Source of the DNA: Eubacteriaceae bacterium
Lineage (GTDB): Bacteria > Bacillota > Clostridia > Peptostreptococcales > Anaerovoracaceae
Assembly (NCBI GenBank): GCA_902362435.1
Contig: CABIWW010000002.1
Coordinates: 62,001-126,000, forward strand
DNA length: 64,000 bases
Reading direction: 5' to 3'
Each line of letters opens with the position of its first letter. The stretch's first letter is position 1. This document shows, piece after piece, positions 1 to 64,000 of this stretch. Under the pieces are notes generated by a model. That model ran no database searches, was not told where the DNA came from, and worked only from the letters and a program-made list of their open reading frames with translations. Both the position numbers and the translations under genes were made by a program.

Positions 1-173
1 CCCACTTTGTATTCCAGGCCCACTTTGAGTGTGCCTGACTGGATCTTGTTCACACCTGTACTTGCAGTGTCTGTGAACCATGCGAATGTCGTTCCGATCA
101 GCAGCACTATGCATAAGACTAATGCAAGGAGGCTACCGTGAAGCGCTTTTTTAGTCTTTGTACTTTCGTTCAT
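1..173 (-). CDS. SipW-tagged surface protein, N-terminus only (cut by window edge)
   Basis: The ATG is at 171-173 and the frame stays open to the left edge, so only about 57 residues are visible. They repeat the start of the next three cargo genes: MNESTKTKKAL, a hydrophobic segment, then TTFAWFTDTASTG and VNKIQSG. This is the SipW-dependent signal seen in TasA/CalY-type proteins, expected to be cut after TTFA by the SipW peptidase at 4550-5863. The mature part then departs from its neighbours (TLKVGLEYKVG). It is the distal visible member of the tandem cargo cluster. The signal call is firm; the mature function cannot be judged. Confidence 0.85.
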   Translation of the reverse strand, partial: MNESTKTKKALHGSLLALVLCIVLLIGTTFAWFTDTASTGVNKIQSGTLKVGLEYKV

Positions 174-185
174 TGCTCCATTTCC

Positions 186-340
186 TCTCTGATTCTTACT
201 TGTAAATCAATTTGACATATCTAAAATCCGACAATACCGTTTTCCTATTCGGAAAGTAAAGGGCACCGTATCGGTCTGCTCTGTCACGCGATAGCATGTC
301 CTTTACTTTCCGCTCACCAGCCGGTGAGCGGAAGATTTAA
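186..340 (-). repeat. Intercistronic two-hairpin element, copy 1
   Basis: The gap between two cargo genes holds a short hairpin (CCGCTCACC 310-318, GGTGAGCGG 323-331) and a longer one with arms at 250-265 and 297-312 (CGGAAAGTAAAG against CTTTACTTTCCG). The arms of the two share about five bases, so they may compete. No U-tract follows on the transcribed minus strand, so this is not a classic terminator. Equivalent elements follow the next two cargo genes upstream. Confidence 0.7.
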
Positions 341-365
341 ATAAATAATATTTAAATATCAATAA

Positions 366-1592
366 TTAGTTGGCTTTTACTACTGTGTAGTAAGTATCTT
401 CACCTTTTGCTTCTTTAACTACTTTGTAACCATCTGCTACGAAGTTAGTCCCAGCTCCTTCCGCAGAGTTATTGGAAGGGTCGAAGTTAATGAATGTACC
501 ACCCTTTATGATAACTTTTGCAGTTCCATTTTTGTAAGCGGCGTCAACGCAGTTGATCAGGAAATTGTATCCATACGGATCACCAAACGGCTCACATGCA
601 AATGTCCCGCCATTGATTGTCAGCGTACCTTCCTGTACCTGAACTGCAGTGCCACCGCCGTAATAGTATCCATTATTGATAATCAGGTTAGCACCATTGC
701 GAACGTTGATTCCGTATCCACCATTCACACCTGTGTCTATACCACCGTTTTTAGTTGCATTAATCGTAGTATCTGCATCAACAATCAATGCGCAGAAATT
801 TTTGCCGTTATTTCCCATGTTATCCGGGCTGATGATTTTTGCATCCAGATTCAGTGTCGTCGGGTTCGAAATGATTATACGAGCATCTGCAGTATCTTCA
901 CTATTATTAGTCTTGATATCCTTTGTTACAGAAACAGTACCACCATTACTCAGTGATTCTTTCAGCTCAGCAACTGACTTCACTGGATAAGTCGCACTCT
1001 TATCATATGTATTGTTGAAGCTGTCATTCTCTACTGTATCCTGCGTTGCGTAAACAGTAATGCTGATACCTTCGATGGACAGTCCCTGATATTCATTCCC
1101 TGCGGATTCCTGCATATGTCCCTGAATAGTCATCGCAGCTGATTCTGCTTTAGCAGTCAGTGATTTTTCAGCATCTAATTCGCCACCATCAATAGTCCAG
1201 TTAATAACTTCGTTCAGCTTCTTATCGCCCTCGATACCTGTCACTTCCAGTTTGTACTTCAGCGCCAGGTTACCGTTATTCACAACTTTAATCTTCGGTA
1301 GTTTATAAGTACATCCCGGTTCCCAAAGGATATCTGCATTTTCGACTAAACTTCCATTTGCTTGTTTCTGTAAAAACTTCAGCGTCTGTCCTTCTGCATC
1401 ATTCCAAGTAGTTCCATCATCTGTCGAATACAGTAACTGCACATCCAGATTTCCCGCCTGGATTTTGTTCACACCTGTGCTTGCAGTGTCCGTGAACCAT
1501 GCGAATGTCGTTCCGATCAGCAGTACTATGCATAAGAATAACGCAAAGAGACTGCCTCGCAACGCTTTTTTAGTCTTTGTGCTTTCGTTCAT
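366..1592 (-). CDS. SipW-tagged cargo protein with beta-helix-like C-terminal half
   Basis: 408 residues. Residues 1-31 are a SipW-type signal (KKALRGSLFALFLCIVLLIG then TTFAWFTDTAS). Residues about 45-200 form a TasA/CalY-like domain that includes WEPGCTYKLPKIKVVNNGNLALKY, a region shared across the cluster, and the block after GNEYQGLSI. Residues about 205-375 carry short repeated turns such as LIINNGYYYGG, LTINGGTF and VIIKGGTF, typical of a parallel beta-helix. The last 30 residues (GYKVV...YYTVVKAN) are nearly identical to the next paralog. Probably exported, cleaved by SipW and assembled on the surface as fibre or matrix. The first 200 residues are nearly identical to the 1786-3009 protein while the middle differs, pointing to recombination or diversifying change. 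Substrate and adhesion role are unknown. Confidence 0.85.
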   Translation of the reverse strand: MNESTKTKKALRGSLFALFLCIVLLIGTTFAWFTDTASTGVNKIQAGNLDVQLLYSTDDGTTWNDAEGQTLKFLQKQANGSLVENADILWEPGCTYKLPKIKVVNNGNLALKYKLEVTGIEGDKKLNEVINWTIDGGELDAEKSLTAKAESAAMTIQGHMQESAGNEYQGLSIEGISITVYATQDTVENDSFNNTYDKSATYPVKSVAELKESLSNGGTVSVTKDIKTNNSEDTADARIIISNPTTLNLDAKIISPDNMGNNGKNFCALIVDADTTINATKNGGIDTGVNGGYGINVRNGANLIINNGYYYGGGTAVQVQEGTLTINGGTFACEPFGDPYGYNFLINCVDAAYKNGTAKVIIKGGTFINFDPSNNSAEGAGTNFVADGYKVVKEAKGEDTYYTVVKAN

Positions 1593-1607
1593 TGCTCCAT
1601 TTCCTTT

Positions 1608-1760
1608 CTGCTTCTCAATGATTGAATTAATATGATCGCTCCAAATCCCATTACTGCCTTAATTCCAATTCGGAAAGTAAAGAGCACTGTATCACATATC
1701 ATATGCATCAATAGAATGCCCTTTACTTTCCGCTCACCGGACGGTGAGCGGAAGATTTAA
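1608..1760 (-). repeat. Intercistronic two-hairpin element, copy 2
   Basis: The same layout as the 186-340 element: long-stem arms at 1671-1686 and 1717-1732 (16 bp with one G-U on the minus-strand RNA) and short hairpin CCGCTCACC (1730-1738) with GGTGAGCGG (1743-1751). The whole gap is nearly identical to the 3025-3171 gap, including the stretch upstream of the ribosome site. Confidence 0.7.
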
Positions 1761-1785
1761 ATAAATAGTACTTAAATCTCAATAA

Positions 1786-3009
1786 CTAGTTGGCTTTTAC
1801 TACTGTGTAGTAAGTGTCATTGCCCTTTACTTCAGATTTTACTGTGTAGCCAGATGCCAAGAAGTTAGTATCTTTACCTTCTGCCTGACAGTCTGCCGGG
1901 TTAAAGTTGATGAAAGTACCGCCCTTAACTATGATCTTGGCAGTTCCATTAGCGCGGTTTGCATCATAACAGTTCAATACGAATTCATCTGCCTTGGCTG
2001 CATCTGGGTATTTCTGCTGTACGGAGTATGTACCGCCTTCAATGATTGCAGTTCCTTCATAAACATATACAGCATGAATATTTCCTACAAATGTACCATT
2101 TTTGATAACTACAGTACTTCCGTCCTGTACATCTACAGCATAGCAGTCGTTAGCCTTTGCCTTGAATGTACCGTTACCGTCGATTGTCAGACTCGAGCCA
2201 TTCTGTGCAGAAACCAGCGACCAGTTGTTTGGGGCTACATCCCAAATATCACTAGTATTAGCAATCGTTTTGCCATTCATATTGAGTGTAATGTCTTTCT
2301 TTTCAGCGATTAAAGTTCTCTCCGGAGCAACACTTTCGTTTACATTGATCACCGATCCAGCTTTTTTCATAGCATCACTGATTGCGGCTACACTATTTGC
2401 GTCTACACGAGCGTCTTTATCATACTGATTATTGAAGCTGTCGCTTTCTACCGTATCCTGCGTTGCATATACAGTAATGCTGATACCATCAATCGACAGG
2501 CCCTGATATTCATTACCTGCGGATTCCTGCATATGTCCCTGAATAGTCATCGCATTCGAAGGTTGTCCAGCGGTCAAACTGTCATCAAAATCTGTCAATG
2601 CTTTACCATCAATAGTCCAGTCAATGACTTCATTCAGCTTCTGATCACCTTCTACTCCAGTTACCTTCATGGTGTACTTCAGCGCCAGGTTGCCGTTATT
2701 CACAACTTTAATCTGCGGCAGTTTGTAGGTACATCCCGGTTCCCAAAGGATGTTTTCACCTTCAGCTACAGTTTCATCTGCCTGCTTCTGTAAAAATTTC
2801 AGCGTCTTTCCTTCCGCATTATTCCAGGTAGTTCCATCTGTCGAATACAGTAACTGCACATCCAAGTTCCCTGACTGGATCTTGTTCACGCCTGTGCTTG
2901 CAGTGTCTGTGAACCATGCGAATGTCGTTCCTATCAGCAGCACGATGCATAAGAATAATGCAAAGAGGCTGCCGCGGAGCGCTTTTTTAGTTTTTGTACT
3001 CTCGTTCAT
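1786..3009 (-). CDS. SipW-tagged cargo protein with beta-helix-like C-terminal half
   Basis: 407 residues, a close paralog of the protein at 366-1592. Same signal (TTFAWFTDTASTG), same TasA-like domain to about residue 200, then a different middle (about 200-330) with turns such as LTIDGNGTF, VVIKNGTF and AIIEGGTY, and a conserved end (IIVKGGTFINF...YYTVVKAN). Start ATG at 3007-3009 is preceded by AGGAAATGGAG. A SipW substrate by its signal; the beta-helix reading is inferred from repeat spacing, not from a profile match. Shared ends with a divergent core suggest cassette-like variation of the exposed part. Confidence 0.85.
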   Translation of the reverse strand: MNESTKTKKALRGSLFALFLCIVLLIGTTFAWFTDTASTGVNKIQSGNLDVQLLYSTDGTTWNNAEGKTLKFLQKQADETVAEGENILWEPGCTYKLPQIKVVNNGNLALKYTMKVTGVEGDQKLNEVIDWTIDGKALTDFDDSLTAGQPSNAMTIQGHMQESAGNEYQGLSIDGISITVYATQDTVESDSFNNQYDKDARVDANSVAAISDAMKKAGSVINVNESVAPERTLIAEKKDITLNMNGKTIANTSDIWDVAPNNWSLVSAQNGSSLTIDGNGTFKAKANDCYAVDVQDGSTVVIKNGTFVGNIHAVYVYEGTAIIEGGTYSVQQKYPDAAKADEFVLNCYDANRANGTAKIIVKGGTFINFNPADCQAEGKDTNFLASGYTVKSEVKGNDTYYTVVKAN

Positions 3010-3024
3010 TGCTCCATTTCCTTT

Positions 3025-3171
3025 CTGCTTTTCAATGATTGAATTAATATGATCGCTCCAAATCCCATTACTGCCTTAATTCCAATTCGGAAAGTAAAGA
3101 GCATTGTATCACATATCATATGCATCAATAGAATGCCCTTTACTTTCCGCTCACTTGCCAGTGAGCGGAAA
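3025..3171 (-). repeat. Intercistronic two-hairpin element, copy 3
   Basis: Long-stem arms at 3088-3103 and 3134-3149; short hairpin with 12-bp arms 3144-3155 and 3160-3171. The innermost pair is T-A here (CTCACT/AGTGAG) where copies 1 and 2 have C-G (CTCACC/GGTGAG), a compensatory change that supports a folded RNA. Confidence 0.7.
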
Positions 3172-3197
3172 TACATAAAGCTTATATTGCTTCGCTT

Positions 3198-4370
3198 TTA
3201 TTTGCTGACAACATACCAGTCGCCATCCTGGGTTACTTTACATCCGGCTCCAAGGAATACTTCATTTGGTCCCATCGCAGGATTGGATGGATCGTATTTG
3301 TAGAATCTACCACCGTTAACGATGATTTTCGCTTTTCCTCTGTCTGTGTCCTTAACATTAAGGGTATTATCCGGTGTAACCGCCTTAAAGGTTCCACCAT
3401 TGATTTCAATCGTCGATTTATCCGTTGCATAAATCAAATCGCATATTGGATCATCTTTCGGAACTCCTACCTGACGGAAGTCTCCTCCATTGATGATAAC
3501 CCTACTGGTTCCACCAGCTTCAACAGCCATGGCACCGCCATTATTGTACACGGCATATACGTCAGCATTAATGGTAAACTGAGCACTTCCCTCAGCCTGA
3601 ACTGCACCAAAGCCGCCATTTGCCTGAATTTTTCCAGTAATGTTATGCTGTCCAGAACTGTAACTTACTGTTGAAAGAGTCGTTGCAGCGTTTTCATCAT
3701 ATGTATTATTGAAGCTATCAGATTCCACAGTTGCCTGAGTTGCATTTACAACCAGTCCCAGTCCTTTCAGTGAAGGCTTACGCCAAGACTGAACATTGTT
3801 CGCTTCATTACCAACTGTAGTCGGCATATAGAGAACAACCGCAGTTGGTGCACTCTTTTCGCCAGCCTTCAGAACAGTCCAATCTTTACTGATCGGAGTT
3901 TCTTTTGCTATTGTCTTCTCTGTATCAGCGATTGCTGCAATCGCTGCTTCGCGGTTTGCAAAAGCAGTATCCGTCTGCGCTGTACCAATCTTCAGATACT
4001 TGTCGATGTAGAAGAAATCACCAGCAGCATTTTTTCCTCTTTCCATATCATAAGAGTTTGTAGCTATATTGTATTTCAGTGCCAGATTTCCAGCATTCTT
4101 CACACGGAGATATACAACCTCTGTGTGCCCCGGTTCCCAAAGAGTGTCGTCATTAAACATCTGAGTATTCTGGTTTGCAGTCTTCCAAGTGCTGCAATCT
4201 GTACTGTATTCCAGCTCTACATCCAAGTTACCCGCCTGGATCTTGTTCACGCCTGTGCTTGCGGTGTCTGTGAACCATGCGAATGTTGTTCCGATCAGCA
4301 GCACGATGCATAAGAATAATGCAAGGAGACTGCCGCGGAGCGCTTTTTTCGTTTTTGTGCTCTCGTTCAT
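3198..4370 (-). CDS. SipW-tagged cargo protein with beta-helix-like C-terminal half
   Basis: 390 residues from the ATG at 4368-4370, chosen over an upstream in-frame ATG because it matches the MNESTKTKKAL start of its paralogs and follows AGGAAAAG. Signal TTFAWFTDTASTG; TasA-like domain with LWEPGHTEVVYLRVKNAGNLALKY; about residues 250-360 have turns such as VIINGGDF, IEINGGTF and IIVNGGRF. It differs from the two downstream cargos in the TasA part and instead resembles the cargo at 12605-13771 (SRGKN/GFF-type insert, AGEKSAPTAVVLYMPTTVGNEA). First cargo gene after sipW. A G9 tract lies 36-44 bases upstream of its start. Confidence 0.85.
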   Translation of the reverse strand: MNESTKTKKALRGSLLALFLCIVLLIGTTFAWFTDTASTGVNKIQAGNLDVELEYSTDCSTWKTANQNTQMFNDDTLWEPGHTEVVYLRVKNAGNLALKYNIATNSYDMERGKNAAGDFFYIDKYLKIGTAQTDTAFANREAAIAAIADTEKTIAKETPISKDWTVLKAGEKSAPTAVVLYMPTTVGNEANNVQSWRKPSLKGLGLVVNATQATVESDSFNNTYDENAATTLSTVSYSSGQHNITGKIQANGGFGAVQAEGSAQFTINADVYAVYNNGGAMAVEAGGTSRVIINGGDFRQVGVPKDDPICDLIYATDKSTIEINGGTFKAVTPDNTLNVKDTDRGKAKIIVNGGRFYKYDPSNPAMGPNEVFLGAGCKVTQDGDWYVVSK

Positions 4371-4405
4371 ACTTTTCTTTTCCTTTCTCAAAACGGCCTT
4401 TATTA

Positions 4406-4414
4406 CCCCCCCCC
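4406..4414 (-). promoter_or_regulatory. G9 homopolymer tract in promoter/leader of the cargo gene
   Basis: Nine C on the plus strand, so G9 on the coding strand, flanked by GTACA and TAATAA and lying 36-44 bases ahead of the ATG. Such tracts change length by slippage. A second G9 precedes the giant adhesin (21696-21704), and an interrupted one (GGGGGCGGG) precedes the sipW operon. Phase variation is inferred, not shown. Confidence 0.5.
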
Positions 4415-4549
4415 TGTACAAAATTCTATACATTACTATATGCAGGAGAGGTGGGATAATCCGGCAAAGCTCCACTGCGAACAAACGCTGACCTGTATTA
4501 TCGGATCATTCCCTGTTATTTCATATAAAGCATTGCGCTTTTATATATC

Positions 4550-5863
4550 TTATTTATCCTGATCGTCAGGCTGATCACCGACGATCGACCTGATGTCGAA
4601 GCTGCTGCGCTGCGCAGTATGTGCCGCCTGCGGTCTGGCCTGCTGAGTACGCGGTGCAGTGTTCTGTGCCGTGCGGGTCTGCTGATATCGCTGACTCATG
4701 TCCTGCTGCGGCATCTGACTGTGGCGTGAAGGCTGTGTATACTGCACGTCTGACTGCGTCGGACGCGCTGCCTGTGCCCGTCGAGCAGCCTGCTGTGTGT
4801 ACTGTGGAGTTGCCTGTGCCTGCGGCTGTGCCGGTGCTTGTGCCGGTCGAGCCTGCGGCTGCATCTGCTGAGACTGCTGAGCGTATGTTCTGCTCTGCTG
4901 GCTCATCTGAACCTGCGGATCTGCAGTACGCTGCGGCTTTGCATTAGAAGGCTCTGCCTGGACTCTCGGCTGAACCGGAGTCTGAGGCTGCACCGTATGC
5001 TGCATATTTGCATCATGCTGGACGCCTTGCGGAGCGGAAGCCTGCGGATTTGCATAAGTCCTGGTCTCCGGCTGATGGTTCTGCTGAGTGCCTTGCTGAA
5101 CGCCCGGCTGAGGCTGGGCTGCCTGCTGCGGCATCTGCGGCTGAGCCTGCTGTTGCTGCTGTATGTACTGCTGCATCAGTTCCGGCGATACCGTGCCGCC
5201 GTTCTGGCCCATCTGCTGCTGCATGCGCATCAGCTGTGCCATCATTTCCTGTGATTTCAGGCGCTCCTCCTCGAGCTCTTTCTTTTCCTTCTGTATCTCT
5301 TCCACCTGTTCTTTCTTGTACTTGCGGAAAAGCTTGATGCTGTTTCGCGCCTGTACGAGTATCAGTATGAAGAATGGTGTGAATATGCAGATAAAGTATC
5401 CGGGAACGGTCTTCAGGAACTGGAAGAATGTTCCGACGTTCGGTATGTGACCTTTGTATTTACCGATGACCAGATTGTATGTAACGATGCCCTGGTCGTT
5501 CGAATCGGTGGTGGTTCCGTATGTCACGAAGCCGGGGTTGCCGTCTTCGTCGGTGGTCACTTCGCGTATCTTATGTGTCACGATCTCGCCGTAGTTGGCT
5601 TCGTCCGGCGACTGGAACGAGATGATGTCGCCTTCCTTGAGTGTGCTCGGGTCGGTCTGTTTGATGATTACCAGGTCGCCTGCATCGAAGTCTGTCGCTT
5701 TCATGGAGTCGGACAGTACGATGAATACGCTGTAGCCGAACACGCTGCGGTCCGCGCGGTCGAATGTCGTGACGGAAATGATCGTGAATGCCATCATTCC
5801 CACTGAGAACACGACGATCATCCACACGATCACTTTTTTGATGATGTTCCAAGTTTTTTTCAT
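4550..5863 (-). CDS. sipW: SipW-type signal peptidase I with long Q-rich cytoplasmic tail
   Basis: 437 residues. Membrane segment about 10-31; S26B catalytic core about 40-145 with the nucleophile in LSDSM (Ser53) and a His at the general-base position (THK, His97), the Ser/His form used by SipW and ER-type peptidases rather than Ser/Lys; second membrane segment about 155-172. Then an unusual tail: a charged coiled coil (about 174-218) and about 220 residues rich in Q, P, A and R (runs such as QQYIQQQQQAQPQMPQQ). Canonical SipW proteins stop near 190 residues, so over half of this protein is extra and should face the cytoplasm. It processes the SipW-tagged neighbours. Codes 87 bp after the two-module membrane protein, likely the same operon. 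Confidence 0.9.
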   Translation of the reverse strand: MKKTWNIIKKVIVWMIVVFSVGMMAFTIISVTTFDRADRSVFGYSVFIVLSDSMKATDFDAGDLVIIKQTDPSTLKEGDIISFQSPDEANYGEIVTHKIREVTTDEDGNPGFVTYGTTTDSNDQGIVTYNLVIGKYKGHIPNVGTFFQFLKTVPGYFICIFTPFFILILVQARNSIKLFRKYKKEQVEEIQKEKKELEEERLKSQEMMAQLMRMQQQMGQNGGTVSPELMQQYIQQQQQAQPQMPQQAAQPQPGVQQGTQQNHQPETRTYANPQASAPQGVQHDANMQHTVQPQTPVQPRVQAEPSNAKPQRTADPQVQMSQQSRTYAQQSQQMQPQARPAQAPAQPQAQATPQYTQQAARRAQAARPTQSDVQYTQPSRHSQMPQQDMSQRYQQTRTAQNTAPRTQQARPQAAHTAQRSSFDIRSIVGDQPDDQDK

Positions 5864-5888
5864 TTAATCAGTTCTCCTTAACCGGTCT

Positions 5889-5958
5889 GTCGACTTGTCC
5901 AAGCCGATTTATTCAAGTCGCTTTATTTGAGTCGCTTTATTCGAGTCGATTTATTCGA
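5889..5958. repeat. Five tandem 14-bp repeats upstream of sipW
   Basis: Units of 14 bp: GTCGACTTGTCCAA (degenerate), GCCGATTTATTCAA, GTCGCTTTATTTGA, GTCGCTTTATTCGA, GTCGATTTATTCGA. The last unit runs into the 3' end of the upstream gene (its stop at 5951-5953 and final Phe-Glu codons). They fill the gap between that gene and sipW. Confidence 0.8.
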
Positions 5959-7297
5959 AAGCGTGCCCCGGATTGTTGCGCACCTGTGTAGCTGTTGCGC
6001 TCATCCTGAACGACAGGTTTTTGTCCTGCGCTTCGTTGCCTCTTTCTTTAGGGAAGTAAAACAGTATCGTCAGGTTTTTGCTCTCACCTGCGGTGATGAT
6101 GTCATCGCTGACTGCGGCCGAGCCTCTGGTGAGTTCGTCTGCCGTGCCCTGATACAGGACTTTACCGCTCTCGTCGTCGGTTATCGTCAGCTGGAGCACA
6201 TCTGCAAGGTCGCCTGCGACGTCTTCCATATATACTTTATAATAGGCGTCTATCGAGCCTTCGTTTTTGATGAAGAAATGCTTCTGGACTCTCATGCCGG
6301 GTTCGAACAGGTACTCGTTTTCCCGGATCACCGGTTCACCGTCATTGAGGTTGATCCTGACGATGCCGGTCTCGAAGGTATTGTCCTTAACCGAAACGAT
6401 AGAGGTTATCAGCGCGAATGTGGTCACGATCAGCATCAGAGCAAGCAGTACTGCGATCAGCATGCTTCGGTGCAGCTTCTTCTGGACTGCTGCATCTGCT
6501 TCGTCGCTGTTCGGGTCGTCCTGGCTGCCATTGCTGCTCCCTCCGCTTCCACTGTTGCGGTCACGGTCTATGCGGGATTTGATCAGCAGGATGATTATAG
6601 CCAGCGCGCATGCTGCGAATACCGTCCACAGCACCAGATTCATAGTGTCGCCGGTATTTGCCGTCAGACCGCCGTCGCCTTTGTCGCCCCCACCCGGTTT
6701 GGTCGGAGTCGTAGGGGTTGTCGGCTGGCTTGGCTCTGTCGGTTCCGTATGGCCTCCGTCGTCCTTTACATACCAGTACAGGTCAGCCTTGAGCAAAGCC
6801 TGCTGATATTCATTGCCTACGCTGGTATCGAGCCAGGCATCTACCCTGTACGTAACATCCGTACTGCCGCCCGCCGAGCCTGTGATGGTCTGCGAGAACT
6901 CCACTCCGTCCAGTTCTGCAAAGGTTCCGCGGCATACAGTCTCGCCGGAAGCCTCATCAGTGACGCTGACCTGCAGGACATCGCCCAGCTTTTTCGTCTG
7001 CTCGGTGACCTCGGCCTTGAAGTAAAGTGTCAGCGGGTCGTTGTGGTGGATGCGCACCGTGAAATCCTTCGTGACTTTGTCTCCCGGCACCATATTGCTC
7101 ACATCGAAAGCCTCGTTGTCCGATGCGTGCCTTTTGTAAAGCTCAAGCGTCGGCGAATCTCCGCTTCCGGGTGCGGCCGATACGACCACAAGACCCGCGC
7201 CGCTCAGCACGAGCAGCACGCAGAGGATACAGATAATACGCCGCAATATGACCGGTGATTTTAAAGTTTTTTTATCGTTAGATTCTTTGTTTATCAT
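5951..7297 (-). CDS. Two-module membrane protein, CalY/TasA-like, first gene of the sipW operon
   Basis: 448 residues. Membrane segment or signal 19-42; extracellular domain about 43-178; Thr/Pro linker 183-200; NTGD at 214-217 followed by membrane segment about 219-242 and basic residues. A second module begins at about 273: KKLHRSMLIAVLLALMLIVTTFALITS, resembling a SipW-type signal in the middle of the protein, followed by DNTFETGIVRINLND and LFEPGMRVQKHFFIKNEGSIDAYYKVY, the typical CalY core. Both halves share a related pattern (pulled N-G/D boundary, SGxTxxxGTxxEL). It looks like an in-frame fusion of two CalY-like proteins. Perhaps an anchor or assembly base for the fibre; this is inference from position. 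Confidence 0.75.
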   Translation of the reverse strand: MINKESNDKKTLKSPVILRRIICILCVLLVLSGAGLVVVSAAPGSGDSPTLELYKRHASDNEAFDVSNMVPGDKVTKDFTVRIHHNDPLTLYFKAEVTEQTKKLGDVLQVSVTDEASGETVCRGTFAELDGVEFSQTITGSAGGSTDVTYRVDAWLDTSVGNEYQQALLKADLYWYVKDDGGHTEPTEPSQPTTPTTPTKPGGGDKGDGGLTANTGDTMNLVLWTVFAACALAIIILLIKSRIDRDRNSGSGGSSNGSQDDPNSDEADAAVQKKLHRSMLIAVLLALMLIVTTFALITSIVSVKDNTFETGIVRINLNDGEPVIRENEYLFEPGMRVQKHFFIKNEGSIDAYYKVYMEDVAGDLADVLQLTITDDESGKVLYQGTADELTRGSAAVSDDIITAGESKNLTILFYFPKERGNEAQDKNLSFRMSATATQVRNNPGHAFE

Positions 7298-7450
7298 GGT
7301 TGTTTTCTCATTCGTTTTTTTGAAAAATCATATCAATAATTTTTTATGTGCCTTTTGTGACCTTATTCTGTTTTTTGCGACACAAAAGACACATTTATAT
7401 TACACCCGCCCCCTGATAGTTGGCAAGTATTTTTACATACCATTAACATT
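7298..7450 (-). promoter_or_regulatory. Probable promoter/leader of the sipW operon with G-rich spacer
   Basis: On the minus strand TTGCCA and TAATAT stand 18 bp apart, and the spacer contains GGGGGCGGG. The leader to the ATG at 7297 is about 100 bases and AT-rich. Confidence 0.4.
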
Positions 7451-7535
7451 TTTCCACTACTATTTTATATATATAAAACTGCACTGCTGCCCGACGTTCT
7501 CAGAAGGTCCGAAAGTTGCTGCCACAAATCGCCGT

Positions 7536-7571
7536 TACCAACATTAAGTCTGCGTACCTGTCTTGTTGGTA
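7536..7571. repeat. Solo TACCAA-N24-TTGGTA dyad
   Basis: TACCAA at 7536-7541 and TTGGTA at 7566-7571, exactly 36 bp overall; the stem extends by one or two bases (TTACCAAC, GTTGGTAA). Same geometry as the arrays at 9461-9717 and 28275-28529, but alone and in a divergent intergenic region. Confidence 0.75.
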
Positions 7572-7582
7572 ATTTTATATGT

Positions 7583-7658
7583 AAAAGACCGGGAAGCGCG
7601 CGATTTGAGGCCTTGCATGAAAAGCCCGGGAAGCACGCGTACTGCGGCTTTGCACAGG
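7583..7658. repeat. Two tandem 38-bp repeats
   Basis: AAAAGACCGGGAAGCGCGCG at 7583 recurs at 7621 as AAAAGCCCGGGAAGCACGCG, 38 bp later; the following 18 bases are also alike. GC-rich compared with the flanking promoter DNA. The rest of 7298-7827 holds no gene. Confidence 0.6.
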
Positions 7659-7752
7659 AAACCGCAAGGGCATACTCCATGCAAGATCCGCATGTATCGG
7701 GATCCACCGGCGCACCTGCATCACGACCCCGCCCTGTGGGCTGATATTATAA

Positions 7753-7782
7753 TTGAAATCCCCTGCTTTCTGATGGTATAAT
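7753..7782 (+). promoter_or_regulatory. Promoter of the NSS transporter
   Basis: TTGAAA (7753-7758), 18-bp spacer, TATAAT (7777-7782), about 45 bp ahead of the start codon at 7828, which follows AGGAGGAAAATATCAG. Confidence 0.7.
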
Positions 7783-7827
7783 GAAACGCAATGCACTAAT
7801 TCATGTACATCAGGAGGAAAATATCAG

Positions 7828-9198
7828 ATGGAGAGAGAAACGTTAAAATCCCGGATGGGATTCATCCTGCTTTCTGCGGGATGCGCTATTGGTATAGGTA
7901 ATGTATGGAAATTCCCGTACATGGCCGGTCAGGGCGGAGGCGGCGCCTTTGTTCTGTTTTATTTCATATTTCTTGTGATCCTGGGTCTGCCGATCATGAC
8001 TATGGAGTTCGCTGTCGGCAGAGCGAGCCGCAGAAGTCCGGTCAAGGCTTATCAGGAGCTGGAAAAACCGGGCAGCAAATGGCACATACACGGATATTTC
8101 ACACTCATAGGCTGCTATCTGCTCATGATGTTCTACACGACAGTCACGGGCTGGATGCTCTACTATTTTTATCTGACTGCCGCCGGAAAATTCGATGGCG
8201 CTGACGTCGATACAGTTTCCGGGACTTTTACAGGCATGCTCGGAAAGCCGGGCGTCATGACGCTCTGCATGGTGATAGTCGTATGCATCGGTATCTTCGT
8301 ATGCATGAGAGGTCTGCAGAGCGGTCTTGAGCGCATCACGAAAATAATGATGATCGCGCTTCTGGTTATCATGGTCGTGCTGGCGATAAACAGCTTCTTC
8401 ATGCCAGGTGCAAAGGAAGGTCTGCGATTCTATCTGCTGCCTGACTTTGACCGTATGCAGGAAGTCGGCATCATGAACACGCTGGTGGGCGCGATGAACC
8501 AGGCGTTCTTTACGCTGAGCCTCGGTATCGGCGCGATGGCGATCTTCGGAAGCTACATCGGCAAGGATCACTCGCTTCTCGGCGAATCGACCAGAGTCGT
8601 TATCCTCGACACGTTCGTTGCGATAACATCGGGTCTCATAATATTCCCGGCATGCTTCACATATAATGTAGACCAGACTTCAGGGCCAAGCCTGATCTTC
8701 ATCACGCTGCCGAATATCTTCGCGAACATGTCGATGGGCAGACTGTGGGGAAGCCTGTTCTTCCTGTTCATGTCGTTCGCAGCACTTTCGACGGTTCTGG
8801 CTGTGTTCGAAAACATCATCAGCTGCGGCATGGAGCTTACGGGATGCAGCCGAAAAAAATCAGGTCTCGTGAATCTCGTTCTGATCACAGCGCTGTCGCT
8901 CCCGTGCGTTCTCGGATACAATCTCTGGAGCTGGGACGGATTCGCTGTTTTCGGCGGAGCTGTGCTTGACGTCGAGGATTTCTTCGTAAGCAACATATTC
9001 CTGCCGCTGGGTTCGCTCGTGTATCTGCTGTTTTGCGTCACGCGCTACGGCTGGGGCTGGAGCAAATACAAGGAAGAGGCCAACACAGGTCACGGTCTCA
9101 AGATGCATGACTGGATGCGTCCGTATCTCACATATATACTGCCGCTGATCGTTCTGTTCATATTCGTGTTCGGTATCTATGACAAGTTTTTCGCATAG
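7828..9198 (+). CDS. Sodium-dependent transporter, NSS (SNF) family
   Basis: 456 residues with about 11-12 membrane helices. The family signature is at the N-terminus (GCAIGIGNVWKFPYMAGQGGGGAF, residues about 18-41), covering unwound helix 1 and its sodium and substrate contacts. Prokaryotic NSS proteins import amino acids or other small amines with sodium, and the length fits the bacterial 11-helix branch (TyT1-like). The substrate cannot be read from sequence. Strong ribosome site AGGAGG and a good promoter; transcribed alone. Family call secure. Confidence 0.92.
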   Translation: MERETLKSRMGFILLSAGCAIGIGNVWKFPYMAGQGGGGAFVLFYFIFLVILGLPIMTMEFAVGRASRRSPVKAYQELEKPGSKWHIHGYFTLIGCYLLMMFYTTVTGWMLYYFYLTAAGKFDGADVDTVSGTFTGMLGKPGVMTLCMVIVVCIGIFVCMRGLQSGLERITKIMMIALLVIMVVLAINSFFMPGAKEGLRFYLLPDFDRMQEVGIMNTLVGAMNQAFFTLSLGIGAMAIFGSYIGKDHSLLGESTRVVILDTFVAITSGLIIFPACFTYNVDQTSGPSLIFITLPNIFANMSMGRLWGSLFFLFMSFAALSTVLAVFENIISCGMELTGCSRKKSGLVNLVLITALSLPCVLGYNLWSWDGFAVFGGAVLDVEDFFVSNIFLPLGSLVYLLFCVTRYGWGWSKYKEEANTGHGLKMHDWMRPYLTYILPLIVLFIFVFGIYDKFFA

Positions 9199-9243
9199 TT
9201 TGTGTTTATGCAAAAATGCGGAAGACCCGTGTGTCATGGGTTT

Positions 9244-9449
9244 CCGGCGCGCCCCTGTCTGCTTGACAGAGGCGCGCCGGGGTCCATGATGTGCGGGTCG
9301 TTTTTGTTGCAACGGGTGTTGCTGCCGGGCCGGCGGAACTCGGAGAGGCCTGGTGGAATTCGGAGAGACCTGGCGACTCCGGCGGGCGCGCCGGAGTCTA
9401 CGGAATCGCCGTGCCAACCGAAGCCGGCGGGCCCACTGGGCGCGCCGGC
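9244..9449. repeat. GC-rich palindrome cluster after the NSS gene
   Basis: Three strong hairpins: CCGGCGCGCC/GGCGCGCCGG (9244-9253, 9271-9280, with inner CTGTC/GACAG), GACTCCGGCG/CGCCGGAGTC (9375-9398), and GCCGGCG/CGCCGGC (9423-9449). Between them sit two tandem 20-bp units (GAACTCGGAGAGGCCTGGTG at 9336, GAATTCGGAGAGACCTGGCG at 9356). GGCGCGCC cores recur. The first may end the NSS transcript, though no U-tract follows. Confidence 0.7.
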
Positions 9450-9460
9450 AGCTCGGATAT

Positions 9461-9717
9461 TACCAAGATTGCCGCTGCAGGTCTTTTCTTTTGGTAAAAA
9501 TCACCTGATATCCTTCATCTTAAAGAGACCGTTTACCAAACGACTTATTTTATCTATGTCTTTTGGGTAATTTTCTACGGAAAATATCGCTTTTTCCGTA
9601 ATAAAAATACCAAAAGTAAATATCAGGAATCCTATTTTGGGTATTCCCCATGAAAAAAAACAGGCGAATAACTGCTGTTTTTACCAACAACAGCCAGTCG
9701 CCTGATAATCTTTGGTT
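9461..9717. repeat. Array of four TACCAA-N24-TTGGTA dyads, 73-74 bp period
   Basis: Units at 9461-9496, 9534-9569, 9608-9643 and 9682-9717, each exactly 36 bp. Ends read TACCAA/TTGGTA, TACCAA/TGGGTA, TACCAA/TGGGTA and TACCAA/TTGGTT. The 24-base interiors and 37-38 base spacers share no common sequence. Bases just outside the arms covary (AATACCAA/TGGGTATT against ATTACCAA/TTGGTAAA). The array lies between convergent genes. The last unit is nested in CAGGCGA/TCGCCTG. Confidence 0.8.
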
Positions 9718-9852
9718 TTTAATTGAGATCTATTGACCTCCTGTCGCCGCAAGCCGTCCGGGGCTCAAGGCCAAGCCGTCGATCCCATACAGGCGCCAAG
9801 ACTCGATACCCCAGGGTGCAAGCATCACGCCTCAGGCGCCGAGACTCAGAAC

Positions 9853-11052
9853 TCAGCGATCCCGTAGCAGTCTGTACATGCCTTCCTTCAGTCCGTCTAT
9901 CGAAAGCCGGAACATCGGGAATACTTTTTCGATCTCGAGAAACGATTCCGGCATCCATGCAGGATTCTCCTCTCTTTCCTGAGGGTGTAGCCATATCGAA
10001 TGCCTGTACTTTTCCTTAAAACGTCTGAACCACGTGATGCCGTCTGCGGGAGCACCGGCCCAGCTGCTGTACGTGCTGTATGAGCCGTCCGTCAGCTCAT
10101 GCATCGCCATGTCCGCATCGCCCACGAATATCACCTTGTAGTCTCCTGAGATATTCCTCAGCACCCAGTCGGTCTTCAGCGTTTCTTCAGTATCGATAGA
10201 TGGATCCTTGTAAAGCCTCTCCTCGAGGCAGTTGTGGAAATAATATATCTTCAGATCCGCGAACGTGTTCGCTTTGTGCAGCGACTGGAAAAGCAGGCTG
10301 CAGAGCTGTTCATAAGGGCGCATCGAACCGCCCGAATCGATCAGCAGCAGCAGCTTCAGTCTGTTTTTTCTCGGCGGCTGCATCCGTATATCGAGGATCC
10401 CCCCGCGGCTGCATGTGCTGTCGATCGTTCCGCGTATATCCAGCTCCTCTTCACTGTTTTCAAGCTTTCGCGACAGTTCTCTCAGCAGCCTGAACGCCAT
10501 CTGGAACTGCCTGGACTCGATGGTGCAGTCAGTGCGCCAGTCCCTGAACTTTCGGTCGCCGCGCGCGTGTATCACGCTTTTCCCGCCGGCGCCCTGCACC
10601 ATCGTACCGCCGCCTGCGCCAGGTCCCGCACCGATCCCTGCGGAAGCATTCCCCGCGACCTCGCTGCTCCCGAACACGGGACTGCCGTCGCTGTCACCGC
10701 CACTCTCCGAAAGCCGAGTTTCCATCGCCGCCATTATCGCCCGCAGATCCATATCATTTTTATCCATATAAGGCGCGAAAGCCCTTTCCACGAGCTCCGG
10801 ACGAGCCTGGATCTCCGCGATCTCAGCCTGCAGCTTTTGCGAACCGGCATTCCTGAAATACCTGTAAAACAGATCCTCGAACTTGTCCAGATCGCTCTCC
10901 GATTTGACGAGCAGCGCCCGGCAAAGAATATAGAATCCCCGCATTGACTGCCCGTGAAGCCCTGACTGCAGCCCTTCCATCAGCGCCAGCCAGTCATGCA
11001 TCGATACCTTGAAACCGCCAGCGCGCAGGAACAGCAGAAATTCCAGAAACAT
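9853..11052 (-). CDS. VWA domain protein, CoxE/MadC-like partner of MoxR ATPase
   Basis: 399 residues. N-terminal helical region (about 1-125), a Gly/Ala-rich linker, then a von Willebrand A domain from about 230. The metal site reads LLIDSGGSM, so the second residue of the usual DxSxS triad is Gly rather than Ser. FVGDADM follows at a conserved place. Start ATG overlaps the MoxR stop by one base (TAATG), so the pair is translationally coupled. MoxR/VWA pairs are thought to act as chaperones or metal-insertion machines for partner proteins; no obvious client is adjacent. Confidence 0.85.
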   Translation of the reverse strand: MFLEFLLFLRAGGFKVSMHDWLALMEGLQSGLHGQSMRGFYILCRALLVKSESDLDKFEDLFYRYFRNAGSQKLQAEIAEIQARPELVERAFAPYMDKNDMDLRAIMAAMETRLSESGGDSDGSPVFGSSEVAGNASAGIGAGPGAGGGTMVQGAGGKSVIHARGDRKFRDWRTDCTIESRQFQMAFRLLRELSRKLENSEEELDIRGTIDSTCSRGGILDIRMQPPRKNRLKLLLLIDSGGSMRPYEQLCSLLFQSLHKANTFADLKIYYFHNCLEERLYKDPSIDTEETLKTDWVLRNISGDYKVIFVGDADMAMHELTDGSYSTYSSWAGAPADGITWFRRFKEKYRHSIWLHPQEREENPAWMPESFLEIEKVFPMFRLSIDGLKEGMYRLLRDR

Positions 11053-11882
11053 TATCTGAGCCCTCCCATGCTTTTCTTCACGTCTTCCAGATCCTCATCC
11101 TTCTTGATCAGGAAACTGAGAAGCGGCAGATCGCGCCTGAGACTGTCCACCGGCAGCCCGCTGAGCCTGAGCGCACTGATCCAGTCAAGCAGCTCGCTGG
11201 TGCTCGGCTTTTTCTTCATCTCAAAATACTCGCGCACGTAGAAGAACGCATCGAGCGCCTGCTCCATCAGTTTTTCCTCGATATCCGGATAATGTGCCAG
11301 TATGATCTCTCGCATCTGCGCTTCGTCCGGGAATTCGATGAAGTGGAAAGCGCACCTGCGCAGGAATGCGTCAGGAAGCTCTTTCTCGGCATTCGACGTG
11401 ATTATCACGATCGGCGGGTTCTTCGCTCTGATCGTTTCATCGGTTTCGGGTATATAAAACTCCATTCGGTCGAGTTCCCAGAGCAGGTCGTTCGGGAATT
11501 CCAGATCGGCTTTATCTATTTCGTCTATCAGCAATACGCACTGCTTTTCCGCCGTGAAAGCTTCGCCGATCTTGCCCATTTTTATGTATCTTTTTATATC
11601 GTCGACGCCTTCATTCCCCAGCTCGCTGTCGTACAGCCTGCGAACGACGTCGTACTGGTACAGGCCATCCTGCGCCTTCGTGGTAGACTTGATGCTCCAG
11701 ACTATCAGCTCCTTGCCGAGCGCTTTTGCGATGGCTTCCGCAAGTGCGGTCTTGCCGGTCCCCGGCTCGCCCTTTACGAGAAGCGGCTTGTTCATTTTTA
11801 TCGCGATGTTCATCGTCAGCATGAGGTCGTCGCTGATGATATAGTCGTCAGTTCCTTTGAACTGATATGTGTTTTCGTTCAT
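11052..11882 (-). CDS. MoxR-type AAA+ ATPase
   Basis: 276 residues from the ATG at 11880-11882 (MNENTYQFKGTDDY), chosen because AGGAGAAAGAC precedes it. Walker A GEPGTGKT and Walker B VLLIDEID, followed by the ITSNAEKELPDAFLRRC sensor and arginine-finger region, as in the MoxR branch. C-terminal lid with a conserved LLDWISALRLSGLP motif typical of the subfamily that pairs with VWA proteins. Forms an operon with the downstream VWA gene. Predicted to remodel or load cofactors into an unknown client. Confidence 0.9.
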   Translation of the reverse strand: MNENTYQFKGTDDYIISDDLMLTMNIAIKMNKPLLVKGEPGTGKTALAEAIAKALGKELIVWSIKSTTKAQDGLYQYDVVRRLYDSELGNEGVDDIKRYIKMGKIGEAFTAEKQCVLLIDEIDKADLEFPNDLLWELDRMEFYIPETDETIRAKNPPIVIITSNAEKELPDAFLRRCAFHFIEFPDEAQMREIILAHYPDIEEKLMEQALDAFFYVREYFEMKKKPSTSELLDWISALRLSGLPVDSLRRDLPLLSFLIKKDEDLEDVKKSMGGLR

Positions 11883-12137
11883 GTCTTTCTCCTGTTTTAT
11901 GCAAAATTGCAGCATTGTTTTTTCATGCGTTTACAAACTTTACAATATAGGATTCTATCACGGTTTGGGCATTTCGTCCACTTTCATGGATATTTGATGT
12001 ATTTTATTATATGTTTTGGAATCTTATGGTATCTCATGCGTGTTGTCGCTCCTACCGTCGCTCCATCGGGGGCCTGCTCTTTGATTGCTTTGACTGCTAG
12101 ACTTTATCTTGTGTATTATTACGAGATTAATGAAAAT

Positions 12138-12334
12138 CCTGCACAATCTGCGTTTGAGATGTGCAGGATAATATGAAGCTGAAAAGAATCTACACAAGGA
12201 AAATCGCCAAAACGATAAAAATCTACCAAAATCTCATAAAATCGTCTTATTTTTAGCATGATCTCCGATTTCCTTGTGTAATGATTTTTACTCTTTACGG
12301 TCATCTGCACAATCGGAGGAGCCATTGTGCAGAT
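12138..12334. repeat. Nested inverted repeats in a 720-bp gap
   Basis: CCTGCACA/TGTGCAGG (12138-12167), ATCTGCACAAT/ATTGTGCAGAT (12303-12334), and between them a wide dyad TACACAAGGA...TCCTTGTGTA (12191-12280). The two outer hairpins share the TGCACA core. No gene is seen in 11883-12604. Confidence 0.6.
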
Positions 12335-12468
12335 ATTATCCGAAAGCCCGATTTCTACACAAAATGTATCCACTACACGCGTTTAATGCGCCGTAAAATG
12401 GCTCCGCCAATTTCTCTATGAGAAATTTCCTATTGCTGTAAAAAAACACTTGTCCCGAAATGTGAAAA

Positions 12469-12510
12469 CAAGCGTACTTCTCCGATGATGATAGGTACGC
12501 TTGCTTTTAT
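12469..12510. terminator. Bidirectional terminator after the cargo gene
   Basis: CAAGCGTAC (12469-12477) and GTACGCTTG (12495-12503) with CTTTTATTT on the plus side and TTTTCAC on the minus side. Placed to end the minus-strand cargo transcript. Confidence 0.6.
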
Positions 12511-12567
12511 TTATCCGCACTTTCGATTACTTCTGCGTTCTCCGTTACAATAGGAGCAGAAAGTGCA

Positions 12568-12590
12568 AACCACCAGTTCAACTGGTGGTT
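12568..12590. repeat. Near-perfect 23-bp palindrome
   Basis: 11-bp arms AACCACCAGTT and AACTGGTGGTT with one base between. It lies 14 bp beyond the stop of the cargo gene. Hairpins of this style occur at ends of IS200/IS605 elements, but no transposase is present; the origin is open. Confidence 0.5.
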
Positions 12591-12604
12591 GCGATTCTTA
12601 TAGA

Positions 12605-13771
12605 TTATTCTGGAACAACATTGTACCAGTCGCCGTTCTGAACGACCTTGTAGCCGTCAGCAATGAATATTTCACCTTCGCCGACAGTGACATTGGACGG
12701 GTCAAACTTGTAGAACGAGCCACCCTTAACGGTGATAGTGGCAGCGTCGCTGTCATTACAGTTCAGCGTCCAAGCCGGGCTGACGCACTTAAAGGTGCCG
12801 CCTTCGATGGTGATCTTCGCACTGTCCTCTGCATAAATCAAGGACAGCGCGGAACCTGCGGGAGCCTGGTTTGCAAATTCGCCGCCCTTAATGATAATCT
12901 CGGATCTACTGGAGGCGCAGACGGCCATCGCGTAGTTGCTGACATAAGTGCCGTAAACCGTTGTAGCATCTACGGTAATCTTTGCAGTACCCGTTCCGTG
13001 AATTGCACCGGATGTGCCGTTTGCCTGAATGTTACCGGTCACTGTATGTACGCCGTCAGTATATTCCACGCGCTTGAGCACGGTAGCCGCATTTGCATCG
13101 TAATTGTTATCAAAGCTATCGCTTTCCACAGTCGCCTGAGTAGCGCGCACCTCAATGCCGAGGCCGGAGACAGAGGAAGGTCTGTGCCTTGAAGCATTGG
13201 CTTCGTTACCGACAGATGTAGGCATGTAGATCGCTACGGCAAAGGGTTTGGACTCTTCTCCTGCTTTCAGAGTAATCCATCCGTCGGTGAGCATAACATC
13301 CTTCGCCAAAGTCTTTTCGGTGGCGGCAATGGCAGACCAAACATCCTCGCGGTTTGCAAACTTGGTCGCGGTCCCGGCAGTGCCGATCTTCAGATAATTG
13401 TCCACACGGTACCAGTCGCCGTTAACATTTTTGCCCCTGTTTGAGGTGTAATTTTTGGAGAAGCCGGTCTCATATTTCAGAGCCAGATTGCCGGCATTTA
13501 CAACCTTCAGATACACCACCTGCGTGTAACCCGGCTCCCAAAGTGCATTGTCGTCAAAGAGCTTAGTCTGCTCGGTGGCTTCCTTCCATGTCTGCATATC
13601 GGTGCTGTACATGAGCTTGACGTCCAGGTTGCCTGCCTGAATCTTGTTGACACCGGTGGATGCGGTGTCGGTGAACCACGCAAAGGTGGTACCGATGAGC
13701 ATTGCCACGCACATAAAGATGGCCAGTACGCTGATAATCAATGCCCGCTTGGTAGATTTGCTGTTTGTCAT
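12605..13771 (-). CDS. SipW-tagged cargo protein, fifth copy, remote from sipW
   Basis: 388 residues. Signal MTNSKSTKRALIISVLAIF...TTFAWFTDTASTG, TasA-like domain with LWEPGYTQVVYLKVVNAGNLALKY, then beta-helix-like turns (IIIKGGEF, ITIEGGTF, ITVKGGSF) and a short end DGYKVVQNGDWYNVVPE. Closest in the window to the 3198-4370 cargo, with matching insert (SNRGKNVNGDWYRVDNYLKIGTA) and YMPTSVGNEA. It uses more GC-rich codons than that paralog. It sits 251 bp after the giant adhesin gene and about 7 kb upstream of sipW, so it must rely on that peptidase in trans. Confidence 0.85.
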   Translation of the reverse strand: MTNSKSTKRALIISVLAIFMCVAMLIGTTFAWFTDTASTGVNKIQAGNLDVKLMYSTDMQTWKEATEQTKLFDDNALWEPGYTQVVYLKVVNAGNLALKYETGFSKNYTSNRGKNVNGDWYRVDNYLKIGTAGTATKFANREDVWSAIAATEKTLAKDVMLTDGWITLKAGEESKPFAVAIYMPTSVGNEANASRHRPSSVSGLGIEVRATQATVESDSFDNNYDANAATVLKRVEYTDGVHTVTGNIQANGTSGAIHGTGTAKITVDATTVYGTYVSNYAMAVCASSRSEIIIKGGEFANQAPAGSALSLIYAEDSAKITIEGGTFKCVSPAWTLNCNDSDAATITVKGGSFYKFDPSNVTVGEGEIFIADGYKVVQNGDWYNVVPE

Positions 13772-14022
13772 TATGTTTTACCTCCTTATTCTAGTTTTTT
13801 CAATGACAATATGTAAACACTGGTTTTACAGTGATTACACCGTAGTGATGTCGTACGGTATCTAGTCCTTTTATGTCGACATTTCGCCGTTACTTTTCGC
13901 CATCTGCGCTTTCATTTGCAGAAACAGAATGAGAATACAAGCGATATAGCCGGCTCGTACATTTTCATTGGATTCTCATTCAGTTTTCACTCAGCTTTTA
14001 TCCCATCATGTGCGGCAAATAC

Positions 14023-17000
14023 TTACTTGCGTGATTTCCTGCGCGATATGATGATCACCACTGCGATGATGCACAATGCAGCGATCATGATCGCTATGAT
14101 CATTCCTACAGGCGTGCTGTCGCCGGTATTAGTATGGCTGCCGCCATTTGCACCGGGATCGTCGCCCTTCGAAGGATCATCCTTCTTCACCTGCTTGTTG
14201 TTGAAGACGATATGATCATCCTCTGATGCGCTGCTCGTTACACTGAGCGTGCCGTCTTTGTTGTCTTTTACCGATACATGCACGCTGTGGCCTGCGGTAT
14301 CGAAGATAGTGTTCGCATCGCGTCCGCCTGCCGGAACGACTTCACGGATCACATAATCGTGTTCGCCCGGTTCGGAGTAAGTGATCTGACCGAAATCGAC
14401 GCTTCCTGCCTTGCCGGCCTCCGCTGCGGCATTAGTGCCTGTCGCGATCACGGACTGCTCGCCGTCTTTCATCTCCAGAAGCTCGAACCGGAATTCGCCT
14501 TCCTTGAGATCACGTCCGGTCAGGATCTTGTCGACCCTGAACATAGTGCCGATATCGACAGTCTTGTCCTCTATGCCGTAAGTGTTGACAAAGCTGAATG
14601 CCTCTTCTTCATTTATATCCTCGACATAGAACCGTTTTTCGCTGTCGCTGTATTTTACCGTAACGTTCACGTCCCTGCTGACATTGCTGTCATTAGTGAC
14701 GCCTGCAAAGCTGCCGCTTTCCGTGATCGTGTACCTGAATGTGCGCGTCCTCATACCGTTTTCGTCAGGTTCGACGCCCTCAAAATCGGAAGCCTGCAGG
14801 ACTATACGGCCAAAGTCGATCTCACCTGTCGCACCGTTGACAGCCTCCGTCATCTCCCTGCCGTCAAGCACCGGAACAGGCGCAGCGCTTTCCACGACGC
14901 CCTGAGTAGTCTCAACGCCTGTCAGCGTGAATGTGAACCTGCCGGTGATATCAGCCGGAGTCAGAACCAGCCCTTCATGCTCATTTTCGAGCAGCTTCAG
15001 CCCCGTCACAGGGATCGAGGCCTTATTCGTATCGTACTCGTTTTCAAATGCGAGCTTATCACTTCCGTCCGGATACGTCACTTCCGTCTTCAGCGTGCCG
15101 TCACCGTTATCGCTCACCGTCACAAGGATGCCGAACGATGACTTCACAGGCGAAACACCTGCCGGCAGCTTGTCAGTGACCTCAGAAACGAGATACTGAT
15201 AAACATACTTTCCGTCTTTCTTCACGGCAAGGCCGTCTTCGACGTCCTTTTTGAGCTGCTTCGTCGTATACGTTATCCTGCCGAATTCCACCGCACCGGC
15301 TTTGCCTGCTTCTGCTGCCGCATTTGTTCCCTCGGCGATCACAGTCTTCTGTTCAGCCTTGTCCTCCGCATTCGTGATGTGGAACCTGAACTCGCCGTCT
15401 TTCATGTCTCTTCCGGTCAGCGTCTTGTCAGCTGCGATCTTTACAGCTCCATCGCCGTTCAGCTCTCCGGAAGCTTCATACGTGTTTGCAAAAGGCACCT
15501 TCGCGATCTTCCTGTCGCCTGCAGCTCTGCTGCTGACGCTGGTCCTGTCGATCTGCTTTCCTGCAGCCTTGTCTTTCACTGTCGTCTGTGCCGACAGCAC
15601 GCCTTCGCCGTCATCAGTGACCTTGATATCCACACGGTAGGTATGTCCGTCGTAGCTGTAGCCCGATTTACCGTCGTTCTGCTCCGAGATCTCGTAGCTG
15701 AACGTCTTGCCGCCGTCATTCTGTGTGAATTTCACTGCGGTTCCGTCAAGAACATCTATCGTGCAGCTCTGGCCGTCCAGTGCCGCGGTCGACTTGAATT
15801 CCTTCTCAGTCTGTTCGCGCCCGAAGCCCAGCTTATATGCCGCGTCATCTGCAGTCGTGTTCCCGTCTTCATTATCCAGAGCCTTGACGATGAATGTGAA
15901 CTGTCCGTCCTCCATGTCTCTTCCGTCAAGAGTCTTTGTGATCACGATGCCTGCCTGATCGCTGTAAATGACTGATGAGCTGTATGTATTGTAAAAATCA
16001 AGATTCGTTATCGAGTCTTTTGCGACTTCCGCAGCGAGACTACCCTTGCCGTCGTCAGTCACATATACCGGTATCCTGTGCGGCTCGCTGTCATAGACGA
16101 TGCCCTTCACTTCACTCCTGCCCGGAACAGTCTCGGTAATGAAAAATTCATAAGGTTCGCCTGCAGAATCCTTCGTGAACCTGATCGAATCGAAATCCAG
16201 CGTCACAGTCTGCTGTCCCTTTGCATCTTCATAATCTGCCGTAACTACACCGAACACAGCCTTGTCGCCCTCGACATGGTATGAATCATTCGGTACCGCA
16301 GCCAGCAGTTCCTCGTTATCCGCAGCTGCCCAGAGAGTGAACGTGAAGCTGTCGCCTTCCTTCCAGTCACGGCCTCGCAGCGTCTTCGTGCCTTCGAGCT
16401 TCATTGAACCTGCAGCGCTGTAGCTGTTAGTCCACGAAACAGTATCTGCATTCACTGCATCTGCTCCGCCAGCTTTCGCTTTCAGACTGCTGCTGATCGC
16501 GAGCTTTCCGTCTCTCGGATCACTGGCGCTCGATGTCAGCGTCAGCTCGTACGATGTCGTATCATACGTGACACCGTCCTTCACATTATTGTCGGCATCT
16601 GCCGGGATCTTTTCCCTGAGCGTATACTTATATGTCACTCCCGCCTTGCTGAACTTCACTTTGCCGAAATCCAGATCCGCGGAGTTTCCTGATGACGGCT
16701 TTATCGTCACTTCTTTGACTTCCTCGCCGTTTTCATCGACCGGATACGGCGCACTGCCGTCCGGTGTGATCGCGAATGTAAAGCTGTCGCCTTCTGCAAA
16801 GTCGCGGCCCTCGATCGTCTTCACGCCTGTGATGTCATAGCTTCCGCTTTCTTTGTATTTATTGACGAACTTCGCAAGGCCGGTCTCTTCATGACCGCTG
16901 TTATCATATGAAACCTGCGCTTTCAGCCTGCCGGTCTTGTTACCGTCATCGTCTTTATCAGTTACCGTCACTGTCACGGTGCTGATATTGTCATCATATG

Positions 17001-20000
17001 TTATCCCCTTCTTCACGCTGTCCTTCGCATCAGCCGGAACGTTTTCCTTTACACGGAATCTGTACGTGCCGACCTTATTGAATGTGACGGATGCTGCGTC
17101 TGCCGATTCAGTCTTCTGCCTTCCGAATGCAAAGGCTGCAGCGCTGCTTTCGTCTGCCGCTCCTGCATTCGCCTCGAGCGAAGTCAGCGCTTTATCAGCG
17201 TCTGTTCCGTCCTGAACGAAGTATACGCTGTCGTCAGCAAGAGCTGCCTTCGTGGCATTATCAGCCGCCTCGAGACTGAACGAGAATTCATCAGCTTCCA
17301 TGTCCCTGCCTTCAAGAGTCTTGCTGCCCTTTATCACTGCCGTTACCGGATCTGCCGAATAACTATTGTTGAACCAGAGACGATATACGCCAGGCTCTAT
17401 TTCATAAAGGTAATCGCTCGTATCCTCATTGGTTTTAGTGATCGGCCATACGCACTCTTCATCTTCAAAGTACTCTATGCTCGTTTCAAGTGCCTTTCCA
17501 CCGTTTGCCGTCACTTTGATGCGTGCGTAAAACTCATTCGGATCGTACTTCGTACCGTTCACAGTGTAGTCATTATCTTCAGAAGCGCCTTTCGGCATCA
17601 CTTCTGTAAGCTTGTACACGTAGGCATTGCCCGCATCGCCTGTTCCAAAGGTTATCGTCGGGAAGCTGACGCTGCCGCCTATCGTATTGCCGACCGTTAC
17701 CGAATCATCACCGCGGTCATCAGGATTTCCCGGAAGCGGAGCGCTGCTCGCATTTTCCCCGACAGCCTGCAGCTTGAATCTGAACTGGTCATGGGTCATC
17801 GCATCCGAACCCGTCTCATTTTCATACGTTTTGTGGATACGTATGTCCATATACCCGTGATTATCTTTATATGTATTTGTAAATGTCGCCTTATCAAATG
17901 ATTCAGGATCACCGTTTGACGGGATATCCACTCCGCCGTCATTTATCTCGCGAGTGATCTCCGACGATGCGAAAAGTCTGCCCTTTCCATCATCCGTGAC
18001 TGTCACGACCACGTCATAAACTGCCTCTGAATATCGGACAGACGCCTCATCTCCGATGATTTCCTTTACAGTATAAATGTACGTTCCGGCATTAGTGAAT
18101 GTCAGATCCTTAAATGAGCCTGTGCCGCTGACATATCCTTTTGAGTCCGCTTTCGAGCCATGCTCTGAGATCCTCTCAGTGGCAGTCCTCCTGCCCTCGC
18201 TGTCGAGCGCCGATCCCTCCGGCATAGTCTCATTGACATCACCTGATCCGGTATTCCCGATCGCCGTAAGACGGATGTCAAATGATGCCTTTTCAAATGC
18301 TTCATCATTCCATGCATTGAACTTCTTTTCTACCGGTATGCTCAGCGTCGCAGCTTCAGGCGAGTACGTGTTGTTGTATGCAGCGGTGCTCTTCCGCTTG
18401 CTGCCGTCATCAGCCGGCTGCGGCACTGTGCCCGTCACAGTCTTCTTGTCCATGTACGCTGCGCCGTCCTTTGAACTGCTGACATTCCAGTAGTCTGCAG
18501 CTTTTTCCACGACTTCGTACTCTGCGCCTGCCGGCAGATCCTGTATCAGTATGCTCTGACCGGTCTTGAGAGTCAGCACAGCCTTTCCGTCAGTGTCAAA
18601 TGTTACGGTCTGCGCTTTGTCATCTGAGCCGGAGCTCTTTATCACACATGCAAAGTCGCCCGAAACCGGCTTCTTTGTCTCTGTACCGTCGCCGTTCTTT
18701 ACTGTTTCGTAAAGCTTTACATCGAACTTGAATTCTTCGTCTTCGAATTTATTATCGCTGCTGTCGTTCGTGACTTTCTTTGAAATCTCCAGATCGCCGA
18801 TCGTCTCATCTTTTACCATCACCATGGTCTCGAGAATGAGCAGGTGTGCCAGATTGGTATCTCCCAGGTCGGTTTTCTCCGCTTTGCTGCTTCCCGAATC
18901 GTGTTCAGGGCACTGCTGCATGAGAAGTAACGGCCATCCTGTATCCGTAATGAAAAAGTCAGCGTGCTGCCAGAACTCATCCATGCTGCCGTCTTTATTT
19001 CGGACTTTGTAACGCCCTGCATGACTCTCCTCTCCGACCTTGGTATATTTTATATGGAGCGGTTCATCATGTATTATCTTCGGATCCTTCCATGAACCGT
19101 CACCTGCCGGTTCGCTCTCCGATACTCTGAGATTTAACTTCATATCAGTCAGCGTCGTGTCGATATCATTGTTGTTTGCGAACTGCTCCATGCTATTCAG
19201 AAGAGTCCCCAGGCCTCCGCGGCCTACATAGATGCCGTCGTCTTTTTCTCCCGCATCTGCAAATACTCCGTCATCGTTCACCACGACTTTGGTGAGCTCG
19301 TCCCTTATTTTGTAGCCGCTCGGTGCACTTGCCTCCTTGAGGTAATACGTGCCGTTTTCCAGCTTTTTGAAAACCGCTGTTCCGTACAGGCTCTCAGAGC
19401 CGTACAGGTTTATGACATCACGCGTCGTCTGTTCCTGCACCGGCACGGCACCGTCCCTAAGCTTCACATCTCCGCGCAGCCTGCTGAGCAGCGTCGTCTG
19501 ATCTTCACTGTAAAGCGCAAACTTGACGCCGCTGACGGAGTGTTCCTGGCTGTTGAAAGTAGTCGAATATTCGTCAAACTTCCTCACGTACAGATCGTTT
19601 CTTATGTCTGTCGCCACCAGCCTTACCGCATACTGATACTCGAACCCGCGCACATTGCTGTTCTGTGACATGATGCCCGTGTCCAGCCGCACCGTATTAC
19701 TCGAGTCGGCACTGTTTATATCGCCTGTGGTGTAATAAAACAATATGGAATATTTGGCTTTTTCCTGAAGAGCTGCTGCCAGTTCTTCCACCGAACTGCC
19801 TTTGTTATCCGCTATGATCACCTTTGAATACGTCATTATATCGCCAGGAAGCTCGTCCAGCGTAGTTTCGTACGCACCCATTGAATTCAGCTTCAGCTCA
19901 TACCTGTTTCCTTCAAGAGCGCCCTCGATGGTATCAGCTTCATGCAGCTGCCATCCATCGAGGACCGATCCGCTCACCGATGACCAGTTGCTGTCGTCTC

Positions 20001-21561
20001 CGAAATCTGCTTTCATATCGTTTCGCTTGTAAACTATCGCGAAAATCGATCCCTGCTTCAGTGAACCGTCTGAGTTCATCTCTATCTGATTGCCGAAACG
20101 ATCGTACATATATGTAGGCGCCGTTGCCATGATACGAGGGTTGGCCTGTATGCCCGACTCCCACATATTCTCCGTAGTGACCGCACCTGTCTTCGGATCG
20201 TACTGCAGCCAGACATCCTCGGCTTTTTTGTAGCCTGCGGGAGCTTTCGTTTCCTTTAATATATAATATGGCCCTTTATTTTTCTTGTATAACTCCTCAA
20301 AGTTTATCGTCGCTCCGTCTGCCGCTTTCAGCTTCAGGCTTCCGTTGATATCGGTAGTTCCCGTGCAGATGCTTTCGCCTTTCGCGCTGTACTTGATCTT
20401 GCCGTCGTTTTCTGTGCGATCTGCCTCGTAAAGGCTGAAAGTCGCACCTTCAAGAGGATTTTCATACTGATCGACTTTAGCCGCCTCGTTGTCAGGCATC
20501 AGCTTCAGGTTGAACTTCAGAGACATGTTCGACGCATAGTTTCCTCGTTCAAGATAGAAAAACTTGAGTGTATGATATGTGCCGCCCGCAAAAGTGTTGC
20601 CGGACCAGTCGATGTCTCCGGCTTTTCCTGCCTCCTCGAACTTCGCCTTTATCGTCCCGTCGCTTTCACCGTTTATAGCGACTGCACCTGTACTGAAATT
20701 TATATTGAGGTCTGCCTTGTCATGGATACCGCCGAGGTCCCCTACCAGGACATCATCTATAAATACCCATACATCGTCATCACCGCTGAATTCATAAGTT
20801 ATATCCTGTCCGCGCGTAGTCTTGCCGTCTGCAGGATGCAGGAAATGCGTGCTCATAGTGAGACCGAACCAGTGATTCACATTGCTGCTGTCTGCTCTGA
20901 CGCCTGTGTTGGCCACGAGCTGTCCGCTGCTTTCATTAAACACTTTAGATGCGCTGTCGAACGGAAAGAACTGTCCGATCTTGCTCGAGCTCGACGACTC
21001 CTTCACTGCAGGTTTGTCGTAGAGCTTCATCGAATTTGTCTTTTCGTCGTACGAGGCGAAGTTCTTTGTGGAGTCATAATAGTAGTAGCCGTCGTCATCG
21101 ACCTGCATCAGCCCTTCTACATTATTATATGCTTTTTTACCTTCCACTTTTGTATCGTCGAACAGATATGCCAGCGACTCCGAATAGAATATCCATGACC
21201 CGAAATCCGGGGCAAGACTCGGATATCCGCTGCTGTCAAGAGTCTTGTCGAGCATACCTGAGTGCGGGGCTTTGCCGCCTGTCCATCCATTGAATCCGTC
21301 TCCCTGACCGTTGGAGAACTTCAGGCTGTGGCTCTTGTTTATTCCTCCGCTCGAATTATTGTTAGAAGTGCCGTGATCCGGCGAGCTCTGTTCATTGACC
21401 CAGTAGTCAAATAAAGAAATAACTGTGCCCTGCGGAGTTTTCCCCTGCACGGTATGATCGTCCACCGCGGCAAAAACATCAGCTGTGCCAGCAATAAAAG
21501 TCACTGTAAAAATAATCGCAGCATACAGTATTGCGGCAGCTTTCCCTCTCCAAAACAACAT
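14023..21561 (-). CDS. Giant surface adhesin: fibro-slime domain, SpaA-type domain and nine pilin-like repeats
   Basis: 2512 residues. Signal peptide about 1-31. Residues about 60-350 include a fibro-slime/PA14-like segment (FSGDDDVWVFIDDVLVGDLGGIHD). A SpaA/Cna-B domain follows (PLEGATFSLYE...ILKETKAPAGYK) and a second CnaB-like stretch. From about 1070 to 2440 run nine FctA/Spy0128-type domains spaced about 140-170 residues, several opening with KTLxGRDMxxGEF; these families form Lys-Asn isopeptide bonds that stiffen pili. The tail has NTGD, a membrane helix and SRRKSRK, an anchor without LPXTG. No sortase is in the window. Probably a long wall-bound stalk with a distal binding head. Leader of about 200 bases contains a G9 tract. 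Confidence 0.85.
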   Translation of the reverse strand: MLFWRGKAAAILYAAIIFTVTFIAGTADVFAAVDDHTVQGKTPQGTVISLFDYWVNEQSSPDHGTSNNNSSGGINKSHSLKFSNGQGDGFNGWTGGKAPHSGMLDKTLDSSGYPSLAPDFGSWIFYSESLAYLFDDTKVEGKKAYNNVEGLMQVDDDGYYYYDSTKNFASYDEKTNSMKLYDKPAVKESSSSSKIGQFFPFDSASKVFNESSGQLVANTGVRADSSNVNHWFGLTMSTHFLHPADGKTTRGQDITYEFSGDDDVWVFIDDVLVGDLGGIHDKADLNINFSTGAVAINGESDGTIKAKFEEAGKAGDIDWSGNTFAGGTYHTLKFFYLERGNYASNMSLKFNLKLMPDNEAAKVDQYENPLEGATFSLYEADRTENDGKIKYSAKGESICTGTTDINGSLKLKAADGATINFEELYKKNKGPYYILKETKAPAGYKKAEDVWLQYDPKTGAVTTENMWESGIQANPRIMATAPTYMYDRFGNQIEMNSDGSLKQGSIFAIVYKRNDMKADFGDDSNWSSVSGSVLDGWQLHEADTIEGALEGNRYELKLNSMGAYETTLDELPGDIMTYSKVIIADNKGSSVEELAAALQEKAKYSILFYYTTGDINSADSSNTVRLDTGIMSQNSNVRGFEYQYAVRLVATDIRNDLYVRKFDEYSTTFNSQEHSVSGVKFALYSEDQTTLLSRLRGDVKLRDGAVPVQEQTTRDVINLYGSESLYGTAVFKKLENGTYYLKEASAPSGYKIRDELTKVVVNDDGVFADAGEKDDGIYVGRGGLGTLLNSMEQFANNNDIDTTLTDMKLNLRVSESEPAGDGSWKDPKIIHDEPLHIKYTKVGEESHAGRYKVRNKDGSMDEFWQHADFFITDTGWPLLLMQQCPEHDSGSSKAEKTDLGDTNLAHLLILETMVMVKDETIGDLEISKKVTNDSSDNKFEDEEFKFDVKLYETVKNGDGTETKKPVSGDFACVIKSSGSDDKAQTVTFDTDGKAVLTLKTGQSILIQDLPAGAEYEVVEKAADYWNVSSSKDGAAYMDKKTVTGTVPQPADDGSKRKSTAAYNNTYSPEAATLSIPVEKKFNAWNDEAFEKASFDIRLTAIGNTGSGDVNETMPEGSALDSEGRRTATERISEHGSKADSKGYVSGTGSFKDLTFTNAGTYIYTVKEIIGDEASVRYSEAVYDVVVTVTDDGKGRLFASSEITREINDGGVDIPSNGDPESFDKATFTNTYKDNHGYMDIRIHKTYENETGSDAMTHDQFRFKLQAVGENASSAPLPGNPDDRGDDSVTVGNTIGGSVSFPTITFGTGDAGNAYVYKLTEVMPKGASEDNDYTVNGTKYDPNEFYARIKVTANGGKALETSIEYFEDEECVWPITKTNEDTSDYLYEIEPGVYRLWFNNSYSADPVTAVIKGSKTLEGRDMEADEFSFSLEAADNATKAALADDSVYFVQDGTDADKALTSLEANAGAADESSAAAFAFGRQKTESADAASVTFNKVGTYRFRVKENVPADAKDSVKKGITYDDNISTVTVTVTDKDDDGNKTGRLKAQVSYDNSGHEETGLAKFVNKYKESGSYDITGVKTIEGRDFAEGDSFTFAITPDGSAPYPVDENGEEVKEVTIKPSSGNSADLDFGKVKFSKAGVTYKYTLREKIPADADNNVKDGVTYDTTSYELTLTSSASDPRDGKLAISSSLKAKAGGADAVNADTVSWTNSYSAAGSMKLEGTKTLRGRDWKEGDSFTFTLWAAADNEELLAAVPNDSYHVEGDKAVFGVVTADYEDAKGQQTVTLDFDSIRFTKDSAGEPYEFFITETVPGRSEVKGIVYDSEPHRIPVYVTDDGKGSLAAEVAKDSITNLDFYNTYSSSVIYSDQAGIVITKTLDGRDMEDGQFTFIVKALDNEDGNTTADDAAYKLGFGREQTEKEFKSTAALDGQSCTIDVLDGTAVKFTQNDGGKTFSYEISEQNDGKSGYSYDGHTYRVDIKVTDDGEGVLSAQTTVKDKAAGKQIDRTSVSSRAAGDRKIAKVPFANTYEASGELNGDGAVKIAADKTLTGRDMKDGEFRFHITNAEDKAEQKTVIAEGTNAAAEAGKAGAVEFGRITYTTKQLKKDVEDGLAVKKDGKYVYQYLVSEVTDKLPAGVSPVKSSFGILVTVSDNGDGTLKTEVTYPDGSDKLAFENEYDTNKASIPVTGLKLLENEHEGLVLTPADITGRFTFTLTGVETTQGVVESAAPVPVLDGREMTEAVNGATGEIDFGRIVLQASDFEGVEPDENGMRTRTFRYTITESGSFAGVTNDSNVSRDVNVTVKYSDSEKRFYVEDINEEEAFSFVNTYGIEDKTVDIGTMFRVDKILTGRDLKEGEFRFELLEMKDGEQSVIATGTNAAAEAGKAGSVDFGQITYSEPGEHDYVIREVVPAGGRDANTIFDTAGHSVHVSVKDNKDGTLSVTSSASEDDHIVFNNKQVKKDDPSKGDDPGANGGSHTNTGDSTPVGMIIAIMIAALCIIAVVIIISRRKSRK

Positions 21562-21695
21562 AACTTATGAACCTCCTCGTACCAGTCAGCATATCATTAA
21601 AAAAACGAATAAACATCTGCAGGTCTGTGATCATCGAGCTTTTATCACTGTCTGCTGTAATGACTTATCTGCATCATATTTATTACAGGCACTAA

Positions 21696-21704
21696 CCCCC
21701 CCCC
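21696..21704 (-). promoter_or_regulatory. G9 homopolymer tract in adhesin leader
   Basis: Nine C on the plus strand, 135-143 bases ahead of the adhesin ATG at 21561. Downstream on the coding strand is TTAGTGCCTGTAATAA, so the tract could lie in a promoter spacer or in the leader. Confidence 0.5.
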
Positions 21705-21737
21705 GATAAATACCGGCATTTTTTCAGACACTTATCT

Positions 21738-21779
21738 GCCCCGTACCAAAACAGTCCGGGGCAACGAGGAGTTATTATA
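21738..21779 (-). promoter_or_regulatory. Possible upstream promoter and hairpin of the adhesin leader
   Basis: On the minus strand a TATAAT (21774-21779) precedes a GCCCCG/CGGGGC hairpin (21738-21743, 21757-21762). A TTGACA lies too close for normal spacing, so the promoter call is weak. Confidence 0.3.
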
Positions 21780-21858
21780 CTTGCGTTGTCAAGTATAGAC
21801 TTCAAGGTGACAAATGTCAACCATTATACGGGGAATTTTTTCAGTATTTAGAAACCTT

Positions 21859-22116
21859 TTAAACTTTCTCTATCCTGAATATATTCATCACATCGGCGTC
21901 AGGGCAGCAGAACCTGAAGTCTCCTGTCTTGCATGGCGGGAGCGTGCCCCCGTACCTCAGGATGTCTATGTACGGGAACGCGACATGCATCACCATCGGA
22001 CATATGTCCCCCCTCTGCGTATCAAAGTCAAAGCTGTCACCTATCCTGTGTCCTCTGTGACATGGACATTCGCCTTTTTTGTCTACGAGCGTCAGCCTTA
22101 TCTGCGGTTTTTTCAT
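21859..22116 (-). CDS. Small conserved cysteine-containing protein, TIGR04076-like
   Basis: 85 residues from the ATG at 22114-22116, preceded by AAGGAGG. Pattern VDKKGECPCHRGHRIGDSFDFD...GDICPMVMHVAFPYIDILRYGGTLPP...FCCPDADVMNIFRIE is that of the uncharacterised TIGR04076 family, with conserved Cys-Pro pairs near both ends. No function is established for the family. Single gene between the adhesin and the amidohydrolase. Confidence 0.75.
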   Translation of the reverse strand: MKKPQIRLTLVDKKGECPCHRGHRIGDSFDFDTQRGDICPMVMHVAFPYIDILRYGGTLPPCKTGDFRFCCPDADVMNIFRIEKV

Positions 22117-22309
22117 AAGAGTCCTCCTTCCAGATTTCATATGCATATATGCCGGCCGGAAACCGACATCGGGTCGTACTCCTGTGACGTTTCAAAAAAC
22201 AGAAACAGGAAAGCTTTTAGTGATATTATATCACCTGTACAGCTTTCCCGCTTCCGTAATGTTGATCGTTACTATATAAAAGCCTTACAATAGGAGCTTA
22301 TGGAGTCTC

Positions 22310-23935
22310 TTACTCTGCTTCATATATAACTTTGCCTTCGGATATCGTCTGCACGACTTTCACCTTGTAGATGTCTTCCGGCGGCACTTCGAATATATTC
22401 TTTTCGAGGATCACGAAATCTGCACATTTGCCGACTTCTACCGATCCTGTGATATCATCCATCCTCATCGAATATGCATTGCCCTTGGTGAATACTTCCA
22501 CCATGTCTTCAACGCTCATCCTTTCTTCCGGAGCAAGCACCAGCTCCATATCATTAGGATCTTCATCTATACCGACTCTGGTTGCACCGATCTGGATGCC
22601 TCTGAGCGGCGCCGGTATCGGAGTAACGTTGTAATCGCTGGCTCCTCCCAGTATGATTCCCGCATCCTGCATGCTCTTCATAGGATACTCATGATATGCC
22701 CTTTCTCCGAGGTAAGGCACTTCTATATCCTCGAAAAATCCTCTGTACTTGAAATGCCAGTACGGATTAGTCACGACTGCCACTTTGTGATCTGCAAGTC
22801 TGTGATAATCTGCCGGATCCACGATCTGCAGATGTGTTATCACAGGGCGTCTGTCTCGGTCAGGATCTGCAGTCTTTGCAGCATCTATCGCATCGAGTGT
22901 CATCGCTACTGCAGCATCGCCTATGGCATGCACATGTATGTCAAATCCGAGTTCGTCTACTTTTTTGCAGAATTCATTGAGATGCTCAGGCTCCCATATC
23001 GGATCGCCAGTATATGTCTCGCCCTCATACGGCTGCTTGAGGTATGCTGTCTTTCCTTCCACTACTCCGTCAGCGAAAATCTTCACCTGATCGATCTTGA
23101 ACATGTGAGAATCCACCGCGTCGCGGATCTTAGGGAAATCATCTATATGCTTGTATGAATCGATCTCCGAGCTCTTGAATGCACCTCTGAGCTTGCATAT
23201 CAGCTCGCCGTTCTCATTGAGCTCTTTGATGGCTGCGATCGCTTCCTCCTCCGGATCGAGCACCGGATCGAGTATCGCAGTCACGCCGTGCCTTGCAAGA
23301 TCTCTCTGGATCCAGTCAACGGCCTTCTTGTAGTGTTCTTTTGTAAATACAGGGCGTACCGAATCTATGAGCGCTATAGCAGCGAATTCTCTGAGTGTGC
23401 CGCCCGGTGTGCCGTCAGGCTCTCTCTCGATGACATTTCCTGCCGGTACAGTCGTATCCTTGTCTATACCGCAAAGCTCCAGCACGTGTGTATTCACCCA
23501 TACCGAATGCTTGTCATGCGACCACATCAGCATCGGTCTGTCGCTGCATATCTCGTCGAGGATCTTTCTCGACGGTCCTTCCGGACCGAAGAAAGGATTT
23601 TCCCAGCCTGCGCCTTCGTATACGGGAAGATCCGGATTGTCCGCTACGAATTTTTTGATCGTATCTATATAATACTGTGCATCTTCCGCTCCGAACAGCG
23701 AGATCTTGAAAAGGCTGTCTATAGCTCCCCATGTGACGTGTCCGTGAGCCTCTATGAAGCCCGGCAGCAGCATCTTTCCATCCAGATCGATCACCTCTGC
23801 AGCCTCGATACCTTTTGCATCTTCATTGCTGCCTACGAATGTGATCCTGCCGTCCTTTACAGCTACCGCTTCTGCCCAGCTCCTGCTGTCGTCAACTGTA
23901 TAGATCTGTCCGTTCTTGTATAAAACGTCGTTCAT
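22310..23935 (-). CDS. Metal-dependent amidohydrolase, YtcJ-like
   Basis: 541 residues, amidohydrolase-3 family. The beta-sandwich start VIDLDGKMLLPGFIEAHGHV holds the HxH metal ligands; VHAIGDAAV and VITHLQIVD supply further His ligands; GASDYNVTPIPAPLRGIQ carries the catalytic Asp region. The C-terminal GKCADFVILEKNIFEVPPEDI is typical. These enzymes cleave amide or similar bonds in small molecules (N-acyl amino acids and others), and substrate cannot be assigned. It follows a GPH-type symporter by 66 bp on the same strand, suggesting import then hydrolysis of the same compound. Confidence 0.88.
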   Translation of the reverse strand: MNDVLYKNGQIYTVDDSRSWAEAVAVKDGRITFVGSNEDAKGIEAAEVIDLDGKMLLPGFIEAHGHVTWGAIDSLFKISLFGAEDAQYYIDTIKKFVADNPDLPVYEGAGWENPFFGPEGPSRKILDEICSDRPMLMWSHDKHSVWVNTHVLELCGIDKDTTVPAGNVIEREPDGTPGGTLREFAAIALIDSVRPVFTKEHYKKAVDWIQRDLARHGVTAILDPVLDPEEEAIAAIKELNENGELICKLRGAFKSSEIDSYKHIDDFPKIRDAVDSHMFKIDQVKIFADGVVEGKTAYLKQPYEGETYTGDPIWEPEHLNEFCKKVDELGFDIHVHAIGDAAVAMTLDAIDAAKTADPDRDRRPVITHLQIVDPADYHRLADHKVAVVTNPYWHFKYRGFFEDIEVPYLGERAYHEYPMKSMQDAGIILGGASDYNVTPIPAPLRGIQIGATRVGIDEDPNDMELVLAPEERMSVEDMVEVFTKGNAYSMRMDDITGSVEVGKCADFVILEKNIFEVPPEDIYKVKVVQTISEGKVIYEAE

Positions 23936-24000
23936 CTGTTATCCTCCATACAAATTTCTCTTAATGTCCAGCGGGGTCATTGCAACATCCCGCAAAGCTG

Positions 24001-25446
24001 CTATCTGTACTTTTTATTAAGCACGTGTGCAAAACCTTCTGTGTTGTATGCTTTTCCTGCACGCTTGTTCTCCAGCTGTGCATAAAGCTTTTTGTATACG
24101 TCCTTCTTGAGTGGGTACAGGATTATGATGATAGCACTCAGTACGAAGAAGATTCCTGCCGCCGCACAGATCATTGTCTGTATAGCGTTGAGTACGTGTT
24201 CAGGGTTGTTAGCTCCGAGAGTTTCATCGTAACCTACTTTTTCAAGCACTGCGCCGATGCTTGCTGCTGCTATCGCATATCCGCCCTTCTGGCAGAAGAG
24301 GAAGAATGACATCATAGTTCCTTCTCTTCTCTTTCCTGACTGGAATTCGTCTACTTCTATCGAGTCATACATGAGCGGTATATTTATCGACCAGTATGCC
24401 GATGATCCGATCACGTAGAATACACAGAACAGGCATGCTATACCCATCGAGTTCACGTTTACGAAGTTGAACACTATCATAGCGATACCCGAGAACATCA
24501 CCAGTACAGTGTAGACCTTTGCCTTGTCGTACTTTTCGATGACTTTCATGAGGATCGTGATTACGATTATGCCTCCGAAGGAGATTATCGAAGTACAGAT
24601 AGTCATTCTCATTTCTGAAAGTCCCACTACATAAAGCAGGAAGTATACCATAGTTGTCAGGAACAGGCAGTATCCTATTCTGAACATCAGTGATGAAAGT
24701 GTTGCCATCAGGTACGGCTTGATGCTGAGTACTGCTGCTGCATCCTTGAAGAAGCTTGTTTTTTCCACCTGGTCTTCATCTTCAAAGTCGATCTCGATGC
24801 CTTTCGTCGAAAGGAATACCACGATCAGAGTAGCTACGCACAGGCAGCCTTCGAGCCATGCTGTGTAGTGCCATGCCTGATAGTCTGTGCATCCGCCTGA
24901 TTTGAAGAATGATACGAACATGGTAGGTGCTACAGTTGAGAAGAATACTCCTATGTACTGTATGATCTGAGCGAGCATTCTGATCTTTGTTCTCTCTTCG
25001 TTGTCGCCTGTCATCGATGCTCCCATCGAATAGTAAGGTATGCTGAAGCAGCTGTATGACAGCCAGAACAGCAGCGTCATGCACAGGAAGTAAATGTTTG
25101 TAGCTCCTGATGAAAGTCCGCTGATCTTAGTGAACAGAAGCAGATATGAAACGAATAACGGTATGATAGCGATGAGAAGCCATGTTCTCTTCTTGCCGAA
25201 TCTCGTTCTCGTTCTGTCTGACAGATTTCCTACTATAGGATCCGAGAACATGTTCCATATAACACCGATCGTAAGGATCGCGCCTGCCCATGCAGGGCTC
25301 ACTCCTGTGAAGTTCGTAAGGAAGAACAGCAGGAATGCTGCTACGAAATCGTAAGCAAGCGTATCTGTCGCTCCACCTATCGAATAGCCTATTTTCTTTG
25401 CGAAAGAAACTTTATTAGGCACCTGGTTCAAATTGTTAGCCTCCAT
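24001..25446 (-). CDS. MFS symporter, GPH (glycoside-pentoside-hexuronide) type
   Basis: 481 residues, about 12 membrane helices. The start KIGYSIGGATDTLAYDFVAAFLLFFLTNFTGVSPAWAGAI and the loop DPIVGNLSDRTRTRFGKKRTWLL are the GPH cation:sugar symporter signatures. The family also includes members that move non-sugar solutes. Start ATG at 25444-25446 follows TAGGAGG. First gene of a probable operon with the amidohydrolase. Shares its fold with the second GPH transporter at 26904-28268. Confidence 0.88.
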   Translation of the reverse strand: MEANNLNQVPNKVSFAKKIGYSIGGATDTLAYDFVAAFLLFFLTNFTGVSPAWAGAILTIGVIWNMFSDPIVGNLSDRTRTRFGKKRTWLLIAIIPLFVSYLLLFTKISGLSSGATNIYFLCMTLLFWLSYSCFSIPYYSMGASMTGDNEERTKIRMLAQIIQYIGVFFSTVAPTMFVSFFKSGGCTDYQAWHYTAWLEGCLCVATLIVVFLSTKGIEIDFEDEDQVEKTSFFKDAAAVLSIKPYLMATLSSLMFRIGYCLFLTTMVYFLLYVVGLSEMRMTICTSIISFGGIIVITILMKVIEKYDKAKVYTVLVMFSGIAMIVFNFVNVNSMGIACLFCVFYVIGSSAYWSINIPLMYDSIEVDEFQSGKRREGTMMSFFLFCQKGGYAIAAASIGAVLEKVGYDETLGANNPEHVLNAIQTMICAAAGIFFVLSAIIIILYPLKKDVYKKLYAQLENKRAGKAYNTEGFAHVLNKKYR

Positions 25447-25497
25447 AAAATTGACCTCCTAAAACTCCTGATTAAAAAAATGAATGATTTCTGCGAT

Positions 25498-25526
25498 ATT
25501 TTACCGCCAACATTAACTTTCGTTAA
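25498..25526 (-). promoter_or_regulatory. Promoter of the transporter/amidohydrolase operon
   Basis: On the minus strand TTAACG and TAAAAT are 17 bp apart, about 50 bp ahead of the start at 25446. Confidence 0.5.
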
Positions 25527-25759
25527 GTATACACAACAGCATATGGTGTAAAAATACTTTAGTTGCTTGGTTACTTGTCTTTTTTAAATTTTCTGTCTTT
25601 TCTCGAAGCCGGTACATTTATTTTTGTGCATGTTGGTGCCCGGCAAAAAATAGTATACGTAACAACTCGCACACGACCTTAAACCTGTGATTTCAGGCGT
25701 TTTGAATGCAACAGACGATTTCAAGACCGGCATATTTTATCGAAATTTTCATAATTTTC

Positions 25760-26040
25760 TTGACATATCTTCCTCTGCACGCTAAAATCAGTATTAACAA
25801 AACCATACCTCTATCCTTTCTGCGATATACAGCGGAACTTAACAGGATCTCGCATGCTGTGAGATCTCTGACTGGTATTTTACAATTTTTTCATTTATAC
25901 CGACTGTGATCGCAGCCGCCGGGAATTCTCGACTGCCCGGCCCTGTCAGATCAGTATGCTTTCGAAAAGCATAACACCCCTAAGGAACGTGGAGAGCTCA
26001 GTTTCATATCGTGCTCTCCGTGTTCCGATTTCTTTATTTT
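25760..26040 (+). ncRNA. Candidate small RNA or attenuated leader, promoter to terminator
   Basis: A strong promoter (TTGACA 25760-25765, 17-bp spacer, TAAAAT 25783-25788) is followed about 200 bases later by a stem GGAAC-GT-GGAGAGC / GCTCTCC-GT-GTTCC (25984-25997, 26013-26026) and TTTCTTTATTTT. In between are hairpins GATCTC/GAGATC, CCGGG/CCCGG and a TATGCTT/AAGCATA stem. No convincing ORF with a ribosome site lies inside. It resembles no riboswitch I can name. It could be a free small RNA or a leader for the gene at 26247. The remainder of 25447-26246 shows no gene. Confidence 0.4.
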
Positions 26041-26246
26041 CGGTTTTGTCCTCAGGTGTCACAGATCCGCACCGCTGATGTACATGGACTTTTGATGCCG
26101 CTTAGGGGGTTTGTTGATGAATTCACGGCGCAGATGTGTTATACTTGTTCTGTTATTATGCCTGTCCGACGCATGACCGGACGCCACACGCCCCGGCGCC
26201 GCACGGCACGACCGGGCGTCACAAAACAGTAGAAAGGATTTTTTAT

Positions 26247-26777
26247 ATGGCACAGAACAGTACTGTCAGCAGATTATATTTTGCAATCATAATAGAGGAA
26301 AACGACCAGGGTTTTCACAGGGAGTCACTGTGGTACGGCGGATCTCCGGAGAATCTCGGCCTCACTATCATCGATACGATGAAAGACTGGTATGAACCAT
26401 TCAAAGATAAGCTCGATGGATCGATCGTCAGATATCATGAGATGCTCGAAAACAAGGATGAGCTCACATTTGACAAGATAGCCGGCGAAGCTTTCAATGC
26501 AGACGGCATGATGATGTACGTGGATATGAGCAACGACCTCAACGTCATGTTCAGCTTCATCATCCGTGAGATATGCAGCATATTCGGAAAAGAAGGCGAA
26601 ACGCCTGAATCATTCGCAAGCCTGGCCGAATTCAAAAATCACTTCATCGAGAAGTACGACATCGACCAGGTGTTCAGAGATCTGCTCGAAGGCGTCAACG
26701 AGGCGACGATCTCAAATGCGCTCGTTGTGATAGACATGAAATACGGCTACACTGCCAGACATTTCCGCAGCAACTAG
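26247..26777 (+). CDS. Hypothetical protein, unrecognised
   Basis: 176 residues from ATG 26247, chosen because AGAAAGGATT lies just upstream. Soluble, acidic, no signal or membrane segment. Starts MAQNSTVSRLYFAIIIEENDQGFHRESLWYGG; two helical stretches rich in Phe and Ile follow (MFSFIIREICSIFG, FRDLLEGVNEATISNALVVIDM). I do not recognise the family. It stands alone ahead of a terminator and then a transporter gene. Confidence 0.6.
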   Translation: MAQNSTVSRLYFAIIIEENDQGFHRESLWYGGSPENLGLTIIDTMKDWYEPFKDKLDGSIVRYHEMLENKDELTFDKIAGEAFNADGMMMYVDMSNDLNVMFSFIIREICSIFGKEGETPESFASLAEFKNHFIEKYDIDQVFRDLLEGVNEATISNALVVIDMKYGYTARHFRSN

Positions 26778-26792
26778 ATCATGCTCACGCAC

Positions 26793-26825
26793 GCCTGCCG
26801 GAACAGACATCCGCGCAGGCTTTTT
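26793..26825 (+). terminator. Rho-independent terminator
   Basis: GCCTGC (26793-26798) and GCAGGC (26815-26820) followed directly by TTTTT. Confidence 0.8.
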
Positions 26826-26903
26826 AGTGCGCTGCCCTTTTGCATAAAAAAATCTGCTATCAAATATACTAACGGACTCACCAAAGGAGGGTGAAAATTT
26901 TAA

Positions 26904-28268
26904 ATGACAAAAGCATCATTCATGGAAAAGACAGGTTATGGTATAGCTTCACTCGCCGACTCGATCTCATACAACTTTGTAGGCACGTTTTTCCTGTTCT
27001 TTCTAACCACGGTCGCAGGCATATCTCCCGGAATCGCAGGTATGATAATAGCGATCGGTTCAGGCTGGAACGCAGTATTCAATCCCATCATGGGATACTT
27101 TTCGGACAACGTTTCTACACGTTTCGGCAGGCGCAGGCCTATAATATTCGTGTCTTCCATACTGCTGGGAATAATGCTTTTCGTGATGTTCACCGATATT
27201 GACGCATCCTCCGCATTCAAGCCTATATACTACGGCCTGATGACGGTGCTGTTCTGGAGCTGCTTCACGGGTTTTTTCATTCCGTACAATGCGCTCGGCA
27301 CCGATTACGCCTCAAGCTACGACGAACGGACTTCGATACGTTCATTCGCATCATTTTTCAATATGGTCGGCAATATGTTCTGCATGGTCATGCCCACGAT
27401 CATCGTTGAATTTCTCGAGCACCGCGGGATGACCACTGCTCACGCATGGTCTGTGACCGGCGGGTTCCTCGGAGCACTGACGATGATAACGATAATAATC
27501 ACCGTGATCGTCTCAAAAAACAGAGACCTGCCGCGTGAAAAACACGATGTTCCCGAGGCCTCAGTCCATAAAAAGCAGTTCTCGCTTCTGAACATATTCA
27601 GAGAATACATATCCGTAGCAAAGCTGCGCCCTATGAAATATCTCATCGCCGCGAGTCTGTGCTCACTGATACTTTACACGATGCTGATGTCGAACATGCT
27701 CTATTTTCTCACTTACAACCTCGGCATGTCGGCCGTACAGATATCGTTCTGCTTTTTCCTGCGTTCCGCACTGGGGATCGCATTCATCCCTGTTGCGGGA
27801 AAGCTGTCAGCGGTGTTCGATAAGCGTATCGCGCTCATCATCTGTTATATCGCGGGAATGACGGGAATGATCGTGCTGCGCTTCGTGGAGCTCAGCGGCT
27901 TTGGCGGTGCTCTTGTCTACATGTTTTTCATGAGCATATGCACTACTATATACTGGCAGATCATGCCGTCGATATTCTACGATGTATGCGACTATGACAC
28001 CAGAGTCTCGGGGAAAAAACGCGAAGCGACGATCCTCTCGTTCCAGGGACTCGTCGAAGCGTTCGCCGCAGGTATCGGAGGTCAGATCCTCGGCATCATA
28101 CTGCAGATCGCCGGCTTTGACGGAAACGCCGCGGCTCAGACTGCGACAGCGATGACATGGATAGAGAACTCCGCGACCGTGCTGCCCATGATCTTCATGG
28201 TCATAGCGATCATAGCACTTTACAAATATCCTCTGAGAAGAGAACATTCGCATAATGCAGGTCATTAG
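26904..28268 (+). CDS. MFS symporter, GPH type
   Basis: 454 residues, about 12 helices. Shares with the 24001-25446 protein the start EKTGYGIASLADSISYNFVGTFFLFFLTTVAGISP and the loop GYFSDNVSTRFGRRRPIIF. Ribosome site AAAGGAGG precedes the ATG. Transcribed alone and followed at once by the second dyad array; the stop is 7 bp before its first unit. Substrate unknown. Confidence 0.87.
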   Translation: MTKASFMEKTGYGIASLADSISYNFVGTFFLFFLTTVAGISPGIAGMIIAIGSGWNAVFNPIMGYFSDNVSTRFGRRRPIIFVSSILLGIMLFVMFTDIDASSAFKPIYYGLMTVLFWSCFTGFFIPYNALGTDYASSYDERTSIRSFASFFNMVGNMFCMVMPTIIVEFLEHRGMTTAHAWSVTGGFLGALTMITIIITVIVSKNRDLPREKHDVPEASVHKKQFSLLNIFREYISVAKLRPMKYLIAASLCSLILYTMLMSNMLYFLTYNLGMSAVQISFCFFLRSALGIAFIPVAGKLSAVFDKRIALIICYIAGMTGMIVLRFVELSGFGGALVYMFFMSICTTIYWQIMPSIFYDVCDYDTRVSGKKREATILSFQGLVEAFAAGIGGQILGIILQIAGFDGNAAAQTATAMTWIENSATVLPMIFMVIAIIALYKYPLRREHSHNAGH

Positions 28269-28274
28269 TCGAGA

Positions 28275-28529
28275 TACCAATAATCAGTTTGCTGCATCGT
28301 ATTTTTAGCATTTTTCTTGAAAAACAGGGGCTCGCGGCGGAGCCGATTACCAAAATACAAAACCCGGACGTTCCATATTGGTAATTTTTCAAGAAAAACT
28401 GCGCTTTTACATAAGAAAAATACCAAGAATGCCCCTCACAGATAACATCCTTGGTATTTGTCTCTCTGAAAACCCTTTACTTTCAAGGAAAAATGCCAAA
28501 TCATATGGAGTAAGTACAGGTTCTTGGTA
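28275..28529. repeat. Array of four TACCAA-N24-TTGGTA dyads, exact 73-bp period
   Basis: Units at 28275-28310 (TACCAA/TTAGCA, degenerate), 28348-28383, 28421-28456 and 28494-28529 (TGCCAA/TTGGTA), each 36 bp, start to start 73 bp every time. Flanking pairs covary (ATTACCAA/TTGGTAAT against AATACCAA/TTGGTATT). The second unit is nested inside a perfect 14-bp inverted repeat TTTTTCTTGAAAAA (28311-28324) with TTTTTCAAGAAAAA (28385-28398). Located between convergent genes like the 9461 array. Confidence 0.8.
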
Positions 28530-28575
28530 AAACTCGCATATGACTCTGTATTGCTCAGCTGTGTGCTCTGACGGC

Positions 28576-29280
28576 CTACAGGCTCCGGAGATACTCGATC
28601 TCCTCTCTGGTCAGCTTCCTGTAGTGCCCTTCCTTCATCCTGCCGAGCCTGATCTCCCCGATCGACACACGCTTGAGCTCCTGGACCCTGTTGCCGACCG
28701 CCGCGAACATCTTTCGCACCTGACGGTTCTTGCCTTCTCTGATGCTGATCTCCACGACCGCATACCGAGGCATCTGCTTTACCAGCTTCACCTTTGCCGG
28801 CGACGTCACAAATCCCCCGATGTCCACGCCGCGGCGCAGCTTTGCAAGTCTGGAACCAGAGATCACACCCTCGACTCTGGCAACGTAAGTCTTATAGACC
28901 TCATGCTTCGGATGCGTGAGCGTGTATGTGAGCTGCCCGTCGTTCGTCATTATCAGCAGCCCTGTAGTATTGTAGTCGAGCCTGCCGACAGGGAACAGTC
29001 TCTCCGGGATATCCGTCACGAGGTCCGCAACTGTCGCCCTTTCCCTGTCATCCTCCATCGAAGTGATGTACCCGAGGGGCTTGTTCACTGCGATATACAC
29101 ATTCTTGTGCGCCGCACTGATGACGCTGCCGTTGACCTCGACGACATCACCCTCGCCGACCTGCGCGCCCGCCTCCTTTACAACGACGCCGTTTATCCTG
29201 ACGTTCCCGTTCGCCACGAGATCGTCCGCCTTTCGCCTGCTGCATATCCCTGCAGACGCTATATATTTATTGATCCTCAT
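28576..29280 (-). CDS. rRNA pseudouridine synthase, RsuA/RluB family
   Basis: 234 residues from the ATG at 29278-29280, which follows GGAGGG; an upstream in-frame ATG lacks this. N-terminal S4 RNA-binding domain (MRINKYIASAGICSRRKADDL...) then the RsuA-type catalytic domain with GRLDYNTTGLLIMTNDG, holding the catalytic Asp. Converts a specific uridine of 23S or 16S rRNA to pseudouridine; the length and motif fit RluB more than RsuA but the site cannot be fixed. Cytoplasmic, single gene. Confidence 0.9.
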   Translation of the reverse strand: MRINKYIASAGICSRRKADDLVANGNVRINGVVVKEAGAQVGEGDVVEVNGSVISAAHKNVYIAVNKPLGYITSMEDDRERATVADLVTDIPERLFPVGRLDYNTTGLLIMTNDGQLTYTLTHPKHEVYKTYVARVEGVISGSRLAKLRRGVDIGGFVTSPAKVKLVKQMPRYAVVEISIREGKNRQVRKMFAAVGNRVQELKRVSIGEIRLGRMKEGHYRKLTREEIEYLRSL

Positions 29281-29421
29281 TATGCCCTCCATAAAGCCAT
29301 GCTGCAGAGACTGCTGCACTTTGTCATAAATTTTAATACTTGATACGATATTTGCTCTGATATATAGTATAATAAATGAAACTTGTCAATACAACAGATT
29401 TTGATCCACAGGAGATGAGAC

Positions 29422-30615
29422 ATGAAAAAATATTTTAATCAGCTTATGATGGAAATAGAGTCGCTGACGGTTTTTTCGAGCATCAGAGACGACAGGGCGA
29501 TCACCGGATTCACAGACATGCTCCGCGCGGTAGACGAGAAGGACACTGCGGCGGCAGTCAGACACTACAGTGAATTCGTGTCGCAGCTGTACCACGAAAC
29601 AGCAAGCCTCACAGACTATATCAGGACACTCGTCCTGCAGGACGATAATTTTTATGTAAAGAACAGTGCCGCCGGCATGCATATGGATCACGAGATAGAA
29701 GTGGCTATGGAAAACGAGCTGATGATACTGCAGGAGCTCGCTTCGCTGAAAGCATCCACAGTCCGTGATTTTATCGGGTATGACGGATATCTGCCGTCGT
29801 GGACGGTACGTCAGATAGACCTGCAGTATGATTTCATGGAAAAGCTCAGCAATATCAGCAGGACAGGCTACGGCATCTATGCAAAATACAGCTTTTTCAG
29901 ACTGGAGGACGGAGAGATCGTTCCTGTCGCTCATCCTGACTACCAGCGTCTCGACGAGCTGTTCGGCTACGAGAGAGAACGCGACATAATCATCAGGAAC
30001 ACGACATCGTTTGCAAAAGGCCAGGGAGCCAGCAACATGTTGCTTTACGGAGACGCCGGCACCGGCAAGAGCTCGACGATCAAGGCAGTATGCGCCAGCC
30101 TCGCGCCGAAGGGACTTTGCATCATAGAAGTGAAGAAGAACCAGCTCTACCAGATCCCTAAACTGATGGAGGAGCTCGCAGCCAACCCGCTCAGATTCGT
30201 ACTGTTCATAGACGATCTCAGCTTCACGGGCAACGACGACAACTTCTCGGCGCTGAAAGCCACGCTCGAGGGCGGTGTCTCCGGCTGCGGAGACAATGTC
30301 GTGATCTACGCCACGAGCAACCGCAGACATCTCGTGAAGGAGAGCTTTGCAGACAGAGTCGGCGACGAGCTGCATCTGAACGATACGATGCAGGAGACGA
30401 TGAGTTTATCGGCAAGATTCGGACTCACTGTGACGTTCCAGAAGCCTGACAAGGAAGAATATCTGCAGATCGTAAAATCACTCGCCGCAGAATATGGCGT
30501 CAAAATGGATGAAGCTGAACTTTTCCGCAGAGCAGAAGCTCACGCTATCAGGAAGAACGGCAGGAGCCCGAGGACCGCAAAGCAGTTCATCGAGCTTCTC
30601 AAGATCGGAGTATAA
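29422..30615 (+). CDS. DUF815 family AAA ATPase
   Basis: 397 residues. N-terminal helical part (about 1-165) and a C-terminal ATPase with Walker A GDAGTGKSS (about 212-220), Walker B FVLFIDDLSF and the conserved RTAKQFIELL end. The TSNRRHLVKESF block after Walker B is the DUF815 signature. The family is widespread and its role is not established. Start ATG follows AGGAGATGAG. A TATAAT at 29368-29373 may be the -10 box. Confidence 0.88.
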   Translation: MKKYFNQLMMEIESLTVFSSIRDDRAITGFTDMLRAVDEKDTAAAVRHYSEFVSQLYHETASLTDYIRTLVLQDDNFYVKNSAAGMHMDHEIEVAMENELMILQELASLKASTVRDFIGYDGYLPSWTVRQIDLQYDFMEKLSNISRTGYGIYAKYSFFRLEDGEIVPVAHPDYQRLDELFGYERERDIIIRNTTSFAKGQGASNMLLYGDAGTGKSSTIKAVCASLAPKGLCIIEVKKNQLYQIPKLMEELAANPLRFVLFIDDLSFTGNDDNFSALKATLEGGVSGCGDNVVIYATSNRRHLVKESFADRVGDELHLNDTMQETMSLSARFGLTVTFQKPDKEEYLQIVKSLAAEYGVKMDEAELFRRAEAHAIRKNGRSPRTAKQFIELLKIGV

Positions 30616-30645
30616 CCGGTCGCACCGCCAAACACAACAATAAAA

Positions 30646-30692
30646 ACAGGACAGTCCGCATCAGTATATGCCGATGCAGGCTGTCCTTTTGT
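30646..30692. terminator. Bidirectional terminator between convergent genes
   Basis: AGGACAG (30648-30654) with inner CCGCATC, paired with GATGC...CTGTCCT ending at 30687, then TTTTGTAT. Serves the DUF815 gene and the acyl-CoA synthetase gene. Confidence 0.75.
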
Positions 30693-30713
30693 ATTTCGGA
30701 TCTCACTGAGACA

Positions 30714-32546
30714 TCACAGTGTCTTTTTGTTGTCTTCTACGAATCTCCTTATCTTTCTGGATGTATTCTTTTCGAATTCCGTATGTCTGAGATTTACTTT
30801 TTTTATCATCTTGTATCCCGGATTTGCAGCGTTGACCTTGTCCACGATGCTCCAGATGTACTTTCTGACTGCTTCATCGTCTTCCGCTTCATCGCCCATG
30901 GTCTCCTTTATCAGAGCCCAGTCGGGATAGATGCCGGCGACTATCAGCGTATCTCCGCTCTTGTCTCCGTCACCCCTGCCGCTGTCACCTTCGAAGACCA
31001 TCGACTCGACGATCTCATCGTGAAGCGACAGCTGGTATTCCAGCTCTTCAGGGAACACGTTCTTGCCGTTCTTCGTGATTATTACGTTCTTCTTTCTTCC
31101 GGTGATGACGATATATCCTTCATCATCTATATATCCCAGATCTCCGGTGTAGAACCATCCGTCCTTTATCACTTCCGCCGTAGCTTCAGGATTTTTGTAG
31201 TATCCGAGCATGATGTTGTCGCCCTTCAGGCAGATCTCGCCTACTCCGTCAGCGCCCGGTTCATTTATCCTGGCGTCGAACCCCGGGAACGCGATACCGC
31301 AGGAGATGCTCTTCGGCTTGTTTTCCGGGTTCAGTGCTCCCATCGGCGCGGCTTCCGAAAGGCCGTATCCCTGAAGCGCCATTATCCCAAAGCTCTGCAG
31401 ATCTTCGAGTATCTCGGGATTTATCGCAGCTCCGCCGCATATCATCATCCTCATCCTGCCGCCGAGAGTCTGCTTGATCTCTTTGAAAAACAGGTTCGTC
31501 AGGTCGATATTGAGTTTCTTCGCGGCATTGCATATCTTCATGGCCTTACGCACGGTCTTTTCCTTGCCCTTTGCGCGGATGCCCTTCCATATCGCCTTGT
31601 GCAGCGCCTCGAATATCGCAGGCACGGCCAGCAGGAACGTCGGATGGACCTCCTGGATGTTTTTCACTATATACTTCAGCCCCTCGCAGTGCGCGATCGC
31701 GCCGCCTTTATAAAGAGGCATGATGAAATTGCACGTGCATTCGAAGGTATGGTGTATCGGCAGCACCGAGAAAAATATGTCGCTCGGCAGGAAGTCCACC
31801 AGCGTCGGCGATACCATCAGGTCAGCGACGATGTTCCTGTGCGAAAGCATTATTCCCTTCGCCATTCCTGTCGTTCCTGATGTGAATATGATTATACTCA
31901 TTTCTCTGCTGTCGATCTGCGCATCGAGGAACGATCTGTCGCCGTCCGCGATCAGCCGCCGGCCTTCTTCGAGCAGCTCCCACTGCGACAGGATACCGTC
32001 TGCGCCTTTACGCCTGTCCTGGGATATCAGCAGCTCCAGGCTCGTCCCGCCTTCCTGCATCATCCTGACGAAAGTATCCTCGCGCTTTTCATCAAAAATA
32101 ACAGCAGAACACTCTGCTTCAATTATCAGATTCCTGAGTTCATCGTACGGCAGCTCCTTGTCGAGCGGCACCACGATGCCCGTACCGCACACCGTTCCCA
32201 GATATCCGATGCCCCACATGTATGTGGTCTCGCCTATCACCGCGATCCGGCGGTCCTTCATGCCGTTGGCGATCAGCGCCGTACCCATGGCATTCACATC
32301 ATCAAAGACCTCCCGATGTGTTATCGTTTTGTACGGCCCTTTTTCGAATTTAGTGTAAAACGCGATGCCGTCGCCGTAAAGTTCTGCACTGGACTGCAGC
32401 ATCTGCTTTATATTTATTACAGGTCTGTTGGTCAGATGCTGGACTCCCGGCCGCTTGTCATCTATCTGACACTGTATCAGCGCCTTCGCCCACTCCCAGT
32501 CCTCTGCCTGCATTCTTGTGTACTCTTCCTGTGAAACCGGCTTCAT
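30714..32546 (-). CDS. Long-chain fatty acid-CoA ligase (AMP-binding)
   Basis: 610 residues. ANL-family motifs: IIFTSGTTGMAKGIMLSHRNI (P-loop, about 222-242), GYGLSEAAPMG, YTGDLGYIDDEGYIVITGRKKNVIITKNGKNVFPEELE with the catalytic Lys region. Length and motifs match FadD/ACSL-type ligases that make acyl-CoA or acyl-AMP from fatty acids with ATP. Peripheral membrane or cytoplasmic. It lies 205 bp after the ABC permease on the same strand and may be separately transcribed. Confidence 0.9.
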   Translation of the reverse strand: MKPVSQEEYTRMQAEDWEWAKALIQCQIDDKRPGVQHLTNRPVINIKQMLQSSAELYGDGIAFYTKFEKGPYKTITHREVFDDVNAMGTALIANGMKDRRIAVIGETTYMWGIGYLGTVCGTGIVVPLDKELPYDELRNLIIEAECSAVIFDEKREDTFVRMMQEGGTSLELLISQDRRKGADGILSQWELLEEGRRLIADGDRSFLDAQIDSREMSIIIFTSGTTGMAKGIMLSHRNIVADLMVSPTLVDFLPSDIFFSVLPIHHTFECTCNFIMPLYKGGAIAHCEGLKYIVKNIQEVHPTFLLAVPAIFEALHKAIWKGIRAKGKEKTVRKAMKICNAAKKLNIDLTNLFFKEIKQTLGGRMRMMICGGAAINPEILEDLQSFGIMALQGYGLSEAAPMGALNPENKPKSISCGIAFPGFDARINEPGADGVGEICLKGDNIMLGYYKNPEATAEVIKDGWFYTGDLGYIDDEGYIVITGRKKNVIITKNGKNVFPEELEYQLSLHDEIVESMVFEGDSGRGDGDKSGDTLIVAGIYPDWALIKETMGDEAEDDEAVRKYIWSIVDKVNAANPGYKMIKKVNLRHTEFEKNTSRKIRRFVEDNKKTL

Positions 32547-32751
32547 TTATCTCTCCTTGGATCCCGAGTCTGTATTTTTACACATGTAAATATATGTAAA
32601 GCTCTGGAATTTTCTAACTATTTAGACAGTATCATCTGCGCAGGCGTATGTCAAGAACAAAGTCTTGTTTTAAGTGCAGGTTTATATGTGTATTTATTCT
32701 AAATTTCATTTTAAGAGATCCCGCTGCTCCACATGTATCGCAGCGCTGCGT

Positions 32752-33483
32752 TTACTGGTTTCTCATCTGCCTGAGGAAAAGCAGCACGGCGGCAGCACCG
32801 ACTGCTGCAGCATATGCAAGCACCCACCATATATGAGGGAAGATATCCGCATAACTGCCGCTGAGCACGGCCCTTTCCATCTCTACCGCATGCACGAACG
32901 GAAGCATGTCTGCGATCTTTCTGAATACACTGCCTACGAGATCCAGATCGAACCAGACTCCGGACAGCCACGCTGTCAGATTCGTGAGCAGCGCCCCGCA
33001 GACGCCGCCGACCTGCTTTACAGTAAAAACACTGCCGCACAAGAGCCCCAGAGCTATGAAAAACAGTGAAACAGGTATCACGAACAGTATCGCATATACT
33101 ATCGTGACTGTGATATCAAGACCGAGTATCACCGCAGCTATATAGCACACTATGCTCTGCGCCAGCGCTATCGGCAGCACCGGCAGCATATATCCGAGTA
33201 TAAAGTCTGCAGCCGCCATCGGCGTCGTGTAAAGTCGCTGCAGGAATGCGCTTTCCCGATCTTTTGCGATCAGCGTCGCAGCGAACAGCGTCATGAACGA
33301 AAGGCCGAACACGGTTATCCCGGGCGTCAGCGAATCTATTTTAAACAGATCGACCGGCACATTGGCCTGTATCGCCGAAAGCAGCAGTATCAGCACTATA
33401 GGGAATCCGAGCCCGAATATGATGTTCAGCGGATCTCTCATGATCTCCTTTGCCGTTCTGCCTGAAAAAGTAAGCATCCTCAT
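32752..33483 (-). CDS. ABC-2 type exporter permease
   Basis: 243 residues with six predicted helices and the ABC-2 pattern (GLSFMTLFAATLIAKDRESAFLQRLYTTPM near residues 52-82, AILFVIPVSLFFIALGLLCGS). Overlaps the ATPase gene by four bases (ATGA). Together they should form a drug- or lipid-efflux ABC transporter under the TetR regulator encoded first in the operon. Confidence 0.88.
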   Translation of the reverse strand: MRMLTFSGRTAKEIMRDPLNIIFGLGFPIVLILLLSAIQANVPVDLFKIDSLTPGITVFGLSFMTLFAATLIAKDRESAFLQRLYTTPMAAADFILGYMLPVLPIALAQSIVCYIAAVILGLDITVTIVYAILFVIPVSLFFIALGLLCGSVFTVKQVGGVCGALLTNLTAWLSGVWFDLDLVGSVFRKIADMLPFVHAVEMERAVLSGSYADIFPHIWWVLAYAAAVGAAAVLLFLRQMRNQ

Positions 33484-34208
33484 TGGCGGGCCTCCTTTAC
33501 TATAGCTACAAAAGCGTCTTCAAACCGTTCTCTGCCGCTTTGCTCCATGAGTTCAGCAGCCGTGCCGAGAGCCAGCAGCCTGCCGTCTTTCATGATTCCT
33601 ATACGGTCGGAGAGCATCTCTGCCTCCTCCATGTAATGCGTCGTGAGTATGATCGTGATCCTGCCCTTGAGCTCTCTGATGACGTCCCACAATTCGCTTC
33701 GCGCGATCACGTCGAGGCCCAGCGTCGGCTCGTCGAGGAACAGTATTTCCGGTTCTCCGATGAGCGCCATCGCGATGCTGAGTCTGCGCTGCCAGCCACC
33801 GGAAAGTTTTCCCGCCTTTTTTTCCATGATCTGTCCGAGGCTGAACCGGCCTGACAGTTCTTTGGTCTTCTGCTTCCTTTTCCCATGGCTGAATCCGTGA
33901 ATGCCGCACATAAACTCGAGGTTTTCCCTGACGGTCAGATTCGGCGCTATCGCGGTCTCCTGCGGGGATACACCTATCAGTTTTTTTACGTCCGAAGCCG
34001 CCGTCACTATGCTGCTGCCGTTCAGGAACGCATCTCCCGATGTCGGTTTCGCAAGACATGACAGCATCCTGATCGCTGTCGTCTTTCCCGCGCCGTTCAC
34101 CCCGAGCAGTGAAAACAGTTCACCTTTATGCACTGTCAGATCCAGTGCATCGACCGCTGTCAGGTCTTTATATATTTTGGTCAGTTTTACCGTTTTTATA
34201 GCATCCAT
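33480..34208 (-). CDS. ABC transporter ATP-binding protein (ABC-2 exporter)
   Basis: 242 residues: Walker A GVNGAGKTTA (about 36-45), signature LSGGWQRR, Walker B EILFLDEPTLGLD, H-loop TTHYMEEAE. This is the DrrA/CcmA-like class that drives ABC-2 permeases. The gene begins 15 bp after the TetR gene and overlaps the permease gene. Export substrate unknown. Confidence 0.92.
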   Translation of the reverse strand: MDAIKTVKLTKIYKDLTAVDALDLTVHKGELFSLLGVNGAGKTTAIRMLSCLAKPTSGDAFLNGSSIVTAASDVKKLIGVSPQETAIAPNLTVRENLEFMCGIHGFSHGKRKQKTKELSGRFSLGQIMEKKAGKLSGGWQRRLSIAMALIGEPEILFLDEPTLGLDVIARSELWDVIRELKGRITIILTTHYMEEAEMLSDRIGIMKDGRLLALGTAAELMEQSGRERFEDAFVAIVKEARQ

Positions 34209-34223
34209 AGTCTGCCTCCTATT

Positions 34224-34862
34224 TTATATGTTGTCTCCGGCGGCGGCACTGCCGTCTGCCAGATCTTCAGCAGGGCCTGCCACAGTCGCAGATGACTTCT
34301 CTTCAGGCTCCGAAAACCTGTATTTCAATCCCGTATAAGCGTCGGTAAGTACACTGCTGACGAACTCATCACCCCAGTCGAGATATGATGTAGCCGCCAT
34401 CGTCGCTATGCCGTGCACGTATATCCACATCTCGAGGTGGAACATGTATGCATCGTCTTCACTTATCCCCAGATTAGCTTTTATCAGGTCGATGAGCGGT
34501 CTGATCTCTTCTCTGTTTTCCTCGATCTTTTCGCCTGAGCGGTCCCGCATGAACAGCAGTTTGAAAAGATGCGGCTCTTCTTTCGCAAAGCGTATATATG
34601 CCATGCCACTGGCTTTGTACGGCGGGTACTGGCCCTTCGCCATGTCTGTCTTCAGATAATCTTCGTACATGCGGTTCGCTGCGGCCATCACTTCCTGCTG
34701 GACTTCCTCCATATTTTTGAACGCTCCGAAAACGGGTTTTACCGAGCACCCCAGCCTGGCCGCCAGCGCTCTGGCGGTCAGTGCCGACAGGCCGCTTTCT
34801 CTGGTGATATCCAGCGCAGCCTGTACGATCTCTTCTTTTGTAAATTTGAATCTTGGCGGCAT
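34224..34862 (-). CDS. TetR family regulator of the ABC-2 operon
   Basis: 212 residues from ATG 34860-34862 (MPPRFKFTKEEIVQAAL), following AGAAAGGAACG; the longer open frame upstream is non-coding. N-terminal TetR helix-turn-helix (ALAARLGCSVKPVFGAFKNMEEV, about 32-54), then a ligand-binding helical domain with a WHG-type segment (FAKEEPHLFKLLFMRD). Probably represses its own operon by binding the dyad at 35060-35080 and is released by an exported compound. Confidence 0.88.
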   Translation of the reverse strand: MPPRFKFTKEEIVQAALDITRESGLSALTARALAARLGCSVKPVFGAFKNMEEVQQEVMAAANRMYEDYLKTDMAKGQYPPYKASGMAYIRFAKEEPHLFKLLFMRDRSGEKIEENREEIRPLIDLIKANLGISEDDAYMFHLEMWIYVHGIATMAATSYLDWGDEFVSSVLTDAYTGLKYRFSEPEEKSSATVAGPAEDLADGSAAAGDNI

Positions 34863-35059
34863 GATCGTTCCTTTCTGTAAATAAATTTCTGCCGGCTGCC
34901 GATCGCAGAAGCACAGGTCGCAGACGGACATGAAAGTATTCCCCCGCGATGCTCCCGCTATTTGCAGGCAGCTACGACTATGACTGCGGCCAGCGGTGGA
35001 TAATATGTGTATGATCCTTTGCCGACGGCTACGGCCGCGGCTGAATTGCCGGCGTCTCC

Positions 35060-35122
35060 GCGCAACTAACGTTGCGCAACACTTGTTACTTATAATATAA
35101 ACAAAAATCCCCCGGCTGTCAA
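35060..35122 (-). promoter_or_regulatory. TetR operon promoter and operator
   Basis: On the minus strand TTGACA (35117-35122), 17-bp spacer, TATATT (35094-35099). Just downstream is a dyad GCGCAAC-TAAC-GTTGCGC (35060-35077), overlapping a 10-bp palindrome GTTGCGCAAC (35071-35080), a fit for a TetR operator covering the start site. The 5' leader runs about 200 bases. Confidence 0.65.
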
Positions 35123-35156
35123 GGCATATGCGTTTTGCACACCCTACAGCCGGAGG
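35107..35156 (-). terminator. HAD gene terminator overlapping the next promoter
   Basis: On the minus strand CTCCGGCTGT pairs with ACAGCCGGGG and is followed by ATTTTTG. The 3' arm contains part of the -35 box TTGACA of the TetR operon promoter. Confidence 0.65.
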
Positions 35157-35170
35157 CTTTACATAATGTA

Positions 35171-35866
35171 TCAGAATATCCTGTCTGCGACGTCTCTGAG
35201 ATCGTCCACCGCTATACCGACATCTGCCGGGATCTCCTGCTCCCTGTCTCTCATATACCAGCACGTCTGCATCCCGTACTGCCTGCCGCCCGCGATATCC
35301 GATGTCAGCGAGTCTCCGATCATCACGGTCTCATGCGGCAGGATGCTCTCTTCTCTGCTACTGTTTATCACGGAAAACGCATGCTCGAAAAAATCCCCTG
35401 ACGGCTTGGACGCGCCGATTTTTTCCGAAATGAAAACATGATCGAAATACCTGAGCATATCTGCGATTTCCAGACGGCGCAGCTGCTGCTCGTAAGGGCC
35501 GTTACTCGCCGCGCATATCAGGCATCCCTTTTCCCGCAAAGCTTCCAGCATCTCATACGATCCGGCTACCGGTATCGCGCTGTCGTTCAGCGCCGCACGG
35601 AAATATTTCTCGAACACCGGTCCGTCGAACTCTATGCCAAGTTCATTGAAAATGATGTTCCAGCGCACTTTTTCCAGTTCCTTAAAAGTGAGTTCTCCTT
35701 GCTCGATCCTGCGCCACAGCCTGCCGTTTTCCCTTATGAAAACATCATACATGTACGGCTCGTACGGCTTGAGCCCGAAATGCCTGAACCCCGTTTCCAT
35801 CGTGTTTCGGACGTATTCGTCAAAATCAAGAAGTGTATTGTCGATGTCTATGAATACTGCTTTCAT
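35171..35866 (-). CDS. HAD hydrolase, YjjG-like nucleotidase
   Basis: 231 residues from ATG 35864-35866 (MKAVFIDIDNTLLDF), preceded by AGGAGG; an adjacent ATG three bases upstream is the alternative. HAD motif I DIDNT, motif III around GASKPSGDFF, motif IV MIGDSLTSDIAGG. The cap size and order match YjjG-type 5'-nucleotidases and related phosphatases; substrate unsettled. Cytoplasmic. Confidence 0.85.
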   Translation of the reverse strand: MKAVFIDIDNTLLDFDEYVRNTMETGFRHFGLKPYEPYMYDVFIRENGRLWRRIEQGELTFKELEKVRWNIIFNELGIEFDGPVFEKYFRAALNDSAIPVAGSYEMLEALREKGCLICAASNGPYEQQLRRLEIADMLRYFDHVFISEKIGASKPSGDFFEHAFSVINSSREESILPHETVMIGDSLTSDIAGGRQYGMQTCWYMRDREQEIPADVGIAVDDLRDVADRIF

Positions 35867-36018
35867 CATGCCTCCTGTGCTTTTCTGCATATCTGTCGTT
35901 TATATAAGGATATCATTCTGAAAGCGATATTGCCAGTGCGAATGTGCATTTTGCCGGTGCGGATGTGCCGGCAGCCTGCCCGCCGGATGCAAGCCTCACT
36001 CTAAAAGCGATCCCTGTC

Positions 36019-38508
36019 TCAGTTCTCCTTTCTGAGCCTTACTGCTGCCAGTGCTCCTAGCAGCGCCAGTACTGCGATCATCGCAGCAGCTGCAAGCACA
36101 GCCATATCTGTGCTGTCGGACGTATTTGCTCCGGATACACTGCCCTTCTTGTCCGCATCGGTCCGTCCGGCCGGAGTCTTCTGCTCAAAGCTCGTTATCG
36201 TCACGTCTTTTTCAATGCCCTGGAGCCTGTCGTCATCAGGGACGAATCTGAGCCGGAAAGTTCTGCCGCTCTTGAAATCTTCCAGTGTAGGAACATAGTC
36301 GCCTTCCTCGAATACCCATCTGCCTCCGCCGAGCTGACCTGCAAGCTTTGCATCAGAAAGCCTCTGTCCCTGACTGAGAGTTATGCTTTCCGGGAACACA
36401 GCCTTTGCAGTAAGAAAATCATTATCTTTGAGGTTTGTCTCGTAAATAAGTCTGCTCATCGGTCTGTCGACAAAGTTGAGCATGACCATACCGAGTCTGC
36501 GGTTGTCTATGTATCCGCTCTTGTCTTTGCCGAACTCGTCCGCGAAGAGCTGCGGGTTCAGATCCTTGGTGACGTTGAGCGGTATCCACTTGGAACAGCT
36601 TGTATAATTGAAAATCCAGGAGTCGGCCGGGATAGCGTGGGTCGTATCTGCGCCGGTCGTCTGAGCCATCGTTCCTTCTATATATTCGATCTTTCCGTTT
36701 GCATTTTCACTGTAGGCATCCTGCGCGTATACCGCTGTGCCGTACTGATCCTGGCCGTATATCTTTATCGCATATTTGGTATCTCCGTAAGAATGATCAT
36801 CCCACTTCGACAGGTCTATTCCAAACCACCTTTCCTGAAGACCGTCGGCCGCCGGATCATATTTAGACTTATCGATCTCGTATCTTCTCAGGAACACGAT
36901 CTTGCCGCGAGCCTCTTTTACCGATGGTATCTCATTACCCGTCCACACGTGGCATTCGTCGCCCTTGGCGACCTCAGCTTTGATGAAACTTGCCATCGCT
37001 TTCACCAGACCTACAGTACTTCCGTCATCAGGCTTTACCATCATGACGACAGTCTCCGTCGGATGTTCATCCAGGAACCTCACGCTTTCATTCAGGATGT
37101 TGTCGAGCGTAAGATCCGTTGCATCTCTGTTGCTGCAGTGCCACCTCTCATTGCCGTGGATGATTATTACATCTGACAACGCCGCATCATCCGACAATGC
37201 ATTACAGCGGATATCGAAGCTTCTGACTCCTACATTCAGCTGTTCTTCATAATAGTACTTCTGACATGACGTGAACGAAACCTGTGGTATGCCATCCTCT
37301 ACTATTGCTGCTGTCCCGGCGTCATGGCTGCCTGGCAGATTTACCGATGAAAGCACTGCATCGTCCGGAAGCTGTGCCATCCAGTCTTCAGAATAGTTAT
37401 AGCTGATCTTGTCGCCGTCGCTGGCGAAAAACTCAACCTCAAAAGCCGTGCCGTCACTCGTCTGCGACAGCCACGGCAGACTCTGTCCATTACTGTCTAT
37501 CTGTCCGTCATGTGCAAATTTGCCGGTACGTGCGCTCTGGATCTTGTAGCTGCCGTCTTCCTGTTTTATAAAGCGCCACAGGTTGCTCGTATTTCTGTTC
37601 TGGTCGTTGCTGTTATTGTCCCAAATATGTATCAGCTCATATTCGTCTCCACCCTGATTCCTGACATCCCATACTTTACCGCCTCCAAGATCGGCTTCGC
37701 CGTCTGTCAGCGCATATATTTTATATGCCTTGTATTTGTCTATCCACTCGATGGCCCATTTGCTGCTGGTACCCATAGTGTACATGTGGATAGCGCCACC
37801 TTTTAAGACTGTATCGCCGTTTCTGTTTAGAGCCTCTATCGTACCGGGTTTGAAGATCTCACAGTATGCTCTGCCTTCTTCGGTCTTCACCAGATCCTCG
37901 ACCTCATCGCCGCTCTTCGGGATAACTGCAGGCGTTATGATCCATGCCTTTCTGTTTGCCTCTTTCGTCTGTATTATCTTGTCTCCATAGCTCGGCTTGC
38001 CGTTTTTGTCGGTATCTTCATAACCCATCCACAGGCCGCTGTTCCTGTTCTTTATATAATAGCTCTGATTGCCGTTGCTGTCTGTGCCTGCAGGGTAAAA
38101 TGCAAACTGACGGTGGTTGTTGCCTTTTACTTTATTATCATTGGACTCCCACAGATGGAGGACTTTACCTTCATCCTTGCTCTTGTCTTCGATGTCTGCA
38201 AAAAGATCTGTGCCGCCGCTCTTTATGTGTTTTATTCCGTACCATCCATCTTCTACTTTGTCGAAGCGGAAGCTGCAGTTCATGCCTTCATTATCGTCAA
38301 GGTGTATCTCATTGCTTTTGAGCGCTTCACCATTGGCATTCCACCTGAATGCAGTGTTTTCCTGCAGCGTTATGTATTCGAGTTCTCCCGTCGGCATATC
38401 GGTCTCCGCGACTTCACTGTCTGCCGACACGTACCCTCCCGGGCTTATCAGGACCGTGCCGAGACCCAATACTATCGCCATAACTGCGATCATCACACGT
38501 CTTTTCAT
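36019..38508 (-). CDS. Secreted PI-PLC X-domain protein with ricin-type repeats and membrane anchor
   Basis: 829 residues from ATG 38506-38508, after GGAGGAGAAA. Signal peptide about 1-30. Residues about 40-370 contain beta-trefoil (RICIN-like) repeats with Q-x-W style motifs (LWRFIKQEDGSYKIQSARTG). The PI-PLC X domain follows with LPGSHDAGTAA (His about 392) and VIIIHGNERWHC (His about 450), the two catalytic His positions. The C-terminus has NTSDSTDM, a membrane helix and RLRKEN, an anchor like those of the adhesin. Predicted to cleave phosphatidylinositol or GPI glycolipids outside the cell after carbohydrate binding. Host-directed action is inferred. Confidence 0.82.
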   Translation of the reverse strand: MKRRVMIAVMAIVLGLGTVLISPGGYVSADSEVAETDMPTGELEYITLQENTAFRWNANGEALKSNEIHLDDNEGMNCSFRFDKVEDGWYGIKHIKSGGTDLFADIEDKSKDEGKVLHLWESNDNKVKGNNHRQFAFYPAGTDSNGNQSYYIKNRNSGLWMGYEDTDKNGKPSYGDKIIQTKEANRKAWIITPAVIPKSGDEVEDLVKTEEGRAYCEIFKPGTIEALNRNGDTVLKGGAIHMYTMGTSSKWAIEWIDKYKAYKIYALTDGEADLGGGKVWDVRNQGGDEYELIHIWDNNSNDQNRNTSNLWRFIKQEDGSYKIQSARTGKFAHDGQIDSNGQSLPWLSQTSDGTAFEVEFFASDGDKISYNYSEDWMAQLPDDAVLSSVNLPGSHDAGTAAIVEDGIPQVSFTSCQKYYYEEQLNVGVRSFDIRCNALSDDAALSDVIIIHGNERWHCSNRDATDLTLDNILNESVRFLDEHPTETVVMMVKPDDGSTVGLVKAMASFIKAEVAKGDECHVWTGNEIPSVKEARGKIVFLRRYEIDKSKYDPAADGLQERWFGIDLSKWDDHSYGDTKYAIKIYGQDQYGTAVYAQDAYSENANGKIEYIEGTMAQTTGADTTHAIPADSWIFNYTSCSKWIPLNVTKDLNPQLFADEFGKDKSGYIDNRRLGMVMLNFVDRPMSRLIYETNLKDNDFLTAKAVFPESITLSQGQRLSDAKLAGQLGGGRWVFEEGDYVPTLEDFKSGRTFRLRFVPDDDRLQGIEKDVTITSFEQKTPAGRTDADKKGSVSGANTSDSTDMAVLAAAAMIAVLALLGALAAVRLRKEN

Positions 38509-38747
38509 ATTTCTCCTCCTGCCATGCTGTTCTCCATATGATCCCTTGTCATACGTTTCTAAAATCAACTCTAAATCTAAATGATTATATCACAAAATCC
38601 CCCTGTAGCAAACAAAAACACCGCCAGGATCCGCCTGACAGTGCTGGATTTTAGAATCAGTTCGAGATCCATTGTGCAGAAGGCGGTCCCTGCTTTCTTC
38701 CGCGTAAAAGTGCAGCGCTTCTCCCTTATCGCTCTGAGCTTGAGCTG

Positions 38748-39131
38748 TCACTGCATTTTCCTGCGTCCGTCATCTGCAAATTCCCGCTTCAGAGCTTTTT
38801 CAGTCGGAAAGATCGATGCGATCAGGATCGTGCATTCGATTATACAGATCACCAGTCCCATCACGCTTATCGCCGCATCCGTGGCGCCGTACATCGGTAT
38901 CTGTACCAGCACTGTCGGTATCAGCATGATCCATCCTGTTTTCCACCATCGCCTGCCGCAGTTTTGATTTGCAAAGCTCCAGGTTTCGGCATTTCTCATG
39001 GATCGGCTCGTCCTGTATCCGATGAACGAATTTATCTTCTTCGGACAGTGCTTCCACATCAGCCATCCGCCGGCGATCATCACGACCGAATATATCATAT
39101 TGCAGATGAACATAAACCACCACATAGGCAT
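38748..39131 (-). CDS. SdpI-like membrane protein
   Basis: 127 residues from ATG 39129-39131, four bases after the preceding stop and following AGGAG. Three or four membrane helices with IGYRTSRSMRNAETWSFANQNCGR after the first, the signature of the C-terminal part of SdpI-family proteins. SdpI gives immunity to the SdpC toxin in Bacillus, but the family is broad and no sdpC or sdpR is present here. Coupled to the LOG-family gene. Confidence 0.75.
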   Translation of the reverse strand: MPMWWFMFICNMIYSVVMIAGGWLMWKHCPKKINSFIGYRTSRSMRNAETWSFANQNCGRRWWKTGWIMLIPTVLVQIPMYGATDAAISVMGLVICIIECTILIASIFPTEKALKREFADDGRRKMQ

Positions 39132-39135
39132 TTCA

Positions 39136-39672
39136 TCAGCTCCTTTCCAAAAGCGTTTTGATCTCCTCAAGATTCTCCGCAAAACAGATGCCCTGCTGTT
39201 TTTCTTCTGAAGAAAGGCCCATATGTATCATATGTTCCAGCAGCTTTTTCAAGCCGTCATAATATCCATTGAGATCATATAAAATGCACGGTGCGTCAAG
39301 CTGCCGCAGTGAACGCTTTGACATGATCTCCGTGATCTCCTCCAGTGTTCCGGTCCCTCCGGGGAAAGCTATGAAGGCATCCCCAAGCTGTATCATTTTC
39401 GCCTTTCGCGCTGCCATGTCCTCCGTCACTATCAGCTCTGTCAGGCCTTCGTACTGAAGGTCTTCATCTATGAAAAACTGCGGTTCTACACCAGTAACCC
39501 GGCCGCCTGCGTCCAGCACGCTTTTCGCCAGCAGCCCCATAAGGCCTGTCCTCGACCCGCCATACACCAGCGAGTTTCCGCTTTCCCCGATCCAGGTCCC
39601 CAGCTCCTGTACAGCATGTTTCAAAGCCGGATCCCTGCCTTCGGTCGATCCTAGATATACGGTTATGTTCAT
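39136..39672 (-). CDS. LOG family protein (nucleotide 5'-monophosphate phosphoribohydrolase)
   Basis: 178 residues. Rossmann-like fold with GGSRTGLMG near residue 38 and the family motif PGGTGTLEEI (about 104-113). LOG proteins hydrolyse N6-modified AMP or other nucleotide monophosphates; TIGR00730 members in Firmicutes are often of unknown substrate. Followed within four bases by the SdpI-like gene. Confidence 0.88.
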   Translation of the reverse strand: MNITVYLGSTEGRDPALKHAVQELGTWIGESGNSLVYGGSRTGLMGLLAKSVLDAGGRVTGVEPQFFIDEDLQYEGLTELIVTEDMAARKAKMIQLGDAFIAFPGGTGTLEEITEIMSKRSLRQLDAPCILYDLNGYYDGLKKLLEHMIHMGLSSEEKQQGICFAENLEEIKTLLERS

Positions 39673-39871
39673 GAGAGAGTCCTCCTTTGGCTCTTGAGCT
39701 AATATTTTTTCTTTAGTCTAAAAAGAAAACCCTTGTATTTCAACGATACCTTCTTAACTCTTAGACTAAAATATAATCGCTTGAACTGATTTAGCTCATT
39801 TTAAAAATCCAAATGTCTATAAAATGCATTACCTATAAACGCTTATTAATCGAAAACATACAGATCTTTGA

Positions 39872-40249
39872 TTATGCCTGATGCTGCAATATCCACTCCA
39901 ACAGTCCCTGCGCATGGATTTTTCCACTTGCCACCTGAAGAATAACATCAATCAGTTCCTCCTGCGTATAGCTCAGTTCAATTCCATTGATTGCCAGAAA
40001 AACTAACATTACATGAGCACCGATTCTCTTATTTCCGTCTACGAATGGATGATTACTGACCAGACCAAATCCCAACTGTGCTGCTTTTGCCTGCAAAGAA
40101 GGATACAGGTATTTCCCTCCAAACGTAGCAAATGGTGTATTCAATGCAGAGTCAAGAAGTCCCTGATCCCGAACTCCTGCGGTCCCTCCGAATTCCCTCA
40201 GCAGTGCATCATGCAGCTCCAGTACCTGTTCACTGCTCAGCCTTCTCAT
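39872..40249 (-). CDS. doc: Doc-type toxin (Fic fold)
   Basis: 125 residues. Death-on-curing motif HPFVDGNKR at 67-75, the active-site loop of Doc toxins, which phosphorylate EF-Tu in the characterised case. Early GTAGVRDQGLLDSAL is a Doc hallmark. Overlaps the antitoxin gene by four bases. With Phd it forms a type II module; an intact catalytic motif suggests it is active. Confidence 0.9.
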   Translation of the reverse strand: MRRLSSEQVLELHDALLREFGGTAGVRDQGLLDSALNTPFATFGGKYLYPSLQAKAAQLGFGLVSNHPFVDGNKRIGAHVMLVFLAINGIELSYTQEELIDVILQVASGKIHAQGLLEWILQHQA

Positions 40250-40488
40250 TTTGCCAGCACCTCATATGCATGCTTATTTTTTACCATAAGACGCTTTGAA
40301 ATCTCTTGTATATCTTCATCTTCTGCAAGCTGTTCCGCTTCCAATTGGTTGAACTCCATGAGGATATAGCGCGGTACATTATTCTTTAAAATGATTGCTG
40401 CTCCGTTTTCATCAACCATTCTTGCAACACGCGAAAAATTCTGATTTGCATCTGTGATGGAAACCAGATTATCTGTATTGATCATCAT
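40246..40488 (-). CDS. Phd/YefM-type antitoxin
   Basis: 80 residues. N-terminal DNA-binding fold (NLVSITDANQNFSRVARMVDENGAAIILKNNVPRYILM) typical of Phd/YefM, C-terminal region expected to wrap the toxin. AAGGAGG precedes the ATG. Toxin and antitoxin order (antitoxin first, overlap) is classic. Probably autoregulates its operon. Confidence 0.85.
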   Translation of the reverse strand: MMINTDNLVSITDANQNFSRVARMVDENGAAIILKNNVPRYILMEFNQLEAEQLAEDEDIQEISKRLMVKNKHAYEVLAK

Positions 40489-40679
40489 ATTTATCGCCTC
40501 CTTTATCTATATAGTAGCACGTTTTAGGATAAATTCAACCTATTTATTGAGCATGAAATATAATACTTACATTAATTATTATATTGAAAATTCTACAACT
40601 GCTACAATGTACTCCAAAACATAATCATAGATCTGGATCTTCCGGTATGATCTTTTTTACAGATTATAGAGATAGTAAA

Positions 40680-40714
40680 ATCCCGAATCGTTGATTTTTC
40701 AACAGATTCGGGAT
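40680..40714. terminator. Hairpin after hicB
   Basis: ATCCCGAATC (40680-40689) pairs with GATTCGGGAT (40705-40714), U-runs on both sides. A covarying copy stands at 41488-41522 on the other side of hicAB. Besides this and the -10/-35 area, 40489-40730 shows no gene. Confidence 0.7.
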
Positions 40715-40730
40715 ATATTTTTCTCAGGCT

Positions 40731-41093
40731 TTATTTTGAATATACTGCGTCATTTCTGGACAGAAGATACACACAATACTGATTCATGCTGATCCCCTCT
40801 CTCTGAGAATGCTCTGCCAGTGACCTGTGCAGACTTCGTGGAATTCTCAATTTAAACTGTCCAGAATAATCTTCCAAACTATCCGGCTCATGAATTTCTA
40901 TACCTTCTTCCAGCGCTGCTTCAAGCCATGTTTTTTTTGCATCCAGCGCATTTGCTACTGCACTTTCTACGGTTTCGCCACAAGTAATGCATCCAGGCAA
41001 ATCCGGATAAGAAACCACAAATCCGCCTTCATCCTTGTCCTCCACAATTTCCATACGATAGGACATTGCCATATAATCATTCAGCGTCTTCAT
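40731..41093 (-). CDS. hicB: HicB-type antitoxin
   Basis: 120 residues from ATG 41091-41093 (an adjacent ATG is possible). N-terminal HicB fold YRMEIVEDKDEGGFVVSYPDLPGCITCGETVESAVANALDAKKTWLEAALEEG and a ribbon-helix-helix C-terminus (KLRIPRSLHRSLAEHSQREGISMNQYCVYLL). Its start overlaps the hicA end by 17 bases. Neutralises HicA and should repress the operon. Confidence 0.9.
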   Translation of the reverse strand: MKTLNDYMAMSYRMEIVEDKDEGGFVVSYPDLPGCITCGETVESAVANALDAKKTWLEAALEEGIEIHEPDSLEDYSGQFKLRIPRSLHRSLAEHSQREGISMNQYCVYLLSRNDAVYSK

Positions 41094-41334
41094 CATTCTT
41101 CGCCTCACTTTCTACAATCTGCCTTACCATTTCCACATATACTTTTTTAATCGGTTCGTGTTTTGGGATCGTAATTGGCATACAACCTTGCTTTCTGAAA
41201 GTGTAATGACTACTTCCACTTCTTGGTGCATTCATTTCATATCCGTAGCTTTCCAATACCTTCCGTAACTCATTAAATCGAAGATCGTTCGATAAATTAC
41301 ATATACGTGTTATCAGTTTATCCCATTTTGACAT
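41077..41334 (-). CDS. hicA: HicA-type mRNA interferase toxin
   Basis: 85 residues, dsRBD-like HicA fold. The catalytic His sits in SGSSHYTFRKQG, and IPKHEPIKKVYVEMVRQIV is the usual end; NLRFNELRKVLESYGYE matches the family start. HicA toxins cleave mRNA. First gene of the pair. The family is slightly longer than usual at the N-terminus. Confidence 0.9.
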   Translation of the reverse strand: MSKWDKLITRICNLSNDLRFNELRKVLESYGYEMNAPRSGSSHYTFRKQGCMPITIPKHEPIKKVYVEMVRQIVESEAKNDEDAE

Positions 41335-41487
41335 TCCTATACCCCTTATCTATATTATATGTGGTGTCATATACGGTGTCAATCATTTTATATGTAGAAC
41401 GGTTTAAAACAGAAGAACTCATTATATCACGCAAACCAGCTCATCTACACAAGATGCGTCAAAAATGCGTCAAACCAAAAACTCAAA

Positions 41488-41522
41488 AATCCCGAACCAT
41501 TGAAATTTCAACAGGTTCGGGA
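41488..41522. terminator. Hairpin upstream of hicA, twin of the 40680 hairpin
   Basis: ATCCCGAACC (41488-41497) pairs with GGTTCGGGAT (41513-41522), followed by TTATTTTC. Relative to the twin, the inner AATC/GATT became AACC/GGTT, a compensatory change. The stretch 41335-41752 shows no gene; GCGTCAAA words around 41457 recall the 3' end of integrase genes but nothing more can be said. Confidence 0.6.
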
Positions 41523-41752
41523 TTTATTTTCTTAAAATCGTTTATTCAAACTCGACAATTACTAATCAATTTTGTTTAGAGATTATTTGTTGCCGTATTT
41601 GTTTTTCTTTCGATTTTTTGATTTATCCATATTATCCTGCCTATATGGGCTAATGTTATCAGTTTGTTATCGCTGTTGATAACACTCTCTCCGTAACTGT
41701 GGATAATAGCAATATGTTACGATTCAGATTATAAGCGAGTTTGCTTAGGAAA

Positions 41753-42622
41753 TCAACCATTTGTTTCTGTATCTTCAATAAGATTTTTCTTTAGTGCCTC
41801 TATCGTATCTTGGTTCTTTCTTAAAAGTTCTAATTGCCTGTACGCTTTTTCTCTTAATATTTTCAGCCTTTCAATTTTAGGTACTTCCTGTCTTATCAGG
41901 TCTGCATTTGTATCTTCCAGATTGATAAGCACAACCAATTCTTCCGCTGAAGCAAAATCTCGGATATTAGGAGTTTTCCCTTTTATTCCTTTTTCACTTC
42001 TCCACTGTGCTGCTGTTTTTCCAAACAAAGCCATATTTAGAATATCTGCTTCTGAAGCATATGTATATGCCATTTCCTGCGGAGATAGTGTGGGAGTTAT
42101 CAAGAATTCTTTTACTGCATCTGTATGGATACGATAATTTATTTTTGAAAGTTCTCTCTTTACATCCCACCCAATCGCTAACCGATCTGCTTCGTCTTTC
42201 TTTAGTCGCTGATAATCTTTGATGATATAAAGCTTAAATTCCGGCGAAATCCATGAAGCAAACTCAAACGCTATATCCGTATGAGCATAAGTGCCGCCAT
42301 ATCGTCCTGATTTTGATACGATACCAATTGCATCTGTGGCTTTTATCCACTGCTGTGGTGTCAACGTAAAAGCATTATCTCCCGACTCTGCTTTAAACCT
42401 ATCGAATTCGATAGGTTTAAAATTAGGATTGTGAATCTGTTCCCACAATCCTAAGAATGAAATTGTAGAATAGTTACGCATCCAATTGGCAACTACAATA
42501 AAAGCATTATCCGGATTTTTATATTTAGCAATATCTGTAAGCGAAATGTATGCTTCCTCATTAACAACATCGCCCATTACTCTGATTTCTGTTCCGTTAG
42601 CATCTATTTTCATATTCTTCAT
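41753..42622 (-). CDS. KilA-N domain protein
   Basis: 289 residues. N-terminal KilA-N fold (EEAYISLTDIAKYKNPDNAFIVVANWMRNYSTISFLGLWEQIHNPNF...GRYGGTYAHTDIAFEFASWISPEFKLYIIKDYQRLK), about 15-145, a DNA-binding domain common in phages and mobile elements. The C-terminal half (about 150-289) is helical, ending in a Glu/Lys-rich coil. AT-rich relative to the guaA gene beside it. Likely a regulator carried by an old mobile island; role unknown. A 23-bp dyad lies upstream. Confidence 0.85.
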   Translation of the reverse strand: MKNMKIDANGTEIRVMGDVVNEEAYISLTDIAKYKNPDNAFIVVANWMRNYSTISFLGLWEQIHNPNFKPIEFDRFKAESGDNAFTLTPQQWIKATDAIGIVSKSGRYGGTYAHTDIAFEFASWISPEFKLYIIKDYQRLKKDEADRLAIGWDVKRELSKINYRIHTDAVKEFLITPTLSPQEMAYTYASEADILNMALFGKTAAQWRSEKGIKGKTPNIRDFASAEELVVLINLEDTNADLIRQEVPKIERLKILREKAYRQLELLRKNQDTIEALKKNLIEDTETNG

Positions 42623-42662
42623 ATTTTCTCTTCACCCCCTCATGTTATTTTTCAAATATACT

Positions 42663-42685
42663 CTATACTTGTGCTACAAGTATAG
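42663..42685. promoter_or_regulatory. Dyad upstream of the KilA-N gene
   Basis: CTATACTTGT, 3-base centre, ACAAGTATAG, about 40 bp ahead of the KilA-N start. A fit for an operator, perhaps autoregulatory; it includes a TATACT on each strand. Confidence 0.5.
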
Positions 42686-42769
42686 CACACACCATCTCTT
42701 AAACAAATCCGCAGTTAAAATTTTACGTTAGTAATAAATTTCAATGTCTATTTCCTTGAAATACAACAT

Positions 42770-42808
42770 AATAAAAATACAGCAGGCAATCCTATAGACT
42801 ACCTGCCA
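42770..42808 (-). terminator. guaBA terminator
   Basis: GCAGG (42783-42787) and CCTGC (42803-42807); the minus-strand RNA continues into UAUUUUUAUU. Confidence 0.55.
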
Positions 42809-42838
42809 TATAAAATACTCTGTGTAAAATTTTCAAAC

Positions 42839-44407
42839 TCACTCCAGTTCTATCGTCCCCGGCGGTTTCCCCGTGCAGTCGTACATCACGCGGTTGACGT
42901 GCTTTACTTCGTTGACGATCCTCGTAGTGACCTTGTCGATTACTTCCCACGGCAGGTGAGCCGCTTCAGCGGTCATGAAGTCGCTTGTCAGCACTGCGCG
43001 CAGTGCGACAGCATAGTCGTAAGTCCTGAAGTCACCCATGACTCCGACGCTTCGCATATTCGTCAGCGCCGCAAAGTACTGACCCAGTGTGCCTTCCTCA
43101 CCGTATTTCGGTATCAGACCGGCATCCATCGCAGCCGCGATCTCCTCACGGTAGATCGCATCGGCATCCTGCACGATCTTTACCTTTTCCTCAGTGACCT
43201 CACCGACGATCCTCACGCCGAGACCCGGTCCCGGGAACGGCTGACGGAACACCAGATATTCAGGTATGCCCAGCTCAAGACCCGCTTTTCGCACTTCATC
43301 CTTGAACAGCATCCTGAGAGGCTCTATGATCTCCTTGAAATCAACGTGATCAGGCAGACCTCCGACATTGTGATGCGACTTTATCACAGCAGACTTGCCG
43401 AGGCCGGACTCGATCACATCCGGATATATCGTGCCCTGCACCAGGAAGTCCACAGCGCCGATCTTTTTCGCTTCTTCCTCGAATACACGGATAAATTCCT
43501 CGCCGATGAGCTTCCTCTTCTGCTCAGGTTCAGACACACCTGCGAGCTTTTCATAAAAACGCTGCTGCGCATTGACCCTCACGAAATTCAGGTCATATTC
43601 GCCGTCAGGCCCGAAAACAGCCTCGACCTCGTCGCCCTCGTTCTTTCTCAGAAGACCGTGGTCAACGAACACACATGTGAGCTGCCTGCCTACCGCCTTT
43701 GACATCAGCACCGCCGCAACAGATGAATCGACTCCGCCCGAAAGCGCACACAGCACCTTTCCGGAGCCTACCTTTTCTCTGATAGCCTTTATCGTATCGT
43801 CTACAAACGATCCCATCTGCCAGTCACCGCTGCATCCGCACACATCTCTTACGAATGCACCGAGCATCTTCATGCCCTCCACAGTGTGCATCACCTCCGG
43901 ATGAGGCTGCAGTGCGTAGATCTTCCTCTCACGGTTTTCCATAGCCGCGATCGGGCATACCAGCGTGTGCGCCGTTACTGTAAAGCCTTCAGGCGCCTGG
44001 CTTATATAATCGGTATGGCTCATCCAGCAGATCGTTTTATCCGCAACATCTGCAAAGAGCCCGCCCTTGTCATCTATCTCAACTTCTGTCCTGCCGTATT
44101 CGCTGACAGGCGCAGTCTCCACCTTGCCTCCCAGCTGATGCGCGATCAGCTGCGCGCCGTAGCAGATCCCGAGCACAGGCACGCCCATGTCGTAGATCTC
44201 TTTTGAATACTGAGGCGAATCATCACCGTAAACACTGTTCGGACCACCGGTGAAAATGATCCCCTTCGGAGCCGCCGCTTTCAGCTCCTCGATGCTCATC
44301 GTGTAAGGATGCACTTCACAGTAAACGTTGCACTCCCTGACACGTCTGGCGATCAGCTGATTGTACTGCCCTCCGAAATCCAGAACTATAATTTTTTCAT
44401 GTTCCAT
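42839..44407 (-). CDS. guaA: GMP synthase (glutamine-hydrolysing)
   Basis: 522 residues. Class I glutaminase domain with GICYGAQ (Cys82) and PHPEV; PP-loop ATP domain ALSGGVDSS (about 224-232); C-terminal dimerisation part ending KPPGTIELE. Converts XMP to GMP using glutamine and ATP. Follows guaB by 21 bp in the same operon, so the two IMP-to-GMP steps are co-expressed. Full length. Confidence 0.96.
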
Positions 44408-44428
44408 ATATCAAAATCCTTCTCTCTT

Positions 44429-45937
44429 CTATCTCTTGCTGCTTCCCGATGTATCCTTCAGGATAACGTCATGCGCTCCGCCTTCCACGATACTTGTCGC
44501 AGAAACGACCGTGAGCTTTGCATTCCTCTGAAGATCAGGAATAGTCATGAGTCCGCAGTTGCACATAGTCGACTTCACCTTCTGCAGTGACTGCCTTACA
44601 TTGTCGCTGAGCGGTCCCGCATAAGGCACATACGAGTCGACACCTTCCTCGAACGAAAGCTTGCTGTCACCGCCCATGTCGTAACGCTGCCAGTTTCTCG
44701 CTCTGTTCGAGCCTTCTCCCCAGTACTCCTTGACATAACTTCCGTTTATGTTGAGCTTTGCTGTAGGCGACTCGTCAAATCTCGAGAAATATCTTCCGAG
44801 CATCAGGAAGTCCGCGCCCATTGCCAGCGCCAGCGTCATGTGATAGTCGTAAACGATGCCGCCGTCCGAACAGATCGGCACATACACACCGGTCCTGCGG
44901 TAATAATCGTCTCTGGCCTTTGCGACCTCGATGACCGCAGAAGCCTGTCCCCTGCCGATACCCTTCTGCTCTCTCGTGATACATATCGAACCGCCGCCGA
45001 TGCCGACCTTTACGAAATCAGCTCCGGAATCAGCCAGGAAGTTGAAACCTTCTCTGTCCACGACGTTTCCCGCACCGATCTTCACGCTGTCGCCGTACTT
45101 TTCACGCACGAAATCAAGCGTGATCTTCTGCCATTCAGTGAAGCCCTCGGATGAATCTATGCAGAGCACATCAGCACCGGCTTCGACCAGCGCCGGGATC
45201 CTTTCCGCATAATCCCTCGTGTTCACGCCGGCTCCCACGACATATCTCTTGTGCTCGTCCAGCAGTTCGTCAGGATAAGCCTTGTGAGTATCGTAGTCCT
45301 TTCGGAATACAAAGTATGCAAGTCTCTGATTTTCATCTACTATAGGCAGTGCGTTGAGTTTGTTGTCCCACAGCATGTCGTTGGCCTCTGACAGCGTGAT
45401 GCCCTCCTTGGCATACACGAGCTTGTCGAACGGAGTCATGAAATTGCAGACTTTTTCATCGAGCGGAGTCCTGCTGATACGGTAGTCTCTGCTCGTAACG
45501 AGTCCTATCATCCTGCCCTCAGGAGTTCCGTCCTCAGTTACAGCAGTTGTCGAATGTCCTGTCCTTCCCTTCAGTTCGAGCAGCTCGGCCAGCGTCTGAT
45601 CCGGCCTGATATTGGCGTCGCTCCTTACGAATCCGGCCTTGTGCGACTTTACCTTGCGCACCATTTCAGCCTGACTTTCGATGCTCTGTGATCCGTAAAT
45701 AAATGAAATGCCGCCTTCCTTTGCAAGAGCTATGGCAAGCCTGTCACCTGAAACGGCCTGCATCACCGCTGACACGAGAGGGATATTCATGCTTATCGCG
45801 GGTTCCTCCCCTTTTTTGAATCTCACGACCGGAGTTTTCAGTGATACGTTGTCCACTCTGCACTCTGTCGAAGAGTATCCCGGTACTAAAAGATATTCGT
45901 TAAACGTTCTTGATGGTTCGTCAAAAATATATGCCAT
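44429..45937 (-). CDS. guaB: IMP dehydrogenase
   Basis: 502 residues. TIM barrel split by two CBS domains (about 105-225). Active-site loop reads [20 protein letters not shown] with catalytic Cys319; the usual bacterial loop is GPGSICTTR, and this variant resembles the longer protist/Borrelia-like branch. Oxidises IMP to XMP with NAD. Upstream promoter at 45982-46010, operon with guaA. ATG follows AGGAGG. The full-length protein carries an insertion near the flap ([30 protein letters not shown]). Confidence 0.94.
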
Positions 45938-45981
45938 GGTTACCTCCTGCTTTCACTATCTACTTCAAACTATAATATTAC

Positions 45982-46010
45982 ATTTTATCGCAAAACGCGC
46001 TGTTTTACAA
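45982..46010 (-). promoter_or_regulatory. guaB promoter
   Basis: On the minus strand TTGTAA, 17-bp spacer, TAAAAT, about 45 bp ahead of the guaB start. Confidence 0.65.
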
Positions 46011-46068
46011 TTTTAATTTCATTATTTCCGTAAATCTTTTCGCTTCCGAAAATGTCAAGTGATATTTG

Positions 46069-46120
46069 CATAAAAGCCCCGGTGCCCGGGTCCCTTGATT
46101 TCCCTGGCATCGAGGCTTTC
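46069..46120 (-). terminator. lysC terminator
   Basis: On the minus strand AAAGCC...TGCC pairs with GGCA...GGGGCTTTT, followed by TAT. Directly downstream of the aspartate kinase stop at 46129. Confidence 0.65.
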
Positions 46121-46128
46121 TATGTACT

Positions 46129-47445
46129 TTACGATACGAATGCTTCGTATATCGCTTTTATGGCTTTTTCAAAATCTTTGTTCTCGACTCCGACGATTAT
46201 GTTCATCTCGCTCGAGCCCTGGTCGATCATCCTGATGTTGATCTTTTCCTTTGCAAGTGCTGTGAACAGTGCTGCCGATACGCCTGTTCTCGATGACATG
46301 CCGTGACCTACTGTCGCGATCAGTGCCATGTCTTCGAATACTTCGATGGTATCAGGCTTGAGCTGACGTGTGAATTCCTCCACAATCTCATCGAGCCTGC
46401 CGTCGATCACGTTGTTTTCGAGGACTACCGACAGAGTGTCTATACCACTCGGGATATGCTCGATAGGCACATCGAAATCCTCGAGTATGCCGGTCATCTT
46501 TCTGATAAATCCTCTTTCGCTGCTCATCAGGTTCTTGTACATCGCGATAACAGTGAAGTCCTTGCTTCCTGCGATACCTGCGATGATCTGTCCGTCTTCC
46601 AGCTTCGCAGGTTCTGCGGTGATTATCGTGCCCGGATCTTCAGGTCTGTTCGTGTTCCTGATGTTGATCGGGATATTCGCAACTCTTGCAGGATAGATCG
46701 CATCCTCATGCAGGACCGATGCTCCCATATATGAAAGCTCTCTCAGCTCTTTGTACGAAACCGTGCTTATCGGCTTAGGGTCCTTGACGATCCTCGGGTC
46801 TGCCATCAGGAAGCCCGATACGTCCGTCCAGTTCTCATACATGTCTGCACCTACCGCTCTCGCTATGATCGAACCTGTGATGTCCGAACCGCCTCTTGAG
46901 AACGTCTTTACAGAGCCGTCGATCTTCGAGCCGTAAAAGCCCGGGATAACAGCTTTCTCATGATTTGCAAGCTCCTTTTTGATAGCCTTGTCTGTAAGCT
47001 CTTCCATGAACCTGCCTTTTTCATCGAATTTGACAATCTTTGCAGCATCCACGAAATCGTAGCCCAGATATGAAGCGATTATCATCGCATTGAGGTATTC
47101 ACCTCTGCTGGCAATGTAGTCTGCCGATGCTCCCGCTTCAAGGTTTCTCTTGATCTCTTCGAATTCATGCTCGAGATCTATATCGACATCCAGATTGACC
47201 TCTACAGCCATGAAGCGGTCGCAGATCACCTGGAATATCTGTTCATAAGGGATTTTATGCTCGATATGGGTCTTGCAAAGATACAGAAGATCGGTGACTT
47301 TGCTGTCCTCGGAAAATCTCTTTCCCGGCGCAGAAACCACGACGTACTTTATATCCCCGTCATTCTCGATAATATTTCGGATCTTCTCTATCTGTAAAGC
47401 ATCCGCTACTGACGAACCTCCGAATTTTGCAACTTTAACTCCCAT
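46129..47445 (-). CDS. lysC: Aspartate kinase, monofunctional
   Basis: 438 residues. N-terminal kinase motif KVAKFGGSSVAD (about 3-14) and SRGGSDITGSIIARA, then two ACT domains for feedback control (about 300-438, with IEHIPSGIDTLSVV and INIRMIDQGSSEMNIIVGV). Makes aspartyl phosphate, the first step to lysine, threonine and methionine. It lies between metK and guaB on the same strand but is separated from both by 165-bp-class gaps and a terminator. Confidence 0.93.
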   Translation of the reverse strand: MGVKVAKFGGSSVADALQIEKIRNIIENDGDIKYVVVSAPGKRFSEDSKVTDLLYLCKTHIEHKIPYEQIFQVICDRFMAVEVNLDVDIDLEHEFEEIKRNLEAGASADYIASRGEYLNAMIIASYLGYDFVDAAKIVKFDEKGRFMEELTDKAIKKELANHEKAVIPGFYGSKIDGSVKTFSRGGSDITGSIIARAVGADMYENWTDVSGFLMADPRIVKDPKPISTVSYKELRELSYMGASVLHEDAIYPARVANIPINIRNTNRPEDPGTIITAEPAKLEDGQIIAGIAGSKDFTVIAMYKNLMSSERGFIRKMTGILEDFDVPIEHIPSGIDTLSVVLENNVIDGRLDEIVEEFTRQLKPDTIEVFEDMALIATVGHGMSSRTGVSAALFTALAKEKINIRMIDQGSSEMNIIVGVENKDFEKAIKAIYEAFVS

Positions 47446-47612
47446 TTCTAAAAAAATCTCCTTTCATTTTTCTTTCACAACATCAGCATGCCGTCTGAAG
47501 TCCTGACATGCCGATCGCCCCGCGGCTCTGTTATGCTGCACCATGAAACCCCGGCATACCGGCCGGCTGCAGCCTTTACATACCTGAATACCGCAGGCAG
47601 CCACGCACACTT

Positions 47613-48806
47613 TTAAGCTTCAAACGCAGCCTTGAGTGCCTCTGCCTTGTCTGTCTTTTCCCACGGCACATCTATATCTGTCCTGCCGAAGTGACCGTAT
47701 GCGGCAACCTGCCTGTAGATAGGTCTTCTGAGGTCCAGATTCTTTATTATTGCTGCCGGTCTGAGGTCGAAATTCTCTGCTACGATATCTGCGAGCTTTT
47801 CGTCCGAGACCCTGCCTGTGCCGAAGGAATCCACGAATATAGATACCGGTCTTGCCACGCCGATCGCATACGCGAGCTGTATCTCGCACTTGTCTGCAAG
47901 TCCTGCCGCAACGAGGTTCTTGGCAACGTATCTTGCTGCATATGCGCCTGAACGGTCCACCTTTGTAGGGTCTTTGCCGCTGAAAGCGCCACCGCCGTGT
48001 CTCGAATATCCACCGTAAGTGTCGACGATGAGCTTCCTGCCTGTAAGTCCCGAGTCTCCGTGCGGTCCGCCTATAACGAATCTGCCTGTCGGGTTGATGA
48101 AGTACTTCGTGTCATCGTCAAGAAGCGATGCATCGACAACCGGTTTGATCACGTGTTCCATCAGGTCTGCTCTGATCTGCGCCAGTTCCACGTCCGGATC
48201 GTGCTGTGTGGAAATAACTATCGTATCTATCCTCTTTACTTTATCATCTTCGTACTCAACTGTCACCTGTGTTTTTCCGTCTGGGCGCAAATATTTTAAA
48301 GTTTCGTTCTTTCTTACCTCTGTCAGCCTTCTTGCGAGCTTGTGTGCGAGGGATATCGGCATCGGCATGAGCTCAGGCGTCTCGTTGCACGCATAGCCGA
48401 ACATCATTCCCTGGTCTCCCGCGCCGGTCTCGTCAGCCAGGTCTGCTTCGTCCGGAAGCTCTCCGTCCTTGTACTCAAGTGCCTTGTCGACGCCCATTGC
48501 TATATCGGATGACTGTTCGTCTATCGCTGTAAGCACTGCACACACATTTCCGTCAAATCCGTATTCGCTGTGGTCGTAGCCTATGTCGCGAATGACATCT
48601 CTTGCGATCTTCTGGATGTCGATGTAGCACTCTGTGCTGATCTCGCCCATTACCATCGCATATCCTGTATTTACCGTAGTTTCCGCAGCAACTCTTCCCA
48701 TCGGGTCCTTCTCCAGGATCGCATCTACTACCGCGTCAGAAATCTGATCGCATATTTTATCGGGATGCCCCTCTGTAACTGATTCAGATGTAAATAATTT
48801 CTTCAT
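47613..48806 (-). CDS. metK: S-adenosylmethionine synthetase
   Basis: 397 residues, full length. Signatures [12 protein letters not shown] (about 117-128) and [19 protein letters not shown] (about 266-285). Makes SAM from methionine and ATP. Controlled by a SAM-I riboswitch whose terminator lies about 370 bp upstream; a repeat-rich stretch fills the distance. The ATG follows GGAGG. Confidence 0.96.
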
Positions 48807-48877
48807 TCTTACTTTCTTACCTCCATTTTTTAACTAATCCGTAATACCTTGCTGTTGATCTCGCGGTCGAGCTGCGT

Positions 48878-48970
48878 GGCAGCTCATTTTGCGGTAAAAT
48901 TGCACTGCAGCCGGGCTCCTTTCAGTCCCCCGGACTGCGCAATTCTCGCGTTTGAGCTGCGCGCCAAATC
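48878..48970. repeat. 93-bp direct repeat, copy 1, metK leader
   Basis: Starts GGCAGCTCATTTTGCGG and ends GCGCGCCAAATC; differs from copy 2 (49065-49157) at a few positions. Between the copies are hairpins such as CCAAATC/GATTTGG and CGAAATC/GATTTCG. The block sits between the SAM riboswitch and metK. Confidence 0.8.
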
Positions 48971-49064
48971 TCGCAGTCGCTTTCTGCCAAATCAGAGATT
49001 TGGGAAAGCTTTGCATGAGACCTTCCGCGAAATCAAAGATTTCGGGATAGGGCTTCAAGATTTG

Positions 49065-49157
49065 GGCAGCTCATTTTGCGGTAAAATTGCACTGCAGCCG
49101 GACTCCCTCCAGTCCCCCGGACTGCGCAATTCTCGCGTTTGAGCTGCGCGCCAAATC
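49065..49157. repeat. 93-bp direct repeat, copy 2, metK leader
   Basis: Offset 187 bp from copy 1. Its end runs into CCAAATC-AAA-GATTTGG and closes a larger GAGCTGC/GCAGCTC stem (49141-49174) immediately next to the riboswitch terminator. Confidence 0.8.
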
Positions 49158-49174
49158 AAAGATTTGGGCAGCTC

Positions 49175-49350
49175 ATAAAAAAAATCTCTTTCTGAATCAT
49201 GAAAGAGATATGTTTCAACGTTTCTTCCCTCATCTTTCAGAATAATTCTGTAGGATTTAGCACCATCTATCTCTGTATGCAGCGTCTGCTGCCGCAAAGA
49301 TAAGGTTGCCGGGCTTCTTCGGGCCTAGTCCCTCCACCGCTCTTAATAAG
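49175..49350 (-). promoter_or_regulatory. SAM-I (S-box) riboswitch with terminator
   Basis: On the minus strand the aptamer opens CTTATTAAGAGCGGTGGAGG, with ACTAGGCCC, GAAGCCCGGCAACC, GGTGCTAAATCC and GATGAGG, the conserved S-box blocks (49228-49350). The expression platform is ATCTCTTTC/GAAAGAGAT (49184-49209) followed by eight U. High SAM should stop transcription before metK. Confidence 0.93.
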
Positions 49351-49372
49351 GATCTATTAAGTTTACTTTACT

Positions 49373-49400
49373 ATTATATATCAAATCTTTTTTCTGTCAA
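49373..49400 (-). promoter_or_regulatory. metK promoter
   Basis: On the minus strand TTGACA (49395-49400), 16-bp spacer, TATAAT (49373-49378), just ahead of the riboswitch. Confidence 0.75.
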
Positions 49401-49531
49401 GTAGTTTAAACTAACTTGTGTATTTCTCTTTGCAGACTAACTCTTGCATTTCTCTCTGAAGCGCCTTCTATACTCCTTTAAAAGCACAATGCGCGACCGT
49501 TATCGATCACCGGGCCTCATTTTTTCCCGAC

Positions 49532-49559
49532 TTGTATTTTTCTCGAAATAAGGTATACT
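49532..49559 (+). promoter_or_regulatory. Promoter of the 49617 gene
   Basis: TTGTAT, 16-bp spacer, TATACT, about 55 bp ahead of the TTG start. Confidence 0.55.
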
Positions 49560-49616
49560 TTCTTTAAAAGAAGCATTATTAATGTTAACACAATATTTAA
49601 AAACGAGGTATCCGAT

Positions 49617-50816
49617 TTGAGCAGACCTGAACTTACTGTCATAGAGGGCGGATTATCCGTTCCCGTAAGCAAAAGAGAAAAATATTTTGTATCAGCCTAT
49701 GTGACTGACACCAGACTCATGGGCGTACTTTCGATATACGCAAGATGGCGCCTTTCCGGAAGCAGCGACACAGAAGCTGATCTTCACCAGTTCTTCTATA
49801 TCGACTGTGAAGAGATGGGGCTGGAAACCTACAAGAGCATCATAGGAAACGACAGCGATGAACTGAGCTATATAGAGCAGGCGCTGATGGGCGGTCTCGG
49901 CGCAAAAAAAATAGATCTTGCCGAACGTCATCTTCGCGGCCTGCTGACCTATTACAAAAAATTCAATGAGCACAACAAGCTCCCCCTTCCCGAAAACTAC
50001 GAGGAATACAGCTTTATTTTCGAACCCGAGACCACACTGTCGCAGGACGAAGCCAGACTCATCATGCACAGGATATGCGGCGAGATCACGTCAGATTACC
50101 AGGCCATCAACTATTTTCTGATGAGATGTTTCGGCAGAGACCATATAGGCGCTGCCTACCTCGCAGAAAAAGGAGTGCCGCTTGACATATATGACAACTA
50201 CAAACAGGCGACTTTCTGCAAAAATGTGATCGACCGCGACCACGTGTACGAAGACGGTGCAGTTTCATATCTGTGCGAATCACTGATAGAGCACAACAGC
50301 AGCTATGAGACCGTGATAACAAAAGTGGTAGTGAAAGACCTGAGGATCGCGGCAGTCACTCACTGCTCTGGCTTTGCGGTAAGCTCCGCAGAAGCGGCGA
50401 TGATGCTCGCGAAACCCGAATTCGTGACGGTCTACGAAGTGCTGCTTTCCGAGGAAGACATGGAAAACAACATTGGTGAACTCACCGTCAACCTCAATAC
50501 GGTGATGTCGTCCCACGAAAACGGCCGCATGTTCATGGCGTTCAAAAAAAACAACGACCATGTGAACAGCCGCGTTTTCCGTCTCAGTAACGACGTAAAG
50601 GGCGTATACTTCCTGACTGACTACGGTCAGCTCATAGCGTCAGCATACACCCTTTCTGATATACGTTTTATGGAGAACAAACTCAAGGCAAGCCCTCTGG
50701 CGCCATTCCTGATGACTACCGCCAAGTACGAATTCAAGGAACCTGTCCTGTTCGAATTCATCCAGAGCGGATTCGAGGATTTCGATGAGTTTCTCGATTT
50801 TATAAGATATGAATAA
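49617..50816 (+). CDS. Hypothetical protein, unrecognised
   Basis: 399 residues from a TTG at 49617; ACGAGG lies eight bases ahead and no nearby ATG keeps the frame. Soluble, no signal. N-terminal part (SKREKYFVSAYVTDTRLMGVLSIYARWRLS), middle with EYSFIFEPETTLSQDEARLIMHRICGEIT and C-terminal blocks FVTVYEVLLSEEDMENNIGELTVNL and FLTDYGQLIASAYTLSDIRFMENKL. I do not know the family. The C-terminus overlaps the convergent serine hydrolase gene by 17 bases. Confidence 0.7.
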   Translation: MSRPELTVIEGGLSVPVSKREKYFVSAYVTDTRLMGVLSIYARWRLSGSSDTEADLHQFFYIDCEEMGLETYKSIIGNDSDELSYIEQALMGGLGAKKIDLAERHLRGLLTYYKKFNEHNKLPLPENYEEYSFIFEPETTLSQDEARLIMHRICGEITSDYQAINYFLMRCFGRDHIGAAYLAEKGVPLDIYDNYKQATFCKNVIDRDHVYEDGAVSYLCESLIEHNSSYETVITKVVVKDLRIAAVTHCSGFAVSSAEAAMMLAKPEFVTVYEVLLSEEDMENNIGELTVNLNTVMSSHENGRMFMAFKKNNDHVNSRVFRLSNDVKGVYFLTDYGQLIASAYTLSDIRFMENKLKASPLAPFLMTTAKYEFKEPVLFEFIQSGFEDFDEFLDFIRYE

Positions 50817-51882
50817 GCTCTGCGAACAGCGTCTTGCTTATTCTCTTTACCGGAGCGGCCGAGACATTTGACAGTACAGTGATCGTCAGGTCATGCTCCG
50901 GACATATCCAGAAGCTTGCTCTGAAGCCGATATCCGTACCTTCGTGTCCCATCAGATGACAGCCTTCCTGTTCTCTCATGAACCAGCCGAGGCCCATCTT
51001 TTCACCGTTGTTAGGAACTACCGCATACTCCTTCCACATCGTCTCATATGTCTCGTTCGAGAAAGCCTTTCTGTCGAGATTGAACCTTCCCCACTTGAGC
51101 ATGTCGCCTACGTTTGTCGTAAGAGTCGAGCTCGGTGCATGCTGTCTGCTGTATGGATAGTACTTCGCCAGTATGAAATTCCTGTTTTCATCTCTCTCGT
51201 ACGGCATAGCCATCCCCAGCTTGTCTATATCCTCAAACTCCAGGCTGCCGCCGGTCCTTTCCACGGTAAGAACAGTCGTATTGTCCATGCCTGCCGGCTT
51301 GAAGCAGTTTTCCTTTATGAACTCGTCGAAGAGCTGACCTGAAACTTCCTCTATGATTATTCCCAGCAGCTCATATGCGATGCTGCTGTACATGAAGCCG
51401 TTCGTTCCCGGCTCCCACAGCATGTTTCGCCTGCACACTTCTTCATGGAAAGCGTAGTTTCTCAGTGCATCAGGGTTTATCACCTTGTCGCCCCACTTCC
51501 ACTCCCAGTCCTCTACAGGAACATCGTGCATGCCGGCAGTGTGGCTCAGCAGCTGATAAACTCTTACATCTTTACTTCTCTCGTCCTGCATCTTGAGAAA
51601 AGGCAGCAGGTCCACCATCCTATCGTTGAGATCGATCTTCTTCTGATCCACGAGCTTCATGATGCCCATCGCCGTGAACATCTTCGAAACCGATGCGCAG
51701 TGGAACACGTCAGTATCTTTGAGCGGATCCTTCGTGAAGAAGTTCCTGTATCCTCTGGCCGCCGTGTAGGAAACATCCCCCACGCTCACTCCGACCTGCA
51801 CGCCCGGCACATCATAGATGTCCATCACCTTATCCATGAAATTTTCACATAAGTTATTGAATTTTGCTTTTTCTACAGCCAT
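50800..51882 (-). CDS. Serine hydrolase, beta-lactamase/DD-peptidase-like
   Basis: 360 residues from ATG 51880-51882 (MAVEKAKFNNLCENF), following AGGAGGG; an upstream in-frame ATG is less likely. SxxK motif in HCASVSKMF (about 62-70), YSS in place of YxN, and HEGTDIGFR as the third motif (HxG). No signal peptide, so probably cytoplasmic, an esterase or peptidase rather than an antibiotic-resistance enzyme. Close paralog of the next gene upstream. Confidence 0.82.
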   Translation of the reverse strand: MAVEKAKFNNLCENFMDKVMDIYDVPGVQVGVSVGDVSYTAARGYRNFFTKDPLKDTDVFHCASVSKMFTAMGIMKLVDQKKIDLNDRMVDLLPFLKMQDERSKDVRVYQLLSHTAGMHDVPVEDWEWKWGDKVINPDALRNYAFHEEVCRRNMLWEPGTNGFMYSSIAYELLGIIIEEVSGQLFDEFIKENCFKPAGMDNTTVLTVERTGGSLEFEDIDKLGMAMPYERDENRNFILAKYYPYSRQHAPSSTLTTNVGDMLKWGRFNLDRKAFSNETYETMWKEYAVVPNNGEKMGLGWFMREQEGCHLMGHEGTDIGFRASFWICPEHDLTITVLSNVSAAPVKRISKTLFAELIHIL

Positions 51883-52041
51883 TATCGTATTTTCCCTCCT
51901 AATCATGCAGGGGATATTTTTCGTGCAAAGCGCCCGCTTTCGGTCTGAAAAAACCGTTCCTGCATGTATAATTTTAACATATTGCCGCTTGCTTGCAAAA
52001 TATTTTATCAGTTTGAAATGCCTTAAGCAGCACGTCGCGAC

Positions 52042-53100
52042 TTACTCGATATCCATACAAAAGCTTTCAGTAAGCGGTTCTATCGGAGCTTCTGTCGTAT
52101 TTGCCAGGATCACCAGGGCCGCATCGCATTCCGGGCACGTCCAGAAACTGGTTCTGAACCCATCATCTCCGCCTTCGTGGCCGACGAACATATGTCCGTT
52201 CTCATGTCTGATGAACCATCCCATACCCATCATCGCGAACTTGTCAGGGATATTGACTCTCTCAGTCCACATTTTTTCATAGCTGTCAGCAGACACTGCC
52301 TTTTTATCCAGATTATATCTTCCCCACTTCAGCAGATCCGAAACATTTGAGGTCAGAGTAGAGCTCGGCGCATGCTGCCTCGTATACGGGAACATCGACT
52401 CCAGCACGATCTTTCCATCTGCATCCTTTACATGAGGCATTGCGATCTTCGCCTTGTCTATATCCTCCAGACCGAGACTTCCGCCTGTCCTCTCGAATGT
52501 CAGGAATGTCGTGTCTTTCATGCCTGCCGGATCAAAAAAGTTTTCCTTTATATATGTTTCGAACGGCTGCCCCGAAACCTCCTGAACAACAAGTCCCAGC
52601 AGATCGTATGCCATGTCGCTGTACATAGGTGTACAGTTTCCGGGCTCGCCAAGCATCGGCCTGTCAGTCACTTCATTCGCAAACGCATAGTTCTTCAGTG
52701 CATCCGCGCCCGTCAGACCCGCTTTCCAGCCAAGCTCACCGGCATCCTGCAGTCCTGAAATATGACTCAGCATGTGATTGATCTCTATTTTTTGACATCG
52801 TTTATCAGCGATTGACAAATACGACAGCACATCCACCAGTTTATCGTCAAGTCTCAGCTTTCCTTCTTCAACAAGCTTCATTACAGCTGTAGAAGTGAAT
52901 GTCTTCGATATCGACGCGCAGTGGAATATCGTGTCCGCATCCATCAGCTCGCCGCTTTCTATATTTCTGTAGCCCCGAGCACCGGTGCAGATCTCATCGC
53001 CTGCCATGATGCCCACTGCCAGTCCTGCCATACCACTAAGATCAGCCGATGCAAGGATCGCCTCACAGATACGGCTGAGTTCCATCGTCCCTTTTTCCAT
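52042..53100 (-). CDS. Serine hydrolase, beta-lactamase/DD-peptidase-like, paralog
   Basis: 352 residues. HCASISKTF (SxxK), YSDMAYDLLG and HEGGDDGFR. Same lengths and blocks as the 50800-51882 protein (QHAPSSTLTSNVSDLLKWGRYNLD, FERTGGSLGLEDIDKAKIAMPHV), so a local duplication. No signal peptide. The start codon at 53098-53100 is only 105 bp from the divergent aldo/keto reductase gene. Confidence 0.82.
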   Translation of the reverse strand: MEKGTMELSRICEAILASADLSGMAGLAVGIMAGDEICTGARGYRNIESGELMDADTIFHCASISKTFTSTAVMKLVEEGKLRLDDKLVDVLSYLSIADKRCQKIEINHMLSHISGLQDAGELGWKAGLTGADALKNYAFANEVTDRPMLGEPGNCTPMYSDMAYDLLGLVVQEVSGQPFETYIKENFFDPAGMKDTTFLTFERTGGSLGLEDIDKAKIAMPHVKDADGKIVLESMFPYTRQHAPSSTLTSNVSDLLKWGRYNLDKKAVSADSYEKMWTERVNIPDKFAMMGMGWFIRHENGHMFVGHEGGDDGFRTSFWTCPECDAALVILANTTEAPIEPLTESFCMDIE

Positions 53101-53128
53101 TGAAATACATCTCCTTTTTCAGTATAAT
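53100..53128 (+). promoter_or_regulatory. Promoter of the aldo/keto reductase
   Basis: TTGAAA (53100-53105), 17-bp spacer, TATAAT (53123-53128). It begins at the first base of the divergent serine hydrolase start codon. Confidence 0.65.
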
Positions 53129-53205
53129 CATGTTATATGATACCATAAAAGTTTGTTTTTTCAATGAAGCCGCCAACATGGCGGCAAGTATTTCAGGAGT
53201 AAAAA

Positions 53206-54336
53206 ATGCAATACAGAACATTTAAAAAGCTGGACAGAGAAGTCTCCCTGCTCGGAATGGGAGCGATGAGACTTCCTGAGACAGAAGACGGCCAGATCAA
53301 CGAGCCTGAAGCTATCGACATCATCAGATCAGCGATAGATGCCGGCATAAACTATGTCGACACAGCATTCGGATACCACAACGGCAAGAGCGAAGGGCTC
53401 GTAGGCAAAGCGCTCAGGGATGGTTACCGCGAAAAAGTCCTTCTCGCGGACAAGATGCCTATCTGGCTCGCAAAGGACGAAGAGCACATGAAGGAGATGT
53501 TCCAGACACAGCTCGAACGTCTCGACACCGACTATATCGATATGTATCTGGTGCACAGCGTCAACAAGCCGAACTGGAAGCGCATCAAAAAGCTCAACCT
53601 CATGCCTTTCCTCGAGGAAATGAAAGCTGCCGGCAAAATAAAGCACATCGGTTTTTCATTCCACGATTCATATGAGCTCTTCGAGGAAGTTCTTGATTCA
53701 TATCCGTGGGAATTCTGTCAGATACAGCTCAACTATATGGACAAGGATATCCAGGCAGGCGTAAAAGGCCTGAAGCTGGCCGCTGAAAAAGGTCTGAGCG
53801 TGATAATCATGGAACCGCTCAAAGGCGGCAAGCTCACGACAGGGATCCCGCCTACAGTCCAGGAGCTCTGGGACAACGCGCCGGTGAAGCGAACGCCTGC
53901 AGAATGGGGCTTCAAATGGCTCGCAAGCATGCCGGAAGTCACTCTTATCCTGAGCGGCATGAGCTCCGGAGAACAGCTTCAGCAGAATATCGCTACGGTT
54001 TCAGCCGCAGACCTCAACGTGCTCTCAGACGAAGAAAGAGAACTCATCGACAAGGTCTCAGACGAATACAACAGACTCATCAAGTACTCCTGCACGGGAT
54101 GCGAGTACTGTCTGCCATGTCCTCAGAAGCTCAAGATACCTGATCTTATCGACACTTTAAACGAATGGAACATCTACGGACAGAACCCTGCCACAAAAAT
54201 GGAATACGTTGAATGGATACCTAAGGGCCGCCACGCTTCCGACTGCATATCATGCAAGGCGTGTGAAAAAAAATGTCCGCAGGGTCTCCCGATCGCACAG
54301 ATAATGAAAGAGACTTCCGAGATTTTCGGTGTGTAA
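53206..54336 (+). CDS. Aldo/keto reductase with C-terminal 4Fe-4S domain
   Basis: 376 residues. AKR core with catalytic Asp-Tyr (NYVDTAFGYHNGKSE), Lys (LLADKMP) and His (MYLVHS). The C-terminus carries Cys clusters CTGCEYCLPCPQ and CISCKACEKKCPQ, a ferredoxin-like 4Fe-4S domain seen in a clostridial AKR subfamily. Predicted NAD(P)H or ferredoxin-linked reductase of a carbonyl or alkene; substrate unknown. AGGAG precedes the ATG. Confidence 0.9.
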   Translation: MQYRTFKKLDREVSLLGMGAMRLPETEDGQINEPEAIDIIRSAIDAGINYVDTAFGYHNGKSEGLVGKALRDGYREKVLLADKMPIWLAKDEEHMKEMFQTQLERLDTDYIDMYLVHSVNKPNWKRIKKLNLMPFLEEMKAAGKIKHIGFSFHDSYELFEEVLDSYPWEFCQIQLNYMDKDIQAGVKGLKLAAEKGLSVIIMEPLKGGKLTTGIPPTVQELWDNAPVKRTPAEWGFKWLASMPEVTLILSGMSSGEQLQQNIATVSAADLNVLSDEERELIDKVSDEYNRLIKYSCTGCEYCLPCPQKLKIPDLIDTLNEWNIYGQNPATKMEYVEWIPKGRHASDCISCKACEKKCPQGLPIAQIMKETSEIFGV

Positions 54337-54409
54337 AGCCTGCAGCTGCCTGTAATCCCGCAACATAGGCGCTTACAGCGGTCTCTATCGCTGATCATCG
54401 AACAGTTTC

Positions 54410-54450
54410 GACCAGCCGGTCAACATGGATATGCCCGGTTGGTCATTTTT
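54410..54450 (+). terminator. Terminator of the aldo/keto reductase gene
   Basis: GACCAGCCGG (54410-54419) with CCGGTTGGTC (54435-54444), then ATTTTT. The gap 54337-54688 otherwise has an imperfect CCGGTTTCC/GGAAACCCGG dyad near 54488 and a TATAAT at 54576-54581 that may serve the next gene. Confidence 0.75.
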
Positions 54451-54688
54451 GTATACATATGGCAACAGCAGGCACTGGTACCTGATACCGGTTTCCCGAA
54501 CTGGCACTGACAAATCGGAAACCCGGGTTGCCGCAAAAGGATGTCATTGTTAAGATTAAATTTATAAATTGGATTTATAATATGAAACATGTTGCGGAAC
54601 GCACTTCTGTGCAGACCCTGCAGCTATGCAAATCACGCAGTTTTCGTCACATGGCATGCCGTGTGACCGGAGAATGGAGGATATGACA

Positions 54689-55360
54689 ATGACAGAATCA
54701 AGAACCTATCTGCTGAACAATGTTGATATACAGATCGTAATAGACGAACTCAGCCGTTTTCTGCATACTGAAAAAGGCATGGATGTTCAGACTGCACCGA
54801 CCCCCGACGGGTACCTGCTGCAGGCGGGACAGCCAAAAGACACGCTCCGCACTCTTTCAGGAATGCGTCTTGCCACGACAGTGCAGTTTTCCATTGTAGA
54901 AAATAATCTGAACGTCACGATAGGAGAAGGACAGTGGTCAGACAAGCTCGGAGCCGGCGCGGTCGGTCTCTTCCTGCTGTGGCCGCTTGCCATCACGGCA
55001 GGCATCGGCGCCTACAAGCAGAAAAACCTGCCCGACGAGATATTTCATGTGATAGGCTGCATACTTCAGCCGGCGGCGCAGAACATGGACGCCGGAGCTC
55101 CTTTTTCATCAGGTGCGCAGACACCGCCACAGCCTGATATGCACGCGGCGCCACAAACGCAGGCACCGATGCCGGGAGTCTCACCGATACCGACTCCGGT
55201 CAATGAAATGCTCACATGTCCGCAATGTGCAGCCAAGCTGCCTGCAGGATCGAATTTCTGCAACATATGCGGCACCAAGCTGAACAGCACCTGCCCGGGC
55301 TGCGGAGCACCGCTCATACCCGGCAGCAAATTCTGTTCTAACTGCGGCCAGGCACTGTAG
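54689..55360 (+). CDS. Membrane-linked zinc-ribbon protein
   Basis: 223 residues from ATG 54689, the one eight bases after GGAGG; earlier ATGs in the same frame lack spacing. N-terminal alpha/beta part, a membrane segment about 100-125 (GAVGLFLLWPLAITAGIGAY), a Pro/Gln linker, then two zinc ribbons: CPQCAAKLPAGSNFCNICG and CPGCGAPLIPGSKFCSNCG. Such double ribbons are common in small Firmicutes proteins of unknown role. Single gene. Confidence 0.72.
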   Translation: MTESRTYLLNNVDIQIVIDELSRFLHTEKGMDVQTAPTPDGYLLQAGQPKDTLRTLSGMRLATTVQFSIVENNLNVTIGEGQWSDKLGAGAVGLFLLWPLAITAGIGAYKQKNLPDEIFHVIGCILQPAAQNMDAGAPFSSGAQTPPQPDMHAAPQTQAPMPGVSPIPTPVNEMLTCPQCAAKLPAGSNFCNICGTKLNSTCPGCGAPLIPGSKFCSNCGQAL

Positions 55361-55384
55361 CCACATCAAATACAAGCCCATAAG

Positions 55385-55455
55385 GCCGGGAAGATCTTCC
55401 CGGCTTTGCACAAAAATCCCGGCATTCCATTCATTATTTAATTAAATGCCGGGAT
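55385..55455. terminator. Two adjacent terminator hairpins
   Basis: GCCGGGAAGA/TCTTCCCGGC (55385-55404) then TTTGC, and ATCCCGGCATT/AATGCCGGGAT (55416-55426, 55445-55455). They end the zinc-ribbon gene and the convergent flavodoxin remnant. Confidence 0.7.
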
Positions 55456-55592
55456 CCCCTTTATACAATAATATAACGCAGTTCCGAAACCTGCGCTTTT
55501 TCACATCATGCACACGATCACATGATGCAACAGAAGCGAAATGCAGGTGCGGGCCTGCGCTTTTCATATGCAGACAGTATCCTGCTGCAGGA

Positions 55593-56039
55593 TTACATGG
55601 CTTTTCCGAGCGCACGACATTTTTCCATCAGCGCTTCTGTTCCGTTCTCAGAATCATCAGCAGTGATTATTCCTCTGTCTTCAAGCCCCATGTAATCTAT
55701 TATTCCTTCATATTCTCCGATCGAGCCTTCGTATACCTCCGGGGACATCGAGCTGAGCATCAGTGCTGCCTTAGTTGCCTTTGGCGGATGGTCTATCGCA
55801 TATATACGCTGGATAGTAGCCTGTATCTGAGCAGTCATTGTAAAATAGTAGATAGGCGATGCAAGCACGAGTGCATCACATTCAAGCAGTGCAGGATATA
55901 CCTTTTCCATATCATCCTTCTGCACGCACTTTCCTTCGCCTTTAGTATGGCAGTATTCGCACGCCAGACAGCCGGCGATCTTCATCTTTCCAACATCCAG
56001 GACAGTCACTTCATGTCCGGCTTCGCCTTCCGTGAGCAG
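55593..56039 (-). pseudogene. Flavodoxin-like NADPH-dependent FMN reductase, 5' truncated
   Basis: The frame runs through a flavodoxin core (KMKIAGCLACEYCHTKGEGKCVQKDDM, LASPIYYFTMTAQIQATIQR) but the FMN-binding start that should hold GSPR-type glycine motifs is missing. Reading backwards the frame shows LTEGEAGHEVTVLDVG and then an in-frame TGA at 56040-56042. A GTG at 56007-56009 could start a 138-residue protein, but that would lack the phosphate loop. Probably a degraded gene. Iron-sulfur and FMN motifs otherwise intact. Confidence 0.7.
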
Positions 56040-56146
56040 TCATTTCATGAATGAGCTGTGAATGTAGATTTTTTATGGGATTTTTTATATGATCTCATAC
56101 ATTTGTTTTTCATCGTGGACTTTATACATCAAGTTTGTCACAGCTG

Positions 56147-56429
56147 TTTCAGCCAAAAGTATATGAAATTCATAGTGTCATGGCTGAAATATGTAAATTG
56201 CATTGCGCCCGAAGCCTCCACACCGTTCTTTCACATCACGGCTCTTATCATACTTTCACATACATTTCCAGTGCATTTCCTGTTTTCAGCCATTTCTAGG
56301 TTTATCTCTTATTGCTCGGCTGAAAAATCCCAGTTACTCATTTGCTGCCAGCTATCAGAACCTCTTCAGAAACATATAATTTACAGTTTTCAGCCATTTA
56401 CACTTGAAAATTTCAGTTTATGGCTGAAA
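56147..56429. repeat. Three TTTCAGCC/GGCTGAAA dyads
   Basis: 56147-56189, 56284-56325 and 56388-56429; arms TTTCAGCC/GGCTGAAA, 42-43 bp overall and 26-27 bases between arms. Start-to-start distances are 137 and 104 bp. Interiors differ. The gap 56043-56588 is AT-rich and has no gene. Confidence 0.75.
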
Positions 56430-56588
56430 CGGCTATGTAAAACTGCCGCTTTCCACTATACCTGTAAAATTACATAAAAAGACATGCTTATTACATTCTG
56501 CGAAATTATGATTGCCATGCTCCGATCGTGACCATATAATCACATTACATACCGGCACAGCACATGAAAGATTTTTAAGGAGGATCTC

Positions 56589-57446
56589 ATGATCAGCAGA
56601 GAAGCCATACAAAAGGAACTGATAAAATGCAGAAAAATAAAGACCAGGTTGACACGTCAGCTTAAAGAACTGCCTGACAACACGCTTTTTACGAAGCTAG
56701 AGCACGGAAAGCCCAGATTATACACGTATTCAAACGGGAAGCCTCTGTATCTCTCACAAAATTCCTTTCCCGTTTTTGCAGAAATAGCCACAGGCAAGAT
56801 ACTGCGCTTCCTTTTAGAGCAGCTTTCTGTCAATATATCATCGCTTGAAAATCTGAGCTCAGAATACACGCCTCTGCCCGAAATGTTTCAACTGGAAAAT
56901 ATATCGCCGGCACTTCGTGATCTCCGCTACAGCATCAAGGGAACCGTGGCTGAAAGCAGCTGGAACGATCAGCTTCTGCGATATTTACAAGAAGAATTCC
57001 TGCCGGCTCAACAGGGACGCATTACCGAACGTGACATCTATATCTGGAGGTCCATCAAATATGAGGGCAACCCCTACCGCCCGGAGCAAAAGATTCACCA
57101 AACCCCAGGCGGCATCTATGTCCGTTCAAAATCCGAACTCCTTATCGCGACTCATCTCGAGTACATGGATATCCCGTACCGCTACGAAGCACCTCTGGTT
57201 CTGGAAGGCAATACAGTGTATCCCGATTTCAGCATACTTCGACCTGCCGATCATAAGCTTATATACTGGGAACATATGGGCATGCTGGGCGACTTCGATT
57301 ACGCGCAGAAGGCCAGCATGAAACTCATGCAATATTTTCAATGCAATATCCGTCCCTATGACAATCTCATAACTACATACGATGATAACGGTACGCTCGA
57401 TATGGCTCATATCGAACAGATCACGAATACGATGCTCCTTTATTGA
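56589..57446 (+). CDS. Putative PD-(D/E)XK-like protein, uncharacterised
   Basis: 285 residues. N-terminal coil (1-40), a middle part with a QLLRYLQEEFLPAQ helix, and a C-terminal block VRSKSELLIATHLEYMDIPYRYEAPLVLEGNTVYPDFSILR...YWEHMGM, which looks like a restriction-endonuclease-like fold (Glu in KSE, Asp in PDF, Glu in WEH). The last catalytic position is His rather than Lys, so activity is uncertain. AAGGAGG precedes the ATG. Alone on its strand, downstream of the dyad trio. Function unknown. Confidence 0.65.
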   Translation: MISREAIQKELIKCRKIKTRLTRQLKELPDNTLFTKLEHGKPRLYTYSNGKPLYLSQNSFPVFAEIATGKILRFLLEQLSVNISSLENLSSEYTPLPEMFQLENISPALRDLRYSIKGTVAESSWNDQLLRYLQEEFLPAQQGRITERDIYIWRSIKYEGNPYRPEQKIHQTPGGIYVRSKSELLIATHLEYMDIPYRYEAPLVLEGNTVYPDFSILRPADHKLIYWEHMGMLGDFDYAQKASMKLMQYFQCNIRPYDNLITTYDDNGTLDMAHIEQITNTMLLY

Positions 57447-57474
57447 TTCCCGTATTTTTATGCAAAGCGCAGGG

Positions 57475-57565
57475 CAGCACAAAAGCGCGGTTTTCCAGGC
57501 TGCTGAAAACGGATCCGGATCCAGGGGAACCGAGACAGCACAAAAGCATGGTTTCTAGGCTACTG
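57475..57565. repeat. Two related hairpins, 61 bp apart
   Basis: CAGCACAAAAGC...GGCTGCTG (57475-57505) and CAGCACAAAAGC...GGCTACTG (57536-57565). Found between convergent genes. Confidence 0.55.
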
Positions 57566-57623
57566 TCTGCTTTTTATTTGCAGCAAAAATGACGAACTGT
57601 CGCATTAATGATTTCTGATCGTT

Positions 57624-57680
57624 AGGGCGATGCCCTTTTCTTTCTACAAAAAAACGGCTGCCTGATGGCAACCGTTTTTA
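57624..57680. terminator. Terminators between convergent genes
   Basis: AGGGC-GAT-GCCCT with TTTTCTTTC (57624-57640) and AAACGGCTGCC/GGCAACCGTTT with TTTTTATT (57651-57680), the latter directly after the minus-strand gene. Confidence 0.7.
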
Positions 57681-57702
57681 TTCGATCTTAAATTATGTAA
57701 GC

Positions 57703-58989
57703 TTATTTAGTTACTGCATCTAAGAAAGCTTTTTCGTTTAATTCATCTGCGTATTCTGAATCCATTTCTTTGATTCCAGCAGGGAATTCGTACTTAGCAA
57801 GTCTTTCTACGAATGGATCTGGATCGAAGTGTTCTGGACCCCATGCACCAGCATCAGCCCAGATACCCTTAGCGATAAGTTCCATCATGATTACAGGACC
57901 TACTGCAGTCTGAGCAACTACTGAGTTAGTAGTGTACTTCTTGATGCATTCCTGGTTGTCAGCGATCTGATACAGATATACTGATCTGTATTTTCCGTCT
58001 TTCCATCCAGTTACCCAAGTACCTGCGCATCCTTTACCTGTCATTGTCATTGTAGCATCAACAGGGCTAGGGATTACCTTGCAGACGAAGTCTCTAGGAG
58101 TGATTTCGCTGTCGCCAACCTTGATCTTTGTTCTCTTGTCTGAGAGACCATATTCGAACAGAACCATTAACTTCTTTCTGAAGTCTGCAGGTACACCATA
58201 TTTGAATGTACATCTGTTACAATCGATTTCTCTTGGAACGAGGAGTACTTCTTCGTGTTCTACGTTGATTACTTCTACGTCGCCGATTCCGCCAGGGAAG
58301 TTGAAGATTTCAGGCTCTGAGAACTGTTCTGTACAGAACCAGTGTCCTTCAGGATGCTCTTCGTTCTTTTCCCAGATTACTGGTGGCTGTAAGCATTCTT
58401 CGATAGTTGTCCATACTGAGAATCCGAAGTCTGAATCAGTATTTCCATAGTTATCTCCGTCTCTTACGTTTACTTCATCGATCTTGTCGAATAAGTGCTT
58501 AGCAGCATACTTAGCAAATACGTCAGCCATTCCCGGTTCAACACCTGAACCGCAGATAGCGATCTTGCCGGAAGCTTCCCATTCCTTCTGCTTAGCGAAC
58601 TGATAGTCACCTAACTTGATGTTAGGAAGTTCATAAGGCTTTTCAGGATGCTCAGTACCTAATGTCATAGCGCAGTCAAGGTATCCGATCTTTGCAGCCA
58701 GGCAAGTGTCAAAGATAGTTTCGTTCATTCTTGGATCGCAAGCGTTCATTGCGAAATCAATATCATGCTTAGCGATTACAGCCTTGATATTGTCAGCGTC
58801 CATAGCGTTGATCTGCTCAGGAACGAATTTTCCGCCGCCGCAGATTTCTTCAGCTACTTTCTTAGCTCTTTCAACGTTATAGTCAGCTACTACAACTTTT
58901 TCAGCCCAGTCAGCCTCTGCGCCCTGTCTTGCGATAATTTTTGCTGCTGATGTACCAACGCCACCTGCACCAATGATAAGTAATTTCAT
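57703..58989 (-). CDS. Saccharopine dehydrogenase family oxidoreductase
   Basis: 428 residues. N-terminal Rossmann NAD(P) site GAGGVGTSAAK (7-17), DYN in the second strand, then the catalytic domain with FGFSVWTTIEECLQPP and HEEVLLVPREIDCNRCTFKYG. Length and motifs fit LYS9/carboxynorspermidine-type dehydrogenases; which product is made cannot be fixed. Third positions are AT-rich compared with neighbours and the ribosome site is GGAGG, signs of high expression. A 14-bp palindrome lies in its leader. Confidence 0.85.
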   Translation of the reverse strand: MKLLIIGAGGVGTSAAKIIARQGAEADWAEKVVVADYNVERAKKVAEEICGGGKFVPEQINAMDADNIKAVIAKHDIDFAMNACDPRMNETIFDTCLAAKIGYLDCAMTLGTEHPEKPYELPNIKLGDYQFAKQKEWEASGKIAICGSGVEPGMADVFAKYAAKHLFDKIDEVNVRDGDNYGNTDSDFGFSVWTTIEECLQPPVIWEKNEEHPEGHWFCTEQFSEPEIFNFPGGIGDVEVINVEHEEVLLVPREIDCNRCTFKYGVPADFRKKLMVLFEYGLSDKRTKIKVGDSEITPRDFVCKVIPSPVDATMTMTGKGCAGTWVTGWKDGKYRSVYLYQIADNQECIKKYTTNSVVAQTAVGPVIMMELIAKGIWADAGAWGPEHFDPDPFVERLAKYEFPAGIKEMDSEYADELNEKAFLDAVTK

Positions 58990-59010
58990 CTCTTTACCTC
59001 CATAAATAAT

Positions 59011-59024
59011 ATTGTTTAAACAAT
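59011..59024. promoter_or_regulatory. 14-bp palindrome in saccharopine dehydrogenase-like gene leader
   Basis: ATTGTTTAAACAAT, 22-35 bases ahead of the ATG at 58989. A possible operator or mRNA element. Confidence 0.4.
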
Positions 59025-59109
59025 AGTTTTAACTTTATTATGTCTAACTATATAGTAGTCCCTTTATCAGAAAATTTCAATTACACCTTTGTCTTAATCA
59101 CATGATAAG

Positions 59110-59340
59110 GTTGCGATTTCTCCCGAAGAGCGCAGCAAGCGCGATTCGTCCGGAGAAACCGACAGCGCAGTGAGCTTCGCGAACGGAGGAGTCCTCGGAG
59201 AGGACGTTGCGATTTCTCCCGAAGAGCGCAGAAAGCGCGATTCGTCCGGAGAAACCGACAGCGCAGTGAGCATTGCGAACGGAGGAGTCCTCCAAGAGGA
59301 CGTTGCGATTCGCCCGGAGAAACGAGGCGCAGCCGAAGAG
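59110..59340. repeat. Tandem 96-bp repeat, 2.4 copies
   Basis: Units start at 59110, 59206 and 59302 with GTTGCGATT. Each contains TTTCTCC...GGAGAAA hairpins. The third unit is a shortened form in which the segment between two GCGATT words is lost. The array ends at the AraC-type gene stop (59341). 96 bp is 32 codons, so the array is open in several frames, which explains long spurious ORFs. Confidence 0.8.
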
Positions 59341-60876
59341 CTAGATCCTGTCGATCAGTATCAGCTCGGCGCCCACTCCCTCGAATATCGTTCGCACGCT
59401 GAGCGCGTCCGAGCTGATGTAGCTGCTCGTCCTGATATTCGGCTCAGATATCATCTTGTTTATAAAGTTTTCCCTCAGGCTGGATCGCTTGTCCGGATTG
59501 AAACCATGTGCGATCTTTGCAAGAAAGTTCTCCTTTTCCATCCTGTACCTGATCACTCTGAAGTTTCCCGAAAGCCCTGTGCAGCGCACGAGGAACTCCA
59601 TCTCGTTCTCATAGTTCCTGACGATCCTCATCAGATCATCTCTGCTCATTATCTTACGCAGGTTCTTGCCTGTGTTTTCATCGAAGTTGTACACCAGGAT
59701 GCTGAGACTGTTCAGCACACCAGGGAACTTGCACTTTGTCGAGACTATATAATTCTCGCCTGCCGCGATGATGTTCTCATTCAGCTCCCTGAACTTGCGG
59801 TACGGATCCGCGAGGACACGGTTCACATCTCTTTCCATTATCTCCGACATGCTGACCGGCTTCTTTATCACTTCCGCGAACTCATCATAAATATCGATAT
59901 CTATTATCACAGGCTTAGCCTTGAATTTATCAGCGTAGTCAGCGTAGATCCCCTTGACCTGCTTTCTTATCGCCTCTTCTATCTCTGCCGGAGTCGCAAG
60001 CTTGTACTGTGCGGCTATATCGCGGCTTATTATCTTTCCTATATATTTTTTACGGTATTCCAGCGGATGCATGCCGAACCACTGCTCGAAATGCTTTATA
60101 TAATATCTCACAGCTGAAAATCCGGTTTCCTCCGCGATCGCTCCTATTTTCTTGTTGGTCCCCAGCAGAAGACGCTCGGATTCCTCGACTCTTATATAGC
60201 TCAGCAGATCCTGGAAGCTCAGTCCTGTCGCTTCCTTTATGATATGGGAAAGGTAGTAGATGCTGAGATGTTCACGATCTGCGATCTCGCTGAGCGTCAG
60301 CTTTCTCGTGTAATTGTCGTACATATAGTCAGTTATCCTGTTGAGCCTGCCGGCAAGGATCTTGTTCCCTTTGTTCTTTAGCTCATTCTTGAATCTGCCG
60401 TTTTCCATGACAAAATACTGAAAGTCGGAAAGCAGGCACGCGATCAGGTTGTGAGTGCTTTCTATCACCTTATGCTCATAACCGTAGCCCTTCTGCAGGA
60501 TCTCCATCATGATCCTCGCGAGCAGAGTACGCAGCACTTCAAGGCTCTCATCACTGTCATCCTCTATGTCTGTTACAAAGAAGTTGTTTTTAAGATTGTC
60601 ATAGTATCTGGAAAAGTACGTCAGATCCATCTGGAACATCATCACGAGATTATCCTCGTCTGTACGCTGGAAACTGTGCATTTCCCTGTCATTGAGAATG
60701 AACACGTCTCCCTGCTTGAGAGTATATGTATAATATCCGTTCCTCAGTATCACACTTCCGTCAAGGACATACACCACCTCCATATCATCATGGAAATGAA
60801 TAGGATATTCTGTTATGTTCGCCGTGACCACATTGATAGGCAGCTCATCCTTGTAAACGATTTTTTCTTTTAACAT
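59341..60876 (-). CDS. AraC family regulator with cupin and C-terminal extra domain
   Basis: 511 residues from ATG 60874-60876 (MLKEKIVYKDELPINVV), preceded by CAGGAGAAG; a GTG eighteen bases upstream is the alternative. N-terminal cupin (about 20-90, HFHDDMEVVYVLDGSVI). AraC double HTH about 175-280 (LTLSEIADREHLSIYYLSHIIKEATGLSFQDLLSYIRVEESERLL...GFSAVRYYIKHFEQWFGMHPLEYRKKY). A C-terminal region of about 200 residues of unknown fold follows. Possible regulator of the downstream dehydrogenase by position only. Confidence 0.85.
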   Translation of the reverse strand: MLKEKIVYKDELPINVVTANITEYPIHFHDDMEVVYVLDGSVILRNGYYTYTLKQGDVFILNDREMHSFQRTDEDNLVMMFQMDLTYFSRYYDNLKNNFFVTDIEDDSDESLEVLRTLLARIMMEILQKGYGYEHKVIESTHNLIACLLSDFQYFVMENGRFKNELKNKGNKILAGRLNRITDYMYDNYTRKLTLSEIADREHLSIYYLSHIIKEATGLSFQDLLSYIRVEESERLLLGTNKKIGAIAEETGFSAVRYYIKHFEQWFGMHPLEYRKKYIGKIISRDIAAQYKLATPAEIEEAIRKQVKGIYADYADKFKAKPVIIDIDIYDEFAEVIKKPVSMSEIMERDVNRVLADPYRKFRELNENIIAAGENYIVSTKCKFPGVLNSLSILVYNFDENTGKNLRKIMSRDDLMRIVRNYENEMEFLVRCTGLSGNFRVIRYRMEKENFLAKIAHGFNPDKRSSLRENFINKMISEPNIRTSSYISSDALSVRTIFEGVGAELILIDRI

Positions 60877-60941
60877 CTTCTTCTCCTGTTTCACAAATAT
60901 TATGTTAACCTATTGTCGTTTCGTATCTGACAACTTTCAAC

Positions 60942-61108
60942 AAGTGGATATCTTTCAAATTTTAAGGGTTTCGGAAGTTTTCCACAATTTTTTCAAGATT
61001 GTATACGATTTTATCCAAAGATTGCTGTGGATAATTATTTTTTTGCTTTTGTGTATTTTTCAACGTTTGTCGCTGTCAAGCGCTTTTTTGACCACAAAGT
61101 TATCCACA
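60942..61108. promoter_or_regulatory. Cluster of DnaA-box-like 9-mers
   Basis: Two perfect boxes, TGTGGATAA (61026-61034) and TTATCCACA (61100-61108), with near matches TTTTCCACA (60978-60986), TTATCCAAA (61011-61019) and AAGTGGATA (60942-60950) in an AT-rich gap with no gene. Confidence 0.6.
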
Positions 61109-61170
61109 ATTTTATTCGGATTATTCAACTTTTGCCTGCTCCATGCCAAATCCCCTGAAATTCAACGGTT

Positions 61171-61902
61171 TTACTGATTTCCACATTTATCTCTGTTTAC
61201 GTAATCACATATCCCTCTGCACAGCTCCTCAGCTATCCTGTCCTGAAAATCCTCATTTTCCAGATTTTCGGCATCCTCCCGGTTCGAGAGAAAACCGCAT
61301 TCTACTATCACGACAGGCACCTCCGGAGCCCTGAGGATAAACACATCACTTTTCCCGAGCTCGCTCCGTTTCTTGTCAGTGTTTATCTCTCTGTTCAGCA
61401 GCTGCTGCAGGATATGTGCTGCCGCTTCACTTTCTCTGACTATATCCTCATCCGCGTCAGATGAAAAAAACACCTGCGCACCTTTTACTGACCGATCCTG
61501 TGTAAAACTGTTGAGATGTATACTCACGGCAAGTTCCGCGCCCGACTCGTCGATGATGCGCTTGCGCTCCTTCATATCCTGAGTCTTCATACTGCGTATG
61601 CTCGCCGCTTCCGAATCATCGTACAGTCCCTTGTCCCCGTCTCTTGTCATCACGACTTTGAGCTTTTCAGCTTCCAGCCTGTTCCTGAGTTTCAGCGCGA
61701 TCGCCAGGTTTATGTCTTTTTCGACAGTCCCGTCAGCACTTTCCGCGCCGCCGTCCATCCCTCCGTGTCCCGGATCCAGCACGACCGCAGGGCTTTCTGC
61801 AGCTTTCCACACATGATCTGCCATATCATGCTGTGAAGGTACACCGAATACCACCCCCAGCAGTATGCACGCAACCAGTAAAATCATTCCTTTGCTTTTC
61901 AT
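61171..61902 (-). CDS. N-acetylmuramoyl-L-alanine amidase, CwlD-like
   Basis: 243 residues from ATG 61900-61902. N-terminal membrane or signal segment, then Amidase_3: VVLDPGHGGMDGGAES (zinc His), KDINLAIALKLRNRL (zinc Glu region), VSIHLNSF (zinc His) and VIVECGFLSNREDAENL (catalytic Glu). Cuts the amide between MurNAc and L-Ala of peptidoglycan. The small size with no wall-binding domain is like CwlD, which trims spore cortex, so sporulation is possible but not shown. Confidence 0.9.
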   Translation of the reverse strand: MKSKGMILLVACILLGVVFGVPSQHDMADHVWKAAESPAVVLDPGHGGMDGGAESADGTVEKDINLAIALKLRNRLEAEKLKVVMTRDGDKGLYDDSEAASIRSMKTQDMKERKRIIDESGAELAVSIHLNSFTQDRSVKGAQVFFSSDADEDIVRESEAAAHILQQLLNREINTDKKRSELGKSDVFILRAPEVPVVIVECGFLSNREDAENLENEDFQDRIAEELCRGICDYVNRDKCGNQ

Positions 61903-62031
61903 AGACACACCTCTCCATCCCGGAAACATCAGCGCGATATTTCCTTTACGATAAAAGATATGCCAGTCACCGCAAATTAATCATCTAATATGTATTATAA
62001 AACAACTCGAACATTTTTAACAGCATTTTGT

Positions 62032-62060
62032 TTGACTTTTTTGTTATATACGGATAAAAT
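62032..62060 (+). promoter_or_regulatory. alaX promoter
   Basis: TTGACT, 17-bp spacer, TAAAAT, about 38 bp ahead of the start. Confidence 0.6.
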
Positions 62061-62098
62061 TCAATTAATCTACTTGCTATTTTATGGGAGTCAAAAAA

Positions 62099-63355
62099 AT
62101 GAAAATAACAAAATTATACCAGCAGGACCGATATCTCAAAAACTGGACTGCCAGAATAACGTCAGTCCGGGCATCAGATGAAACACCCGGTCAGTTTACA
62201 TTGACACTTGACCGGACAGCATTTTTCCCCGAAGGCGGCGGACAGAGTTGTGACACGGGAACGATCGAAACCCCTCACGGAAAATTCACAGTCATCGACG
62301 TGCAGGAAGACGGAGAAAACGTCATCCATACCGTAAAGCCGGCCGATGACAGCGGAACGCCTGAGCTTTCCACCGGCACCGAAGTGACATGCTCCCTCGA
62401 CTGGGACAGAAGATTCGACAACATGCAGCGCCACTGCGGCGAGCACATCCTTTCAGGGATATTCTTCAGTCTTTTCGGAGGAGTGAACAGAGGCTTTCAC
62501 ATGGGGCACGACTACATGACCATCGATATTTCGCTTGAAGAAAAGCCGGAGATAACCGAGATCACATATCAGGACGCCCTCAGAGCCGAGCTCGAGGCAA
62601 ACAGAGTCATCTGGTCCGCCGCACCCGTGACCGTGCTGCGCTTCGATTCGCGTGAAGAAGCCGAAAAAATGCCCCTCAGAAAAGCGCTTGCCTTCGACGA
62701 GGATATTTCTATCGTGTGCGTTGGCTCCGTCGAGAATGCCTCGGACTGCGTCGCATGCTGCGGTACTCATCCTGACACCGCAGGTCAGGTCGGCCTGATA
62801 AAGATCTACAAAATCGAAAAATACAAGGGCATGTTCAGGATATATTTTGAAGCCGGACAGCGCGCACTGGCAGACTACGACATAAAACACGACATGTTAA
62901 CGGATCTTTCAAACAGGTATTCTTCCTCAGTTGAGGATTTCCCTTCAAAGCTCAAAGCACAGGAGGAAAAGACCGCAGCCCTGAAAGACGAGCTTTTCCA
63001 TCTGAAAAAAGCGTATATAGAAAACGAATGCACGCGGCTCGATGCTATCCTCGACGGCGCTGATGCGAACGTTGTCGTCTACCCTCTCGAGCACCTTTCC
63101 CTGGATGATGCCTTCAGCATGGGCAAACACTACATGGGAAAAACCGGCCGCCTGATAATGCTTTACGCGAAAAAGAATACATCTTATATCCTCGTGTCCG
63201 ACGGCAGCATAAAGTGCGGCGCGCTCGTAAAAGAATACGCTTCATTTTACAACGGAAAAGGCGGCGGCAACGACACCTCTGCACGCGCGATATTCTCGAA
63301 TGCAGACGACGCTGCGCTTTTTGCAGATCTGATCAGAAAACACCTGATGCCGTGA
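62099..63355 (+). CDS. Alanyl-tRNA editing protein, AlaX-L type
   Basis: 418 residues from ATG 62099 (MKITKLYQQ), preceded by GGGAG; an ATG 15 bases earlier is possible. Editing zinc site RHCGEH (His112, His116) and CVACCGTH later. C-terminal glycine-rich DHHA1-like end (YNGKGGGNDTSARAIF). Hydrolyses mischarged Ser- or Gly-tRNA-Ala; the long form is AlaX-L. Cytoplasmic. Runs alone. Confidence 0.9.
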   Translation: MKITKLYQQDRYLKNWTARITSVRASDETPGQFTLTLDRTAFFPEGGGQSCDTGTIETPHGKFTVIDVQEDGENVIHTVKPADDSGTPELSTGTEVTCSLDWDRRFDNMQRHCGEHILSGIFFSLFGGVNRGFHMGHDYMTIDISLEEKPEITEITYQDALRAELEANRVIWSAAPVTVLRFDSREEAEKMPLRKALAFDEDISIVCVGSVENASDCVACCGTHPDTAGQVGLIKIYKIEKYKGMFRIYFEAGQRALADYDIKHDMLTDLSNRYSSSVEDFPSKLKAQEEKTAALKDELFHLKKAYIENECTRLDAILDGADANVVVYPLEHLSLDDAFSMGKHYMGKTGRLIMLYAKKNTSYILVSDGSIKCGALVKEYASFYNGKGGGNDTSARAIFSNADDAALFADLIRKHLMP

Positions 63356-63408
63356 CCCGAAAGGCCCGCAACGTCCGAGACAGTCATAGCAGTCCAGCGA
63401 CCCGAATG

Positions 63409-63576
63409 ATCTGTGCGGTTCCGCAACGTCCTGCACAGATCCGCAACAGCTTGGATCCTCGGCATCCGTGGGAATCCGAGAAACAAACCAACTATAAAAC
63501 CGGAGCGACTGTGATCCGCCCCCGCCCACTTCAGGCTTCAAGGGGAGCATATCATTATCGCCCCGGTTTTTCTTTA
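63409..63576. terminator. Hairpins and terminator after the AlaX gene
   Basis: ATCTGTGC/GCACAGAT (63409-63440) then a long stem AAAACCGGAGCG (63496-63508) with CGCCCCGGTTTT (63559-63570) and TTCTTT. Between convergent genes. Confidence 0.6.
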
Positions 63577-63612
63577 TCTTTATTCAGCTTCGCCGTGTGC
63601 TTACGGCAGGCG

Positions 63613-64000
63613 CTATTTGATATATATGGTCACGTACCTTGCGCCCCAGCTTATGCACTCCGTATTCGTGTCCATATAGATGTCGATCGTGTTGCCCACG
63701 ATATTGCCGCCCGTGTCCTCCGCACGTCTCGCGCCGACACCCTCTATGTACACTTCCGATCCGAGCGGGATAACGCTTGGATCCACTGCGATCTCACCGA
63801 CTCTTGCCCTCGTGCCCATCGCAGTCGTGCCGCCGCCGGTATACGCGTACGCCTTTACAACGAGCTTGCGGCTGTACGACTGACCGTCAAAATTTATCCT
63901 CGTTCCGTTTGCGACCACCTTGTCGACAGCTGCCGTGAGTGTCTCCCTGGAGATCTCCGAACGCGACGATTCGACACCGTCCACATACGTCACCTTGTAT
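63613..64000 (-). CDS. 3D-domain cell-wall protein, C-terminal part (cut by window edge)
   Basis: The open frame continues past position 64000, so the start lies outside. Visible: the end of a G5-like strand (YKVTYVDGVESSRSEISRETL) and then the 3D domain, KAYAYTGGGTTAMGTRARVGEIAVDPSVIPLGSEVYIEG...EDTGGNIVGNTIDIYMDT, with conserved Asp residues. This RpfB/MltA-like pairing of G5 and 3D is common in Clostridial wall-lytic proteins. Ends IYIK. Confidence 0.85.
   Translation of the reverse strand, partial: YKVTYVDGVESSRSEISRETLTAAVDKVVANGTRINFDGQSYSRKLVVKAYAYTGGGTTAMGTRARVGEIAVDPSVIPLGSEVYIEGVGARRAEDTGGNIVGNTIDIYMDTNTECISWGARYVTIYIK

Follow-up and report, generated by a model that had tools for sequence, protein, structure and literature searches.

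In the REPIN/RAYT systems, as set out in extracts of two papers (PMC3116915, PMC3733652), the gene for a DNA-acting enzyme lies beside an inverted-repeat doublet of its own flavour, doublets are also found at extragenic positions, and several flavours of doublet can occur in one genome. TIGR-Tas systems, according to an excerpted account of them (PMC12045711), have an array beside a protein gene, with a repeat that is constant at any one locus and varies from locus to locus. The homing endonuclease I-Bth0305I, in a partial text of its description, acts as a dimer on a target just under 60 bp long (PMC3943268). Here we describe arrays of inverted six-base arms in a 64-kb stretch of DNA (the window) together with a family of nuclease genes, which resemble the first two systems in these respects. 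We propose, with a probability of roughly 0.7, that the TACCAA dyads of the window are paired half-sites of a dimeric DNA-binding protein of this nuclease family, and that the window copies are orphans.

TACCAA dyads of the window

A pattern scan for TACCAA-N24-TTGGTA recovered the four-dyad array that the initial annotation had picked out, with starts at 9461, 9534, 9608 and 9682, every unit spanning 36 bp, and spacings of 73, 74 and 74 bp that bear out the period of 73-74 bp given there. The first dyad (9461..9496) is exact, the second (9534..9569) and third (9608..9643) have the right arm TGGGTA and the fourth (9682..9717) has the right arm TTGGTT (0, 1, 1 and 1 mismatches to TACCAA..TTGGTA). 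A second array has a period of exactly 73 bp and mismatches of 2, 0, 0 and 1; its first dyad (28275..28310) has the right arm TTAGCA, the second and third (28348..28383 and 28421..28456) are exact, and the fourth (28494..28529) has the left arm TGCCAA. A lone exact dyad lies at 7536..7571. With up to two mismatches allowed, the window contains nine such matches, compared to a mean of 1.37 and a maximum of 4 in 100 dinucleotide shuffles, and the dyads are indeed present above chance level.

The 6-bp arms are the sole constant part of the TACCAA locus, and the earlier statement that there is no constant repeat holds here. The window arrays do not display the near-identical repeats and unrelated spacers of a CRISPR, and some related arrays elsewhere are, unlike the TACCAA locus, near-perfect tandem repeats. 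That only the six-base ends are kept is nearly correct, but the interiors are not wholly unrelated: local alignment of array 1 with array 2 scored 55, whereas 200 mononucleotide shuffles of array 2 scored 38 at most, with the similarity coming mainly from unit 2, spacer 2 and unit 3. Because they have sequence in common beyond the arms, the two arrays are probably old copies of one repeat. Covariation of the outer bases, which had also been claimed, is weak; the bases flanking the arms are complementary in seven of nine units (by eye), but the context is A/T-rich.

Both four-dyad arrays sit between convergent genes and the lone dyad at 7536 between divergent genes, with short frames that overlap dyads (e.g. 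7248-7547, 9202-9570) treated as chance. The genes flanking the arrays encode an SNF-family transporter, a VWA_CoxE-like protein just under the Pfam cut-off and, both named by eye, an MFS-type transporter and an RluB-type pseudouridine synthase. Elsewhere in the window, the only Rfam match at gathering score is a SAM riboswitch (49227-49352, minus strand), which lies ahead of a gene (47613-48806) that by eye resembles S-adenosylmethionine synthetase. At 39872-41334 there are gene pairs which, by eye, we take to be toxin-antitoxin-like, of Doc/Phd-like and HicA/HicB-like types, and these are adjoined by a gene for a KilA-N domain protein (Pfam; 41753-42622). The stretches 366-7297 and 12605-13771 presumably encode four TasA/camelysin-like paralogs with a common IGTTFAWFTD motif; they are accompanied by a signal-peptidase-like gene, and the neighbour at 5951-7297 matches Peptidase_M73 (Pfam).

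Scanning GTDB contigs for TACCAA-N24-TTGGTA-N37/38-TACCAA gave 27 loci, and three loci matched among viral sequences. Dyads are in register in only one of these, L026 (Butyrivibrio sp. INlla16), where the period is 53 bp and a member of the nuclease family described below is encoded at 1799-2611, and the other GTDB and viral matches contain no array; by eye, L028 and L029 resemble coding sequence. The nearest family was located through the VWA-like protein adjoining array 1, with 66-69% identity in G348, G363 and G420 (148 genomes sampled), while the transporter adjoining array 2 has 66% identity in G580 and 62% in G579 (among 349 genomes). Whether the period is kept elsewhere, a check proposed with the initial annotation and run here in part, received a divided answer: none of the 349 genomes in the nearest family reached contained the TACCAA pattern at 73 bp, with up to three mismatches, but arrays of similar geometry recur with other arms. 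Single TACCAA dyads in six close genomes (0, 3, 5, 0, 3 and 0) showed no clear excess over controls (4, 4, 4, 2, 0 and 2), and it may be by coincidence that two lineages, Butyrivibrio and that of the window, have TACCAA arms.

A nuclease family with adjacent arrays

The window contains a gene of an unnamed EDxHD/PD-(D/E)XK-like nuclease family (56589..57446, plus strand, 285 aa), the only one found there, for which no Pfam family was matched at E <= 0.001. Proteins of this family have about 270 aa, with an EDxHD/PD-(D/E)XK-like domain at the C-terminus and an N-terminal part that probably comprises a helix, a beta-hairpin and a long helix, and whose structural matches are long-helix rows. No family in Pfam (scan of 70 members) or NCBIfam covers the nuclease, and there was no sequence-level match in the PDB; the best fold match of the catalytic domain is the EDxHD homing endonuclease I-Bth0305I. 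Profile matches (E <= 0.001) were found in 120/299 and 243/349 sampled genomes of two families. Among PADLOC models, the C-terminal domain of the candidate defence proteins PDC-S68 matches all of the members scanned (70/70) and HEAT_CxxC_PDDEXK matches the nuclease domain more weakly (52/70); the models of PDC-S68 extend over more than 1200 positions, and their match is confined to the nuclease end. Since the domain is common to these two models, the same nuclease domain may, judging from sequence likeness, serve in defence proteins.

Dyad arrays with arms other than TACCAA are associated with these genes. A scan for clustered inverted 7-mers, run on the window and on about 0.92 Mb from relatives, gave further arrays with different arms, TTTCAGCC and TGTGYA in the window and TTTGCAGTC and TTCGATGCA in G580, although the scan is noisy: a single shuffled copy of that sequence yielded 43 clusters. 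Three TTTCAGCC...GGCTGAAA dyads (starting at 56147, 56284 and 56388; 56147..56429), compared to one or two in ten shuffles, lie just upstream of the nuclease gene of the window and are probably its own array. At 12109..12362, upstream of an AAA ATPase gene (11052-11915), two nested copies of TTGTGTA..CTGCACA..TGTGCAG..TACACAA were recognised by eye in the output of the scan, with outer arms TTGTGTA/TACACAA and inner arms CTGCACA/TGTGCAG; by eye, an alternative reading is a set of four TGTGYA dyads, each 36-37 bp long, and tentatively this is possibly another orphan dyad array. Repeats of other kinds were also seen, namely near-perfect 85-bp tandem repeats CGCCAAATC...GATTTGGGC (L137:157-353, G580) and two TACAACATA-N8-TATGTTGTA hairpins 186 bp apart (L107:9480-9691, G420), the loop of the latter being much shorter than in the dyads studied.

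Using one fixed script that reports the best array, we found at least three same-arm dyads in 22/30 nuclease loci compared to 7/150 shuffles, and in 51/68 further nuclease loci compared to 3/340 shuffles, the loci tested being high-scoring profile matches and not a random draw. When these 30 and 68 loci are taken together with L132, which was known beforehand (L215 is the same locus as L026), at least three same-arm dyads are present within 1 kb of the nuclease gene in 64/99 loci and not in 35/99. For control genes (VWA-type), regions of the same size gave 0/36 with at least three dyads, and whole loci gave 2/36. No convincing array was seen at ten loci with viral relatives of the nuclease. 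The gene-linked arrays lie upstream of the gene in 49 of the 64 cases and downstream in 17 (two of these have both), and the distance from the end of an upstream array to the start codon ranges from -16 to 684 bp, with a middle value of 70 bp (49 arrays). This preference for the region ahead of the start codon suggests autoregulation of the nuclease gene. Overall, the correlation between arm sequence and protein is weak (Spearman 0.08; Mantel r 0.18, 0/500 permutations); it is clear only among close relatives, and joint inheritance could be an alternative cause of it. Paralogs of a single genome, G858, have differing arms (CCGACT, GGGGTC and TGGGCA).

Orphan sites

Three genomes contain further sites that have the arms of a gene-linked array but no nuclease gene. 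The CCGACT arms of one gene-linked array in G858 are found at five more sites, giving 28 dyads in total, mostly at 53-bp spacing, with interiors that mostly agree inside the larger clusters and vary from site to site. CCGACT dyads number 12 in G838, one in G704 and 0, 1, 0, 1 and 0 in five other genomes; the reversed pattern was found 0 times in G858, G838 and G704, and 0, 1, 3, 0 and 1 times in the five others. Similarly, there are 20 TGCAGTC...GACTGCA dyads in G580, 10 in G579, and 0, 1 and 0 in G420, G363 and G348; the reversed pattern occurs in neither G580 nor G579. These 30 dyads are 35-36 bp long in all but one (30 bp), and 18/30 belong to exact pairs 135-137 or 147-148 bp apart.

One of the nuclease genes of G580, on contig C79 (one of five fetched from seven nuclease matches in that genome), has variant TTTGCAGTC repeat copies on both sides, and other copies are scattered; tblastn detected no nuclease gene at the G580 repeat loci fetched before C79. 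The single nuclease gene detected in G579 is without a TGCAGTC array. Around 11 orphan sites the DNA fetched contained no nuclease gene, and ten of these sites are clear of open frames while one overlaps a long open frame. By eye, several copies of the TTTGCAGTC repeat (L183, L187, L188, L192, L195) have further flanking sequence in common, including terminator-like hairpins and a CGCCTGAAATATCTNAGGCGCTC-like hairpin, so that the dyad-core-dyad repeat may be part of a larger composite unit. The TACCAA arrays of the window resemble orphan sites in their fixed arms, fixed turns, drifting interiors and lack of an adjoining nuclease gene. By analogy, they are most likely orphans of a cognate nuclease gene outside the 64-kb window. 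A gene-end element, which had been another suggestion, finds little encouragement here. The position at gene ends seems incidental: two arrays of the window lie between convergent genes, but the lone dyad does not, and the repeat clusters of G580 and G579 (n=21) occur in tandem (8), convergent (5) and divergent (4) gaps alike, with four not callable.

Dispersed repeats of this kind could also be the recognition ends of a REPIN- or MITE-like miniature mobile element, with binding for mobility only, an explanation that overlaps partly with the nuclease reading and that we consider unlikely. Such an element would be in keeping with the dyad-core-dyad repeat, of which 16 distinct copies could be aligned in G580 and G579, extragenic apart from 2/21 clusters that overlap an open frame of at least 80 codons, as well as with the variant copies that flank the nuclease gene in G580 and with a layout that parallels RAYT/REPIN. 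However, Y1 transposase (PF01797) was not found in G580 or G579, nor in G420 or G348, and two were found in G363, although the assemblies may be incomplete. Moreover, drift has affected interiors and cores but not the arms, a pattern suggestive of selection once the copies had dispersed; inspection by eye revealed no target-site duplication, and many gene-linked arrays resemble tandem repeats grown at one site.

Helical phasing and arm changes

The spacing of successive dyads follows the DNA helix. Of 101 distinct values, 82 fall at 51-54, 62-64, 72-75, 82-86 or 93-95 bp, and the modal spacing per array (66 arrays) gave a vector length R of 0.81 at 10.5 bp (phase -0.03 bp), whereas jittered sets reached at most 0.39 in 5000 trials; all 101 distinct spacings gave 0.73 at 10.5 bp. 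The 73-74 bp spacing of the window arrays corresponds to seven helical turns. Clustering at 10.5 bp is expected for a protein bound along duplex DNA. Thus, both helical phasing and the association with nuclease genes point to the nucleoprotein array among the guesses of the initial annotation, and we infer that the nuclease protein binds the dyads, dimerises and cuts.

Changes in the arms were compared with the consensus of each locus. In 46 arrays with a total of 304 units, a departure from consensus was seen in 111 arm pairs, 107 of them on one side and four on both; one of the four double changes is compensated and three are uncompensated, with 1.6 doubles expected by chance. The one-sided changes leave a wobble on the gene's strand in 24 cases and on the other strand in 38, and break pairing on both strands in 45. 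In the window itself, the changes TGGGTA (twice), TTGGTT, TTAGCA and TGCCAA are all uncompensated. Uncompensated changes fit recognition of duplex DNA and not RNA pairing, which disfavours the structured RNA that had been suggested.

A further possibility is that the dyads act at the RNA level, transcripts of the arrays forming hairpins with variable loops, such as TIGR-like guide RNAs of an RNA-guided nuclease; we regard this as very unlikely. The gene-plus-array layout, the locus-specific arms and the units of about 36 nt do resemble TIGR arrays as excerpted (PMC12045711), interiors are variable in some arrays, and in four single arrays wobble is confined to one strand, perhaps because tandem duplication copied a single change. 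Besides the arm changes, however, the spacing tracks the helical repeat of DNA, and several of the large arrays inspected have near-identical interiors, unlike guide spacers. An Rfam 15 covariance-model search gave no match at gathering score over the window arrays, nor did a search with the repeats of seven related loci, and an RNA element was rejected with no backing from Rfam or from arm covariation. The absence of Nop, HNH and RuvC families from the Pfam scan of 70 members also argues against it, and the lack of a Nop domain and of RNA covariation, together with the 10.5-bp phasing, sets these loci apart from TIGR-Tas.

Helical phasing, a mostly extragenic position and the placing of both four-dyad window arrays between convergent genes might be expected if a general nucleoid or topology factor (BIME-like) occupied the arrays, with the nuclease gene merely a frequent neighbour. 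We find this highly improbable, as different genes have different arms, as do paralogs in the same genome, control genes are without arrays, and a match from the dyad pattern scan led back to a nuclease gene. Neutral tandem repeats homogenised by gene conversion, without protein recognition, are hardly credible, for although several arrays are near-perfect tandem repeats, arms and spacing stay while interiors differ in the diverged array L218 and between G858 sites, and spacings cluster at multiples of 10.5 bp.

Discussion

We return to the reading of the dyads as half-sites of the nuclease protein. Each dyad would consist of two inverted half-sites about three helical turns apart, and successive dyads, mostly 5, 6, 7, 8 or 9 whole turns apart, would place bound dimers on one face of the DNA. 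Nuclease genes would often carry an adjacent array with their own arm sequence, the same arms also appearing in orphan arrays; the two TACCAA arrays and the lone dyad would be such orphans, and a matching nuclease gene is predicted beyond the window. The nuclease might spread or amplify its own sites through break repair and unequal recombination, in a REPIN/RAYT-like or homing-like manner, and clustered sites might in turn restrain its expression or activity. Among candidate roles, which include a selfish or homing-like one, a regulatory one and that of a decoy, a partnership of this REPIN/RAYT-like or homing-like kind appears to be the most likely, although we are less sure of it.

We found no description of the nuclease family with arrays in the open-licence literature, and the dyad arrays are apparently a large and undescribed class of gut-bacterial DNA repeats. 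If many genes adjoin an array that probably spells the binding site of their product, protein-site pairs may be readable from sequence alone, and a large set of such pairs would give a natural code of DNA specificity.

Compared to I-Bth0305I, the genes described here adjoin multi-dyad arrays and not a single intron insertion site. It is the REPIN/RAYT systems that, by analogy, offer most closely a working parallel: in three relatives, inverted doublets are both dispersed extragenically and present beside the enzyme gene, whereas the window has dispersed TACCAA dyads only. Nevertheless, the enzyme here does not belong to the Y1 (HUH) transposases, and the arms have a short length of 6-9 bp and, as judged by eye from the window arms and flanks, are without the GTAG/CGTC tag of REPs; the arrays are phased to the helical repeat, and they are not known to form an excision intermediate. 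A REPIN/RAYT system in the strict sense was therefore rejected, with no Y1 transposase found in the repeat-bearing genomes G580 and G579 and the sequence tag absent. There is, in our judgement, an even chance that these loci constitute a new and widespread two-part system of gut Clostridia, in which small EDxHD/PD-(D/E)XK-like endonucleases, with several paralogs per genome, each have their own half-sites in phased arrays and orphans, with fast-changing specificities that can be read from the DNA, a REPIN/RAYT-like arrangement independently invented with a different enzyme. It would then provide a second case, with an unrelated enzyme, for asking why bacteria keep enzyme-plus-repeat partnerships such as RAYT/REPIN.
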